43,493 bases of DNA from Gammaproteobacteria bacterium (GTDB lineage: Bacteria > Pseudomonadota > Gammaproteobacteria > GRL18), in assembly GCA_015488755.1 (NCBI GenBank), contig WFNB01000099.1:1-43493 (forward strand), given 5' to 3'. The notes under the pieces were generated by a model, which was given only the letters and a program-made list of their open reading frames with translations, was not told where the DNA came from and did no database searches. Position 1 is the stretch's first letter; every line of letters starts with the position of its first letter. Positions 1-43,493 of this stretch are shown here, in pieces. Both the position numbers and the translations under genes were made by a program.

Positions 1-272
1 ATTTGGAACGTACATTAAGAGTCATTCCCATGGGCAAGAAAAACTGGCTTTTTTGCTGGAATGAAGTCGGAGCTGAGCAGGTTGCTACTATCCAGACATT
101 GCTAACCACCTGTAAATTACAGAATGTTAATCCCTATCATTATTTAGTGGATGTCCTACAGCGTATCAATCTGCACCCAGCCAGAGATGTGGTTGAATTA
201 ACGCCCAGATGCTGGAAAGATAAGTTTGAGGCTGTTCCTCTTTTATCAGATCTGGCTAGATTGGGGAAATAG
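1..272 (+). CDS. IS66-family transposase, C-terminal part (cut by window edge)
   Basis: The reading frame is open from the window edge, so the true start lies outside. The 90 visible residues match the end of IS66-type DDE transposases: an ERTLR...GKKNWLF block, then a helix with a KLQNVNPYHYL-like stretch and a VLQRI motif. That is the arrangement of the IS66 C-terminal element (in relatives KLNGIDPxxYLxxVL). The usual closing LLPW segment is replaced by ELTPRCW and a longer tail, so the very end has diverged. Whether the upstream catalytic part is intact cannot be seen. It marks the left edge of the mobile-element-rich flank. Confidence 0.8.
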   Translation, partial: LERTLRVIPMGKKNWLFCWNEVGAEQVATIQTLLTTCKLQNVNPYHYLVDVLQRINLHPARDVVELTPRCWKDKFEAVPLLSDLARLGK

Positions 273-275
273 AAT

Positions 276-293
276 CGTTGATTGATCGCTTAC
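276..293. repeat. Probable right terminal inverted repeat of the IS66 element
   Basis: Read on the minus strand this stretch begins GTAAGCGATCAATC. IS66-family elements characteristically start with GTAA(GCG). It lies just after the transposase stop, where the element's end is expected. The next eight bases (294-301) would be one copy of the 8-bp target duplication these elements make. The matching left end is outside the window, so the assignment rests on position and the GTAAGCG start only. Confidence 0.4.
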
Positions 294-498
294 CAATTGA
301 CGGCTTTATGCTGATTTTTGTCAATTTACCCCACCCACTTATTCGTGGTTTGAAATGGCCGTTGTCTGGAATTCAAAGTGATAGTTTCTCTTAAGTCCGA
401 ATCGTTTTTCTGTGTCAAAACCAACTGAATGAAATAGCTGCTCATTGTCTAAATTATCTTAATAAGGAAACAATGATATCTCTCTTTTGGGTCGACTC

Positions 499-541
499 CT
501 GCTATTTAGAAAATCTTTTTATATTTGATTTTAAATAGCAG
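499..541. repeat. Perfect 10-bp inverted repeat / hairpin in the gap 273-620
   Basis: CTGCTATTTA and TAAATAGCAG form a perfect inverted repeat, and an inner GAAAATC/GATTTT pair extends the stem around an AT-rich loop. No U-run follows on either strand, so it is not a standard terminator. The rest of the 348-base gap between the IS66 end and the ATPase gene shows no gene I can support. The hairpin could be a remnant recombination site or an mRNA 3' structure of the convergent ATPase gene. Confidence 0.3.
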
Positions 542-620
542 CTATCTGGAATTTTGAGAATCAATCTCATTTGTCTCGAATCTCTAGTTAGGTCAATTTG
601 CTGCAATTCATATTTTTACT

Positions 621-1859
621 TTATGACCACAACGCCCCCATTGGAACAGCAAAAAGATTGTCACCAAAAGAGCTGGTACGATCACCATCATAGAGCAAAA
701 CTCCCATTTTAAATCGTTCTCCAGCAATACTTTTAAATCGTTTAAGTCCGTTGAAATCTTTGCTACTGAGTGATGCGGAAGCTTTTACCTCAATTGCGAA
801 ACAATCCCCAATGGCATTTTCAATAATAATGTCCACTTCATTTTTATCTTTATCCCGATAATGATAAAAAGACAAAGGCTCATCTTGCCAAACGGACTGT
901 TTGCGTAACTCATTATAAACAAAAGATTCCAATAATAAGCCGAAATCCTCAGGCTGTTTTACTAATTTGTCACGATTTAATCCCCGGATAGCACACATCA
1001 TACCGGTGTCAATTAAATGCATTTTGGGGGTTTTGATTAGCCGCTTATATTCATTGCTATGCCAGGCAGGTAATTGTTCAACTAAAAAAAGTTGCTCCAG
1101 TAATCCCATATATTTTTTAATGGTCAGCCGATCAAGACTTAACTTATTGCCCAATTCACTCATATTAATAAGCTTACCGGCATAAAAAGCCGTTAGTTTG
1201 AGTAGTTTGGTCATGACTTCCGGGTGATCAATCCGGGTCAGATCCTTTATGTCACGTTGGATCAGAGTATTAATATATTGCTGGTACCAGACTGTACTTC
1301 GTTTTTCACTGGCTCGCTGTAGAGGTTCTGGAAAACAACCTTTAACCATCCGAGACAGCAAGTGATCACGTACACGAATGTCTTGTGTTGACAGTTCTTC
1401 CTGAACAAGTAATTTGTTTAAAAAAGTGGGTTCAGTATTATTTATTTCACACTCAGATAAGGTCGGCAAACGGATTGATTCCATACGTCCGGCCAGAGAA
1501 TCCGATAATTTGGGCAACAATAGTGCATTGGCAGAGCCTGTTAGTAAAAAGCGTCCAGGTTTACGATTTTCATCCACACTTTGTTTGATGGATACAAAGA
1601 GTTCTGGCAACCGCTGAACTTCATCCAGAGCAATCCGTTTGTCAGGCAAATGGCGAATAAAGCCAACTGGATCGGCTTTGGCTATTTCAAGTTGCGCCTG
1701 ATCATCCAGGGTAATATATTCCCAGTCTTCGGGCTTATTATCCTGGATAAGAGAATGAATAAGCGTTGTTTTACCGGTCTGTCTTGGTCCCATGATAAAA
1801 ACCACAGGAGTATCAGTTAGGGCTTCTCTTACATTACTTGAGGAAAAACGGGTATACAT
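621..1859 (-). CDS. AAA-type ATPase with DUF4143 domain
   Basis: A 412-residue P-loop ATPase of the large ATP-binding/DUF4143 family common in prokaryotic accessory regions. The Walker A motif is GPRQTGKTT near residues 24-32. The Walker B-like strand is RIALDEVQRLPE near residue 77, followed by a sensor segment FLLTGSAN. The C-terminal half is the DUF4143 nuclease-like fold, with the EVDIIIEN...AIEVKAS pattern (E-V-D...E-V-K) seen in restriction-endonuclease-like domains. Family members are widespread but mostly uncharacterised; some are proposed to be mobile or defence-linked. It stands alone, convergent to the IS66 remnant and divergent from tnpA, and may be a passenger of the neighbouring transposon. 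Family call is firm; function unknown. Confidence 0.85.
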   Translation of the reverse strand: MYTRFSSSNVREALTDTPVVFIMGPRQTGKTTLIHSLIQDNKPEDWEYITLDDQAQLEIAKADPVGFIRHLPDKRIALDEVQRLPELFVSIKQSVDENRKPGRFLLTGSANALLLPKLSDSLAGRMESIRLPTLSECEINNTEPTFLNKLLVQEELSTQDIRVRDHLLSRMVKGCFPEPLQRASEKRSTVWYQQYINTLIQRDIKDLTRIDHPEVMTKLLKLTAFYAGKLINMSELGNKLSLDRLTIKKYMGLLEQLFLVEQLPAWHSNEYKRLIKTPKMHLIDTGMMCAIRGLNRDKLVKQPEDFGLLLESFVYNELRKQSVWQDEPLSFYHYRDKDKNEVDIIIENAIGDCFAIEVKASASLSSKDFNGLKRFKSIAGERFKMGVLLYDGDRTSSFGDNLFAVPMGALWS

Positions 1860-2068
1860 ATTTATTCACATTCTATATTATTAAAAGACTCATACAATTA
1901 TTATTGTACCATCGTCTATTTGTTATTCAAGTGTCGTTTATTTGTTGAAATAATCTATAGCTATTACTGGTAACATAGATAAAATAAGCAAACTGCTCTA
2001 CGCTGAACAGATAAAAAGCAGTCGTTCAAAGTAATCCTTATTATGATTGTCCATAAAAAATAACCAAT

Positions 2069-5000
2069 ATGACAAAACTTGCAATATTAACTCCAAAAGA
2101 ACAAAGAAATTTTGACTTACCACCTAAGTTTAAGAAAGCTGATCGTTTAAAATATTTCTCTGTTTCACCCAAAATTAAGCAGTTAGCATTTAACAAGCTT
2201 AGAAAACCGGTCAACCGTGTCGGTTTTATACTGCAACTTGGTTATTTTCGTGCTTCTGGTAAGTTTTTCGTCAGTAATGAGTACAATAAAAGAGATATTC
2301 AATATGCCTGTAAAATGCTCAATATTCACAAAGGATCGATTAATATTGAGCATTACAGCGAAACATCAAGGAAAAACCATAGAGACACCATACTGGGCTT
2401 AGCAGGATGGATCTTACCCAATGAATCGCATGATGAAAAGTTAACCGAACAGGCTAAATGGTATATTGAACAACAAATTTCTCCCCAAAAAGTATTCAGT
2501 GGATTAGTTGAGTTTTGCTGGAACAATAAGTTGGTTATTCCCAGCTATAGTAAATTATCTGCCTATATTACCGATTATTACAATTTTTATGAAAAACAAT
2601 TGATCGAAATAATAAAAAAAGAGATCTCTGTTAAGCAAAAAGAAGTGCTTGATTCCTTACTTAGCAGCTCGCAATCAGATAAACCCTTTATTTGCTCACC
2701 CATCACTCAGTTAAAAGCCATTAATCAGTCCGTTAAGCCTAGTGATATTCAAAAAAGTGTTGATGCATTTGAACTCATCCAACAGCTTTATTTGAAACTT
2801 ATTCCATTAATGGAGAGGTTTAACCTGACTGAGCAAGCCGTAGAATATTTTGCTACTTGGGTAAAGAAGGCTCAGACGTTTCAATTGAATCGTTTTTCAA
2901 ATCCCAAAAAGTATCTCTATATGATGGCCTACATCAAACATCAGTTCTATTTACGAGATGACACTTTAATTGATATGTTCCAAGTTTCAGTCGCCTCTCA
3001 TCAATCGGGTATCTGTAACGGATTAAAAAAAATGGATCGAGAAGAGCAGGCTCAGAGAAATTCTGCCATAAAAATAATTTCAAGCTCAAATAAGGAGCTT
3101 ACGAATTTTGCTGATCAGGTTATCGGAGTCGTCACTCAAGCACCGATGAAAGACAATGAAAAACTCAAAGAATTAGAGCAGATTGTTGATCAGCATTTAC
3201 AATCCTATGATGAAAAAAAACAAGCCCACATTCGGAAGATGGACGCTTATCTTGAAAAAGTATCAGGAACTGATCGGTTCTTTGACCTGAAAGAATCACT
3301 CTCGTTAAAACTTCAACATCGAGTCTCCAATATTCTGAAAGTCCTTGAATTTTCCGACAGAAGTAGTGCACCAGATGTTTTGAAAGCCATAGAGCATTTT
3401 AAAGTCTCTGATGGTAACATCGGACAGAATCCACCGTTGGAATTTCTTAACCCCAGTGAACACGAAGCCGTATTAAAAAACAACACCTTTAAAACTTCTC
3501 TTTATAAAGCCATACTATTTCAACATGTTGCTGAAGGCATTAAATCTGGACAGCTTATTTTTGAGCATACGTATAAACATAAAGGGATTTTTGATTATCT
3601 TATTGATGAAAAATTATGGGGCAAAAATCGTAAACAACTGCTTGAAGCGGCAGGATTAAAAGAGTTCAATAGTGTCAACACAGTTTTAAAAAAACTACGT
3701 CAGCAATTAAGCCAGAAATACATTGAAGTCAATAAACGAATAGTGGCTGATAAAACCCCCTATATTAATCTTAATGACAAAGGGAAAATTAACGTAAAGA
3801 CACCAAAAACTGATAATGATGATTTTGCTTTTGTGGGCGAAACTTTGATGCAGGATGGTTTTATACCAATCCAGACAATTCTTTCTGATATCAATGATGT
3901 CTGCCACTTTAGTGATTGCTTTTCTCATTATGCAAATAAAAATAAAAAAATGCGGCCTAATAATGAATTATTCCTGGCCGGTATTTTAGGAAAGGGATGT
4001 AATTTAGGCTTAAAACGAATTGCTAACATATCAGATGATGTTATCAGTGAGGATGTACTCAAGAATACGGTCAACTGGTTTTTTGATCTCCAAAACATTC
4101 GTTCAGCAAGTAGTACCATTATTGAGTATATTGATAGGCTCGCTTTAGCGAATGGCTACAAATATGACTCCGATAGTATGCATACCAGCAGTGATGGGCA
4201 GAAATATTATGTTGCCGTTGACTCATTAAATTCAGCCTATTCTTTTAAATATTTCGGAAAATATAAAGGCTCAACGGTCTATACGTTTTTAGATGAACAG
4301 CAAAGATTATTTTATTCAACGGTTATCAGTGCCTCAGAAAGAGAGGCCGCCTATGTCATAGACGGATTGGTTAATAACAATGTCGTCAAAAGTGATATAC
4401 ACAGCACTGACACACATGGTTATACAGAATCAATTTTCGGTACTGCACATTTCATGGGCACTTCATTCGCACCAAGAATCAAAGGTATTGGAACACAGCA
4501 TATCTATGATTTTGACACACAGAAAAGCCATCGAGAGAAAGGGCATACTATCAAGCCGAAGAGAGCCATAAAACAGAAATTGATCATTGATAATTGGGAA
4601 GATATTTTGCGATTTATGGTCACCATCAAATTAAAGAAAACAACAGCCTTACAGCTTTTTTCTAAGCTGAATTCCTATACTAAGGATATTCCGCTTTATA
4701 ACGCTTTAAAGGAGTTTGGGCGCATCATCAAATCAAATTTTATACTGACATATTTTGATGATATGGGGTTGAGACAGCGTATAGAAAAACAACTTAATCG
4801 TGTCGAGTTGTCTAATAAATTGGCAAAAGCCATATTTTTTGCCAATAATCAGGAACTACAAGAAGGTGAACAGGAAGATCAGGAGTTAGCTTCAGCCTGT
4901 AAAATGCTGATTCAAAATGCCATAGTGCTGTGGAATTATCTCTATTTGTCAGAGTATCTTGTCAATTTAGACAACGATACTGAAAAAGATAAAGCCACTA

Positions 5001-5128
5001 ATTCAATTCTGAATGGTTCTGTATTGACTTGGAGGCACATAAATCTACATGGAGAGTATAATTTTTATCGTAAAAGTGCCAATGATCCAACATTTGATGT
5101 GGAAAGAATATTAGCCTTAACAATTTAA
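2069..5128 (+). CDS. tnpA: Tn3-family transposase TnpA
   Basis: A 1019-residue protein, full length for Tn3-family TnpA (about 950-1030). The N-terminus (TPKEQRNFDLPPKF) is the DNA-binding DUF4158-type domain that recognises the terminal repeats. The C-terminal DDE domain contains DSMHTSSDGQKYYVAVDS (first Asp), STDTHGYTESIFG (second Asp) and the near-terminal WRHINLHGEYNF, which carries the catalytic Glu region and the HIN signature of the family. It acts by replicative transposition. The frame is uninterrupted, so it may be active. No resolvase is visible in the window. The right terminal repeat lies 73 bases downstream; the left end is not clear. Confidence 0.93.
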   Translation: MTKLAILTPKEQRNFDLPPKFKKADRLKYFSVSPKIKQLAFNKLRKPVNRVGFILQLGYFRASGKFFVSNEYNKRDIQYACKMLNIHKGSINIEHYSETSRKNHRDTILGLAGWILPNESHDEKLTEQAKWYIEQQISPQKVFSGLVEFCWNNKLVIPSYSKLSAYITDYYNFYEKQLIEIIKKEISVKQKEVLDSLLSSSQSDKPFICSPITQLKAINQSVKPSDIQKSVDAFELIQQLYLKLIPLMERFNLTEQAVEYFATWVKKAQTFQLNRFSNPKKYLYMMAYIKHQFYLRDDTLIDMFQVSVASHQSGICNGLKKMDREEQAQRNSAIKIISSSNKELTNFADQVIGVVTQAPMKDNEKLKELEQIVDQHLQSYDEKKQAHIRKMDAYLEKVSGTDRFFDLKESLSLKLQHRVSNILKVLEFSDRSSAPDVLKAIEHFKVSDGNIGQNPPLEFLNPSEHEAVLKNNTFKTSLYKAILFQHVAEGIKSGQLIFEHTYKHKGIFDYLIDEKLWGKNRKQLLEAAGLKEFNSVNTVLKKLRQQLSQKYIEVNKRIVADKTPYINLNDKGKINVKTPKTDNDDFAFVGETLMQDGFIPIQTILSDINDVCHFSDCFSHYANKNKKMRPNNELFLAGILGKGCNLGLKRIANISDDVISEDVLKNTVNWFFDLQNIRSASSTIIEYIDRLALANGYKYDSDSMHTSSDGQKYYVAVDSLNSAYSFKYFGKYKGSTVYTFLDEQQRLFYSTVISASEREAAYVIDGLVNNNVVKSDIHSTDTHGYTESIFGTAHFMGTSFAPRIKGIGTQHIYDFDTQKSHREKGHTIKPKRAIKQKLIIDNWEDILRFMVTIKLKKTTALQLFSKLNSYTKDIPLYNALKEFGRIIKSNFILTYFDDMGLRQRIEKQLNRVELSNKLAKAIFFANNQELQEGEQEDQELASACKMLIQNAIVLWNYLYLSEYLVNLDNDTEKDKATNSILNGSVLTWRHINLHGEYNFYRKSANDPTFDVERILALTI

Positions 5129-5200
5129 CCGCCTTTCTAAATAATTGAATTTTCAAAAAAGGTGATCATATAATTCAATTATTTCAACATGATAGGTGCT

Positions 5201-5238
5201 TTGAATGGGCGTTTTTTACCGCTTTTGTAGTTAGCCCC
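5201..5238. repeat. Right 38-bp terminal inverted repeat of the Tn3-family element
   Basis: Read on the minus strand this 38-base block starts GGGGCTAACTACAAAAGC and ends in a TAAAAAACGCCCATTCAA-type inner part. This is the classic Tn3 layout: 38 bp, a GGGG start, an A-run in the middle and an inner TnpA-binding portion resembling Tn3's AACGTTAAG-type end. It lies between the tnpA stop and the point where recognisable DinB coding sequence begins, exactly where the element boundary should be. The 5 bases after it (GTCTT) would be one target duplication. Confidence 0.65.
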
Positions 5239-6108
5239 GTCTTTGTTAAACCTCGATTTGAAGCTTATAAACAAACCTCTCAAGAAATATGATCTATTTT
5301 TTTATATTATACAGATAGTGTTGAACCCCTATCGCTAGATGAAGCATATCTTGATGTTACGGAGAATAAAATAGGTCAAGCCTCGGCCATTCGTATTGCT
5401 GAGCAGATCAGAGAAAAAATTTATCAAAAAACGGGGCTGACAGCCTCAGCTGGGGTATCCTATAATAAATTTCTGGCAAAAATAGCCTCTGATATCAATA
5501 AACCCAATGGCATAAAAGTGATCCTCCCTAGTGAAGGAGAAGCCTTTGTTGCTGAGCTGGCCATAGGAAAATTTTATGGCATTGGTAAGGTGACAGAGGC
5601 AAAAATGAAAAAATTAGGGATCAACAAAGGAGTGGATCTTAAAGCCAAGTCATTAGACTTTTTAAGGCAACATTTTGGCAATTCAGCGCACTATTTTTAT
5701 AATGTTTCCAGAGGTATTGATGAGCGAAAAGTAAAAGGCCAAAGAGGTCTAAGAAAAAGTTTAAGCAATGAAACAACCTTTGCCCAAGATATTGATGATA
5801 TGGATACTTTATTACAACATTTATCCTGTTTGGTAAAAGAAGTGATTGCAGATTTACGGACTAAGAAGCTCTATGGAAAAACAGTGATAGTCAAAGTAAA
5901 ATATGATAATTTTCAGCAAGTCACACGAAGTAAAACACTGTCTCAGACGATTAAAAATTATGAACAATTGTATAGGCTATGTGTAGCGCTGATAAAAAAG
6001 ACAGAGGCAGGAAAAAGAAAAGTCCGTTTAATTGGTGTCGGTGTGTCATCGTTTGTACACAAGGGAACTGAGCAAAGACAACAATTAGAATTTAATTTTG
6101 ATTTGTAA
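5239..6108 (+). pseudogene. dinB: DNA polymerase IV (DinB) remnant, 5' part lost to the Tn3 element
   Basis: Immediately after the transposon end, translation reads FVKPRFEAYKQTSQEI, then an in-frame TGA where relatives have Arg. It continues SIFLYYTDSVEPLSLDEAYLDVT, the Y-family palm motif with the SLDEAYLD catalytic acidic pair. The remainder (TASAGVSYNKFLAKIASD, the FYGIGKVTEAKMKKLGI helix-hairpin-helix region, the little-finger domain) continues to a C-terminal QLEFNFDL that resembles a beta-clamp-binding tail. The N-terminal catalytic start (about 65 residues, including the first metal-binding Asp) is missing, so no functional polymerase is made. An internal ATG near 5518 could only give the last 196 residues. 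Confidence 0.9.
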
Positions 6109-6133
6109 TTAGTGTAATCATCCAGAACTTAGC

Positions 6134-6781
6134 TTATTCGTCTTTTTGTAGAGCAGAGCGGATGCTTGCCAATATTTTTTTTGACTCTGTGGCATGAGGT
6201 AAAATGGCAATAAGTTTGCCTTTTTTATTAATAATATAAGTTTCAGAGGTATGATCCATACCATACATAAGCGCAGAATTTGAGAAGGGTACTTTTTCAT
6301 AATAGGCACCGTATTGTGCCACGACAGGGTCAAGATCAGCAGGGGTAGCGCTTAAGCCAATCATCTCTTTATCAAAATATTGGACGTACTTTTCTAATAC
6401 TTCTGGAGTGTCTCTACCGGGATCAACACTGATAAAAATACTTTGGAAGTGTTTTTTTTCCTCAGCTGAGAGTTGTGCAATCGCGCTGGATAAAAAACTT
6501 AAATTTGTTGGGCAGACATCGGGACACTTTGTATAGCCAAAGTAAATAGCGACAACTTTACCTCTGAAATCAGATAAAGAAACCCAACCGTTTTTACCAA
6601 TTAATGAAAAGTCCCCCCCACGATCACCGATAACGATGTCTTTTTCTTGTTTGGTTTTGGCGTTATCCGCAGGTGAAGAGCCATCAGCGGGTAGAGAGCC
6701 ATCAGCAGGTAAAAAGCCCTCAGCCATAATATAGTCAGACAGACATAGCACAAATAGACTCATTAATAATAATTTATTCAT
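6134..6781 (-). CDS. SCO1/SenC family copper chaperone / thiol oxidoreductase
   Basis: A 215-residue thioredoxin-fold protein that delivers copper to (or reduces the copper site of) respiratory oxidases. An N-terminal hydrophobic signal (LLLMSLFVLCLS) is followed by an odd linker with three tandem LPADGS-like repeats (residues 24-39), then the SCO domain. This has the copper-binding C86-P-D-V-C90 motif and the conserved downstream His region (MDHTSETYII). I chose the start at 6781 (MNKLLLM) rather than the longer frame because it gives a normal signal peptide and overlaps the upstream regulator gene by only 8 bases, typical of translational coupling. It is the last gene of the minus-strand cluster, suggesting a copper-requiring product of this locus or its divergent partner. 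Confidence 0.9.
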   Translation of the reverse strand: MNKLLLMSLFVLCLSDYIMAEGFLPADGSLPADGSSPADNAKTKQEKDIVIGDRGGDFSLIGKNGWVSLSDFRGKVVAIYFGYTKCPDVCPTNLSFLSSAIAQLSAEEKKHFQSIFISVDPGRDTPEVLEKYVQYFDKEMIGLSATPADLDPVVAQYGAYYEKVPFSNSALMYGMDHTSETYIINKKGKLIAILPHATESKKILASIRSALQKDE

Positions 6782-8177
6782 TGCTTTCATCCTCGTCTTC
6801 ACCATTGTTATTGCCATCATCACTTAAGTGGTATTGTTTGATAAGTCGGCGAAGTCGTGGGCGAGAGACACCCAATATTTCACAGGTTTTACCTTTGTGC
6901 CCTTGAGTATTTTCTAAAATACGCTGAATATGAAGTTTTTCGATGTCTTGCAAACTCATGCTGTTAATGTCATTAAGATCATCCTGTTTTTCTTGTTCTA
7001 TACTCATACTATGAAGGATTTTATCAGGCAATAAGTCAGCGGTAATAATATCTCTTGGTGAAAGTGCCACAGATTTTATTAAGACATTTTCTAGTTCACG
7101 TACATTACCCGGCCAATGATAATTTTGTAAGGCCTGCATGACATCATTGGATACTCGGGTCACGTTTTTATTCATTTCTTTATTGGCACGACCCAATAAC
7201 GATTGTGCTAAGTCAAAAATATCTTCTTTGCGCTCTCTAAGGGGAGGGATATGGATATTAACTACCTGTAAGCGATAGAAGAGATCTTCTCGAAAGGAAC
7301 CATTTTTTACCTGTTCATTAAAATCAATATTAGTGGCAGCAATGACTCTGGCATTGGTGGTATGGGTCATTTTCCCCCCAACAGGGATGAACTCTTTTTC
7401 CTGTAATACCCGTAAGAGTTTGGCTTGCATACTCAGTGATAATTCACCAACCTCATCAAGAAAAATGGTACCGTCATTTGCCAGTGTAAACTTACCTGTT
7501 TGTTTATTGACAGCGCCAGTAAATGAGCCTTTTTCATGACCAAACATATCGGACTCAAGTAAGGTTTCTACTAAGGCAGCGCAGTTAATAGCAATAAAAG
7601 AGCCAGCTGCTCGCTCACTGGATAAATGGATGGCTCTAGCAACTAATTCTTTACCGGTACCACTTTCACCAGTAATTAAGATACTGGCAGGACTTTGTGC
7701 AACTCGGCCAATGGTTTTAAAAATATCCCGCATAGCTGGGCTGCTACCTACCATGGTATTAAGAACTGGATCGGCCGGTGATGATTCATTAATCTGAATA
7801 TCATCTGCTGAGCCACAATGAGAAATGAGGGCTTTGGCAACCGCTTGATCCAATTCAGGTAAATCAATGGGCTTGTGAATATAATCATCAGCGCCATCTT
7901 TCATTGCTTGAATGGTGCTGTTCATATCATGAAAAGCGGTGATCATAATAATACGGCTATTGGTAAAGGCCTTTTTTATATCGGGCAAGCCCTCAAGACC
8001 GCTGCGACCAGGCATTCGAATGTCGAGAATAATTACTTCAGGAGAAAGCTTGCCATCATAAGCCAGTCCTTCATCAACTGAATGTGCCAGACGGATATCA
8101 TGTCCTTGATTGCGAAAATGCATTTGTAACATTCTGCAACTGGCTTTATCATCATCAATAATTAGTAAGCTACTCAT
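6774..8177 (-). CDS. NtrC-type sigma-54-dependent response regulator
   Basis: A 467-residue activator with three modules. The receiver domain (residues 1-120) has the acidic pocket DDD at 8-10, phosphoacceptor D52 in ILDIRMPG and a conserved Lys in HKPIDL. The AAA+ central domain has Walker A GESGTGKE, the sigma-54-contacting loop GSFTGA and a VAATN sensor. The C-terminal Fis-type helix-turn-helix reads GHKGKTCEILGVSRPRLRRL. It drives open-complex formation at -24/-12 promoters after phosphorylation by the kinase encoded just upstream (34-base gap). It is the only sigma-54 activator in the window and three sigma-54-like promoters are present (19320, 19654, 30797), so those are its natural candidate targets. 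Confidence 0.95.
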   Translation of the reverse strand: MSSLLIIDDDKASCRMLQMHFRNQGHDIRLAHSVDEGLAYDGKLSPEVIILDIRMPGRSGLEGLPDIKKAFTNSRIIMITAFHDMNSTIQAMKDGADDYIHKPIDLPELDQAVAKALISHCGSADDIQINESSPADPVLNTMVGSSPAMRDIFKTIGRVAQSPASILITGESGTGKELVARAIHLSSERAAGSFIAINCAALVETLLESDMFGHEKGSFTGAVNKQTGKFTLANDGTIFLDEVGELSLSMQAKLLRVLQEKEFIPVGGKMTHTTNARVIAATNIDFNEQVKNGSFREDLFYRLQVVNIHIPPLRERKEDIFDLAQSLLGRANKEMNKNVTRVSNDVMQALQNYHWPGNVRELENVLIKSVALSPRDIITADLLPDKILHSMSIEQEKQDDLNDINSMSLQDIEKLHIQRILENTQGHKGKTCEILGVSRPRLRRLIKQYHLSDDGNNNGEDEDESNE

Positions 8178-8211
8178 AATATTTCTTTTTTGTTAAAGTT
8201 TTAATTGTTTC

Positions 8212-10830
8212 TCAGCTCATTGAAAGAGGTAATATGACACACATGGTTGTTCCTGAATAGGGTTCAGAAACAACTCGGATATAGCCATGATGCTGGTCAA
8301 TAATACGTTTCACAATAGCTAGACCTAAACCTGTCCCTTTTGCTCGGGTGGTAAAAAAGGGTTCGAATAATTTTTCCTGTGTTTGTTCATCAATGCCAAT
8401 GCCATTATCAGCAATTTGTACTTCCATCATTGGACCAAAATCGGTAATAGTAATAAAGGATGAAATGGAAATGACTGATTTTTGATCATCATCAGGCCTT
8501 AATGCTTGCAAGGCATTACTGATTAAATTAGAAAAAACCTGACGAATTTTTGTTTTATCGGCATGGATTGTTGGCAGTCCTGTTTGATAATCGGTGTTGA
8601 TAATAACAGAATCTTTTTCAACCTGATTTTGTATGCTGATTAAAGAAGTATCTAATAATTTTTCAATGGATATCCATTCTAAATTTAGCTTGTCAGGCCG
8701 AGAAAAGCTTAATAAATCCGTTAGAATGCTTTCCATGTATTGAACTTGCTCAAGACCAATATCGATCAATTCCTTACCTTCTTCACCAATTGATTTGTTG
8801 GGTAAGCTGTGTAAGATTTGCATACCCATTTTAATGGAAGATAAGGGGTTTCTTAAATCATGGGCAATCATATTAGCCATTTTTCCAACGCCAGCTAAAA
8901 GTTCATTTTTAGCAATTTCTTTACTGCGTAATGCCACTTCTTCCTCGAGTGCTTTTTTCTCTGTTATGTCTTCTTTAACGGCAAGAAAGTGAGTAATATT
9001 GCCATCATTATCTTTAATGGCAGAAATTCGGGCAGATTCCCAATAAAGCTCACCATTTTTCTTTTTATTATGAAATTCACCAAGCCATTCTTTACCATTT
9101 TTTAAGGCACTCCAAAGATTTTTATAATCATTATTGTCGGTTTCACCCGATTGTAAAATTTTGGGGTTTTGTCCTAAGACTTCTTCTTTAGTATAGCCAG
9201 TTAATTCGGTAAATTTAGGATTACTATACACAATATGGCCATCAGTATCGGTAATTAATACCGTATTAGGACTTTGCTCAATGGCTTGACTGGCTTTGCG
9301 TAGTTCATTTTCAATATGGCGTTGTTCGGTAATGTCTGTACCAATAAAAGTAATGCTAATTGCTTGATTCTGGCTGTCATAACTTAGGGTACTATTTGAA
9401 CCAATCAGACGCTTAGTACCATTTTTAATAACAATTTCCCCTTCTCTATAACCACAGCTAATACCGGTTTCAAAAGCAGAGGCAAAACGTTGATAGCGAT
9501 CATTCTGCTCTTTATCGTCTACAAATGAATGAAACCAATTCCGTTGTAGCACTTCATTAAGTGTGTAACCAGATAATGCGAGAAAAGAATGGTTGCAAAA
9601 AATAATATTGCCATCTCTGTCTAGGGTGATAGCAATTAATTCCATTGATTCTAAAATAGTGCGAAAACTTCGTTCGTACTCACCCTGAGCCTCAGATTTT
9701 TGATTGTAAATTTGTAGTCGTGCCAATAGGAAAGCACCAATAGTAATTAATAAAAAAATAATGCTATAAAAAAGAGCATTGCGCTTAAAGAAATCAGAGT
9801 GTAATTGATTAATTAATTGGGGGGGGGCAAAAGCAATAATTTTCCATAGATTATTATTTTTTTGGGTTTCTTTGTTTTTATTATTGCTGCCAATAGTATT
9901 AAAAAAAATGGTGGCATAAGTCAGTAAGTTATTATCAATATAATGTTGTTTTAAGCGTTGATTTTTATTAATTTCTGGCCATAATTTAGGGTATTTGCTG
10001 GCAAATGTTATATTGTTAGCAAACATGAAACCCCATTCGTTTTTTGCTTGAGGATGTATCAGCCAGTAGCCAGATTCATTTACTAACATAATATGATTAG
10101 CAATATTTGCGGTCGCACGGCGAAATTCATTAATTAATTTTTTACCGTCAAAATTTAAAATAAGTACACCAGTACGATGACCATAAGAGTTGTATACAGG
10201 GGTGCCAATGCGAATGGTAGGTTTGTAGGGGGTTTCTATTTTATGATTTTCAATATTTAAGTCAAAGGGTGACCAGTAAATATTGTTGCGCTCTAATGCT
10301 AAGGTGTTAGCAACATAATAACGACTGTCTTTTTTTTGTAAGTGCTCAATTTTGACTGCATAGGGCTGACCATTATTGTTATTAATGCGTACAATTTCTT
10401 CACCATTAAGGTTAAGGTAACGTATTTGATCGTATATTTTTCGGTTTTTACTAAAACTTAAAAAATCTTGTTCAAGAATGTTCCTCGCCCTTGGCGTATC
10501 AATAAAACCATTGCGTAATTGATTGTGTTCTTGTAAATATTTAATATCAGAAACAATATCCTGTAACACATTATTAACGGTTAATTGTGCTAAGCGGACA
10601 TTCAATAGGTCGGTTTTTTCTAATGTTTGTAAGTTGGCTTTAACATGAAACGAATAATGTAAACTAATACCAATAATAAGAACAAGGGAAACAGGCATCA
10701 GAAAGAGTAAAAAATGCCAAATAAAAGACTGTGATTTACCGGGGAAAAAATGGCCAACCAGAGCGGAAGGATGTCCTTTATTATACTTTTCTTGGTTATA
10801 TTTTTTATCGTGTGTTTTTAAAGAGGTCAT
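8212..10830 (-). CDS. Membrane sensor histidine kinase with periplasmic sensor and two PAS domains
   Basis: About 872 residues. A first membrane helix near residues 38-58 and a second near 350-372 (YSIIFLLITIGAFLLARL) enclose a large periplasmic domain of the double-Cache type. Two cytoplasmic PAS domains follow (ITLDRDGNIIFCNHSFLALSGYT and a second with VYSNPKFTELTGYT and a PAC segment). The kinase core has the H-box MIAHDLRNPLSSIKMG, N-box NLISNALQAL, G1 DNGIGI, F-box FEPFFTT and G2 KGTGLGLAIV. The ATG at 10830 overlaps the upstream stop as ATGA, so it is preferred to a GTG nine bases earlier. It should phosphorylate the NtrC-type regulator encoded next. The ligand is unknown; the location suggests a respiratory substrate or a periplasmic redox product. 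Confidence 0.93.
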   Translation of the reverse strand: MTSLKTHDKKYNQEKYNKGHPSALVGHFFPGKSQSFIWHFLLFLMPVSLVLIIGISLHYSFHVKANLQTLEKTDLLNVRLAQLTVNNVLQDIVSDIKYLQEHNQLRNGFIDTPRARNILEQDFLSFSKNRKIYDQIRYLNLNGEEIVRINNNNGQPYAVKIEHLQKKDSRYYVANTLALERNNIYWSPFDLNIENHKIETPYKPTIRIGTPVYNSYGHRTGVLILNFDGKKLINEFRRATANIANHIMLVNESGYWLIHPQAKNEWGFMFANNITFASKYPKLWPEINKNQRLKQHYIDNNLLTYATIFFNTIGSNNKNKETQKNNNLWKIIAFAPPQLINQLHSDFFKRNALFYSIIFLLITIGAFLLARLQIYNQKSEAQGEYERSFRTILESMELIAITLDRDGNIIFCNHSFLALSGYTLNEVLQRNWFHSFVDDKEQNDRYQRFASAFETGISCGYREGEIVIKNGTKRLIGSNSTLSYDSQNQAISITFIGTDITEQRHIENELRKASQAIEQSPNTVLITDTDGHIVYSNPKFTELTGYTKEEVLGQNPKILQSGETDNNDYKNLWSALKNGKEWLGEFHNKKKNGELYWESARISAIKDNDGNITHFLAVKEDITEKKALEEEVALRSKEIAKNELLAGVGKMANMIAHDLRNPLSSIKMGMQILHSLPNKSIGEEGKELIDIGLEQVQYMESILTDLLSFSRPDKLNLEWISIEKLLDTSLISIQNQVEKDSVIINTDYQTGLPTIHADKTKIRQVFSNLISNALQALRPDDDQKSVISISSFITITDFGPMMEVQIADNGIGIDEQTQEKLFEPFFTTRAKGTGLGLAIVKRIIDQHHGYIRVVSEPYSGTTMCVILPLSMS

Positions 10831-11174
10831 TGCATACACCGCTGGCTAAGTTCCTGACGCACACGATGCAAATAATCTTTATTCGATTCATTGGATTGCT
10901 GTGGTACCAGATAAATTAATTTAGCAGCAATAATATAAGGCTTACGTGCTAAACGTCCCTCACCTGCGGGTGTTTTTTTGCTGATAAGCACTTCTAAATG
11001 ATGTAAGGAGAGTTCTGGATCATCACAAAATCTCGGTAGGGTGACAGAGGTACTATACCATTTTATTGCTTGAGAAATAAACAGCATAATGGCTAAAATT
11101 ATCAACATAAAAGGCCATACTTTAAACCGAGATGGTTTGAAATTATCCTCATTAATTAATTCATGCTCAGTCAT
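10827..11174 (-). CDS. Small single-span membrane protein of unknown function
   Basis: 115 residues from an ATG at 11174 that overlaps the upstream stop by one base (TAATG). A cytoplasmic N-terminus of about 22 residues precedes one membrane helix (FMLIILAIMLFISQAI, about 25-42). A periplasmic domain follows with two Cys (FCDDPE and QRCMQ at the very end) and a basic tail. I recognise no family. The one-base and four-base overlaps with the flavoprotein and kinase genes mean tight co-translation, so it probably works with one of them, for example as a membrane partner of the flavoprotein or an accessory sensor subunit. Confidence 0.8.
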   Translation of the reverse strand: MTEHELINEDNFKPSRFKVWPFMLIILAIMLFISQAIKWYSTSVTLPRFCDDPELSLHHLEVLISKKTPAGEGRLARKPYIIAAKLIYLVPQQSNESNKDYLHRVRQELSQRCMQ

Positions 11175-12727
11175 TATGCAAGTCGCTCTAATACAGACTG
11201 ACTTAAAAATGTTGTGGTGCAGTCTTGGGGTACTTCGCAATGATTCTTTGTTTGTGATAACTGCTTGTGTATTATATCAGCAGTTTCCTTAGCACAGCTG
11301 ATACGATCTCTCACAGAAACCCCACCTTTATAATTAGCGCTTAAATGCAAGCCCGGTAGTGTGTGCAATTGTTGCTTAATTTCAGACAGTCGTTGTTGAT
11401 AGTGACCATGGTATAAGGGCAATGCTCTTGGGTGTTTATCAAGACGACCCATAATAGGGCTTGTCTCTGCCTTGAGACCGATTAATGGGCTGATATCGTG
11501 CAGGACGGTATCAATGCTTTCTTGTGTGGATAGATGAATGGCCTGTGGATGACGGGCACCACCAAGATAACTGGATAGAAGTACGGTATTTTCAGGAGCC
11601 TTATGGGCAAAGAGGGAGCTCATCCACAAATTGCCATTAATTTGGATCTTGCCGCTTTGCTGTTCTTGACGGGGAACCAGAAAACCAGCACCGTCCAATG
11701 AATGTTTAATTGCTGAGCGATTGAGACCAATATGAACAACGGATAATGAGGCATATTCAATACCATTAAGTAACTGACTCAGTGACTGATTAAGTGGTTC
11801 AATAAGTTGTGCTGCACTGCTGGCTGGGCTGGCTAAGACCACATGTTGTGCTTGACAAGAGACCTCACCATGAGGGCCTTGGGCATGGATTTCCCAGTGC
11901 TTAGTCTTTTGATGTTTGTGGTGGATCAGTTGGCAAACATCCCTATTACGATGAAAATGAATATTGGGCTCGTTGGCCAAAAACTCAGGCAGTGTTTGCA
12001 TACCGTTGCTAAAAGAAAAACTTTCTGGGTTTCGGGCAGTGCGCTTACCCATGATTTTATGTGCCACAATACCGGCACTGATACTACCAAATTTTTTCTC
12101 AAGCGCAGTCAGTCTTGGAATAACCTGTTCAGCGCAGGCTAAATCAGGGTCAGAGGCCAAAGTGCCAGCAATAAATGGCTCCATGGCTTTTTCAAGAAAT
12201 TCATGGCCAAAACGGCGAATAATAAAGTCACTGACGGTTTCATTTTGCTTTGTTGAGCGACCAATAAAGGGTTCTAATAAAAGACGTAATTTTCCTTTAT
12301 GGCTCCACATAGGAGAGAAAAATAACCGAGCAATACTCATAGGTAAAGCTTGAAGTTGAGCATTATGAATGAGGTAGCGGTTGTTCTCTGAGCTGAGTAA
12401 GCGCTTGGCCTTATAGTGATCCAAACCACTATGAGCAAAAAACTGATCCACTTCGGGTTTAAAGTTCATTATCATTGAAGCAGCTTGTTCTGTTTGAAAG
12501 CCATTGCGATGATGTGTTTTTATTTTTCCACCAGCATGGTTTGATTTTTCCCAGACCTGTACACGGATGCCTTTTTGTGCCAACCACCATGCGGTGCTTA
12601 GGCCAGAAATACCACCACCGATAATTAACACATCCACCTGCTTTTGTGGTTGTTTAGCCGTATTATTTGCTTGTGTTGGCACTTGTTTTGGTGCTTGTTT
12701 TGGTGTTAGTGTTGCGGTCTTCATCAT
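11174..12727 (-). CDS. Protoporphyrinogen oxidase-like (HemY/PPOX family) FAD protein
   Basis: A 517-residue flavoprotein with an N-terminal dinucleotide-binding motif (VLIIGGGISGLSTAWWLAQKG), an E-containing second strand (VWEKSNHAGGK) and a C-terminal LSANYKGGVSVRDRI segment. That C-terminal block is the FAD-contacting signature of oxygen-dependent proto/coproporphyrinogen oxidases. A 30-residue Q/T-rich N-terminal tail precedes the fold, unusual for the family. The start at 12727 (MMKTATL) leaves a 4-base gap to the upstream radical SAM gene. Its place beside a haem-type radical SAM protein rather than with housekeeping haem genes suggests action on a special tetrapyrrole for this respiratory cluster. 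A general amine-oxidase-like desaturase is the alternative. Confidence 0.85.
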   Translation of the reverse strand: MMKTATLTPKQAPKQVPTQANNTAKQPQKQVDVLIIGGGISGLSTAWWLAQKGIRVQVWEKSNHAGGKIKTHHRNGFQTEQAASMIMNFKPEVDQFFAHSGLDHYKAKRLLSSENNRYLIHNAQLQALPMSIARLFFSPMWSHKGKLRLLLEPFIGRSTKQNETVSDFIIRRFGHEFLEKAMEPFIAGTLASDPDLACAEQVIPRLTALEKKFGSISAGIVAHKIMGKRTARNPESFSFSNGMQTLPEFLANEPNIHFHRNRDVCQLIHHKHQKTKHWEIHAQGPHGEVSCQAQHVVLASPASSAAQLIEPLNQSLSQLLNGIEYASLSVVHIGLNRSAIKHSLDGAGFLVPRQEQQSGKIQINGNLWMSSLFAHKAPENTVLLSSYLGGARHPQAIHLSTQESIDTVLHDISPLIGLKAETSPIMGRLDKHPRALPLYHGHYQQRLSEIKQQLHTLPGLHLSANYKGGVSVRDRISCAKETADIIHKQLSQTKNHCEVPQDCTTTFLSQSVLERLA

Positions 12728-12731
12728 GGTG

Positions 12732-14039
12732 TTAGTCTGGTTTCTGTGAAGAGACAAAAGAAGGCTTGGCAAAGGGTAAGTTTTTACCAAAGCGCTTACT
12801 CGCAAGAGTGCTTAAGTGGTCACAGGTGACGGTATTTTCTCCTAACTCAAGGACATAGGCTTCGGCTCGTTTTTTAATCATTTTTTGTAAAAAACCAGGG
12901 ATGCGTGACAGGCGTTGGCTGGCATCTTTATGCCATTGAATGCTTATTTCAGGTGTTAGCTTAAAGGGTTCAATAATGGCCTTACCTTTTGGTACATAAG
13001 CACAATAGGGATCCGAGTCCATCAAATCCCCCCCCATTGCTAATGGTCGGGCACGACAGCCACCACAGAGTTTTTGATATTCACATTCGCCACAAGCACC
13101 CTTAAGCTTTGGGCTTCGTAATGCCTGAAACTCATCGGCATGATCCCAGATAGATAAAAAATCTTGTTGGCGGATATTACCTGATACGGTATTAATATAA
13201 GGGCAAGCGGTGACATCACCATTGGGTGCAATGCGGCAATAATGACTACCGGCAATACAGCCATCACCCTCTAAACCACTGATACGTGTGATGGGGGAAT
13301 CTGGATTGAGCTGGTGAGCAATGCGCTTAAAATGAGGTGCGCAACGAGGGCGTATGATCATATCTGAGTAGCGTGACTGAGCAATAATGGTTTGTTTGAG
13401 TATGTATTCATACTGATCAACACTAATATCGGATGCAGATTCTGCACGTCCTGTGCAGATGAGAAAAAATAAATTTAGCACCCGAGCCCCCTTATCATGG
13501 GAAAAGTGGATGATATCATCCAGCTCAGTGTAGTTATTACGGGTCACAGTAAAATGGATTTGAAAGGAGAGCTGTTGCTCCTGACACTGTTGTATTCCAT
13601 ATTGTGTTTGCTGCCAACTGCCTTGGCGTCCTCGAAAGTTATCGTGTAAGTCATTTTTTAGAGAATCGACACTGATGCCAACCCCAAGTGCCCCTGCTTT
13701 TTTAAGTGAACGGACTCTTGCTGAAGTGAGAAGTGTGCCGTTAGTGCCAACCACCATAGATAAGCCCAGTTGAGCACCGTGATGGATCATCTCTTCTAAA
13801 TCCCTTCGAGCCAGTGGTTCCCCTCCGGTTAAGACCACCATAGTCTCTTGGCTACGACTCGCTACAGCAGATAAAATATGATTCACTTCTTCGACACTGA
13901 GTTCATCTGATTGGCCATTTTTTAAGGTGTCGGCATCAAGATAGCAATGTTCACAGGCAAGGTTACAACGTTTGGTAATATTAATTGCCAATAGATAGAG
14001 AGCGGGGGTCTGTTGTTGTAACTGAAATAATTTATCCAT
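12732..14039 (-). CDS. Radical SAM/SPASM protein of the haem-biosynthesis type with C-terminal PCP_red-like domain
   Basis: 435 residues. The radical SAM cluster motif is C25-N-L-A-C29-E-H-C32, followed by the glycine motif VVLTGGEPL. A SPASM domain has seven or more Cys (GCIAGSHYC, ACPY, CGECEYQKLCGGC, DPYC), so one or two extra 4Fe-4S clusters. This layout and the LDADTLKNG/NLACEHCYL context resemble AhbC/AhbD and NirJ, which remodel haem side chains. The last 60 residues (WHKDASQRLSRIPGF...RAEAYVLELG) match the PCP_red domain found at the end of the light-independent protochlorophyllide reductase subunit ChlB/BchB. That fusion points to tetrapyrrole handling. The exact substrate is not deducible. 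Confidence 0.88.
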   Translation of the reverse strand: MDKLFQLQQQTPALYLLAINITKRCNLACEHCYLDADTLKNGQSDELSVEEVNHILSAVASRSQETMVVLTGGEPLARRDLEEMIHHGAQLGLSMVVGTNGTLLTSARVRSLKKAGALGVGISVDSLKNDLHDNFRGRQGSWQQTQYGIQQCQEQQLSFQIHFTVTRNNYTELDDIIHFSHDKGARVLNLFFLICTGRAESASDISVDQYEYILKQTIIAQSRYSDMIIRPRCAPHFKRIAHQLNPDSPITRISGLEGDGCIAGSHYCRIAPNGDVTACPYINTVSGNIRQQDFLSIWDHADEFQALRSPKLKGACGECEYQKLCGGCRARPLAMGGDLMDSDPYCAYVPKGKAIIEPFKLTPEISIQWHKDASQRLSRIPGFLQKMIKKRAEAYVLELGENTVTCDHLSTLASKRFGKNLPFAKPSFVSSQKPD

Positions 14040-14087
14040 AAGTGATCAGTGCTTTTTTTATCATTTTGGTCAAGGTAAGAGTAACCT

Positions 14088-15656
14088 TTATTGGTCTATA
14101 TTATCCATAGAAGAAAATGGACATTTCGAGCTTTGTTGCTGTTTTTTTACTTTGGGGTTAACCACAAAAGGGAGTATATGAGCCACTTCAACTTGTTTGG
14201 CTTTTTCTGTGAGTGCTCGTTTTTCTGCACGCATTTTAGTGTTGTGTCGCAAGGTGGTATCGCTGACTTGTTGTAGTATCTCATTAGCATCGTTAGACCA
14301 GTCCATATTAAATGCCCCAGAGGGCGGTTGAATTTTTTTTGCTTGTTTGACTTGAGTGGCGGCATCCACTAAGTCATCTAAATTTTTCATTCCAGCAGGG
14401 CACATGTTTTTGGTGGCTTCATGGACAATACTGGCGGTGATTACAGTATGACCTTCTTGTTGGGCATAACGTAAAATAGCGGCACGAGCCATATTATGAA
14501 CGAAGGGAGGAATGTTTTGCATGGCCTCTTCTGCCTGAGTTGACCATGTGGTGGTTGACTCAGCAATCATCTCTATCCGTGGTGTGTATTCTCTTTGAGT
14601 TAATAAAATTGCACAGCATGAATTGCGTAATAAATTTTCACTATTACCACCGATATCAAGTTCATCATCACAGTGAATCCCCACTTTACCCATTACTAAT
14701 AAGCTGGCATTAATCTCATTAATAAAGTTTTCTATGGCATGATGTGGCTTGCCGGATAATAAATGGGTGTGTGCTGTGATAGCAAATTCTTCTGCTAGTT
14801 GCTCAGCAACATCTAAATGTCCTTGATAAATTTTGGCTAGGCCATCATCAATAATTTCTTCATGGAGCTGTTCTTGTTCTTTAAAGCGAAAGACTTTACC
14901 GGCTTCATCACTGAGAACATTGGCAATGCTATTGAATGCGACATAGTGATAGTAGGGGTCAAAAGCGGAGACAATGTGTAGCTCAACTTGCCATTGTTTA
15001 GCAAGATTAAAGGCTGTTATTAGTGCGGCATAAGATTGCTTAGAGCCATCAAGTGCTGCCACAATAGGGCCTTCCTTAATGCTGTGTTTGGGTTGTTTAA
15101 TCACCAGTGTATCAATGGCACTACGACGTACGGTGCGCTCGCATACGGTACCAATAAGACTGCCTTGGATTGCACCTAGGCCAAGTGACCCCATGACCAG
15201 TAGATCGTAATGGCCATTATTGGCTTCATTTACGAGTGTCTTATAATTTTTGCCTTCCAAAGAACGCCCCTTAAAGGCAAGATCGGCTTTGTTACAGATA
15301 GTTTCAGCCTGAATTAAATAAGAGTCAGTGATAATGGATAGCCCCTTAGTAATCAAGGAGTCATGAATATCTCTTTGGCGTTCTAATTCGTCTTCTTCTT
15401 TAAACTGCTCGGGCAAACCACCTTCCATTTGTTTAAAACGTAAGTCATGCATTTGTGCTGCGTAGACATGAGATGCGCTAATGACCGATTGATATAAGCG
15501 ACCTAGCTCAATAGCATCTTCTGTTGCTTGATTGGAATGAGCAGAAGAATCAACAGCAATTAAAATTGAACGATAGCTGGTATCTAACGTTGGTGATGCG
15601 CCTGTTGATAATGGGTGTTCTTGAAGATCCAAATGAGAAGCTGTATTGCTAGGCAT
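14088..15656 (-). CDS. Tandem universal stress protein with C-terminal PCP_red-like domain(s)
   Basis: 522 residues. There are two UspA folds: residues about 28-180 (ILIAVDSSAHSNQATEDAI ... LLVMGSLGLGAIQG) and about 190-350 (PIVAALDGSKQSYAAL ... LLVMGKVGIH). Each has the nucleotide-binding G-rich end, though the second ends GGNSENLLRN. After these comes a PCP_red-like domain (WSTQAEEAMQNIPPFV...ILRYAQQEGHTVIT, about 369-415) and a second, more degenerate W-S-x-D-A start near 449. The same domain ends the adjacent radical SAM protein, so two neighbours share a rare tetrapyrrole-associated module. USP domains with this tail may sense adenylate or redox state or act as haem-handling scaffolds. 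Function inferred only. Confidence 0.85.
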   Translation of the reverse strand: MPSNTASHLDLQEHPLSTGASPTLDTSYRSILIAVDSSAHSNQATEDAIELGRLYQSVISASHVYAAQMHDLRFKQMEGGLPEQFKEEDELERQRDIHDSLITKGLSIITDSYLIQAETICNKADLAFKGRSLEGKNYKTLVNEANNGHYDLLVMGSLGLGAIQGSLIGTVCERTVRRSAIDTLVIKQPKHSIKEGPIVAALDGSKQSYAALITAFNLAKQWQVELHIVSAFDPYYHYVAFNSIANVLSDEAGKVFRFKEQEQLHEEIIDDGLAKIYQGHLDVAEQLAEEFAITAHTHLLSGKPHHAIENFINEINASLLVMGKVGIHCDDELDIGGNSENLLRNSCCAILLTQREYTPRIEMIAESTTTWSTQAEEAMQNIPPFVHNMARAAILRYAQQEGHTVITASIVHEATKNMCPAGMKNLDDLVDAATQVKQAKKIQPPSGAFNMDWSNDANEILQQVSDTTLRHNTKMRAEKRALTEKAKQVEVAHILPFVVNPKVKKQQQSSKCPFSSMDNIDQ

Positions 15657-15744
15657 GGTATTAATGCTCTGGATGTAAAGGGTTTAAATGGTGTGTAATT
15701 GGGATAATTTAGTCGTGCTTTAAAAGAATGTTTTTGATGGATAT

Positions 15745-15867
15745 CTAACTATACAATAACCAAAAAACAAAAATAGTGCTGATGACGATGATATTGATGA
15801 CACCACCGGAGAGGATGACATAATCGGTTTTAGTGAGCGTAAATTGTTTGCTTATTTGTTCTTTCAT
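15745..15867 (-). CDS. 40-residue single-span membrane peptide
   Basis: An ATG at 15867 opens a 40-codon frame: a short charged N-terminus (MKEQISKQFTLTKTD) followed by one hydrophobic helix (YVILSGGVINIIVISTIF and onward) ending in WLLYS. It sits in the 298-base gap between the cupredoxin-like and USP genes, on the same strand. The composition is that of a genuine small membrane subunit and resembles in size the two peptides in the divergent operon. The ribosome-binding site is weak (GCGGGT about 10 bases upstream). No family recognised. Confidence 0.6.
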   Translation of the reverse strand: MKEQISKQFTLTKTDYVILSGGVINIIVISTIFVFWLLYS

Positions 15868-15894
15868 AATGCGTTACCCGCTTTATTATAAAAT

Positions 15895-15938
15895 CACTCT
15901 ATGCCCCCTTTACTAATACAAAGGGAGGAAATAGAGTG
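15895..15938 (-). terminator. Stem-loop after the cupredoxin-like gene
   Basis: CACTCTAT and ATAGAGTG pair perfectly, and an inner CCCTTT/AAAGGG extends the stem around a short loop. On the minus strand it follows the cupredoxin-like stop by 17 bases and is followed by a GATTTTAT run. It could be a partial terminator or an mRNA-stabilising hairpin that sets the cupredoxin-like protein apart in expression from the downstream genes. Confidence 0.5.
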
Positions 15939-15954
15939 TTTGCTTAGTGCTTAA

Positions 15955-16686
15955 TTATTTACCTTTAAAAGTAAAGTCAACGGTTGTTGTGCCACCTGCG
16001 GTTACTTCTGCCTTACCTTTTTTCTCACCTAAGGTACCATGCCACGCTTTGACTTTGTACTTGCCAGCAGGTATTCCACTGATGGTGTAAGTGCCATCTT
16101 CGGCAACAACGGCATAGTAGGGGTTTTTGGCAACAAAGACGAAACCATGCATAAAGTCATGGGCATCACACTCTAATTTCATACCAGCACCACGCTTTAA
16201 TTTTACTTTTTTCTTAGTGGTTGCGCCTTGTTTTGGCTGGCTAACATTCATAACGGTCTTTTTTGCGCGTCCCATAATTTCATAGGTATGAATATTATGT
16301 AACACAGGATCAGAATTGGTTGCTTCAAATAATGTATCGTTGGTCATAACACTCATAAATGGCATAAAGGCACAGCCTTTTTGATCGATTTTGGCTTCAA
16401 TTTTATCAAACTTTTTACCGGCTTTTACTTTATCAAGGTAGACAACCACGTTTCTTAAGGCACCATCTTTAACATCAACATAGTCAATGACGCGATCTTC
16501 AGTACCACAAGTTGCTTTGTCTTTGGCAACTTTGTATACGATAGGAGCTGCATCTTTTCCAGTAAAATTTACCTTACCTGAGATGGAACCACCATTGCTT
16601 ACATCAATAACTTTATATCCAGCCATTGATGGTAGGCTCAGTGTGGCGGCAGTAGCGAATGCAATTGAGGTGATTATTTTTTTCAT
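15955..16686 (-). CDS. Periplasmic cupredoxin-like protein with C-terminal regulatory-type beta domain
   Basis: 243 residues with a clear Sec signal peptide (MKKIITSIAFATAATLSLPSMAG). The body is beta-rich. A possible type-1 copper site is formed by H130 or H133 (DPVLHNIHTYE) together with C173, H176 and M179 (LECDAHDFMHGF): the His...Cys-x2-His-x2-Met order of cupredoxins. Cys60 and Cys105 could form a disulfide. The last part (AEDGTYTISGIPAGKYKVKAWH) is a carboxypeptidase-regulatory-like beta sandwich. It is probably a periplasmic electron carrier or copper-binding subunit of the bd-like cytochrome complex. Copper binding is my reading of the motif, not a family fact. A SCO protein in the same cluster fits copper use. 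Confidence 0.75.
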   Translation of the reverse strand: MKKIITSIAFATAATLSLPSMAGYKVIDVSNGGSISGKVNFTGKDAAPIVYKVAKDKATCGTEDRVIDYVDVKDGALRNVVVYLDKVKAGKKFDKIEAKIDQKGCAFMPFMSVMTNDTLFEATNSDPVLHNIHTYEIMGRAKKTVMNVSQPKQGATTKKKVKLKRGAGMKLECDAHDFMHGFVFVAKNPYYAVVAEDGTYTISGIPAGKYKVKAWHGTLGEKKGKAEVTAGGTTTVDFTFKGK

Positions 16687-16737
16687 ATTTAATTCCTAGT
16701 GTTTAGATTTGGGTTTATGTAGCTTCAAGCGTTTCTT

Positions 16738-19269
16738 TTATGCTACTTTTTTAAGTTCTTCTTCAGTATTGATAATAACTTCTAACATTTCCATAACGTA
16801 TCGTCGATAAGAACTACTAGAGACCTTGTCCAAGCGTGACAAGAGAAGTTCGGTACTTTTTTCTTTGTCTAGCTGCTTTAGTAATTGTGAAATACGTCTG
16901 GCAGACTGGCCTTCATCAGTCAGTGCGACATCAATAAATTGTTCGATTGCATCTGTATGCTGTAATTGTGTTAATGCTTCAATAGCAGCCATGGAAACAC
17001 TATAGTTAGGATTATTTAAACAGTCAAAAAGTGCCTGAATAATTTGTTCATCTGGTATATCGTTTAAGACCATATGGTGTGCTTGTTGTTCTGTACTGAG
17101 GCCGGCTTTATTACCTATGATATAGGTTAAACCATTTAAAGCATGCAGTTGTACCAAGTAGTCACTATCGGATAAATAATCCAATAAATGAGGTAAGGCG
17201 GCTCGATTACCAGAGTGCGCAAGCGCATGGATGCAAGCAATTCGCATATCAGGATCATTACTATCCAAGAGAGTAATTAACTTACCAAAGCTATTGTTTA
17301 AACTTGAAATTGAAGGATTTTTTAAGCTGATCTGTGATAAGGATTCGGCTGCCTCTTGACGTAATTGTTTATCATCATCATTGAGACATTCAGACAGTGC
17401 ATTGACAATCATTTCATCATAATCACTTTGGGTATTATCGGCCAATAGTCGAGCACAGATATGACGAGCATCTGCATAGGTATTGACTTTTTTACGGGTT
17501 AATTTCTTGGCACGGGTAAAATTCTTTTGCATTAGGGCAACAAATTCATCCATATCCTTATCCAGTTCTTCTGAAACAAAGGGGCCTAAGTCTTTATTGT
17601 GGGCTTTTTCTGCTTCGCTTGCGGGCACCATGGCTTGAGCACTTTCAATATTATCCATAAGAATTGCATCTAAGGTCGACATGGCTGCTGTAATGGGCTG
17701 ATCGTCATTCTCAGGGATAAGATGGGTGCTGTCATTGACATCCAGCCTATCGAACTGCTTTATGATAGCCTCAGTGACCTTAACATCATCTGCACAGGTA
17801 TCATTTTGGGCGCAACTGCTGCAATTGGATTCACTGGGTTGATCGCCTGTGGCACAAGCCGTATTTTTATTTGTGCTGTTATTGTCATTAGTGTCATTCA
17901 GATCAAACTGCTCGCCTTTTAGGGTTGCGAAAAGAATGCTAATTGCGGGCAATTCAGCATCACTATTATCGCTTGGTGCTGGGGCTTGATTGGAGATATT
18001 GAGTAAACTCTGAATGGCTGAGGCACGAATGGTTTGTTCTTTATTATGAATTAATTGTCTTAAGTTCACTAAGGCGCTTTGTTTTTCATCGTTATCTTGT
18101 ATACAAGTGATCACCTCTCCTAATGCTAAAATAGCTTCATTTCTGACCCATGCAGACTGAGTTTCTGATAAGGCTAAATCAAATAATAAGGGGGCGCTGA
18201 GGGGATTTTTTATAATACTGGCCATTTGACATGCTTGGGTGAGAACCTGATCATCATGTGCGCTTAGGCAGGCAATGAATTGTTGCTGATTTTCAGGTGT
18301 GAGCGTGTCAATGACAGAGGCAATTTTTTGCTGTTCGGTAAAAAATTTAAGAATAGCCACCTGTAGCATAATATCATCTGTTGTTGGTTTTTCTATAACC
18401 AGCATAGAAGCAATTTGATTGTAGTCAAATTGGCTATTGTTCTGAGATTCACCCGCTAGTTGTTGTAACACTTCTAGTGCTGCCCGTCTGACACTGGCGC
18501 TTTCATCACGTAGGCTTAAAAGAATTGCTCGAATGTACTGCGTTGCCTTGCGCTTACCTAGGGCATAAATAACGCTTTCACGCGTTTCTTCAGATTTATT
18601 GACTAAGGCTCGACCTAATGCCTTTAAGGTCTCAGAACTTTTGGAAAAACCTAAAGCTGTGGCTGCTCGGCGTTGTTGTCTTTCTTGAAATTCTGCTGCC
18701 TTATTATTAAGACGGGCAATTAAATAGGTGTCGGCTTCTTCAGTACCCAGTTTTGCCATGGCTTTAAGGATGATAGCCTCAATGTCTTGTCCAAATTCAT
18801 CCTCAAGCACTCTTTTTAATACCGCAAAAGCTTTGGCTACTTGCATCTCACCAAGAATTACAATGGCTTTTTCTTGTACATCCCACCAGCCATCCCAGTC
18901 AGCATTTTGGTCAAATTGCATATTTTCAGGGCGATCTTCAGCCAGCTTTAATAAGGCATCAATGGCGGCTTCACTTTTATATTGAGCCAGAGATTCTATA
19001 ACGGCTAGTTTGACATCACCATCAGGGTCTTTTTCTAAGGACTCTAGTAGTAAGGGGATGGCTGATGGTTCTTTGATTTTTCCCAGAGCAGTAATGGCAT
19101 CAATGCAGACATCAATGTCTTCATCTTGGAGTCGTGCAAGTAATGCCTTGGTGGCTTCCGTGGCTTTTAAATTGCCTAAGGTTTTTGCTGCATAGCAACG
19201 ATCCACTTCATCACCTGTCTCAAGGTAATTTAATAGACTGCGGGTTACTTTATGACTCAATGTTTGCAC
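16738..19269 (-). CDS. HEAT-repeat scaffold protein
   Basis: 843 residues built almost wholly from HEAT/PBS-lyase-type repeats, for example KTLGNLKATEATKALLARL and ALGKIKEPSAIPLLLESL, in an N-terminal block (about 1-430) and a C-terminal block (about 560-830). Between them is a low-complexity acidic and Asn-rich linker (about 450-560) carrying a Cys cluster (ACATGDQ...NCSSCAQNDTCADD, five Cys near residues 475-500) that could bind metal. There is no signal peptide, so it is cytoplasmic. It starts with GTG at 19269, preceded by TCTGGAGTAAATC. HEAT proteins of this kind act as scaffolds or cofactor lyases (CpcE/F bilin lyases). As first gene of a tetrapyrrole-flavoured cluster it may hold cofactor-maturation proteins. 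Confidence 0.88.
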   Translation of the reverse strand: MQTLSHKVTRSLLNYLETGDEVDRCYAAKTLGNLKATEATKALLARLQDEDIDVCIDAITALGKIKEPSAIPLLLESLEKDPDGDVKLAVIESLAQYKSEAAIDALLKLAEDRPENMQFDQNADWDGWWDVQEKAIVILGEMQVAKAFAVLKRVLEDEFGQDIEAIILKAMAKLGTEEADTYLIARLNNKAAEFQERQQRRAATALGFSKSSETLKALGRALVNKSEETRESVIYALGKRKATQYIRAILLSLRDESASVRRAALEVLQQLAGESQNNSQFDYNQIASMLVIEKPTTDDIMLQVAILKFFTEQQKIASVIDTLTPENQQQFIACLSAHDDQVLTQACQMASIIKNPLSAPLLFDLALSETQSAWVRNEAILALGEVITCIQDNDEKQSALVNLRQLIHNKEQTIRASAIQSLLNISNQAPAPSDNSDAELPAISILFATLKGEQFDLNDTNDNNSTNKNTACATGDQPSESNCSSCAQNDTCADDVKVTEAIIKQFDRLDVNDSTHLIPENDDQPITAAMSTLDAILMDNIESAQAMVPASEAEKAHNKDLGPFVSEELDKDMDEFVALMQKNFTRAKKLTRKKVNTYADARHICARLLADNTQSDYDEMIVNALSECLNDDDKQLRQEAAESLSQISLKNPSISSLNNSFGKLITLLDSNDPDMRIACIHALAHSGNRAALPHLLDYLSDSDYLVQLHALNGLTYIIGNKAGLSTEQQAHHMVLNDIPDEQIIQALFDCLNNPNYSVSMAAIEALTQLQHTDAIEQFIDVALTDEGQSARRISQLLKQLDKEKSTELLLSRLDKVSSSSYRRYVMEMLEVIINTEEELKKVA

Positions 19270-19319
19270 GCTTGATTTACTCCAGAATAAAATTAGAGGT
19301 AATGCTAATAAGATATGTG

Positions 19320-19335
19320 AGCAAATAACATACCA
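19320..19335 (-). promoter_or_regulatory. Sigma-54-type promoter for the minus-strand cluster
   Basis: On the minus strand the sequence reads TGGTATGTTATTTGCT. GG and GC are exactly 12 bases apart, as in the TGGCACG-N4-TTGCW consensus, and TTTGCT matches the -12 element well. Expected transcription start is near 19309, about 40 bases before the HEAT-repeat start codon. It mirrors a near-identical element facing the other way at 19654. Confidence 0.65.
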
Positions 19336-19449
19336 ATTAAAGAATAAATAAATGGCTATATAAAAACCATTTTGAAAACAGTTTAAAAAACAAGGGGATG
19401 AAATCTATTCATAAATTAAGTGTCTGGCTATTAGCGAGTTTTTTATAAG

Positions 19450-19523
19450 TGAACAATTCGTTCAATTTACGTTACTTGAACATATCTTTTTAGTTAATGG
19501 CTTTAATGTGAACATTCTATTCA
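19450..19523. promoter_or_regulatory. Shared activator-binding region (imperfect palindromes) between divergent operons
   Basis: Two copies of an imperfect palindrome: TGAACAATTCGTTCA at 19450-19464 and TGAACATTCTATTCA at 19509-19523, with a further half site TTGAACA near 19476. Both fit TGAAC-N5-RTTCA. They lie 120-140 bases from both sigma-54-type promoters of this 511-base divergent gap, the usual position of enhancer sites for NtrC-type activators. The same motif appears upstream of the operon at 30937. The rest of the gap (19524-19653) is AT-rich with no gene. Confidence 0.5.
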
Positions 19524-19653
19524 ATTATACGCTTTTTTGTACTGTCTTTATTCAAAAGTAATCTTAATATTAACACTAAGAAAATAGATAAGTCACTGAT
19601 TCAATAAGGCCTAGTTCATTTTAAGCCCCTTTTTTAGGTATTATTATATAGGT

Positions 19654-19669
19654 TGGTATATTTATTGCT
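19654..19669 (+). promoter_or_regulatory. Sigma-54-type promoter for the bd-like cytochrome operon
   Basis: TGGTATATTTATTGCT has GG and GC 12 bases apart, and TTGCT is a consensus -12 element. Expected transcript start near 19680, about 100 bases upstream of the first small gene. It is nearly the same as the opposing promoter at 19320 (TGGTAT shared, then A/T-rich, then TTGCT). Confidence 0.65.
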
Positions 19670-19780
19670 GAGCTAAGTTTCTATTGAGTGAGAGATTGAG
19701 TGAGAGATAAATTGCTGCTGTTCATTTTTTTTTAAGAACCCAATAATGCGCTGTTAGAAATACCCAAAGAGGAAACCATC

Positions 19781-19945
19781 TTGAGTAATAAAAATGACTT
19801 AGAGCCAGAAAACCAAATTGATACCTCCTTACATCAAGATGCCACTTGGGGGCCTTGGCTATTCCGTATAACAATGCTTGGTACCTTGGTTTTTATGTGG
19901 TGGTTGGTGATTTATGATCATGGTGTCTTGGCTCACCATCATTAA
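19781..19945 (+). CDS. 54-residue single-span membrane peptide
   Basis: A TTG start at 19781, preceded by a good Shine-Dalgarno (AAAGAGGAAACC), opens a 54-codon frame. It has a polar N-terminus, then WGPWLFRITMLGTLVFMWWL as the membrane helix, ending YDHGVLAHHH. No other frame explains the RBS. It is the first gene of the bd-like operon. Small one-helix subunits (CydX-type) are normal partners of bd-family oxidases; the His-rich tail could be exposed to the periplasm and bind metal. Confidence 0.7.
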   Translation: MSNKNDLEPENQIDTSLHQDATWGPWLFRITMLGTLVFMWWLVIYDHGVLAHHH

Positions 19946-19956
19946 TTAGATTTCAT

Positions 19957-20102
19957 ACGTAGGTACTTAAGGATAACTCTGTGTTTGCGGAAGAAGTTTT
20001 TGCCACATGGATGTGGCAATAAAGCCTCCAAGGATGGATTTACGGTGTCTTCTGTAGTAAACACAGAGTTATCCTAGCCCAAAAGTTCTTACGTACCTAC
20101 CT
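19957..20102. mobile_element. MITE-like palindromic repeat element inserted inside the operon leader
   Basis: About 146 bases bounded by inverted repeats. GTAGGTAC at the left faces GTACCTAC at the right, and inside them GGATAACTCTGTGTTT (19971-19986) and AAACACAGAGTTATCC (20059-20074) are a perfect 16-bp inverted pair. The centre contains a second small palindrome, TTGCCACATGGATGTGGCAA. There is no coding capacity. The structure is that of a non-autonomous miniature element, sitting between the first two small genes of the operon; when transcribed it would fold into one long hairpin. Confidence 0.7.
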
Positions 20103-20168
20103 ATGAATTAGATTTAGATAGAGTTAGAAAAACGGTTACTAAAATGAGCTGTTTATCCGGAGAGAGTA

Positions 20169-20294
20169 ATGAAAGTAATAAAAAATTGGCTATTGTCATT
20201 CGTGATTGCATTTGCTGTGTTTTATCTTATGGATCACGCCATGATGTCAATGCAAAGCCTGCCTCTTAATGCAGATATGACACCTGCTCAATAA
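20169..20294 (+). CDS. 41-residue membrane peptide
   Basis: An ATG at 20169, with GGAGAGAG just upstream, gives a 41-residue peptide. A basic N-terminus (MKVIKNWL) leads into a helix LSFVIAFAVFYLMD, followed by a His/Met-rich stretch HAMMSMQSLPLNADM. It ends 27 bases before the bd-like gene. The helix plus Met-rich tail could be a copper- or haem-contacting small subunit of the complex, like CydX/CydH in canonical bd oxidases, but the sequence does not match those that I know. Confidence 0.65.
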   Translation: MKVIKNWLLSFVIAFAVFYLMDHAMMSMQSLPLNADMTPAQ

Positions 20295-20321
20295 CTATTT
20301 AATAGACTTGGAACATTGCTA

Positions 20322-22175
20322 ATGTTACACAATAGATTGCCTCAAATAGTATCAAAAATGGCGGGCTACCCGTTATCTAATAATCAGGTTGTTACTCTTT
20401 CTCAAACAGTATTAACACTTTTGGCTTTGCTATTAATGATGAGTCTTGTGTTGACTCCGGATATTGCATGGTCTTCTTCTGATATGGCCAATATTACCGG
20501 AACGGCAACTCTTGAACATCAAGCGGCTCCAGTTCTGGGAGCTAAAGACTATCGACAAATTGGTTCTATAAGCAGTCGCTCATTTGTCTGGGTGATTGCC
20601 CAATTGCATTTATTTTTGGCTGCTTTTGTTTTAGCAGTGCCTTTATTTGTCACCGTTATTGAATGGATTGGCGTTAACACAGGCGATCAGCGCTATGATG
20701 ATATGGCGCATGAATTTATGAAAGTGTCTATGACGGCTTATTCATTGACGGCCTTGTTTGGTGGTACATTAGCCTTCTCATTATTTTTACTCTATCCCAC
20801 TTTTATGGCCTATATGATGACTGTTTTTGGTAATCAGGTGCTGGTCTATGCCTTATTGTTTTTTATGGAAAGTGGTGTGCTCTATGTTTATTATTATAGC
20901 TGGTATGCTTTGCGTTATGGTAATAAAAAATATGTTCACCTGAGTCTTGGTGTGCTATTAAATGGTGTGGGTACAACGCTCTTATTTGTCGCAAATGCTT
21001 GGGCAACCTTTATGATGGCACCTTCTGGTGTCGATGATACTGGGGCAGTTACCGGTGGTATTTGGGATATTATGCGAGGCCCTTTATGGAATCCGCTAAA
21101 CTTACACCGTTTTGTGGCTAATATTGCTTTTGGTGGTGCGGTGGTCGGCGCTTATGCAGGCTATAAAATGCTCAGTGCTCAAACAATGGCACAGCGAGCA
21201 CATTATGACTGGATGGGCTACACGGCTAACTTTATTGCTGTGCTGGCCTTTTTGCCCTTACCTTTTGCCGGTTATTATTTGATGGCTGAAATTTATGCCT
21301 ATTCCCAACAGATGGGAATTACCGCAATGGGAGGTATTCTTGCTTGGTTATTCATTGTCCAAGCCGTACTCATTGGTACCATTTTACTTTCTGCTAATTA
21401 CTATTTATGGAATGGTATGGCGCGCTGTGAAGGTGCTAAACGCTATATGGGGTTAATTAAATACATTGCAGTAACGTTAATTGTTAGCTTTTTAATTTGG
21501 GTGACACCCCATACCTTGATCTTATCAGCTAAAGAAATTGCCACTTTGGGTGGCTCTCATCACCCATGGCTTGGCCCCTTTGGTATTATGCCAGCCAAAA
21601 ATATTGCTGTGAACTTAATGCTTATTGGTACCTTCTTATCCTTTCAGTTATATCGTCGTGCCGACAAAGTAATCACAGTGCCTTGGGCTGGTTTTGGTAA
21701 TGCCTTAATGGTGGCTATTTATCTGGTTGCCATTGCTAATGTTATTTTCCTTGGTGTTTACTATGGCTATTTTACCAATACGGTTTATAAGGTGGGGTCA
21801 TCTGTGGCTCAGGTGGTATCAACCCTAATCGTTATTGTTTCGGGTGTCGTCATTGATACCATGATGTTTAAAGGGGCTAAAACCTTACCGGTTAAATGGG
21901 GACATATTTCTAACCGAGGTGTGTATGCCTTGTTTGCCTTGCCCATTGCTTTTACTTGGCTAATGGCCTTAATGGGCTATGTCCGTTCAAGTGTTCGTAC
22001 TCATTGGCATGTGTATACCATAATGAAAGATAATTCTGTGGATAATTTTATTCCTAGTATTGGTCATGCAGGCAATATGATGACCATAGCAACCATTAGC
22101 TTTTTACTATTGGTTTTATTTATCTTTTGGGTGGCTTCTTTAGGTGATACAAAACAAGCTCACCCTAATAAATAA
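20322..22175 (+). CDS. Cytochrome bd subunit I-like (CydA-related) membrane protein
   Basis: 617 residues with about 14 predicted membrane helices, longer than E. coli CydA (522). The first 90 residues carry an extra hydrophobic segment and a periplasmic stretch before the family core begins at SFVWVIAQLHLFLAAFVLAVPLF, whose H96 corresponds to the first haem-ligand His of CydA. The helix that in canonical CydA holds a GxxxEFQFG-type motif here reads LFGGTLAFSLFLLYP, without the Glu. No CydB follows; instead two c-type cytochrome genes do. It therefore belongs to the uncharacterised bd-like oxidoreductases (relatives known from nitrite oxidisers and others). It probably oxidises quinol and passes electrons to the attached cytochromes, or reduces O2. 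The ATG at 20322 is chosen over a TTG six bases earlier. Confidence 0.82.
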   Translation: MLHNRLPQIVSKMAGYPLSNNQVVTLSQTVLTLLALLLMMSLVLTPDIAWSSSDMANITGTATLEHQAAPVLGAKDYRQIGSISSRSFVWVIAQLHLFLAAFVLAVPLFVTVIEWIGVNTGDQRYDDMAHEFMKVSMTAYSLTALFGGTLAFSLFLLYPTFMAYMMTVFGNQVLVYALLFFMESGVLYVYYYSWYALRYGNKKYVHLSLGVLLNGVGTTLLFVANAWATFMMAPSGVDDTGAVTGGIWDIMRGPLWNPLNLHRFVANIAFGGAVVGAYAGYKMLSAQTMAQRAHYDWMGYTANFIAVLAFLPLPFAGYYLMAEIYAYSQQMGITAMGGILAWLFIVQAVLIGTILLSANYYLWNGMARCEGAKRYMGLIKYIAVTLIVSFLIWVTPHTLILSAKEIATLGGSHHPWLGPFGIMPAKNIAVNLMLIGTFLSFQLYRRADKVITVPWAGFGNALMVAIYLVAIANVIFLGVYYGYFTNTVYKVGSSVAQVVSTLIVIVSGVVIDTMMFKGAKTLPVKWGHISNRGVYALFALPIAFTWLMALMGYVRSSVRTHWHVYTIMKDNSVDNFIPSIGHAGNMMTIATISFLLLVLFIFWVASLGDTKQAHPNK

Positions 22176-22205
22176 ACAGATAAACAAGAATAAAAGAAGA
22201 TAATA

Positions 22206-23114
22206 ATGATAGCAGATGAATCACGTTTTATGACTCAAGAACAAGGAGGCATTCCTGTGTTTCTAAAGGTACTGTCTTTTATGGTTTTGATGGTATTGGT
22301 TTTTACTGGAATAGCCAATCTTTTGCCTCAGGTTGAAGGACAAGCACCTAAAGAAGTAAAAGTTGATTTGGGGACATTAACAATGGATGCCTATATTGCC
22401 ATGGGGGAAACCTTATTTAAAGGTAAAGGGACATGTACGCTATGTCATAATAATTTAGGACGGGCACCCGATATTCTAGCCTTAAATATGATTGATACGG
22501 CAGCAGAACGTCTAAACGATCCAAACTACAAAGGTGATGCTAACGATTCAGAAAGTTATTTTCATGAGTCTATGATCACACCTAGTAAATATATTGTACC
22601 AGGTTTTGGCAAGGCTGGAGACCCTTCTCCTATGCCAATGATTAATAAAGCACCTATCGGCTTAAATGATATTGAAATAGGTGCCATTATTGCCTTTTTA
22701 CAAGCAAAAGATGGTGGTCAGCCAACAGTATCATTACCAACAGAGACTCCTGCGGTAGCAGCAACAACTCGTGTTGCAGAGCCACCGAAACCAGCAGTTA
22801 ATGCTGAAGAAGTATTGACTAAAAATGGTTGTACTGCCTGTCATTCGGTATTGGATAGTGTGGCAAGTATTGGCCCTAGTTTGAAAGCCATAGGTGCTCG
22901 TGCGACTCGAGAAGAAATACGAACCAGTATAATTAACCCTTCAGCGGTTATTGTTGAAGGCTTTGCACCTATTATGCCTGCTGATTTTGCAGATAAAATG
23001 ATGGTCAAGGAACTTGAAATGGTGGTTGATTTTCTCGCAAAATCGACTTCTGAAGTATCCACTGAATCCGCTTCTGAATCAAGAGTAGTTACTGAGAAAA
23101 AAGGCGAAAAATAA
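22206..23114 (+). CDS. Membrane-anchored diheme cytochrome c
   Basis: 302 residues. An N-terminal membrane anchor (VFLKVLSFMVLMVLVFTGIANLL, about 18-40) keeps the protein on the periplasmic face. Two class-I cytochrome c domains follow, with haem motifs C77-T-L-C-H81 and C209-T-A-C-H213, separated by a Pro/Thr/Ala-rich linker. Met ligands are likely in PMPMINK and IMPADF. The Ser/Glu-rich C-terminus is disordered. It sits 30 bases after the bd-like gene and 2 bases before the triheme cytochrome gene. Most likely it is the electron-accepting or -donating subunit of that complex. Confidence 0.9.
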   Translation: MIADESRFMTQEQGGIPVFLKVLSFMVLMVLVFTGIANLLPQVEGQAPKEVKVDLGTLTMDAYIAMGETLFKGKGTCTLCHNNLGRAPDILALNMIDTAAERLNDPNYKGDANDSESYFHESMITPSKYIVPGFGKAGDPSPMPMINKAPIGLNDIEIGAIIAFLQAKDGGQPTVSLPTETPAVAATTRVAEPPKPAVNAEEVLTKNGCTACHSVLDSVASIGPSLKAIGARATREEIRTSIINPSAVIVEGFAPIMPADFADKMMVKELEMVVDFLAKSTSEVSTESASESRVVTEKKGEK

Positions 23115-23116
23115 CA

Positions 23117-25543
23117 ATGAAAGGTTTTAAGTTTCCACCATTATTAATGGCCACTCTCATTTTAAGTGCGGCATTTGCATTTTTTAAATACGGCATCCCT
23201 CCCTTACTTCCCGTATCACTTTTGATCCAATATATGATCATCTGTATTATTGGGGTGTTGCTTTTTTTCTCTTTTAATGAAGAAACATGGACTCGCTTTA
23301 AAGCACCGATTGCTGCCGTTGCTCAAAAAGATAATACTTGGCCGATACGTTGGTTCTTTTTACTGGCCATTCCAGCGTTAATTGGTTATACCGCTCATAT
23401 TATCGTTAAACCCAGTTGGGAATCTCCTGTTGAGTTGCGTCAGGTGCATCCTGCTCCTCCGTCCAAGTTAAACGTGTTTAATAAAACCTATGATCTCTCT
23501 ACTTTAGAAAATCCTATCCGAGAAGAGGTTGTTGCTAAAATGAAAGCAGGTGATGAAGCTAAGGGATGGGAAATTTATAATACTGCTGTTACTGCAGGGC
23601 GTGATATTTATTATCAAAATTGTTTTTTTTGTCATGGCGACCTAATGTATGGCGAAGGTATTTTTGCTGATGGCTTTAATCCCAGACCAATTAATTTTCA
23701 GAAGGAGACCATTAACCAACTACAAGAAGCCTTTCTTTTTTGGCGCATAACCACCGGTGGCCCAGGACTTCCTAAAGAAGGCACACCTTGGCAATCAGCC
23801 ATGCCCGTATGGCATGAAATGTTGGGTGAGCAGGATGTTTGGAATGTCATTACTTTTTTGTATGATTATACCGAAGAAGTACCTCGTATATGGGATGCTG
23901 ATGTTTCTAAAATTGTTACGGGTATGAAAACCAAACTCAAAGATGAACGGGCAAAAATGACAGGTAAGGATTTATATGATTTGCGTTGTTCGGTCTGTCA
24001 TGGCGGCAGTGGTGCTGGAGATGGTGTTGCTGCGGATCGTTTATACCCAAGACCTCGTGATTTTACCTTGGGATTATTCAAATACAAAACCTCACCGGGT
24101 ACGCAACCTGTACGTGATGAAGATTTATTTAAGACTATTAAATTTGGTCTAACCGGCACAGCTATGCCTGGCTGGAGCAAATTAATGTCGGATGAACAAA
24201 TTAAATCCTTAATTCCAGTGTTAAAGCGCTTTGATGTGTCGGCGACGTGGGCACCTGAAAATGCAGAAGATGACGATTTTGATGAGGATGGTCATTATCT
24301 CAAAGATGACTTTAATACGGTTAAGGAAGTCGAGCCGTTAACAGGTCAAATTCCCTATACAGCGGAATCAATTGCTAAAGGTAAAGAGGCCTTTAAGCCT
24401 TGTCAGGAATGCCATGGGGTTGCTGGGCGGGGTAATATCCGCTCAGGTAAACGCTTAGCTGATGACTGGGGCTTCCGTCTCTGGCCAAGGGATTTGAATA
24501 AACCTTGGTCATGGCGGGCAACAAATCGTAGCAATACCCAAGAGCCGGAGAAAAGACGTGATGAGATAGTAAAAAATATTTATTCACGCCTCTCTATTGG
24601 TATCCCAGGTACACCCATGCCTGCTCATCGTGCTGAAGGTGAAGGTAATGAAGATCCCATTAGTTTGGAAGATCGCTGGCATATTGCTAACTATGTGTAT
24701 TCTTTACGTGAGCAAAATACAGCACCGGGTAAAGGTGTGATTCAAGCGAAGAAAATTGAGGGTGCTTTACCCAATTCTCTTGATGATGATGCCTGGCAAA
24801 CGGCACCCGTAACAGCCATGCGTTTGGTGCCTAATATTATTAAAGAAAAACGTTTGTTTACACCACTTAATGATCTTGTGAGTGTCCGTGCTCTTTATAA
24901 CAAAGAGGACATTGCCTTTTTAATTGAAGTCAATGATCGCACTGAAAGTTTACCGGGTCATGAATATTCAATGAGTATTCAGGATGAAGAGTTGACACTA
25001 CACTCAGATGCTATTGCTATGCAATTTCCTCGGGAAGGGGCTTATACTTCTGCTCCTATGGTTGAAAAACCGTTATACCGGCATGGTGATGCTGCACATA
25101 ATACCTCAATGTGGTATTGGAATGCGGGCAGTATTAAGCCGAAAAAAGCAGCCCAGACCATAGTGTTTAAAGGCACAGGACCCAATAATAAACCTGAACC
25201 TCTAATAGACTATAAAGCGGTATCTGCTCAGGGACAATGGCAAAGTGGTCGTTGGCAGGTGTTAATGAAACGCAAGCGTATTGGTAGTGATGGTGAAATA
25301 TCCTTTAATGAAGGGGAATTTATTCCAGTCTCCTTTGCTAATTGGGATGGTAGTAATGGTGAAACCGGCTCTAAACACACTCTTTCAACTTGGTACTGGT
25401 TATTATTACCACCAGAGAGTGATCCCGTAAAACTGTATGTGATCCCTGCTATCTGGGCATTGGTTTTCTTTATTATTGGTTTGCTGATAGTTCGAGGGCA
25501 AAGAAAAAAGTATCAAGGCTTATTAGTGAGTGAAAAATTATAA
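23117..25543 (+). CDS. Triheme cytochrome c fused to an ethylbenzene-dehydrogenase-type haem-binding domain
   Basis: 808 residues. The N-terminus has two to three membrane helices (PPLLMATLILSAAFAFF, LIQYMIICIIGVLLFF, FFLLAIPALIGYTAHII). Three haem c motifs follow: C169-F-F-C-H173, C291-S-V-C-H295 and C429-Q-E-C-H433, each in its own cytochrome c fold. Residues about 545-775 resemble the EB_dh haem-b domain of gamma subunits of ethylbenzene/DMS dehydrogenase and nitrite oxidoreductase (AWQTAPVTAM, DAIAMQFPREG, NTSMWYWNAGS). A final helix (LYVIPAIWALVFFIIGLLIV) anchors the C-terminus. The protein could wire four haems from the membrane into the periplasm. It closes the operon, followed by a terminator. 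Confidence 0.85.
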   Translation: MKGFKFPPLLMATLILSAAFAFFKYGIPPLLPVSLLIQYMIICIIGVLLFFSFNEETWTRFKAPIAAVAQKDNTWPIRWFFLLAIPALIGYTAHIIVKPSWESPVELRQVHPAPPSKLNVFNKTYDLSTLENPIREEVVAKMKAGDEAKGWEIYNTAVTAGRDIYYQNCFFCHGDLMYGEGIFADGFNPRPINFQKETINQLQEAFLFWRITTGGPGLPKEGTPWQSAMPVWHEMLGEQDVWNVITFLYDYTEEVPRIWDADVSKIVTGMKTKLKDERAKMTGKDLYDLRCSVCHGGSGAGDGVAADRLYPRPRDFTLGLFKYKTSPGTQPVRDEDLFKTIKFGLTGTAMPGWSKLMSDEQIKSLIPVLKRFDVSATWAPENAEDDDFDEDGHYLKDDFNTVKEVEPLTGQIPYTAESIAKGKEAFKPCQECHGVAGRGNIRSGKRLADDWGFRLWPRDLNKPWSWRATNRSNTQEPEKRRDEIVKNIYSRLSIGIPGTPMPAHRAEGEGNEDPISLEDRWHIANYVYSLREQNTAPGKGVIQAKKIEGALPNSLDDDAWQTAPVTAMRLVPNIIKEKRLFTPLNDLVSVRALYNKEDIAFLIEVNDRTESLPGHEYSMSIQDEELTLHSDAIAMQFPREGAYTSAPMVEKPLYRHGDAAHNTSMWYWNAGSIKPKKAAQTIVFKGTGPNNKPEPLIDYKAVSAQGQWQSGRWQVLMKRKRIGSDGEISFNEGEFIPVSFANWDGSNGETGSKHTLSTWYWLLLPPESDPVKLYVIPAIWALVFFIIGLLIVRGQRKKYQGLLVSEKL

Positions 25544-25668
25544 AATCCAAGTGAATAAGCCTAAGAACAGGACAGACTTATGATGACATAAGCCGTCTTG
25601 TGAGCACCAAGCGTTATGCTTGATCCCGTAATCGTAAGCTTCTCCTCTTCCGATTATGTTGTACCTTG

Positions 25669-25732
25669 GCTCCATTATTGGTAACTATGAACTTCTTCCT
25701 AACATGGTTGCGTAAATAATGGGGCTTTTTTT
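25669..25732 (+). terminator. Intrinsic terminator of the bd-like operon
   Basis: GCTCCATTATT pairs with AATAATGGGGC around an internal loop whose flanks (ACTATG/CATGGT) also pair. The stem runs straight into seven Ts. A smaller hairpin (GACAGACTTATG / CATAAGCCGTC) lies upstream at about 25569-25595. The remaining 296 bases to the next gene hold no gene I can support. Confidence 0.6.
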
Positions 25733-25839
25733 ATTTAGGATAATAAAAATAAGTGTGCTTATTCTAAATAAGGAGCACCAAAAATAGCCTGAATTGTTGT
25801 ATTATAAATGGACAATAATTTTAAAGAGAGCTTACTACT

Positions 25840-26274
25840 ATGACAACAATTAATGATGTATATGAAAACAACCATAAAATTGCAGAACGTACCAAAGTCA
25901 TTTTATATATGATTAAAAATCGTTCAATTTGTGATGCAGATGTGACCAAAGATTTACTTTTTGGCTTAATTGATCAAATTAAACACCAAATGGAAGTTGA
26001 AGAAAGTGAATTTTTTAAGCACATGTTAACCAACCATTCAGCAGAGATAAAAACGACAGCAAATAATTTTTTATCCAGTTCTGCCGAAATTAAGCGAGTT
26101 TTAAAACAATACCTTAGACGCTGGACTGCTCATAATAGTTTGCGGATCAAAGATCATGAAGCTTTTATTGAAGACAGTAATGAAGTGTTTGAAATGGTGC
26201 AAAACCATATTATTTTAAAAACTGAAAAGCTCTATCCCGTGGTTCGTTCAATTTTACATGAGGTAGCTGCTTAA
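25840..26274 (+). CDS. Hemerythrin-like HHE-domain protein
   Basis: 144 residues, all-helical, with His/Glu spaced as in hemerythrin HHE domains: H12 in ENNHK, an H-x3-E pair in IKHQMEVEES, a further His in FFKHM, then AHNSLRIKDHEAF and a final H-x5-E in NHIILKTEKLYP. Such proteins bind a di-iron centre and carry O2, NO or sense redox state. There is no signal peptide, so it is cytoplasmic. It is monocistronic, with AAAGAGAG as ribosome-binding site. A near-palindromic box (GTGCTTATT/AATAAGGAGCAC) lies about 65 bases upstream and could be an operator. Ligand residues are partly ambiguous, so family confidence is moderate. Confidence 0.7.
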   Translation: MTTINDVYENNHKIAERTKVILYMIKNRSICDADVTKDLLFGLIDQIKHQMEVEESEFFKHMLTNHSAEIKTTANNFLSSSAEIKRVLKQYLRRWTAHNSLRIKDHEAFIEDSNEVFEMVQNHIILKTEKLYPVVRSILHEVAA

Positions 26275-26284
26275 TGGGTGTTTG

Positions 26285-26314
26285 CCTGTCTTTTATAAAA
26301 GTATGAAAGACAGA
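26285..26314 (+). terminator. Hairpin after the hemerythrin-like gene
   Basis: CTGTCTTT and AAAGACAG form a perfect stem around a 12-base AT-rich loop, 11 bases after the stop codon. A second, larger pairing with GAAGACAGGC further downstream is possible. There is no strong U-run, so it may be a weak terminator or 3'-end stabiliser. Confidence 0.4.
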
Positions 26315-26342
26315 CATAAAGAAGACAGGCGCACCCTAACCT

Positions 26343-26414
26343 AAGGGCACTTCTTACAGGCGCACCCCAAGGGCACTTCTTACAGGCGCACCCCAAGGGC
26401 ACTTCTTACAGGCG
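26343..26414. repeat. Tandem 26-bp direct repeat (2.8 copies)
   Basis: The unit AAGGGCACTTCTTACAGGCG plus CACCCC is present twice in full (26343-26368, 26369-26394) and once lacking its last six bases (26395-26414). A degenerate earlier copy (GACAGGCGCACCCTAACC) precedes them. The copies are identical, indicating recent slippage or amplification. No open frame crossing them looks real. Confidence 0.85.
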
Positions 26415-26417
26415 TAA

Positions 26418-26452
26418 AAAAAGCGACCAGTCGTTAGACTCTGTCGCTTTTT
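26418..26452. terminator. Bidirectional intrinsic terminator
   Basis: AAAAAGCGAC and GTCGCTTTTT form a perfect 10-bp stem around a 15-base loop, with A-run on one side and T-run on the other, so it would work on both strands. It closes the hemerythrin-like transcript. The following stretch 26453-26835 contains no gene I can support. Confidence 0.65.
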
Positions 26453-26835
26453 GTGACTCCCTATCAGGCTATTTTTTATTTTAGTTTTTTCCTGCCTGTG
26501 GTCTTTCCTTTGACCCTGTACTCCATTTTCGTTCCTTCTTACGTTTTCCCTAATATGGATATTCCTAATCCATGCGGAGTAGTTTAACAAAATCATTTTC
26601 CTCTACAATTAGGGTTCTCCTGTAGATAAACAGGATAACTCATTACAAATAAATGTTTCAAAAGAGTTAATTTAATTTTATCTTTAATTATCAAATGTTT
26701 GAGAGTAAAAAAAAGAGTTTGAATTATTGCTGTATTAATAGGGATAAATAAAAAGGTGCTCAGGATGTGAACTGGTTATCGTATTGTCCATTGTTTTGGT
26801 AATTAGAATGCCATAATCCTAAATAAATCTAAGCA

Positions 26836-26864
26836 TATTCATTACAGCGAATTCTCGCTATAAT
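26836..26864 (+). promoter_or_regulatory. Sigma-70-type promoter of dcd
   Basis: A perfect -10 element TATAAT (26859-26864) is placed 34 bases before the dcd start codon, with a weak -35 (TATTCA) 17 bases upstream. The -10 is centred in a 13-bp palindrome, CGCTATAATAGCG. Confidence 0.55.
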
Positions 26865-26897
26865 AGCGGCCAAGTAAATAATTATGAGCATGACACT

Positions 26898-27464
26898 ATG
26901 AGTATAAAATCTGATCACTGGATCCGTTCTATGGCAGAAAATAAAGCTATGATTGAGCCGTTTGAAGCAACACAGGTAAAAGAGCGTAATGGTGAACGGA
27001 TTGTCTCTTATGGCACATCCAGCTATGGTTATGATGTACGCTGTTCACGAGAGTTTAAGATTTTTACCAATATTAACTCTGCTATCGTTGATCCGAAAGA
27101 TTTTGATGACAATAGTTTTGTTGACGTTGAGTCCGATGTCTGTATTATTCCGCCCAACTCTTTTGCTTTGGCAAGAACGGTTGAATATTTTCGTATTCCT
27201 CGGAAAGTATTGACGGTTTGCTTGGGGAAATCCACTTATGCCCGCTGTGGCATTATTGTCAATGTGACACCGTTAGAACCAGAATGGGAAGGGCATGTGA
27301 CTTTGGAATTTTCTAATACGACCCCTTTGCCTGCAAAAATCTATGCGAATGAAGGTGTGGCACAAATGCTGTTTTTTGAATCGGATGAAGAGTGTGATAT
27401 TTCGTATAAAGATAAAAACGGCAAATATCAGGGGCAAACAGGGGTTGTGACACCTAGAACATAA
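26898..27464 (+). CDS. dcd: dCTP deaminase
   Basis: 188 residues, exactly the family length. It converts dCTP to dUTP, the main source of dUMP for thymidylate synthesis in gammaproteobacteria. Visible signatures are the N-terminal [14 protein letters not shown], the [12 protein letters not shown] segment, the Arg-containing [20 protein letters not shown] active-site block and the C-terminal [11 protein letters not shown] tail that closes over the nucleotide. The catalytic Glu lies in HVTLEFSN. It is an ordinary housekeeping gene with its own promoter, useful as a chromosomal marker between the two respiratory loci. Confidence 0.97.
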
Positions 27465-27524
27465 GCTTTTTATGGTACTTGTTTATTTAACTGAGTGTTT
27501 ACACTGATTACTAAATGGTTTTTT

Positions 27525-27956
27525 ATGCCCAATACAATTACTATAAGTATTACTTTTTCTTTTAAAGGTGAGACTTTTACGCCATCTGCGCAAATAGATT
27601 TAGATCATTTAATGGAAAAAATGTCACCGGATGAGGATATTTCTCAAGAAAACATTCTTGGGTCGATTTACCCGCTTTTGGCTAGCAGTATTCAGATTGA
27701 TACATATTCTTATGCCTATGAGGTTATGCAGGCGGGCAGTGCTCATTATTCTGAGCCAACAGGAATGGCAGGTGAGTTTTTGACTGATGGGCAGTTTGAT
27801 TTTCAAGCGTTTCGCCAGCGATGGTTGGACAATAAAAATGTACTCATTGTGCAACAGATCGCTCAAAAATATTTATCTGTTTCTGATTTAGATGCACAAC
27901 CCGCCCTTAAAAATGCTTTGCTAGAAGCCTTGGCTTTGGGGCAAAAGGGTGGCTAA
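27525..27956 (+). CDS. Conserved-type hypothetical protein
   Basis: 143 residues from ATG 27525 (MPNTITISITFSFKGE). A longer frame from 27495 lacks a better start signal. It has an N-terminal beta region, a Pro-containing acidic helix (HLMEKMSPDEDI) and helical C-terminus (VQQIAQKYLSV...LKNALLEALALG). There is no signal peptide, membrane helix or metal motif. It follows dcd by 60 bases on the same strand and its last four bases overlap the end of the convergent DUF3108 gene. I do not recognise a function. Confidence 0.75.
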   Translation: MPNTITISITFSFKGETFTPSAQIDLDHLMEKMSPDEDISQENILGSIYPLLASSIQIDTYSYAYEVMQAGSAHYSEPTGMAGEFLTDGQFDFQAFRQRWLDNKNVLIVQQIAQKYLSVSDLDAQPALKNALLEALALGQKGG

Positions 27957-28756
27957 TAATCGCTCATACCTTCTTGATAAGATATTAGGGTGGAGACAAA
28001 ATCCGGTTTTCCTGTTTCTTTTTGTATGATCTTAACGGGTAAAAAATTCAGTTCAGGAGCACACCAAAGAATAATATTTTTATCTTTTTGATAACGATGG
28101 TGTTGAATTTTAATGGCTTTATAACTGCCCAAAGAAGTGTAAACACGTTCTTCACCGAGTATTTTAAAATGATATTCTTTTAATTTACCCCCATCAGCAA
28201 TATGAAAAGAAAATTCTTTTTTAGCTTGTTTTGCCAGTTTGAGCATAAGTAATAATTGATAGGATAATTTATCAAAGGTCTGTTCTGGAATGGCTAGTAA
28301 CCATCTACTGTGTTTGTGTTTGTGATAGTTAAGCACTTCTTTTTTGTGCCAATTAAATTTTAACTCAACATCTCTGTGTATTTTACCATCTCTAAGTTGT
28401 AGGTAAGTGTAGTAGTCAGGTTGAATTGAATCATTAATGATCCGCCCTTCACTTTGCTCATTACGAGTTTCATCTTTTTTAAAAGCCAATAAGCCAACAG
28501 GCATGGAATAAGATTTAAAGTGGTATTTTTTTTGGCCATCTTTAGTGTTTTCAATGCTTAAAGAATTGGTGACATTAATACCCTCTAAGCCCATAGCAGT
28601 AACCATATAGGTGGCCACAAAGGGTGCTAGTTGGGGTGTTTTACTGGTTAGACCATTACTTTTTGCGGCACACAAAGAACCATAAAAAATAAGATAAAAT
28701 ATAACAAGTGTTATGTAATGAGATCGTTGTAAGGTCATTATCAAGTGTTGTTCCAT
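27953..28756 (-). CDS. DUF3108 periplasmic protein
   Basis: 267 residues with an N-terminal signal peptide (ITLVIFYLIFYGSLCAAKS). The mature part is a beta-rich DUF3108 domain: APFVATYMVTAMGLEG near the start, a central QLRDGKIHRDVELKFNW and a C-terminal LWCAPELNFLPVKIIQKE. Members are periplasmic or outer-membrane-associated proteins of unknown role, often next to purN/purM as here, 21 bases downstream of purN. The lone Cys near the signal cleavage site (SLCAAKS) might be a lipobox. A start six codons later (28738) is equally possible. Confidence 0.85.
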   Translation of the reverse strand: MEQHLIMTLQRSHYITLVIFYLIFYGSLCAAKSNGLTSKTPQLAPFVATYMVTAMGLEGINVTNSLSIENTKDGQKKYHFKSYSMPVGLLAFKKDETRNEQSEGRIINDSIQPDYYTYLQLRDGKIHRDVELKFNWHKKEVLNYHKHKHSRWLLAIPEQTFDKLSYQLLLMLKLAKQAKKEFSFHIADGGKLKEYHFKILGEERVYTSLGSYKAIKIQHHRYQKDKNIILWCAPELNFLPVKIIQKETGKPDFVSTLISYQEGMSDY

Positions 28757-28777
28757 TCATCCATGGTCTGTGTTAAT

Positions 28778-29395
28778 TCAGGCATTATCAGTCATTATTA
28801 TTTTGTGATCGATTAATTGCAAACGTCCCTGAGCAATCCATTGAATGACTTTTGGGTAAGCAATATGCTCTTCGACTAATACCCGTTGTGCCAGACTTTT
28901 TTCAGTATCATCGGCTAAAATGGGCACTGTTTTTTGTAAAATAATAGGGCCACCATCGAGTTCAGCACTGACATAATGAATACTTAAGCCATGTACTTTA
29001 TCACCTGATTCTAAAGCTCTTTGATGGGTGTGTAAACCTCGATACTTAGGCAGTAATGAGGGATGAATATTAATCATCCGACCATAAAAATGTGCCACAA
29101 AACCATCACTGAGTATGCGCATAAAACCAGCCAGTACGACCAACTCAGCTTGGTAGCGCTCGATTATCTTAGTCAGCTGAGCATCAAAGTCCTCTCGACT
29201 AGGATACTGCCTATGATCTAAAATCTCGGTAGGAATATTGGCCTGTTTGGCACGCTCAAGGCCATAAGCATCTGCTTTGTTGGTAATCACAGCACAAATT
29301 TTGGCATTGAGTGTTTTATTGGCAATGCTGTTGATAATACTTTGTAAATTGCTACCACTGCCAGAAATAAGAACCACAATAGGGAGTGTTTTCAT
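28778..29395 (-). CDS. purN: Phosphoribosylglycinamide formyltransferase
   Basis: 205 residues; transfers a formyl group from 10-formyl-THF to GAR in purine synthesis. Motifs: the N-terminal VVLISGSGSNLQSII phosphate loop, the AGFMRIL segment, the catalytic Asn/His block INIHPSLLPKYRG and the Asp-containing ELDGGPIILQ. It lies 2 bases after purM in the usual gammaproteobacterial purM-purN pair. Nothing unusual. Confidence 0.97.
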   Translation of the reverse strand: MKTLPIVVLISGSGSNLQSIINSIANKTLNAKICAVITNKADAYGLERAKQANIPTEILDHRQYPSREDFDAQLTKIIERYQAELVVLAGFMRILSDGFVAHFYGRMINIHPSLLPKYRGLHTHQRALESGDKVHGLSIHYVSAELDGGPIILQKTVPILADDTEKSLAQRVLVEEHIAYPKVIQWIAQGRLQLIDHKIIMTDNA

Positions 29396-29397
29396 CG

Positions 29398-30435
29398 TTA
29401 GCTGATAACAACACTAGGGGTACTTTGTGTGCTCGCTTCAATGGTACCCAGAGTAAATACCGTTTCACCCTGTTGCTGTAAAACAGTCATTGCTGTTTGT
29501 TTATCTTCAGGAGCAACGACCACAACCATGCCGATACCACAGTTAAAGGTGCGGTACATTTCATTGTCAGCAATATTGCCTTGTTCTTGCAGCCAGTCAA
29601 ATACCGGAGGTCTTTGCCAGCTACTGGCATCAATTTGGGCACGGGTGTTGTCTGGCATAACACGAGGTAAATTTTCTAATAAACCACCCCCAGTAATATG
29701 AGATAAAGAATGAATGTCAATTTCTTTGGCCAGTGTGAGTAATGATTTAACATAGATTCGAGTTGGCTCTAATAGACGCTTGCCTAGAGTGTCACCGTCA
29801 AACTCGCTGGTTAAATCAGCACCAGACACTTCAATGACTTTTCGGATTAAGGAGTAACCATTAGAATGAGGGCCACTGGATGCCAGCCCTAGGAGGATGT
29901 CTCCTTGTTTTACCTTAGAGCCATCAATAATATTATCTTTTTCGACAATACCGACACAAAAGCCAGCTAAGTCATAGTCTTCGCCTTCATACATGCCAGG
30001 CATTTCGGCGGTTTCACCCCCAGTAAGAGCACAACCAGACTGAATACAACCTTCGCTAATGCCTTTAATGACATCACTGGCAGTATCAATATCCAGTTTG
30101 CCAGTTGCATAATAGTCTAAAAAGAAGAGGGGCTCGGCACCAGCAACAATTAAATCATTAGAGCACATAGCCACTAAGTCGATGCCAATGGTGTCGTGTT
30201 TGCCAATCATTAAAGCCAGTTTAAGTTTTGTGCCTACACCATCGGTGCCTGACACGAGCACTGGATTTTTATAGCGATCCAGCGGTAATTCAAATAAAGC
30301 GCCAAAACCGCCTAAACCACCGAGGACACCGGATCGTTGTGTGGCTTTGGTATAAGGCTTTATGCGTTCGATAAGCGAGTTCCCCGCATCTATATCAACA
30401 CCTGCATCACGATAACTGAGAGATTGCTTGCTCAC
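29398..30435 (-). CDS. purM: Phosphoribosylformylglycinamidine cyclo-ligase
   Basis: 345 residues, standard length. Catalyses the ATP-dependent closure of FGAM to AIR. Signatures include [16 protein letters not shown] at the N-terminus, [15 protein letters not shown] (the [12 protein letters not shown] motif), [14 protein letters not shown] and [14 protein letters not shown]. First gene of purMN-DUF3108. Its upstream region is shared with the divergent iodate-reductase-like operon, so regulatory boxes in that gap may serve either side. Confidence 0.97.
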
Positions 30436-30582
30436 CAGAGTACTCCATAGCTTTAAAAGAGAAAGAACAAAAAGAAAATTAAGAGGGCATTATACTGCAA
30501 ATGCAATTATAGAATCTACCAACAGATCCGTACAAGCTAAATAAAGATAGGCTCATGTGCAAAATATATAAGATCTGACTTA

Positions 30583-30596
30583 TTGATATTGATCAA
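30583..30596. promoter_or_regulatory. FNR/ANR/DNR-type binding site
   Basis: TTGATATTGATCAA is a perfect TTGAT-N4-ATCAA FNR-family site. It lies 148 bases from purM and about 340 bases before the first gene of the divergent operon. An anaerobic regulator fits the terminal reductase better than purine synthesis, though it is far from the sigma-54-like promoter. It might drive a second, oxygen-controlled promoter or enhance the first. Confidence 0.55.
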
Positions 30597-30646
30597 CAAA
30601 GGGCTAATTAATGTTGGACTAAAGAGTGTATAGCGAATGCCTTACT

Positions 30647-30711
30647 TGAATGAAATGTTCAATTTGAACAAATTATGCTCATAAATGAATACATTATGAA
30701 CAAGATAATCA
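30647..30711. promoter_or_regulatory. Activator-type palindromes upstream of the iodate-reductase-like operon
   Basis: TGAATGAAATGTTCA (30647-30661) and TGAACAAGATAATCA (30697-30711) fit the TGAAY-N5-RTTCA pattern found at 19450-19523 (the second less well). The first overlaps a perfect odd palindrome, TGTTCAATTTGAACA (30656-30670). Their centres lie about 145 and 95 bases before the -24 element at 30797, where a sigma-54 activator should bind. Confidence 0.45.
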
Positions 30712-30796
30712 ATTATTTTCAGACTTATTTTTAAAAAGTGTTTGTTATTTAACCATCCTAAAAGTAAGTGTATGATAAAGAAAAGAAAAATGTAAT

Positions 30797-30812
30797 GGGT
30801 ACGTTTCTTGCA
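30797..30812 (+). promoter_or_regulatory. Sigma-54-type promoter of the iodate-reductase-like operon
   Basis: GGGTACGTTTCTTGCA matches TGGCACG-N4-TTGCA at all but two specified positions and has the obligatory 12-base GG to GC spacing. The expected start of transcription is about 30823, giving a leader of about 110 bases before the first start codon. Confidence 0.7.
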
Positions 30813-30936
30813 AAATAGAACTTGTAAAATGATAAATAGTTCAAAATAGTATTCAATGCATGGTTTTAATGACATTGATGCTCTCTTTGATAATAACTTT
30901 ATTGTATTCATAATAATGATTAAGTGGAGGAAACCT

Positions 30937-32055
30937 ATGGGTATCCGAGCAACAAAAAAACGACTACTCGTTTCAGTTGCAATGGGTCTGGGGTTAGCGC
31001 TGACTGTCAATGCACAGGCATCTAATTATCCTGATATCGGCCCACTGCCAAACGTTAAAATTAACAAGGCAAAAGCAGAGCTGGGTAAGCGTCTGTTCTT
31101 TGATCCTCGTTTATCTGGTGATGCTGCAATCTCTTGTGCGCACTGTCATAATCCTGAAAAAGGCTATGCTGATGGTATGGCCCTATCTGATGGTTATCCG
31201 GGTAATAAGCACTTTAGAAATAGTCCAACCGTGATCAATGCCGTGCATAAAAATCGTTGGATGTGGGACGGCCGTATTGGGACTAACCTTAATGATGTAA
31301 CCCGTGGCATGCTCACAGAAGATTACATTATGAACATGGATATGCGTATCATGCAGGAGCGTGTTAAGCAGGATCCAGTATACGTTAAAATGTTTAAGGA
31401 TGCTGGTTATGGTGAGCCATCAAATGGTTCAGTGCGTAAAGCAATACCTGAATATCTAAAAACATTGACCTCTAAAAATGTTCCTTTTGATAACAACAAA
31501 ATGTCTGCTTCTGCAAAACGTGGTATGAGTTTATTTAAAGGTAAAGCTGGCTGTATTCAATGTCATAACGGTACTAACTTTACTGATGGTAAAGCCTATA
31601 ATACTGGTGTTCCAGAAAACTGGGATGTCTTTATGGATACGGATCGTCATCAGGCATTTCTTGCTTATAATATGTTTATGGGTAATGAAGGCCGTATGCA
31701 ATTGAAACGTGATCCTGGTGCACATATTCATCAGCATAGAGCTGATAAATCAGATATGGGCACATTTCTAACGCCTTCGCTACGTGAGTTAACGTACACC
31801 GCACCGTATATGCATAATGGCATGATTAAAACCTTAGACGATGTGGTTGTTTTTTATAATAACGGTGGTGGTCAGGACTCTAATAAAGACAGTCGCATTA
31901 AACCTTTAGGTTTAAGCAGTGCTGAACAAAAAGATCTGGTTGCGTTTCTCAAGTCATTATCAGGTGATCCTCTAACCGGCAGTAAGTATGTCTGGAGTGA
32001 AGAGTATCCTGAAGAATATGAAGCCATCAAAAACTGGCGTCAAGTCAAAAACTAG
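30937..32055 (+). CDS. idrP1: Diheme cytochrome c peroxidase-like subunit (IdrP1/IdrP2 type)
   Basis: 372 residues of the CcpA/MauG diheme peroxidase family, which reduce H2O2 with electrons from small cytochromes. The start at 30937 (MGIRATKK) has a strong GTGGAGG ribosome-binding site and yields a normal Sec signal ending NAQA-S; a longer frame upstream does not. Haem motifs are C67-A-H-C-H71 and C206-I-Q-C-H210. Family blocks GKRLFFDPRLSG, FRNSPTVIN, TPSLREL and YMHNGMIKTLDDVV are present. In dissimilatory iodate reducers two such peroxidases accompany IdrAB and are thought to remove the H2O2 or reactive iodine species formed. Which of the two here is orthologous to P1 or P2 is not decidable by eye, so the symbol is provisional. 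Confidence 0.85.
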   Translation: MGIRATKKRLLVSVAMGLGLALTVNAQASNYPDIGPLPNVKINKAKAELGKRLFFDPRLSGDAAISCAHCHNPEKGYADGMALSDGYPGNKHFRNSPTVINAVHKNRWMWDGRIGTNLNDVTRGMLTEDYIMNMDMRIMQERVKQDPVYVKMFKDAGYGEPSNGSVRKAIPEYLKTLTSKNVPFDNNKMSASAKRGMSLFKGKAGCIQCHNGTNFTDGKAYNTGVPENWDVFMDTDRHQAFLAYNMFMGNEGRMQLKRDPGAHIHQHRADKSDMGTFLTPSLRELTYTAPYMHNGMIKTLDDVVVFYNNGGGQDSNKDSRIKPLGLSSAEQKDLVAFLKSLSGDPLTGSKYVWSEEYPEEYEAIKNWRQVKN

Positions 32056-32075
32056 CGTCCAGGAGAAAGATAAGT

Positions 32076-33323
32076 ATGAAAACACTGATTAAAACAGGCG
32101 CTTTACTTTCAGCAGCGGTGTCATTGGCCGTTCTGTCTGGTTGTGAGAGTGCAAGTGCAGATAAGTCAGCTGGGTTTACAGGAAAGCTAAGTCCGGTATC
32201 GCAAACTGCTGTTGATGCCAATGCATCCGCATCAGGCAATGCCCCATTGTCACCATTACCCGACTCAGTTCCCGTGCCACCTGATAATAAGCAAACAGAG
32301 GCAAAAATTGCCTTAGGTAAATTGTTATTCTTTGATCCACGACTCGGTGGTGATGCCTCAGTTTCTTGTGCCAGTTGTCATGATCCCTCTCAGGGCTGGG
32401 CATGGGCAGAGGATTTATCTCGTGGTTACCCTGGTACGGTTCACTGGCGTAATAGCCAGTCCATTATTAACTCTGGCTATTATCCTGGTTCTTTCTGGGC
32501 GAACTCTGTGCCATCACTAGAAAAGCAGGCACCCTCTGCAGCGAAAGGTGGTGTTGCTGGTAATGGTGAAAACGATATCATGGAATCTCGCCTAGCCTTG
32601 ATCCCTGAATATAAGAAGCGCTTTAAAGAGGTTTTTGGTGATAAAACCCCTCTGATTGGTAATGCGTGGCGTGCCATTGCATCATTTGAGCGCACTCTGA
32701 CACAAACGGATACGCCCATTGATCGCTATTTGAAAGGTGATAAAAAAGCACTTTCTGAACAACAGTTACGTGGTAAAGCATTGTTTGAAGGTAAGGCAGC
32801 TTGTATTCAATGTCACAATGGTGCATTAGCATCCAATATGGAATTTTATAATATTGGTGTGCCGCCATCAAAACGTTGGGAAGAAGATGGTTTAGCACAA
32901 ATTACCTTCCGTTTTGAACTATATGGCAAAGGCTCTACCGAAGAACTCTATCGTACTGCAAAGGCTGATCCAGGTGCTTATTTCCGTGGTAAGAATCGTT
33001 GGGATCTCGGTAAATTTAGAACACCAAGCCTTCGTTATACCATGTATACCGCACCTTATATGCATAATGGTGCATTTTATACCTTGGAAGAAGTCGTTGA
33101 TTTCTATAATAAAGGTGGCTTTGATGAAGATAACCGTACTACGGGTTGGCCAAAAACTAAATCGAAGTTAATTAAACCTCTTGGCTTAAGTGATAATGAA
33201 AAAGAAGATTTAGTGGCATTTCTTGAAGCATTCTCCGGTGATGAAATCCTAATGGATAAGCCTGAGTTGCCTGAATATGCACCTATGTTTACTTTAGATG
33301 AACTTAAGGAGGCAAAAAAATGA
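32076..33323 (+). CDS. idrP2: Second diheme cytochrome c peroxidase-like subunit, lipoprotein
   Basis: 415 residues, clearly related to the preceding peroxidase (shared GKLLFFDPRLGGDASVSCASCH and CIQCHNG...TPSLRYTMYTAPYMHNGAF blocks). The signal peptide ends in a lipobox, LSGC with C23, so it is membrane-tethered. An Ala/Ser/Pro-rich linker (about 30-70) extends it from the membrane. Haem motifs are C98-A-S-C-H102 and C243-I-Q-C-H247. Its last four bases overlap the Rieske gene start (ATGA), so the two are translationally coupled. The pairing of one soluble and one lipid-anchored peroxidase suggests division of labour. P1/P2 naming is provisional. Confidence 0.85.
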   Translation: MKTLIKTGALLSAAVSLAVLSGCESASADKSAGFTGKLSPVSQTAVDANASASGNAPLSPLPDSVPVPPDNKQTEAKIALGKLLFFDPRLGGDASVSCASCHDPSQGWAWAEDLSRGYPGTVHWRNSQSIINSGYYPGSFWANSVPSLEKQAPSAAKGGVAGNGENDIMESRLALIPEYKKRFKEVFGDKTPLIGNAWRAIASFERTLTQTDTPIDRYLKGDKKALSEQQLRGKALFEGKAACIQCHNGALASNMEFYNIGVPPSKRWEEDGLAQITFRFELYGKGSTEELYRTAKADPGAYFRGKNRWDLGKFRTPSLRYTMYTAPYMHNGAFYTLEEVVDFYNKGGFDEDNRTTGWPKTKSKLIKPLGLSDNEKEDLVAFLEAFSGDEILMDKPELPEYAPMFTLDELKEAKK

Positions 33324-33916
33324 GTGAAATTATAGATAACGATCAGGCGATTAAAGATGAGTCAGCACAAGCACATGGCAAGTGTATGCTCAATCGTCGT
33401 AAGTTCTTAATGTATAGTGGTAGCACGGCAGCAGCGGCCAGCACGGTTTCCATTAGTCTGTTTGCAGGTACTGCACAGGCTGAAACACGTAAGGCCAGAG
33501 TTCAGGGTTATCCGCGCAAGAAAATTGCGACTTTGAGTCAACTTAAGGATCATCAACCTATTAACTTTAATTACCCAGATGGGGGCAAAAACTCTCAGGC
33601 AATGATTGTTAAAATGGGTGGTGTACAAGCCGGTGGTGGTGTTGGTAATCAGCGTGATGTGGTGGCCTTTAGCTATATGTGTACGCACCAAGGTGGTCCT
33701 TTGCAGAACACCTATAAACATGTGGGTGATCAGCGCGTTATGGGGCAATGTCCATTGCACTTATCCACGTATGATTTAAGACGTCATGGGATTATTGTTT
33801 CTGGTCAAGCGTACCAAAGTTTGCCTCAGGTTCTACTTGAAGTAGAAGGTGATGATGTTTACGCCGTTGGTATCATGGGGCTGTTGTTTGGTCGTCAAGA
33901 TAACTTGAGCGCATAG
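33320..33916 (+). CDS. idrB: Rieske 2Fe-2S subunit of the AioB/IdrB type, Tat-exported
   Basis: 198 residues. The N-terminus carries a twin-arginine signal (R26-R27-K-F-L-M) followed by an Ala-rich hydrophobic stretch ending AQAE, so the folded iron-sulfur protein is exported, probably together with the molybdoenzyme. The Rieske cluster ligands are C121-T-H123 and C144-P-L-H147. There is no disulfide Cys pair in the usual Rieske positions beyond these, as in low-potential or AioB-like proteins. It is 9 bases upstream of the large subunit gene, giving the B-A order known for arsenite oxidase. It passes electrons between cytochrome c and the Mo subunit. Confidence 0.9.
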   Translation: MSEIIDNDQAIKDESAQAHGKCMLNRRKFLMYSGSTAAAASTVSISLFAGTAQAETRKARVQGYPRKKIATLSQLKDHQPINFNYPDGGKNSQAMIVKMGGVQAGGGVGNQRDVVAFSYMCTHQGGPLQNTYKHVGDQRVMGQCPLHLSTYDLRRHGIIVSGQAYQSLPQVLLEVEGDDVYAVGIMGLLFGRQDNLSA

Positions 33917-33925
33917 GAGAAAGAA

Positions 33926-36622
33926 ATGACTATAGATTATTATCAAGCACAAGATCATGCGCCACTACCACCCAAAGATGCAGATGTTATGACAACAGCC
34001 TGTGATCATTGTATCGTGGCATGTGGTTATAAAGTGTATCGTTGGCCTGTAAGCTCGAAAGATGGAGGCATGAAAGCCTCTGAAAATGCTTTTGGTATTG
34101 ATTTTCCATCCAATATGTTGCAATCATGGGTAGCACCCACACAGCATAGTATTGTTACTCATAAAGGTAAAAAACATAATGTGGTGATCCTTCCCGATAA
34201 GGATGCCAATGTGGTTAACACCAATGGTGACTCATCTATTCGTGGTGGTTTGTTAGCACAAAAATGCTATAGCCCCGATCGTAAAACAAGGGATCGCCTA
34301 AAAACACCGTTAGTACGGATCAATGGTGTATTAACTCCAATGTCATGGGATGATGCTATTGACATTGCCGCTCAAGTAGGTCGTCATGTTCTGGAAAAGC
34401 ACGGTGAAGAGTCCTATGCCGTAAAAACATACTCGTATCAATATATTGAAAATACCTATGCGATTACTAAGTATGCCTTACGTCATGTAAACACACCAAA
34501 CTTTACCTTCCATGATACGCCGGCCAATGTGACCTCAACACCAGGTTTCCGTGATGCGGGTTTTGATAACTTTGGCCCCAGCTATGATGACTGGGGTTCC
34601 GCTGACACTCTTATGATTTGTGGTACCGATCCTTATGAAACCAAAACCGTTCTCTTTACTCAGCACATTATGCCAGGTATTGCTAACGGCATGAAGGTCA
34701 TTGCTCTGAATCCTCGTGAGACAGCGGGTATTGCTTATATTAAGAAGATGGGTGGTTTACATTTAGATGTTTTTCCAGGTTCTGATACCTTGGTATTAGG
34801 TGCCATTATTCGTATTATTATGCAAAATGGCTGGCAGGACTCAGAGTGGATCAAAAACTGGGTAAATAATAAGTGGGAATCTAATTCTGGTTTCGGTCAG
34901 GGTACTCGTAATACACCTTGGCAGTGGCGTACCACTTGGGGTAAATTCCAAACCAAGGGTTATGAAGACTATAAGAAATGGAACCTTAAGCAAGCAGAGT
35001 ATGATCCTAAATATGCGGCTAAGAAGGCTGGTATTGATGTTAAAAAAATCTATCAGGCCGCTGAATGGTTAGCTAAACCTGTTAATGGTAAGCGCCCTAA
35101 GACATCTATTGGTATTGAAAAGGGCTTTTATTGGTCAAATAATACTGGCAACACCAATGCTATTAGTACGTTGGCAACTGTTTGTGGTGCCGGTGGTCGT
35201 CCTGGTCAAGTGGTGGGTCGATTTGGTGGTCATCAACGTGGTGGTCAGGGTGGTGGTGGTTATCCACGTAATAAATCGGCTCAGAAAGTACCTGGACGTC
35301 GTCGTCAGGCGTTGGATACAGACAGATGGTTGTATTCAGGGCATACGCGTCTCGCACATGTAATTGGTACGACTTGGATTCAATCCATGACAGGTTCACA
35401 AGCATTAGCGTCTAAGTTTGAAGAATTAGTCGTTAAGAACCCCAATCAGGTTAAATCCAAAAACAAAGCAGATATTATTGCCACATTGAAAAACCGAGCA
35501 GATTCAGGCGGTATGGTGGTAATTGATCAAGATATTTATCTACGTGATCCCATTGGTGCTAAGTTTGCTGACATCATCTTCCCTGCTGCCACTTGGGGCG
35601 AAGAAGACTTTATGCGTGCTAATGGCGAGCGTCGTCTGCGTTTGTATCAGAAGTTTAATGATGCCCCAGGTGAAGCAAAACCCGATTGGAAGATCATTTC
35701 CATGTTGGCACATAAAATGGGCTATGATGGTTTTGATTGGAAAAATTCCAACGAAGTCGCTGAAGAAGCATCTCGCTTTAGTCGTAAGAGTCGTAAGGCG
35801 TTCCACATGGTTAAAGTGGCGGCGCAAATTGAAGGTAAAACCTTGCATCAAAAAATGCGTGAGTTTGGTACGGATGGTATTCAAGGTCCAGTCATGTATA
35901 ACTATAAGACGGGTAAACTTTATGGTACCAAACGTCTGCATGATACTACGGTTGGAGAAAAACAATTTGCTGCCATGGGGCTTGAAAATGGTCCACAGAA
36001 AGAGAACCGTTATGGCAAGAAGATGACTCATTTCAATTCTCAAACCGGTAAAGTAAATCTACAGAAACACCCATGGAACTTATTTGGTGATTTATGGGGC
36101 TGGTTATCTCCTAAGAAAGATGAGCTGTGGATGAGCAATGGTCGTGTTAACGAAGTTTGGCAGTCTGGTTTTGATGATGTTGAGCGCCGTGAATACATTG
36201 CGCAACGCTGGCCTGGAAACTGGGTAGAAGTTAATCCAGAAGATGCCAAAAAACGTGGTATTGAATCAGGTGATGTTGTTATGATTCATTCTGATCGTGT
36301 GCCTGTTTTTAAAGATACTATTCTTGGTGTGCATGGCAAAGATTTCCAATTTTCTGAATTAATGAAAAATGGTCATATTGAACTGGTTAAAGCATCCATT
36401 TCTGGTGTTGCTATTGTTACTCCTACGACTAAGCAAGGAGTATTATATGGTAACTTCCTAGATATGAAAAACCCAGGAAACTCGTTAACAATTCGTGTTC
36501 CTGATAATATTTCAGGTAACTACAATTACAAGATGGGTGTTGCTAAAATCAAGAAAATCGGTGAGTCTGAGTTTAAGAAAGACTTCCGAGGCATGTCCTT
36601 CGCACCACGTAATATTACTTAA
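33926..36622 (+). CDS. idrA: AioA-like molybdopterin catalytic subunit, probable iodate reductase IdrA
   Basis: 898 residues of the DMSO-reductase superfamily, arsenite-oxidase-like branch. The N-terminal cluster motif C26-x2-C29-x3-C33, with S104 where a fourth Cys would be, is the 3Fe-4S pattern of AioA. It has no Tat signal of its own and should be co-exported with the Rieske partner. Of the four arsenite-pocket residues known in Alcaligenes AioA (H195, E203, R419, H423), H196, R432 and H436 are present but the Glu is S204. The loop after H436 is glycine-rich (QRGGQGGGGYP) instead of an EGYxRPPYP type. With two diheme peroxidases in the operon this argues for iodate reductase (IO3- to I-, periplasmic) over arsenite oxidase. 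Substrate remains an inference. Confidence 0.82.
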   Translation: MTIDYYQAQDHAPLPPKDADVMTTACDHCIVACGYKVYRWPVSSKDGGMKASENAFGIDFPSNMLQSWVAPTQHSIVTHKGKKHNVVILPDKDANVVNTNGDSSIRGGLLAQKCYSPDRKTRDRLKTPLVRINGVLTPMSWDDAIDIAAQVGRHVLEKHGEESYAVKTYSYQYIENTYAITKYALRHVNTPNFTFHDTPANVTSTPGFRDAGFDNFGPSYDDWGSADTLMICGTDPYETKTVLFTQHIMPGIANGMKVIALNPRETAGIAYIKKMGGLHLDVFPGSDTLVLGAIIRIIMQNGWQDSEWIKNWVNNKWESNSGFGQGTRNTPWQWRTTWGKFQTKGYEDYKKWNLKQAEYDPKYAAKKAGIDVKKIYQAAEWLAKPVNGKRPKTSIGIEKGFYWSNNTGNTNAISTLATVCGAGGRPGQVVGRFGGHQRGGQGGGGYPRNKSAQKVPGRRRQALDTDRWLYSGHTRLAHVIGTTWIQSMTGSQALASKFEELVVKNPNQVKSKNKADIIATLKNRADSGGMVVIDQDIYLRDPIGAKFADIIFPAATWGEEDFMRANGERRLRLYQKFNDAPGEAKPDWKIISMLAHKMGYDGFDWKNSNEVAEEASRFSRKSRKAFHMVKVAAQIEGKTLHQKMREFGTDGIQGPVMYNYKTGKLYGTKRLHDTTVGEKQFAAMGLENGPQKENRYGKKMTHFNSQTGKVNLQKHPWNLFGDLWGWLSPKKDELWMSNGRVNEVWQSGFDDVERREYIAQRWPGNWVEVNPEDAKKRGIESGDVVMIHSDRVPVFKDTILGVHGKDFQFSELMKNGHIELVKASISGVAIVTPTTKQGVLYGNFLDMKNPGNSLTIRVPDNISGNYNYKMGVAKIKKIGESEFKKDFRGMSFAPRNIT

Positions 36623-36634
36623 TTATATGCTATA

Positions 36635-36658
36635 ACATTGAGTCCTCCGGCTCAATGT
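36635..36658 (+). terminator. Hairpin after idrA-like gene
   Basis: ACATTGAG and CTCAATGT form a perfect 8-bp stem with an 8-base GC-rich loop, 12 bases after the stop codon. Without a U-run it may protect the 3' end, with the real terminator following at 36676. Confidence 0.5.
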
Positions 36659-36675
36659 AATTAAGTGATATTGTT

Positions 36676-36715
36676 AAACCCAAATATAGTTTACGCTGTA
36701 TTTGGGTTTTTTTGT
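36676..36715 (+). terminator. Intrinsic terminator of the iodate-reductase-like operon
   Basis: AAACCCAAATA pairs perfectly with TATTTGGGTTT and continues into a T-run. It separates the operon from the RND efflux genes, which therefore have their own promoter in the 50 bases that follow. Confidence 0.85.
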
Positions 36716-36767
36716 TTTAGTGCTATGCTGTATATCTCATCCGTTTTTTCTAAGTTAAGGACTATCA

Positions 36768-37946
36768 ATGAAAGTTAAGTTATTATTGCTTATTGCTATG
36801 GTGTTACTAAGCGGTTGTTTTGAAAATAAAAATAAGAAAAAAATAGCACCACCAGGTGTTCTAGTAGAAAAAATTCACTATAAAGATATTGAGTCCTCAG
36901 TACAGTATGCCGGACATACAACCGCTGTTAATGATGTTTCTTTGCAAGCTCAGGTCAGTGGCTATTTGTTAGCAATACATTTTACTGAAGGTACAGATGT
37001 TGCGGTGGGTCAAGAGCTCTTTACCATTGATCCTGATTTGTATCTTGCAGGAGTGGCAGCAGCAGAAGGAACCTTAGCTAAAGCAGAAGCTGATCTGGTT
37101 CGTGCAGAAAAAGATTTAGTCAGATACCGAATATTACTTAAAGAAAAAAATATCAGTCGGCAGCAGTTTGATATCACTCAAAGTGAAGTGTTACAAAATA
37201 AAGCACAAGTAAAGTATGCCCAAGCAGGGGTTCAGGCTGCTCAATTGGATTTATCTCATACGCATATTTTATCACCGATTAATGGCCGTATAGGACAAAT
37301 TTTAGTGAGTAAGGGGAATGTTATTGGTTCGCAGACAAAAAGTTTAGCAAGAATCGTTGAGTTGGATCCTATCTATGTCACCTTTAATGTGGCTGAGGCT
37401 GATTTGGTTGAGGTGAAACAACTAAAGCTTAAAGGTAAAGCAGATGCAAATACGCCGGGTAGTCATTTAAAAATTCGTTTGATCTTGCCGGATAAGTCAG
37501 AATATCAATATCAGGGCAAGTTGGACTTTGTTGATAATGCCATTGATGCTAAAACAGGTACCGTCATTGTTAGGGCTAAATTTGATAACCCGGATAAATT
37601 ATTAGTCCCAGGTATGTATGTTAAAACAGTGATTGCCCGCTCAAAACAAAAATCTAAATTATTAGTACATGCTTCAGCGGTACAGGAAGATCAGGCTGGG
37701 CGTTTTGTTATGGTTGTTGATGCAGATAATAAGGTTGAAATGCGACGTATCTCTACTGGTAAACAAGTAGCGGGTTCTCTGGTGATCAAAGAGGGTTTGC
37801 AAGTAGGTGAACAAGTGGTGGTTGAAGGCATACAGAAAATACGCCCTGGTATGTTGGTGGCACCAAAAATAGCGGTCTTACCCGGAGATGAAAAGAGTCG
37901 CACGGGGAACGATGAAAATAAATTGCCTCATAATAAAAGGACGTAA
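36768..37946 (+). CDS. RND efflux periplasmic adaptor (membrane fusion lipoprotein)
   Basis: 392 residues. The signal peptide ends in a lipobox (LLSGC, C17). Then follow the barrel-sandwich half motif ([29 protein letters not shown]), a helical hairpin rich in Ala/Lys/Glu (about 85-140), the second lipoyl half ([22 protein letters not shown]) and the beta-barrel and membrane-proximal domains. It connects the inner-membrane pump to an outer-membrane channel. It is 2 bases upstream of the pump gene. No outer-membrane factor gene is present, so a TolC-type protein elsewhere must serve. Confidence 0.93.
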
Positions 37947-37948
37947 TA

Positions 37949-40900
37949 ATGTTTAGTGCTTTTTTTATTACTCGTCCTAAATTTGCCTTTGTTATTTCTA
38001 TTCTCATTTCTATTGCAGGCTTGATTGCGATTAATGCTCTGCCTATTGCTCTATATCCAGATTTAGCACCGCCTCAAGTAACAGTGAGTGCTAACTATCC
38101 CGGTGCAGATGCAGAAACCATTGCCGATACCGTAGCAGGTCCATTAGAGGCTAAGATTAATGGTGTTGAGCAGATGATTTATATGTCATCAAATAGTGCC
38201 AATGATGGCAGTTATAACCTCGCCGTGAGTTTTAATGTCGGCAGTGATGCGGATATGAACACAGTGAATGTGCAAAATCGGGTGGCTCAGGCATTAGCAA
38301 AACTTCCTGAAGAGGTAAAACGTCAGGGTGTTGTGACCACCAAACAATCAACCAATATGTTAATGGTGGTTAACCTCTTCTCACCGAAAAAAACCTATGA
38401 TTCTCTATTCTTAAACAACTATGCCAATATTAATGTCACTGATGCTTTAGCAAGATTACCGGGGGTTGGCAAAGCCTCTATTTTAGGCGTACAAGATTAT
38501 AGTATGCGTATCTGGCTTAATCCCGATCGCTTAAATAGCCTATCGTTATCCGTTGATGAAGTCATTAGTGCCATTCGAGATCAAAATATACAAGTGGCTC
38601 CCGGTCAGTTAGGAGCACAACCTAGCCCCAATAATACTCAATTTCAGTACAATTTAAGAACCAAAGGGCGACTGAGTAATCCGGATGAGTTTGCTAAAAT
38701 TATTGTTCGTGTTGGTGATAATGGTTCTGTTGTTCATGTGGGAGATATTGCCCGTATTGAAATGGGATCGAGAAGTTATGATGCCTTTGGTTTATTGAAT
38801 GGAGAAGCCAGTGTGGTATTGGCTATCTATCAATTACCCGATGCAAATGCTTTAGATGTGGCGGCACGAGTGCGTGCAGAAATGAAAAATTTAGCCAAGC
38901 GTTTTCCTGATGATGTAGCATATGCTATGCCCTATGACTCAACAGCCTTTATTGAAGCCTCGATTGATGAGGTTGTAACAACCCTGTTGGTAGCCATTCT
39001 GCTGGTTGTTTTAGTGGTGTTTCTTTTTATTCAGGACTGGCGCTCAACTCTTATCCCAACGATTGCCATTCCTGTGTCGCTTATCGGTACCTTTGCTGGG
39101 CTTTTAGTGATGGGATATTCCATTAATATGATCACCTTATTTGGTTTGATTCTGGCCATTGGTATTGTCGTGGATGATGCCATTATTGTGGTTGAAAATA
39201 CCCAACGGCACATGGCTGATGGCTTATCTCCCGTTGACGCAACACGTAAAGCCATGAGTGAAATTTCTGGGGCTGTTATTGCCACCACCTTGGTCTTATT
39301 GGCAGTGTTTGTGCCCCTAGGGTTTGTACCCGGACTCACCGGTGAACTCTTTCGGCAATTCTCAGTGACTATTTCCCTTGCCGTCGCTATTTCATCAATT
39401 AATGCGTTGACCCTAAGTCCAGCCTTATGTGCCACCTTATTAAAAGAAGAGGGTGGTGAACTGGCAAAAACAGGTTTTTTTGGTTGGTTTAACCGAAATT
39501 TTGACCAAATGACCAATGGTTATACTCACATGGTCAGTGCTATTGTTCGGCGTGGCCTATTTTGGATGATATTATTTGCTCTATTTAGTGGTGCGACACT
39601 GTATTTATTTACGCAATTGCCCAGTGGTTTTGTACCAATGGAAGATCAAGGCTCATTTATGATTGATGTGCAATTACCGGATGGTGCATCACTGGGTCGT
39701 ACGGTTGAGGTGGTTAAAGAAGTTGAACAAATACTTCGGCAACATCCTGCGGTTGCTGATGTGATTTCAGTGCCAGGCTATAGCATGTTAAATGGTGGTA
39801 TCTCATCTAATGGTGCCTTGGTTATTACTGTTTTGAAAAACTGGTCAGAGCGGACAGAGCCTAATATGCATGAGGCTGCGGTAGTTCAGAGTATTAGACA
39901 AAAGCTTAATAGCATTGCCACAGCCAATGTGTTTCCTTTTAGAATGCCCCCCATTCCAGGCTTGGGTGCTTCAGGAGGCTTTGAATTTATGTTGCAATCG
40001 ACTGCGGGCGATTCCCCGCTTAATATGGCATCTGTGCTGGGTGGTTTGGCTATTGCTGCGAACCAAGCGCCGGAGCTTAATTCTGTTTTCAGTACCTTTA
40101 AAGCCTCTGTACCACAGATTTATTTAGACATTGATCGAGAAAAAGCACAAATTTTAGGCGTGCCACTGACCAATATTTTTACCACATTAGGTGCTCTGAC
40201 AGGTAAGTCTTATGTTAATGATTTTAATAAGTTTGGTAAAACATACCAAGTTGTTTTGCAAGCAGATGCTTCTTTTCGTGATCAAGAAGATGATATTTAT
40301 AATATCAATATTAAAAATAGTCATGGTGATATGGTGCCATTAAGAACCCTATTAAAAACAGAATCCTTTATCGGCCCTGCTTTAATGACTCGCTACAATA
40401 TGTTTCGAGCCATTAAAATTAATGGCTCAGAAGCACAAGGTTATAGCTCAGGGGATGCCATTAAGGCCATGCAGCGTGTTGCTGATGAAACCCTACCACC
40501 AGGTTATAGCTATGAGTGGACAGGGCAAGCCTACCAACAAATTCTTGCCGGTGATCAAATCGTCACCATCTTTGTTATGGCTCTGGTGTTTGTGTTTTTG
40601 TTCTTAGTGGCGCAATATGAAAGTTGGTCAATCCCTATTTCTGTTTTATTTTCAGTACCACTGGCTATTTTTGGGGCAGTGGTTGCACAATCAATTGCAG
40701 GACAACAAAATGATGTTTATATGCAAGTCGGTATTGTTTTGCTGATGGGCTTAGCCACTAAAAATGCCATTTTAATTGTTGAATTTGCCAAACAATTACG
40801 AGAAGAAGGTGAGTCTATTTTTGATGCGGCTATCACCTCTGCAAGGTTGCGTTTTAGAGCAGTCTTAATGACAGCATTCTCCTTTATTTTGGGGGTCATT

Positions 40901-41068
40901 CCTCTTGTCATTGCTGTGGGTGCAGGGGCAGGCAGTCGTCGTTCTCTGGGAACAGCAGTATTTGGCGGTATGGTGGCAGCGGCAATCTTGGTGCCTATTT
41001 TCGTGCCTATGTTTTTTAGTGTAATACAAAAGACAAGAGAAAAATTTAAAGGGCAGAGCCATCAATAA
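37949..41068 (+). CDS. RND multidrug efflux transporter, HAE1 family
   Basis: 1039 residues, typical AcrB/MexB/MexF size. Twelve membrane helices with two large periplasmic loops. The proton-relay Asp pair is in [18 protein letters not shown] (TM4), with partner Lys in [15 protein letters not shown] (TM10). The N-terminal [16 protein letters not shown] and the GFVPMEDQG segment are family hallmarks. It exports hydrophobic or amphiphilic compounds by proton antiport. There is no regulator next to it. Its position behind the iodate-reductase-like operon may be chance, though export of halogenated organics would be one possible link. Confidence 0.95.
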
Positions 41069-41214
41069 GACACAACAATAAGCAGTAGCAAAATTTGCTT
41101 GCACTTATTTACTATGAACTTGTTTCTGACCAGAGGGCAAGTGATTAAGTCCTTTGATGGAAATTCAATATAATTTATTTTTTCATGATGATCTGTCAAC
41201 ACTTTCTAGGACAC

Positions 41215-41403
41215 TTAATTACACAATTTAAAGGGAGCATCCTGTGAAACCACATTAATGATGTCAATAGATTTATTTAGGTTGAAGGGCATGTACCAAA
41301 AATCTAAACCCTTGCCATTGCTTTTTATCTGACCGTTTTTATAGCGGATCACATAATTATTGGGTTCGTCTTTGTAGTCACTGAATAAATAATTAACGTG
41401 CAT
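41215..41403 (-). pseudogene. N-terminal fragment of an SPFH/band 7-type protein
   Basis: 62 residues (MHVNYLFSDYKDEPNNYVIRYKNGQIKSNGKGL...) resemble the start of SPFH/band 7 domain proteins, where a (D/N)YVI-(K/R)(Y/F)KNG-x-GKGL block is followed by IDIINVxxQDAPF. The frame stops right after DAPFKLC, whereas the family continues for over 200 residues. The sequence after the break (TGTCAACACTTTCTAGGACACTT) looks like the end of an insertion sequence, so the gene was probably cut by an insertion. It lies downstream of the Nudix gene on the same strand. Confidence 0.55.
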
Positions 41404-41459
41404 ATTACACCTCTAATAAGGATAGGCTTGACCTTAACTTCATTTGAGCTTGCTAAAGT

Positions 41460-42125
41460 CTATTTAATAATAGCCACCGTTCCCGGTGATTTCACTCGGT
41501 ACAACTTGGCCGGGCGATGAGGCCCGTCCCGACGTTGTTCGCCGGTTTCTTCAATTTGATCCAGTGCTAATGCCCATTTTCTAAAATTACGTTTATCCAG
41601 CTCTTCTTGAAGAATGATTTCATACACTCTCTGTAACTCCATTAGCGTAAATTCATCGGCTAAAAACTGAAAGCCAAGGGTTGAATAGTCCAGTTTGGCT
41701 ACCAGCCTTTCATGTGCTGTGGTCACAATCTCAGCATGATCAAAGGCCAGTTTTGGTAACTCCTCCAGCCCAAACCAGCCGACCGCCTCTGCATCGGTTG
41801 CTGCGTATAAGCGCAATTTGTCAGAGGGGATCAAAGCATAGTAAGCCACGGTGATCACCCGTTCTCTGGGATCTCGGTCGGGTTTGCTATAGGTATACAA
41901 TTGTTCAAGATAAATACCAGATAGTCCGGTTTCCTCTGCCAGTTCCCGACGGGCTGCAGACTCTAAATCTTCATCCATATTGATAAAACCACCGGGTAAA
42001 GCCCATCTTCCCCGATAGGGATCAAGTGCACGGCGGATCAAAAGCAATTTGAGTTGATTATCTCGAATTGTGAAGATAGTGATATCAACGGTCACTGCAG
42101 GATGTGGATATTCATACTGAAACAT
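41460..42125 (-). CDS. Nudix hydrolase / NrtR-like regulator
   Basis: 221 residues. The N-terminal Nudix fold carries a complete Nudix box (GGFINMDEDLESAARRE then LAEETGL), so hydrolase activity is possible. It is followed by a C-terminal winged-helix region (FTLMELQRVYEIILQEELD, then KRNFRKWAL) of the type found in NrtR regulators of NAD metabolism. NrtR members bind ADP-ribose-type ligands and repress NAD genes, and some keep hydrolase activity. No NAD gene is adjacent; the only neighbour on this strand is the SPFH fragment, with which it probably once formed an operon. A standalone ADP-ribose pyrophosphatase is the alternative. Confidence 0.85.
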   Translation of the reverse strand: MFQYEYPHPAVTVDITIFTIRDNQLKLLLIRRALDPYRGRWALPGGFINMDEDLESAARRELAEETGLSGIYLEQLYTYSKPDRDPRERVITVAYYALIPSDKLRLYAATDAEAVGWFGLEELPKLAFDHAEIVTTAHERLVAKLDYSTLGFQFLADEFTLMELQRVYEIILQEELDKRNFRKWALALDQIEETGEQRRDGPHRPAKLYRVKSPGTVAIIK

Positions 42126-42181
42126 AATCGATGCCTTTATTCATATTGAATGGAATCTTAGTAAGTGTTTATATTACGCTT

Positions 42182-42272
42182 ACCAAAATAGTGTAATGGT
42201 AGCACGCAGGTTTTCAGTACCTGTTTGGGGCGCCACCCCAGAGTGCGGGTTTGACTCCTGTTACCCGCTCCA
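42182..42272 (+). tRNA. tRNA-like sequence with UCA anticodon and long variable arm (selenocysteine-tRNA-like, possibly degenerate)
   Basis: A D-arm (GTG-TAATGGTAG-CAC), a perfect 5-bp anticodon stem (CAGGT/ACCTG at 42207-42211 and 42219-42223) with loop TTTCAGT giving anticodon TCA at 42214-42216, a long variable arm (TGGGG/CCCCA) and a T-arm (GCGGG-TTTGACT-CCTGT) are followed by an encoded CCA end. UCA reads UGA, and the T-arm and variable arm resemble E. coli selC. However, the 3' acceptor strand (TACCCGC) has no complement where the 5' strand should be (ACCAAAA), and the D-stem is only 3 bp. It is either a tRNA whose 5' end was replaced or a remnant. Confidence 0.5.
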
Positions 42273-42372
42273 TTCATTTGTCTGTCTTTAGATCATGATT
42301 CATCATCAGAGATTTATAAATCAAGTTACTCTGATGATCCCTTGATTTCTGGCCCCCTTGATTTGAAACAAA

Positions 42373-42759
42373 CTATTTTGAAGCATCAATTACTCGAACA
42401 CTGTATTTAGGAATAATTTCATCAACTGTTAACAATTCCAACCCTTCTGATTGGGCTTGAGCTATCAACATCCTATCAAAAGGATCTTTGTGTATTTCTT
42501 TTAAAGATCCTGCTTGTTCCCCATGAAAAAGAGTTATCGGCAGTTTTGAAAAGCCTTCATCTTCAACCACACCATCAATATCATCTGGCGCCACTAAAAA
42601 CCCCTTCTTTTTTTTAATGGCTATTTCCCATGAAGTGGCAGAGCTTACAAATATCTCATTCCTTGGGTTAGCCATTAATTGTCTAGCAGTTTGACCCAAA
42701 GAATCATCATCAGAAAGCCACCAGAGAAGAACGTGGGTATCAATAAGGATCTTCCTCAT
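42373..42759 (-). CDS. vapC: PIN-domain toxin, VapC family
   Basis: 128 residues of a PIN-domain ribonuclease. Acidic metal ligands are at D7 (LIDTHVLLWW), E near residue 46 (SATSWEIAIKK), D near 93 (DPFDRMLIAQA) and D near 113 (TVDEII). It overlaps the antitoxin gene by four bases (ATGA), the normal arrangement for such modules. All catalytic residues are present, so it is likely an active RNA endonuclease toxin held in check by the partner. Confidence 0.93.
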   Translation of the reverse strand: MRKILIDTHVLLWWLSDDDSLGQTARQLMANPRNEIFVSSATSWEIAIKKKKGFLVAPDDIDGVVEDEGFSKLPITLFHGEQAGSLKEIHKDPFDRMLIAQAQSEGLELLTVDEIIPKYSVRVIDASK

Positions 42760-42998
42760 GAATTACCCTCAAATGCCTCAATAATATCAATGGGAGTTTG
42801 ATCAAAATCTTTTGATATTTCAATTTTTCCCTTATAACGTCCTGGCTTTCTCTGTTGACTATTCACTTTATGAGGGATCAGATCAAGATAAGGTTTACCT
42901 GCCTTTGCTATAATGATTTTATCACCTGACCATGCTTTTTCAGCCAGTTGGGATAAACTCGACTTAGCTTCATGCATATTAATTTGAATTGTAGTCAT
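42756..42998 (-). CDS. vapB: Antitoxin, Phd/YefM (VapB-type) family
   Basis: 80 residues. The N-terminal Phd/YefM DNA-binding fold is recognisable from MHEAKSSLSQLAEKAWSGDKIIIAKAGKPYLDLIP. The basic, flexible C-terminus (KPGRYKGKIEISKDFD) should wrap the toxin. It precedes vapC in the operon and probably represses its own promoter through the repeats at 43014-43030. Confidence 0.92.
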   Translation of the reverse strand: MTTIQINMHEAKSSLSQLAEKAWSGDKIIIAKAGKPYLDLIPHKVNSQQRKPGRYKGKIEISKDFDQTPIDIIEAFEGNS

Positions 42999-43013
42999 AT
43001 TATACTCGTTAGT

Positions 43014-43030
43014 TTAGCTAGACTTAGCTA
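43014..43030. promoter_or_regulatory. Operator-like repeat upstream of vapBC
   Basis: TTAGCTA occurs twice with a 3-base gap (43014-43020, 43024-43030), and the second copy is part of the palindrome TTAGCTAA. It is 16 bases before the antitoxin start codon on the minus strand, fitting autorepression by the antitoxin. Confidence 0.45.
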
Positions 43031-43067
43031 AGTATAAAATATAAAAGCTATCGATTCAAGAAAGAAG

Positions 43068-43215
43068 TTAGAGAATCAAAGGGGTTAGAGCCACGTGATA
43101 AAAATCTTGAAGAATAGTTTTATGGAATCGTATCACAGATACTATTAGTCTGTGGTGAGCGAACTTTTGTTAATCCAACTTTGTATTTTATGATTTTTTC
43201 ATTACTATTTAGCAT
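43068..43215 (-). pseudogene. Transposase remnant (IS3/IS481-type integrase core), frameshifted
   Basis: Reading from 43215 on the minus strand gives ...KVGLTKVRSPQTNSICDT, then after a one-base frame change FHKTILQDFYHVALTP. Together these are the TKxRSPQTNGICERFHKTxLxEFY block near the third catalytic acidic residue of rve-type IS transposases. The ERF segment with the catalytic Glu is destroyed at the frameshift. Only about 50 residues remain. It lies directly upstream of vapBC. Confidence 0.75.
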
Positions 43216-43350
43216 AAGTGTTTCCTTTTATTTGATTAACGTTTGCACTTATATCAAAATCGGAAATACTCACTTTTGCAAGAAAAATATCAGATTAGGT
43301 CGGAACTAATACAGGGCCGACTAGCTAGACCTGTGCATACTGTTACTTGA

Positions 43351-43493
43351 TTACCCATAAAGCTCCGCCATTTTAAGGAGCTTTCCATTCATTGGTGGTG
43401 TTCTCATTGCCACGCATAAAAACCGTGGCATCATATCTTTTAAATTAAAACGTCTATTAAATCGGTAGCAAAATTCAGCAAGGTATCGAGGTA
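43351..43493 (-). CDS. IS1595-family transposase, C-terminal part (cut by window edge)
   Basis: 46 residues up to the stop are visible: PRYLAEFCYRFNRRFNL... and ...MRTPPMNGKLLKMAELYG. This matches the end of IS1595/ISXO2-type transposases (YLAEFxYRFNRRF then TPPMxxxLLKxAE). The rest lies beyond the window, so whether the gene is whole cannot be said. The stretch 43216-43350 between it and the other transposase remnant holds the element's end and nothing else I recognise. Confidence 0.8.
   Translation of the reverse strand, partial: PRYLAEFCYRFNRRFNLKDMMPRFLCVAMRTPPMNGKLLKMAELYG

Follow-up and report, generated by a model that had tools for sequence, protein, structure and literature searches.

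Four genes in the 43,493-nucleotide contig of an uncultured marine gammaproteobacterium analyzed here (the window) constitute, as judged from their sequences, an idrP2-P1-B-A iodate-reductase cluster and not an arsenite oxidase operon. The cluster is a member of an already published family, because its catalytic subunit falls in the IdrA clade, peroxidase and Rieske genes are found at all loci of that clade with enough upstream DNA, and the arsenite-site Glu has been lost. What is new here is a HEAT-repeat protein that almost always accompanies the marine subclade of IdrA.

Open reading frame (ORF) analysis showed that the operon at 30937-36622 begins with two genes for diheme peroxidases, continues with one for a Rieske protein exported by Tat and ends with one for an AioA-like molybdoenzyme, after which comes a hairpin:

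30937..32055, plus strand, idrP2-like diheme cytochrome c peroxidase (CCP_MauG), 372 aa, with a Sec-type signal peptide and a WDGR motif
32076..33323, plus strand, idrP1-like diheme peroxidase, 415 aa, with a lipoprotein-type signal (LSGC)
33320..33916, plus strand, idrB, Rieske [2Fe-2S] subunit, 198 aa, with a twin-arginine signal
33926..36622, plus strand, idrA, molybdopterin catalytic subunit, 898 aa, with a CX2CX3CX70S [3Fe-4S] motif and Ser204 at the position of AioA Glu203
36676..36709, plus strand, terminator-like hairpin with a 15-pair stem and a T-run, directly 3' of idrA

The four genes are separated, from the first to the last, by a 20-base gap, a 4-base ATGA overlap and a 9-base gap, and the ATG of the idrP2-like ORF is preceded by GGAGG. 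Both peroxidases match CCP_MauG of Pfam (E 5e-40 for the first gene and 1e-40 for the second) and contain two CXXCH motifs each. IdrB shows the twin-arginine motif NRRKFLM and the Rieske CXH...CX2H pair, and it matches TIGR02694 above the cut-off; IdrA matches TIGR02693 with 416 bits against a cut-off of 359. The signal peptides (Tat, Sec and lipobox) were read from the sequence by motif, and they place a Tat signal on IdrB and none on IdrA, and Sec signals on the peroxidases, with a lipobox in IdrP1. These parts and their spacing had been described in the sequence-only reading of this DNA, and the ORFs, the Pfam/TIGR matches and the motifs agree with that description. The [3Fe-4S] motif is composed of C26, C29, C33 and S104 in the window IdrA, and its form CX2CX3CX70S is exactly the one given for IdrA of strain DN11 (PMC10149662). 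The order idrP2-P1-B-A is the order reported for iodate reductase clusters (PMC10989891). It was found in all 73 related loci with enough upstream DNA (at least 3 kb), and thus the layout is not due to chance.

RND pump genes downstream of idrA were considered as members of the operon and rejected, since the terminator intervenes and they show little recurrence; they are probably outside the operon. A sigma-54 site before idr was not found in the window. In many gammaproteobacterial idr loci, a TGGC-N8-TGC site is present 70-270 bases upstream of the peroxidase match.

The phylogeny separated 53 IdrA-like rows from 17 AioA-like rows with an SH-aLRT support of 100 for the branch, and the 898-aa window protein is on the IdrA side. 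The AioA side includes NT-26, pSinA and Thermus HB8 as well as AioA from sister genomes of the window's genus. The biochemically proven IdrA group (SCT, IR-12, DN11, TC-10, and Roseovarius azorensis) is represented in the tree only via an Azonexus plasmid island, which contains a two-component system, a c-type cytochrome and moaA, the accessory genes described for the proven group. The assignment to the Idr family, proposed earlier from the sequence, is thus borne out by the IdrA branch with Azonexus as the stand-in reference, together with the two peroxidases, the motifs and the loss of the arsenite-site Glu. We take the arsenite-site residues of AioA to be His195, Glu203, Arg419 and His423 (A. 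faecalis numbering). At the Glu position, S, D or A is observed in 101 of 101 IdrA rows, while E is observed in 24 of 24 AioA rows; the window IdrA has Ser204 there and retains the equivalents of His195, Arg419 and His423. The two peroxidases and the Rieske gene are present at all of the 73 IdrA loci and at none of the six AioA loci, and in the sister genomes the AioA loci include a Rieske gene and are without peroxidases. The earlier statement that arsenite oxidase operons are without paired peroxidases held in every AioA locus checked.

By the NCBI model name for the enzyme, 'arsenate reductase (azurin)', the operon would be taken for that of an arsenite oxidase (AioAB) in an unusual gene neighbourhood. 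TIGR02693 and TIGR02694 are both above their cut-offs, the nearest solved structures are AioA, and three of the four site residues are kept. These TIGR models, however, fail to tell AioA and IdrA apart: the idr cluster of Azonexus is labelled 'arsenate reductase (azurin)' too. Full branch support places the window protein outside the AioA clade, no IdrA row has kept Glu203, the peroxidases are always present at IdrA loci, and true AioA is present separately in the sister genomes with ~28% identity over the full length. The identity as an arsenite oxidase was rejected on the tree, the site residue and the gene neighbourhood, and it is highly improbable. Compared with AioAB of NT-26, pSinA and Thermus, the window proteins share the fold, the [3Fe-4S] and Rieske architecture and three of the four arsenite-site residues, while the window IdrA differs in its 28-29% identity, the loss of Glu203 and three IdrA-specific insertions, and the operon differs in the peroxidase genes upstream.

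The iodate-reductase family itself is divided into two IdrA subclades, which are ~47-50% identical to each other. The window IdrA belongs to a large marine subclade and is ~47% identical to the Azonexus plasmid IdrA, the stand-in for the proven group. In place of Glu203, members of the marine subclade have Ser, and the six members of the other subclade mostly have Asp. To our knowledge, no enzyme of the window's subclade has been purified. The IdrA of Roseovarius azorensis, with a predicted mass of 99.4 kDa, is slightly nearer to the other subclade (99.2-99.7 kDa) than to marine-subclade alphaproteobacteria (mostly 99.7-100.6 kDa), which is a weak hint only; none of the genomes compared agreed with both this mass and the 89.1 kDa predicted for IF-2 of that species.

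The IdrABP1P2 systems of Pseudomonas sp. SCT, Denitromonas sp. IR-12, Azoarcus sp. DN11 and Aromatoleum TC-10 share with the window the P2-P1-B-A order, the Tat signal on IdrB only, CX2CX3CX70S and the two diheme peroxidases. The window differs from them in the identity to the Azonexus stand-in given above, and immediately after idrA it lacks both moaA and a gene for a small cytochrome c, having the HEAT protein instead. The idr clusters predicted in marine members of the Alpha- and Gammaproteobacteria (for example OPT23, Ruegeria, Vibrio, Moritella, and Sedimenticola) are closer, with IdrA 64-90% identical, the same operon and the HEAT protein nearly always present. The IdrA of Endozoicomonas sp. 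OPT23, a predicted iodate reducer (PMC8692401), is 74% identical to the window IdrA.

Several genes upstream of the operon in the window have relatives near idr in other genomes or co-occur with it:

6774..8177, minus strand, sigma-54-type response regulator, whose 57-61% relatives adjoin idr in several Vibrionaceae
8212..10839, minus strand, PAS sensor histidine kinase, which may sense iodate or redox state
15955..16686, minus strand, cupredoxin-like secreted protein, whose homologues adjoin idr in loci L036, L039, L045, L047, L048, L065, L072 and L076
16738..19269, minus strand, HEAT-repeat protein, 843 aa, genomic partner of the marine IdrA subclade by co-occurrence
20316..22175, plus strand, cytochrome bd subunit I-like membrane protein (CydA fold), elsewhere often directly upstream of idr
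22206..23114, plus strand, diheme c-type cytochrome of the bd-like module
23117..25543, plus strand, triheme c-type cytochrome with an EB_dh (heme b binding) domain, bd-like module

The HEAT protein, the bd-like module and the two-component system recur with idr elsewhere, a recurrence that the sequence-only reading had overlooked.

The HEAT gene was found in 29 of 32 IdrA genomes of the marine subclade. Within one family, it is present in 15 of 16 genomes with IdrA and in none of the 330 others (Fisher p 2e-25), and among the relatives in 12 of 14 with IdrA and in none of the 43 others. It was not found in 276 further genomes of the phylum, and it is absent from the other IdrA subclade. Its placement varies among genomes: downstream of, divergently upstream of, or distant from idr. 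It directly follows idrA in Ruegeria and is divergent from the peroxidases in Vibrio, and in many gammaproteobacteria its neighbour is a cytochrome-bd-like/multiheme module that immediately precedes idr. The distance to idr is ~5 to 14 kb in the window, where purM, purN, dcd and other genes come between the operon and both the HEAT gene and the bd-like module. The fold search with the HEAT protein model matched only generic HEAT solenoids, and no paper linking this protein to iodate was found in the literature that could be searched. Co-occurrence with IdrA does not prove function, and a role as a dedicated assembly factor for IdrAB is a guess.

The 619-aa membrane protein of the bd-like module resembles CydA in fold (the top Foldseek match is bd-II of E. 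coli, E 2e-8), but no CydB was found beside it, the canonical GRQPW region is altered, and the genes for the diheme and the triheme-EB_dh cytochromes come next. The module is present in 11 of 14 IdrA genomes among the relatives and in 1 of 43 others. As an idr-specific part it was rejected despite this enrichment: among three further phylum genomes with the module, only one has IdrA, so the module is not idr-specific.

It is conceivable, but rather unlikely, that a common genomic island carries the HEAT protein and the bd-like module along with idr and that neither has a working part in iodate reduction. The housekeeping genes that separate them from idr in the window, and the presence of the module in a few genomes without IdrA (G037, G091, and G316), would fit such a history. 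Against it, the HEAT gene is missing from the 43 relatives, the 330 family members and the 276 phylum genomes, nearly all of which are without this IdrA type, and it is present, in differing arrangements, in nearly all genomes that have it.

The earlier reading also proposed that the host can respire iodate, a claim that reaches further than the sequence alone supports. All proven iodate respirers known in 2022 were in one small IdrA clade (PMC8801600), to whose stand-in the window IdrA is only ~47% identical. In three aerobic marine bacteria that carry idr clusters, iodate is reduced only under limiting oxygen, and according to the authors this may not be anaerobic respiration (PMC11445184). 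The enzyme may thus reduce iodate as an electron sink or for redox balancing at low oxygen, not as growth-supporting respiration. Growth on iodate is proven for strains SCT, IR-12, DN11 and TC-10 (PMC8692401, PMC10149662, PMC8801600), which argues against this explanation, and we regard it as slightly less than an even prospect. The substrate of the window enzyme could also be another oxyanion. It is unlikely that the main natural substrate of this Idr-type reductase is another oxyanion or oxidant and that the marine subclade thereby differs in function from the bacteria with proven iodate respiration. The ~47-50% identity between the subclades, the Ser or Asp at the Glu203 position and the different accessory genes (HEAT in one subclade, cytochrome c and moaA in the other) point in that direction, but the four genes, the motifs and the order are all identical in kind, the whole clade is treated as putative iodate reducers (PMC8692401), and in oxic seawater, the habitat of these hosts, the stable form of iodine is iodate.

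A periplasmic IdrABP1P2-type iodate reductase with a HEAT partner and a bd-like electron donor is, as a whole, a quite probable explanation of these genes. By analogy with the relatives, IdrAB would carry Mo-bisMGD, [3Fe-4S] and the Rieske center, be exported as a folded pair via the Tat signal of IdrB, and receive electrons from periplasmic carriers. It would convert iodate to hypoiodous acid, which would disproportionate to iodide and iodate, and the two diheme peroxidases would clear H2O2 or other oxidants. The HEAT protein may work with the Idr system in the marine subclade; as a best guess, it would act in the cytoplasm as a scaffold or chaperone that helps to load cofactors or to pair IdrA with IdrB ahead of Tat export. 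The membrane module of the CydA-like protein and the diheme and triheme-EB_dh cytochromes is our guess for the probable quinol-to-periplasm electron donor in many gammaproteobacteria.

Bacterial iodate reduction supplies iodide to the sea surface, where iodide consumes ozone, and idr genes serve as a marker for iodate reduction in ocean metagenomes. The label 'arsenate reductase (azurin)' given to IdrA enzymes by the NCBI models means that they are easily misread as arsenic genes. The HEAT protein offers a second, highly specific marker for the marine IdrA subclade, and the bd-like module suggests an electron route for iodate reduction that can be tested. We consider it an evenly balanced proposition that the marine subclade, probably the commoner form in the ocean, needs a dedicated HEAT protein for IdrAB to be assembled or active and that in many gammaproteobacteria a bd-like/multiheme module of its own connects it to the quinone pool. 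If so, the idr operon as known so far would make up no more than a part of what marine bacteria use to reduce iodate.

Four open reading frames on one strand of the window form the idr operon, whose organisation, family, cofactor motifs, export route and co-occurrence with partner genes are established at the sequence level. They are listed with the neighbouring features discussed below.

6.8-10.8 kb, sigma-54 regulator and PAS kinase
16738-19269, -, HEAT-repeat protein, 843 aa
20316-25543, +, bd-like module: CydA-fold membrane protein, diheme c and triheme c with EB_dh domain
30937-32055, +, gene 1, idrP2-like diheme peroxidase (ORF, CCP_MauG domain match, two CXXCH)
32076-33323, +, gene 2, idrP1-like diheme peroxidase (CCP_MauG, two CXXCH, lipobox)
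33320-33916, +, gene 3, idrB (twin-arginine motif and Rieske centre)
33926-36622, +, gene 4, idrA, AioA-type molybdoenzyme without export signal
36676-36709, 15-pair hairpin and T-run, 3' of idrA

The four frames lie where the sequence-only reading had placed them, and re-measurement gave the same spacing of 20, -4 and 9 bases. An extra peroxidase gene pair was seen about 8 kb downstream of idrA in Sedimenticola hydrogenitrophicus (L052).

Both NCBIfam arsenite oxidase models are matched above cut-off by the idrB and idrA products, and the closest solved structure to the window IdrA is AioA; thus, the database label alone would mislead. The 80 related loci collected from named genomes, plasmid records and relatives among whole genomes separate into three groups by identity to the window IdrA: marine gamma- and alphaproteobacteria share 58-90%, the Azonexus and Thiothrix plasmids, genome G077 and a few members of the family of genome G392 share 44-50%, and AioA reaches 28-32% over the full length. 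In the first two groups, 73 loci have 3 kb or more of upstream DNA, and every one of them carries two peroxidases and a Rieske gene, a set seen in none of six plasmid AioA loci. The AioA loci of sister genomes from the window's own genus have the Rieske gene and no peroxidase, so the earlier statement that arsenite oxidase operons do not normally carry paired diheme peroxidases holds in both samples. The phylogeny proposed with that statement places the large subunit with IdrA, outside AioA: in a tree of 74 rows, a branch with support 100 sets apart 53 IdrA-like rows, and the window protein is nested deep within these. The AioA rows include Thermus thermophilus HB8 and the arsenite oxidisers NT-26 and Sinorhizobium M14, whose aio loci have neighbours annotated aioX/aioR/aioS. 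The operon belongs to an already published family, here in an uncultured genus, and is ordinary in kind. Several of the genomes of this genus (G005, G007, G008, G012) hold a true AioA-type arsenite oxidase and a window-type IdrA at separate loci.

The arsenite pocket of Alcaligenes AioA is lined by His195, Glu203, Arg419 and His423. Three of these residues are conserved in every row, the exception being Glu, whose position is occupied by Ser (92), Asp (6) or Ala (3) in the 101 IdrA rows and by Glu in 24 of 24 AioA rows. This single position discriminates IdrA from AioA across all sequences compared. The [3Fe-4S] ligands of the window IdrA are C26, C29, C33 and S104, giving CX2CX3CX70S, the motif published for strain DN11 (PMC10149662).

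The window IdrA falls in the marine subclade together with Endozoicomonas sp. OPT23 (74% identity), a predicted iodate reducer (PMC8692401), and not in the subclade represented by the Azonexus hydrophilus plasmid IdrA (47.5% identity). The Azonexus cluster, a stand-in for the SCT/IR-12/DN11/TC-10 group, whose own sequences were outside the comparison, has a sigma-54 two-component system, a c-type cytochrome and moaA nearby, which are accessory genes of proven iodate respirers (PMC8801600). As of 2022, every proven iodate respirer known sat in one small clade (PMC8801600). Three idr-bearing marine aerobes reduced iodate when oxygen was limited, probably not as respiration, and idr of R. azorensis was induced during iodate reduction under oxygen limitation (PMC11445184). 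On these grounds the operon, judged from sequence, likely encodes an iodate reductase; the host may or may not respire iodate as the sequence-only reading proposed. By analogy with work on relatives (PMC8692401), IdrAB would convert iodate to hypoiodous acid, which would then disproportionate abiotically, and the peroxidases would serve as detoxifiers. Cupredoxin-like secreted proteins of two different families adjoin idr (window 15955-16686; L020, L021 and Ruegeria loci) and are candidate copper electron carriers for IdrAB.

Relatives of the window sigma-54 regulator and PAS kinase adjoin idr in Vibrionaceae and others. A sigma-54-like TGGC-N8-TGC site precedes the peroxidase gene by a near-constant distance in L017, L024, L025, L042-L064 and other gammaproteobacterial loci; neither the window nor alphaproteobacteria have it upstream of idrP2. 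In AT-rich DNA near the window start, a transposase-like ORF of 1019 aa (2069-5128) is of Tn3 type by reading.

In a wide search, the bd-like trio was found just before the peroxidase genes, on the same strand, in 14 gammaproteobacterial loci. In 12 of 13 genomes with the trio before idr, the HEAT gene is divergent and sits some 1-1.8 kb ahead of the bd-like match and 9.3-10.8 kb upstream of idrA, a shared contig being judged by fitting coordinates. The window has the HEAT/bd-like block, but dcd, purN, purM and others intervene before idr, and two sister genomes (G005, G007) have it on a different contig from idr. The trio is an idr partner and not a hallmark, because G037, G091 and G316 have it, or its first genes, and lack IdrA; as a guess, it might be the electron donor. 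Nearby, 11174-15656 encodes a radical SAM protein (nearest models NirJ2/heme b synthase), a protoporphyrinogen-oxidase-like protein and a Usp protein with a PCP_red domain, apparently a gene set for the synthesis or modification of a heme.

In the marine subclade, many of the named loci have a HEAT homologue adjoining idr. It directly follows idrA in Ruegeria and other alphaproteobacteria, lies upstream and divergent in Vibrio, Moritella, Photobacterium, Marinomonas and Endozoicomonas, and lies downstream in two Thiotrichaceae. Among 346 genomes sampled from one family, about one per genus, protein search found HEAT in 14 genomes and a profile in one more, that is, in 15 of 16 genomes with marine-type IdrA vs. 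none of 330 others (p 2e-25, a guide only, since related genomes are not independent); in the sixteenth, idrA is broken at a contig edge. Among relatives, 12 of 14 with IdrA have it, vs. none of 43 others, as do 29 of 32 further IdrA genomes; of the three genomes lacking it, two are Vibrio strains in which a diverged HEAT protein (Pfam HEAT_2) occupies the corresponding position. It was not found in four genomes that carry IdrA of the other subclade, in the early branch G069, or in 276 other genomes of the phylum.

The HEAT protein family has conserved spots of its own, WDxWWDxQ near residue 125 and STLxAI near 531. The predicted structure (pLDDT 81) consists of two helical solenoids with some 160 mostly disordered residues between them; in fold comparison it is similar to HEAT scaffolds of the generic type. 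No signal peptide is evident, which fits a cytoplasmic role; the protein might, at a guess, be an assembly factor. No searchable paper joins "HEAT repeat" with "iodate reductase", most subscription journals being outside this scope, and the body text of the two main comparative idr papers, figures and supplements aside, is silent on the protein. This near-obligate HEAT partner of marine IdrA is the part that specialists may not know.
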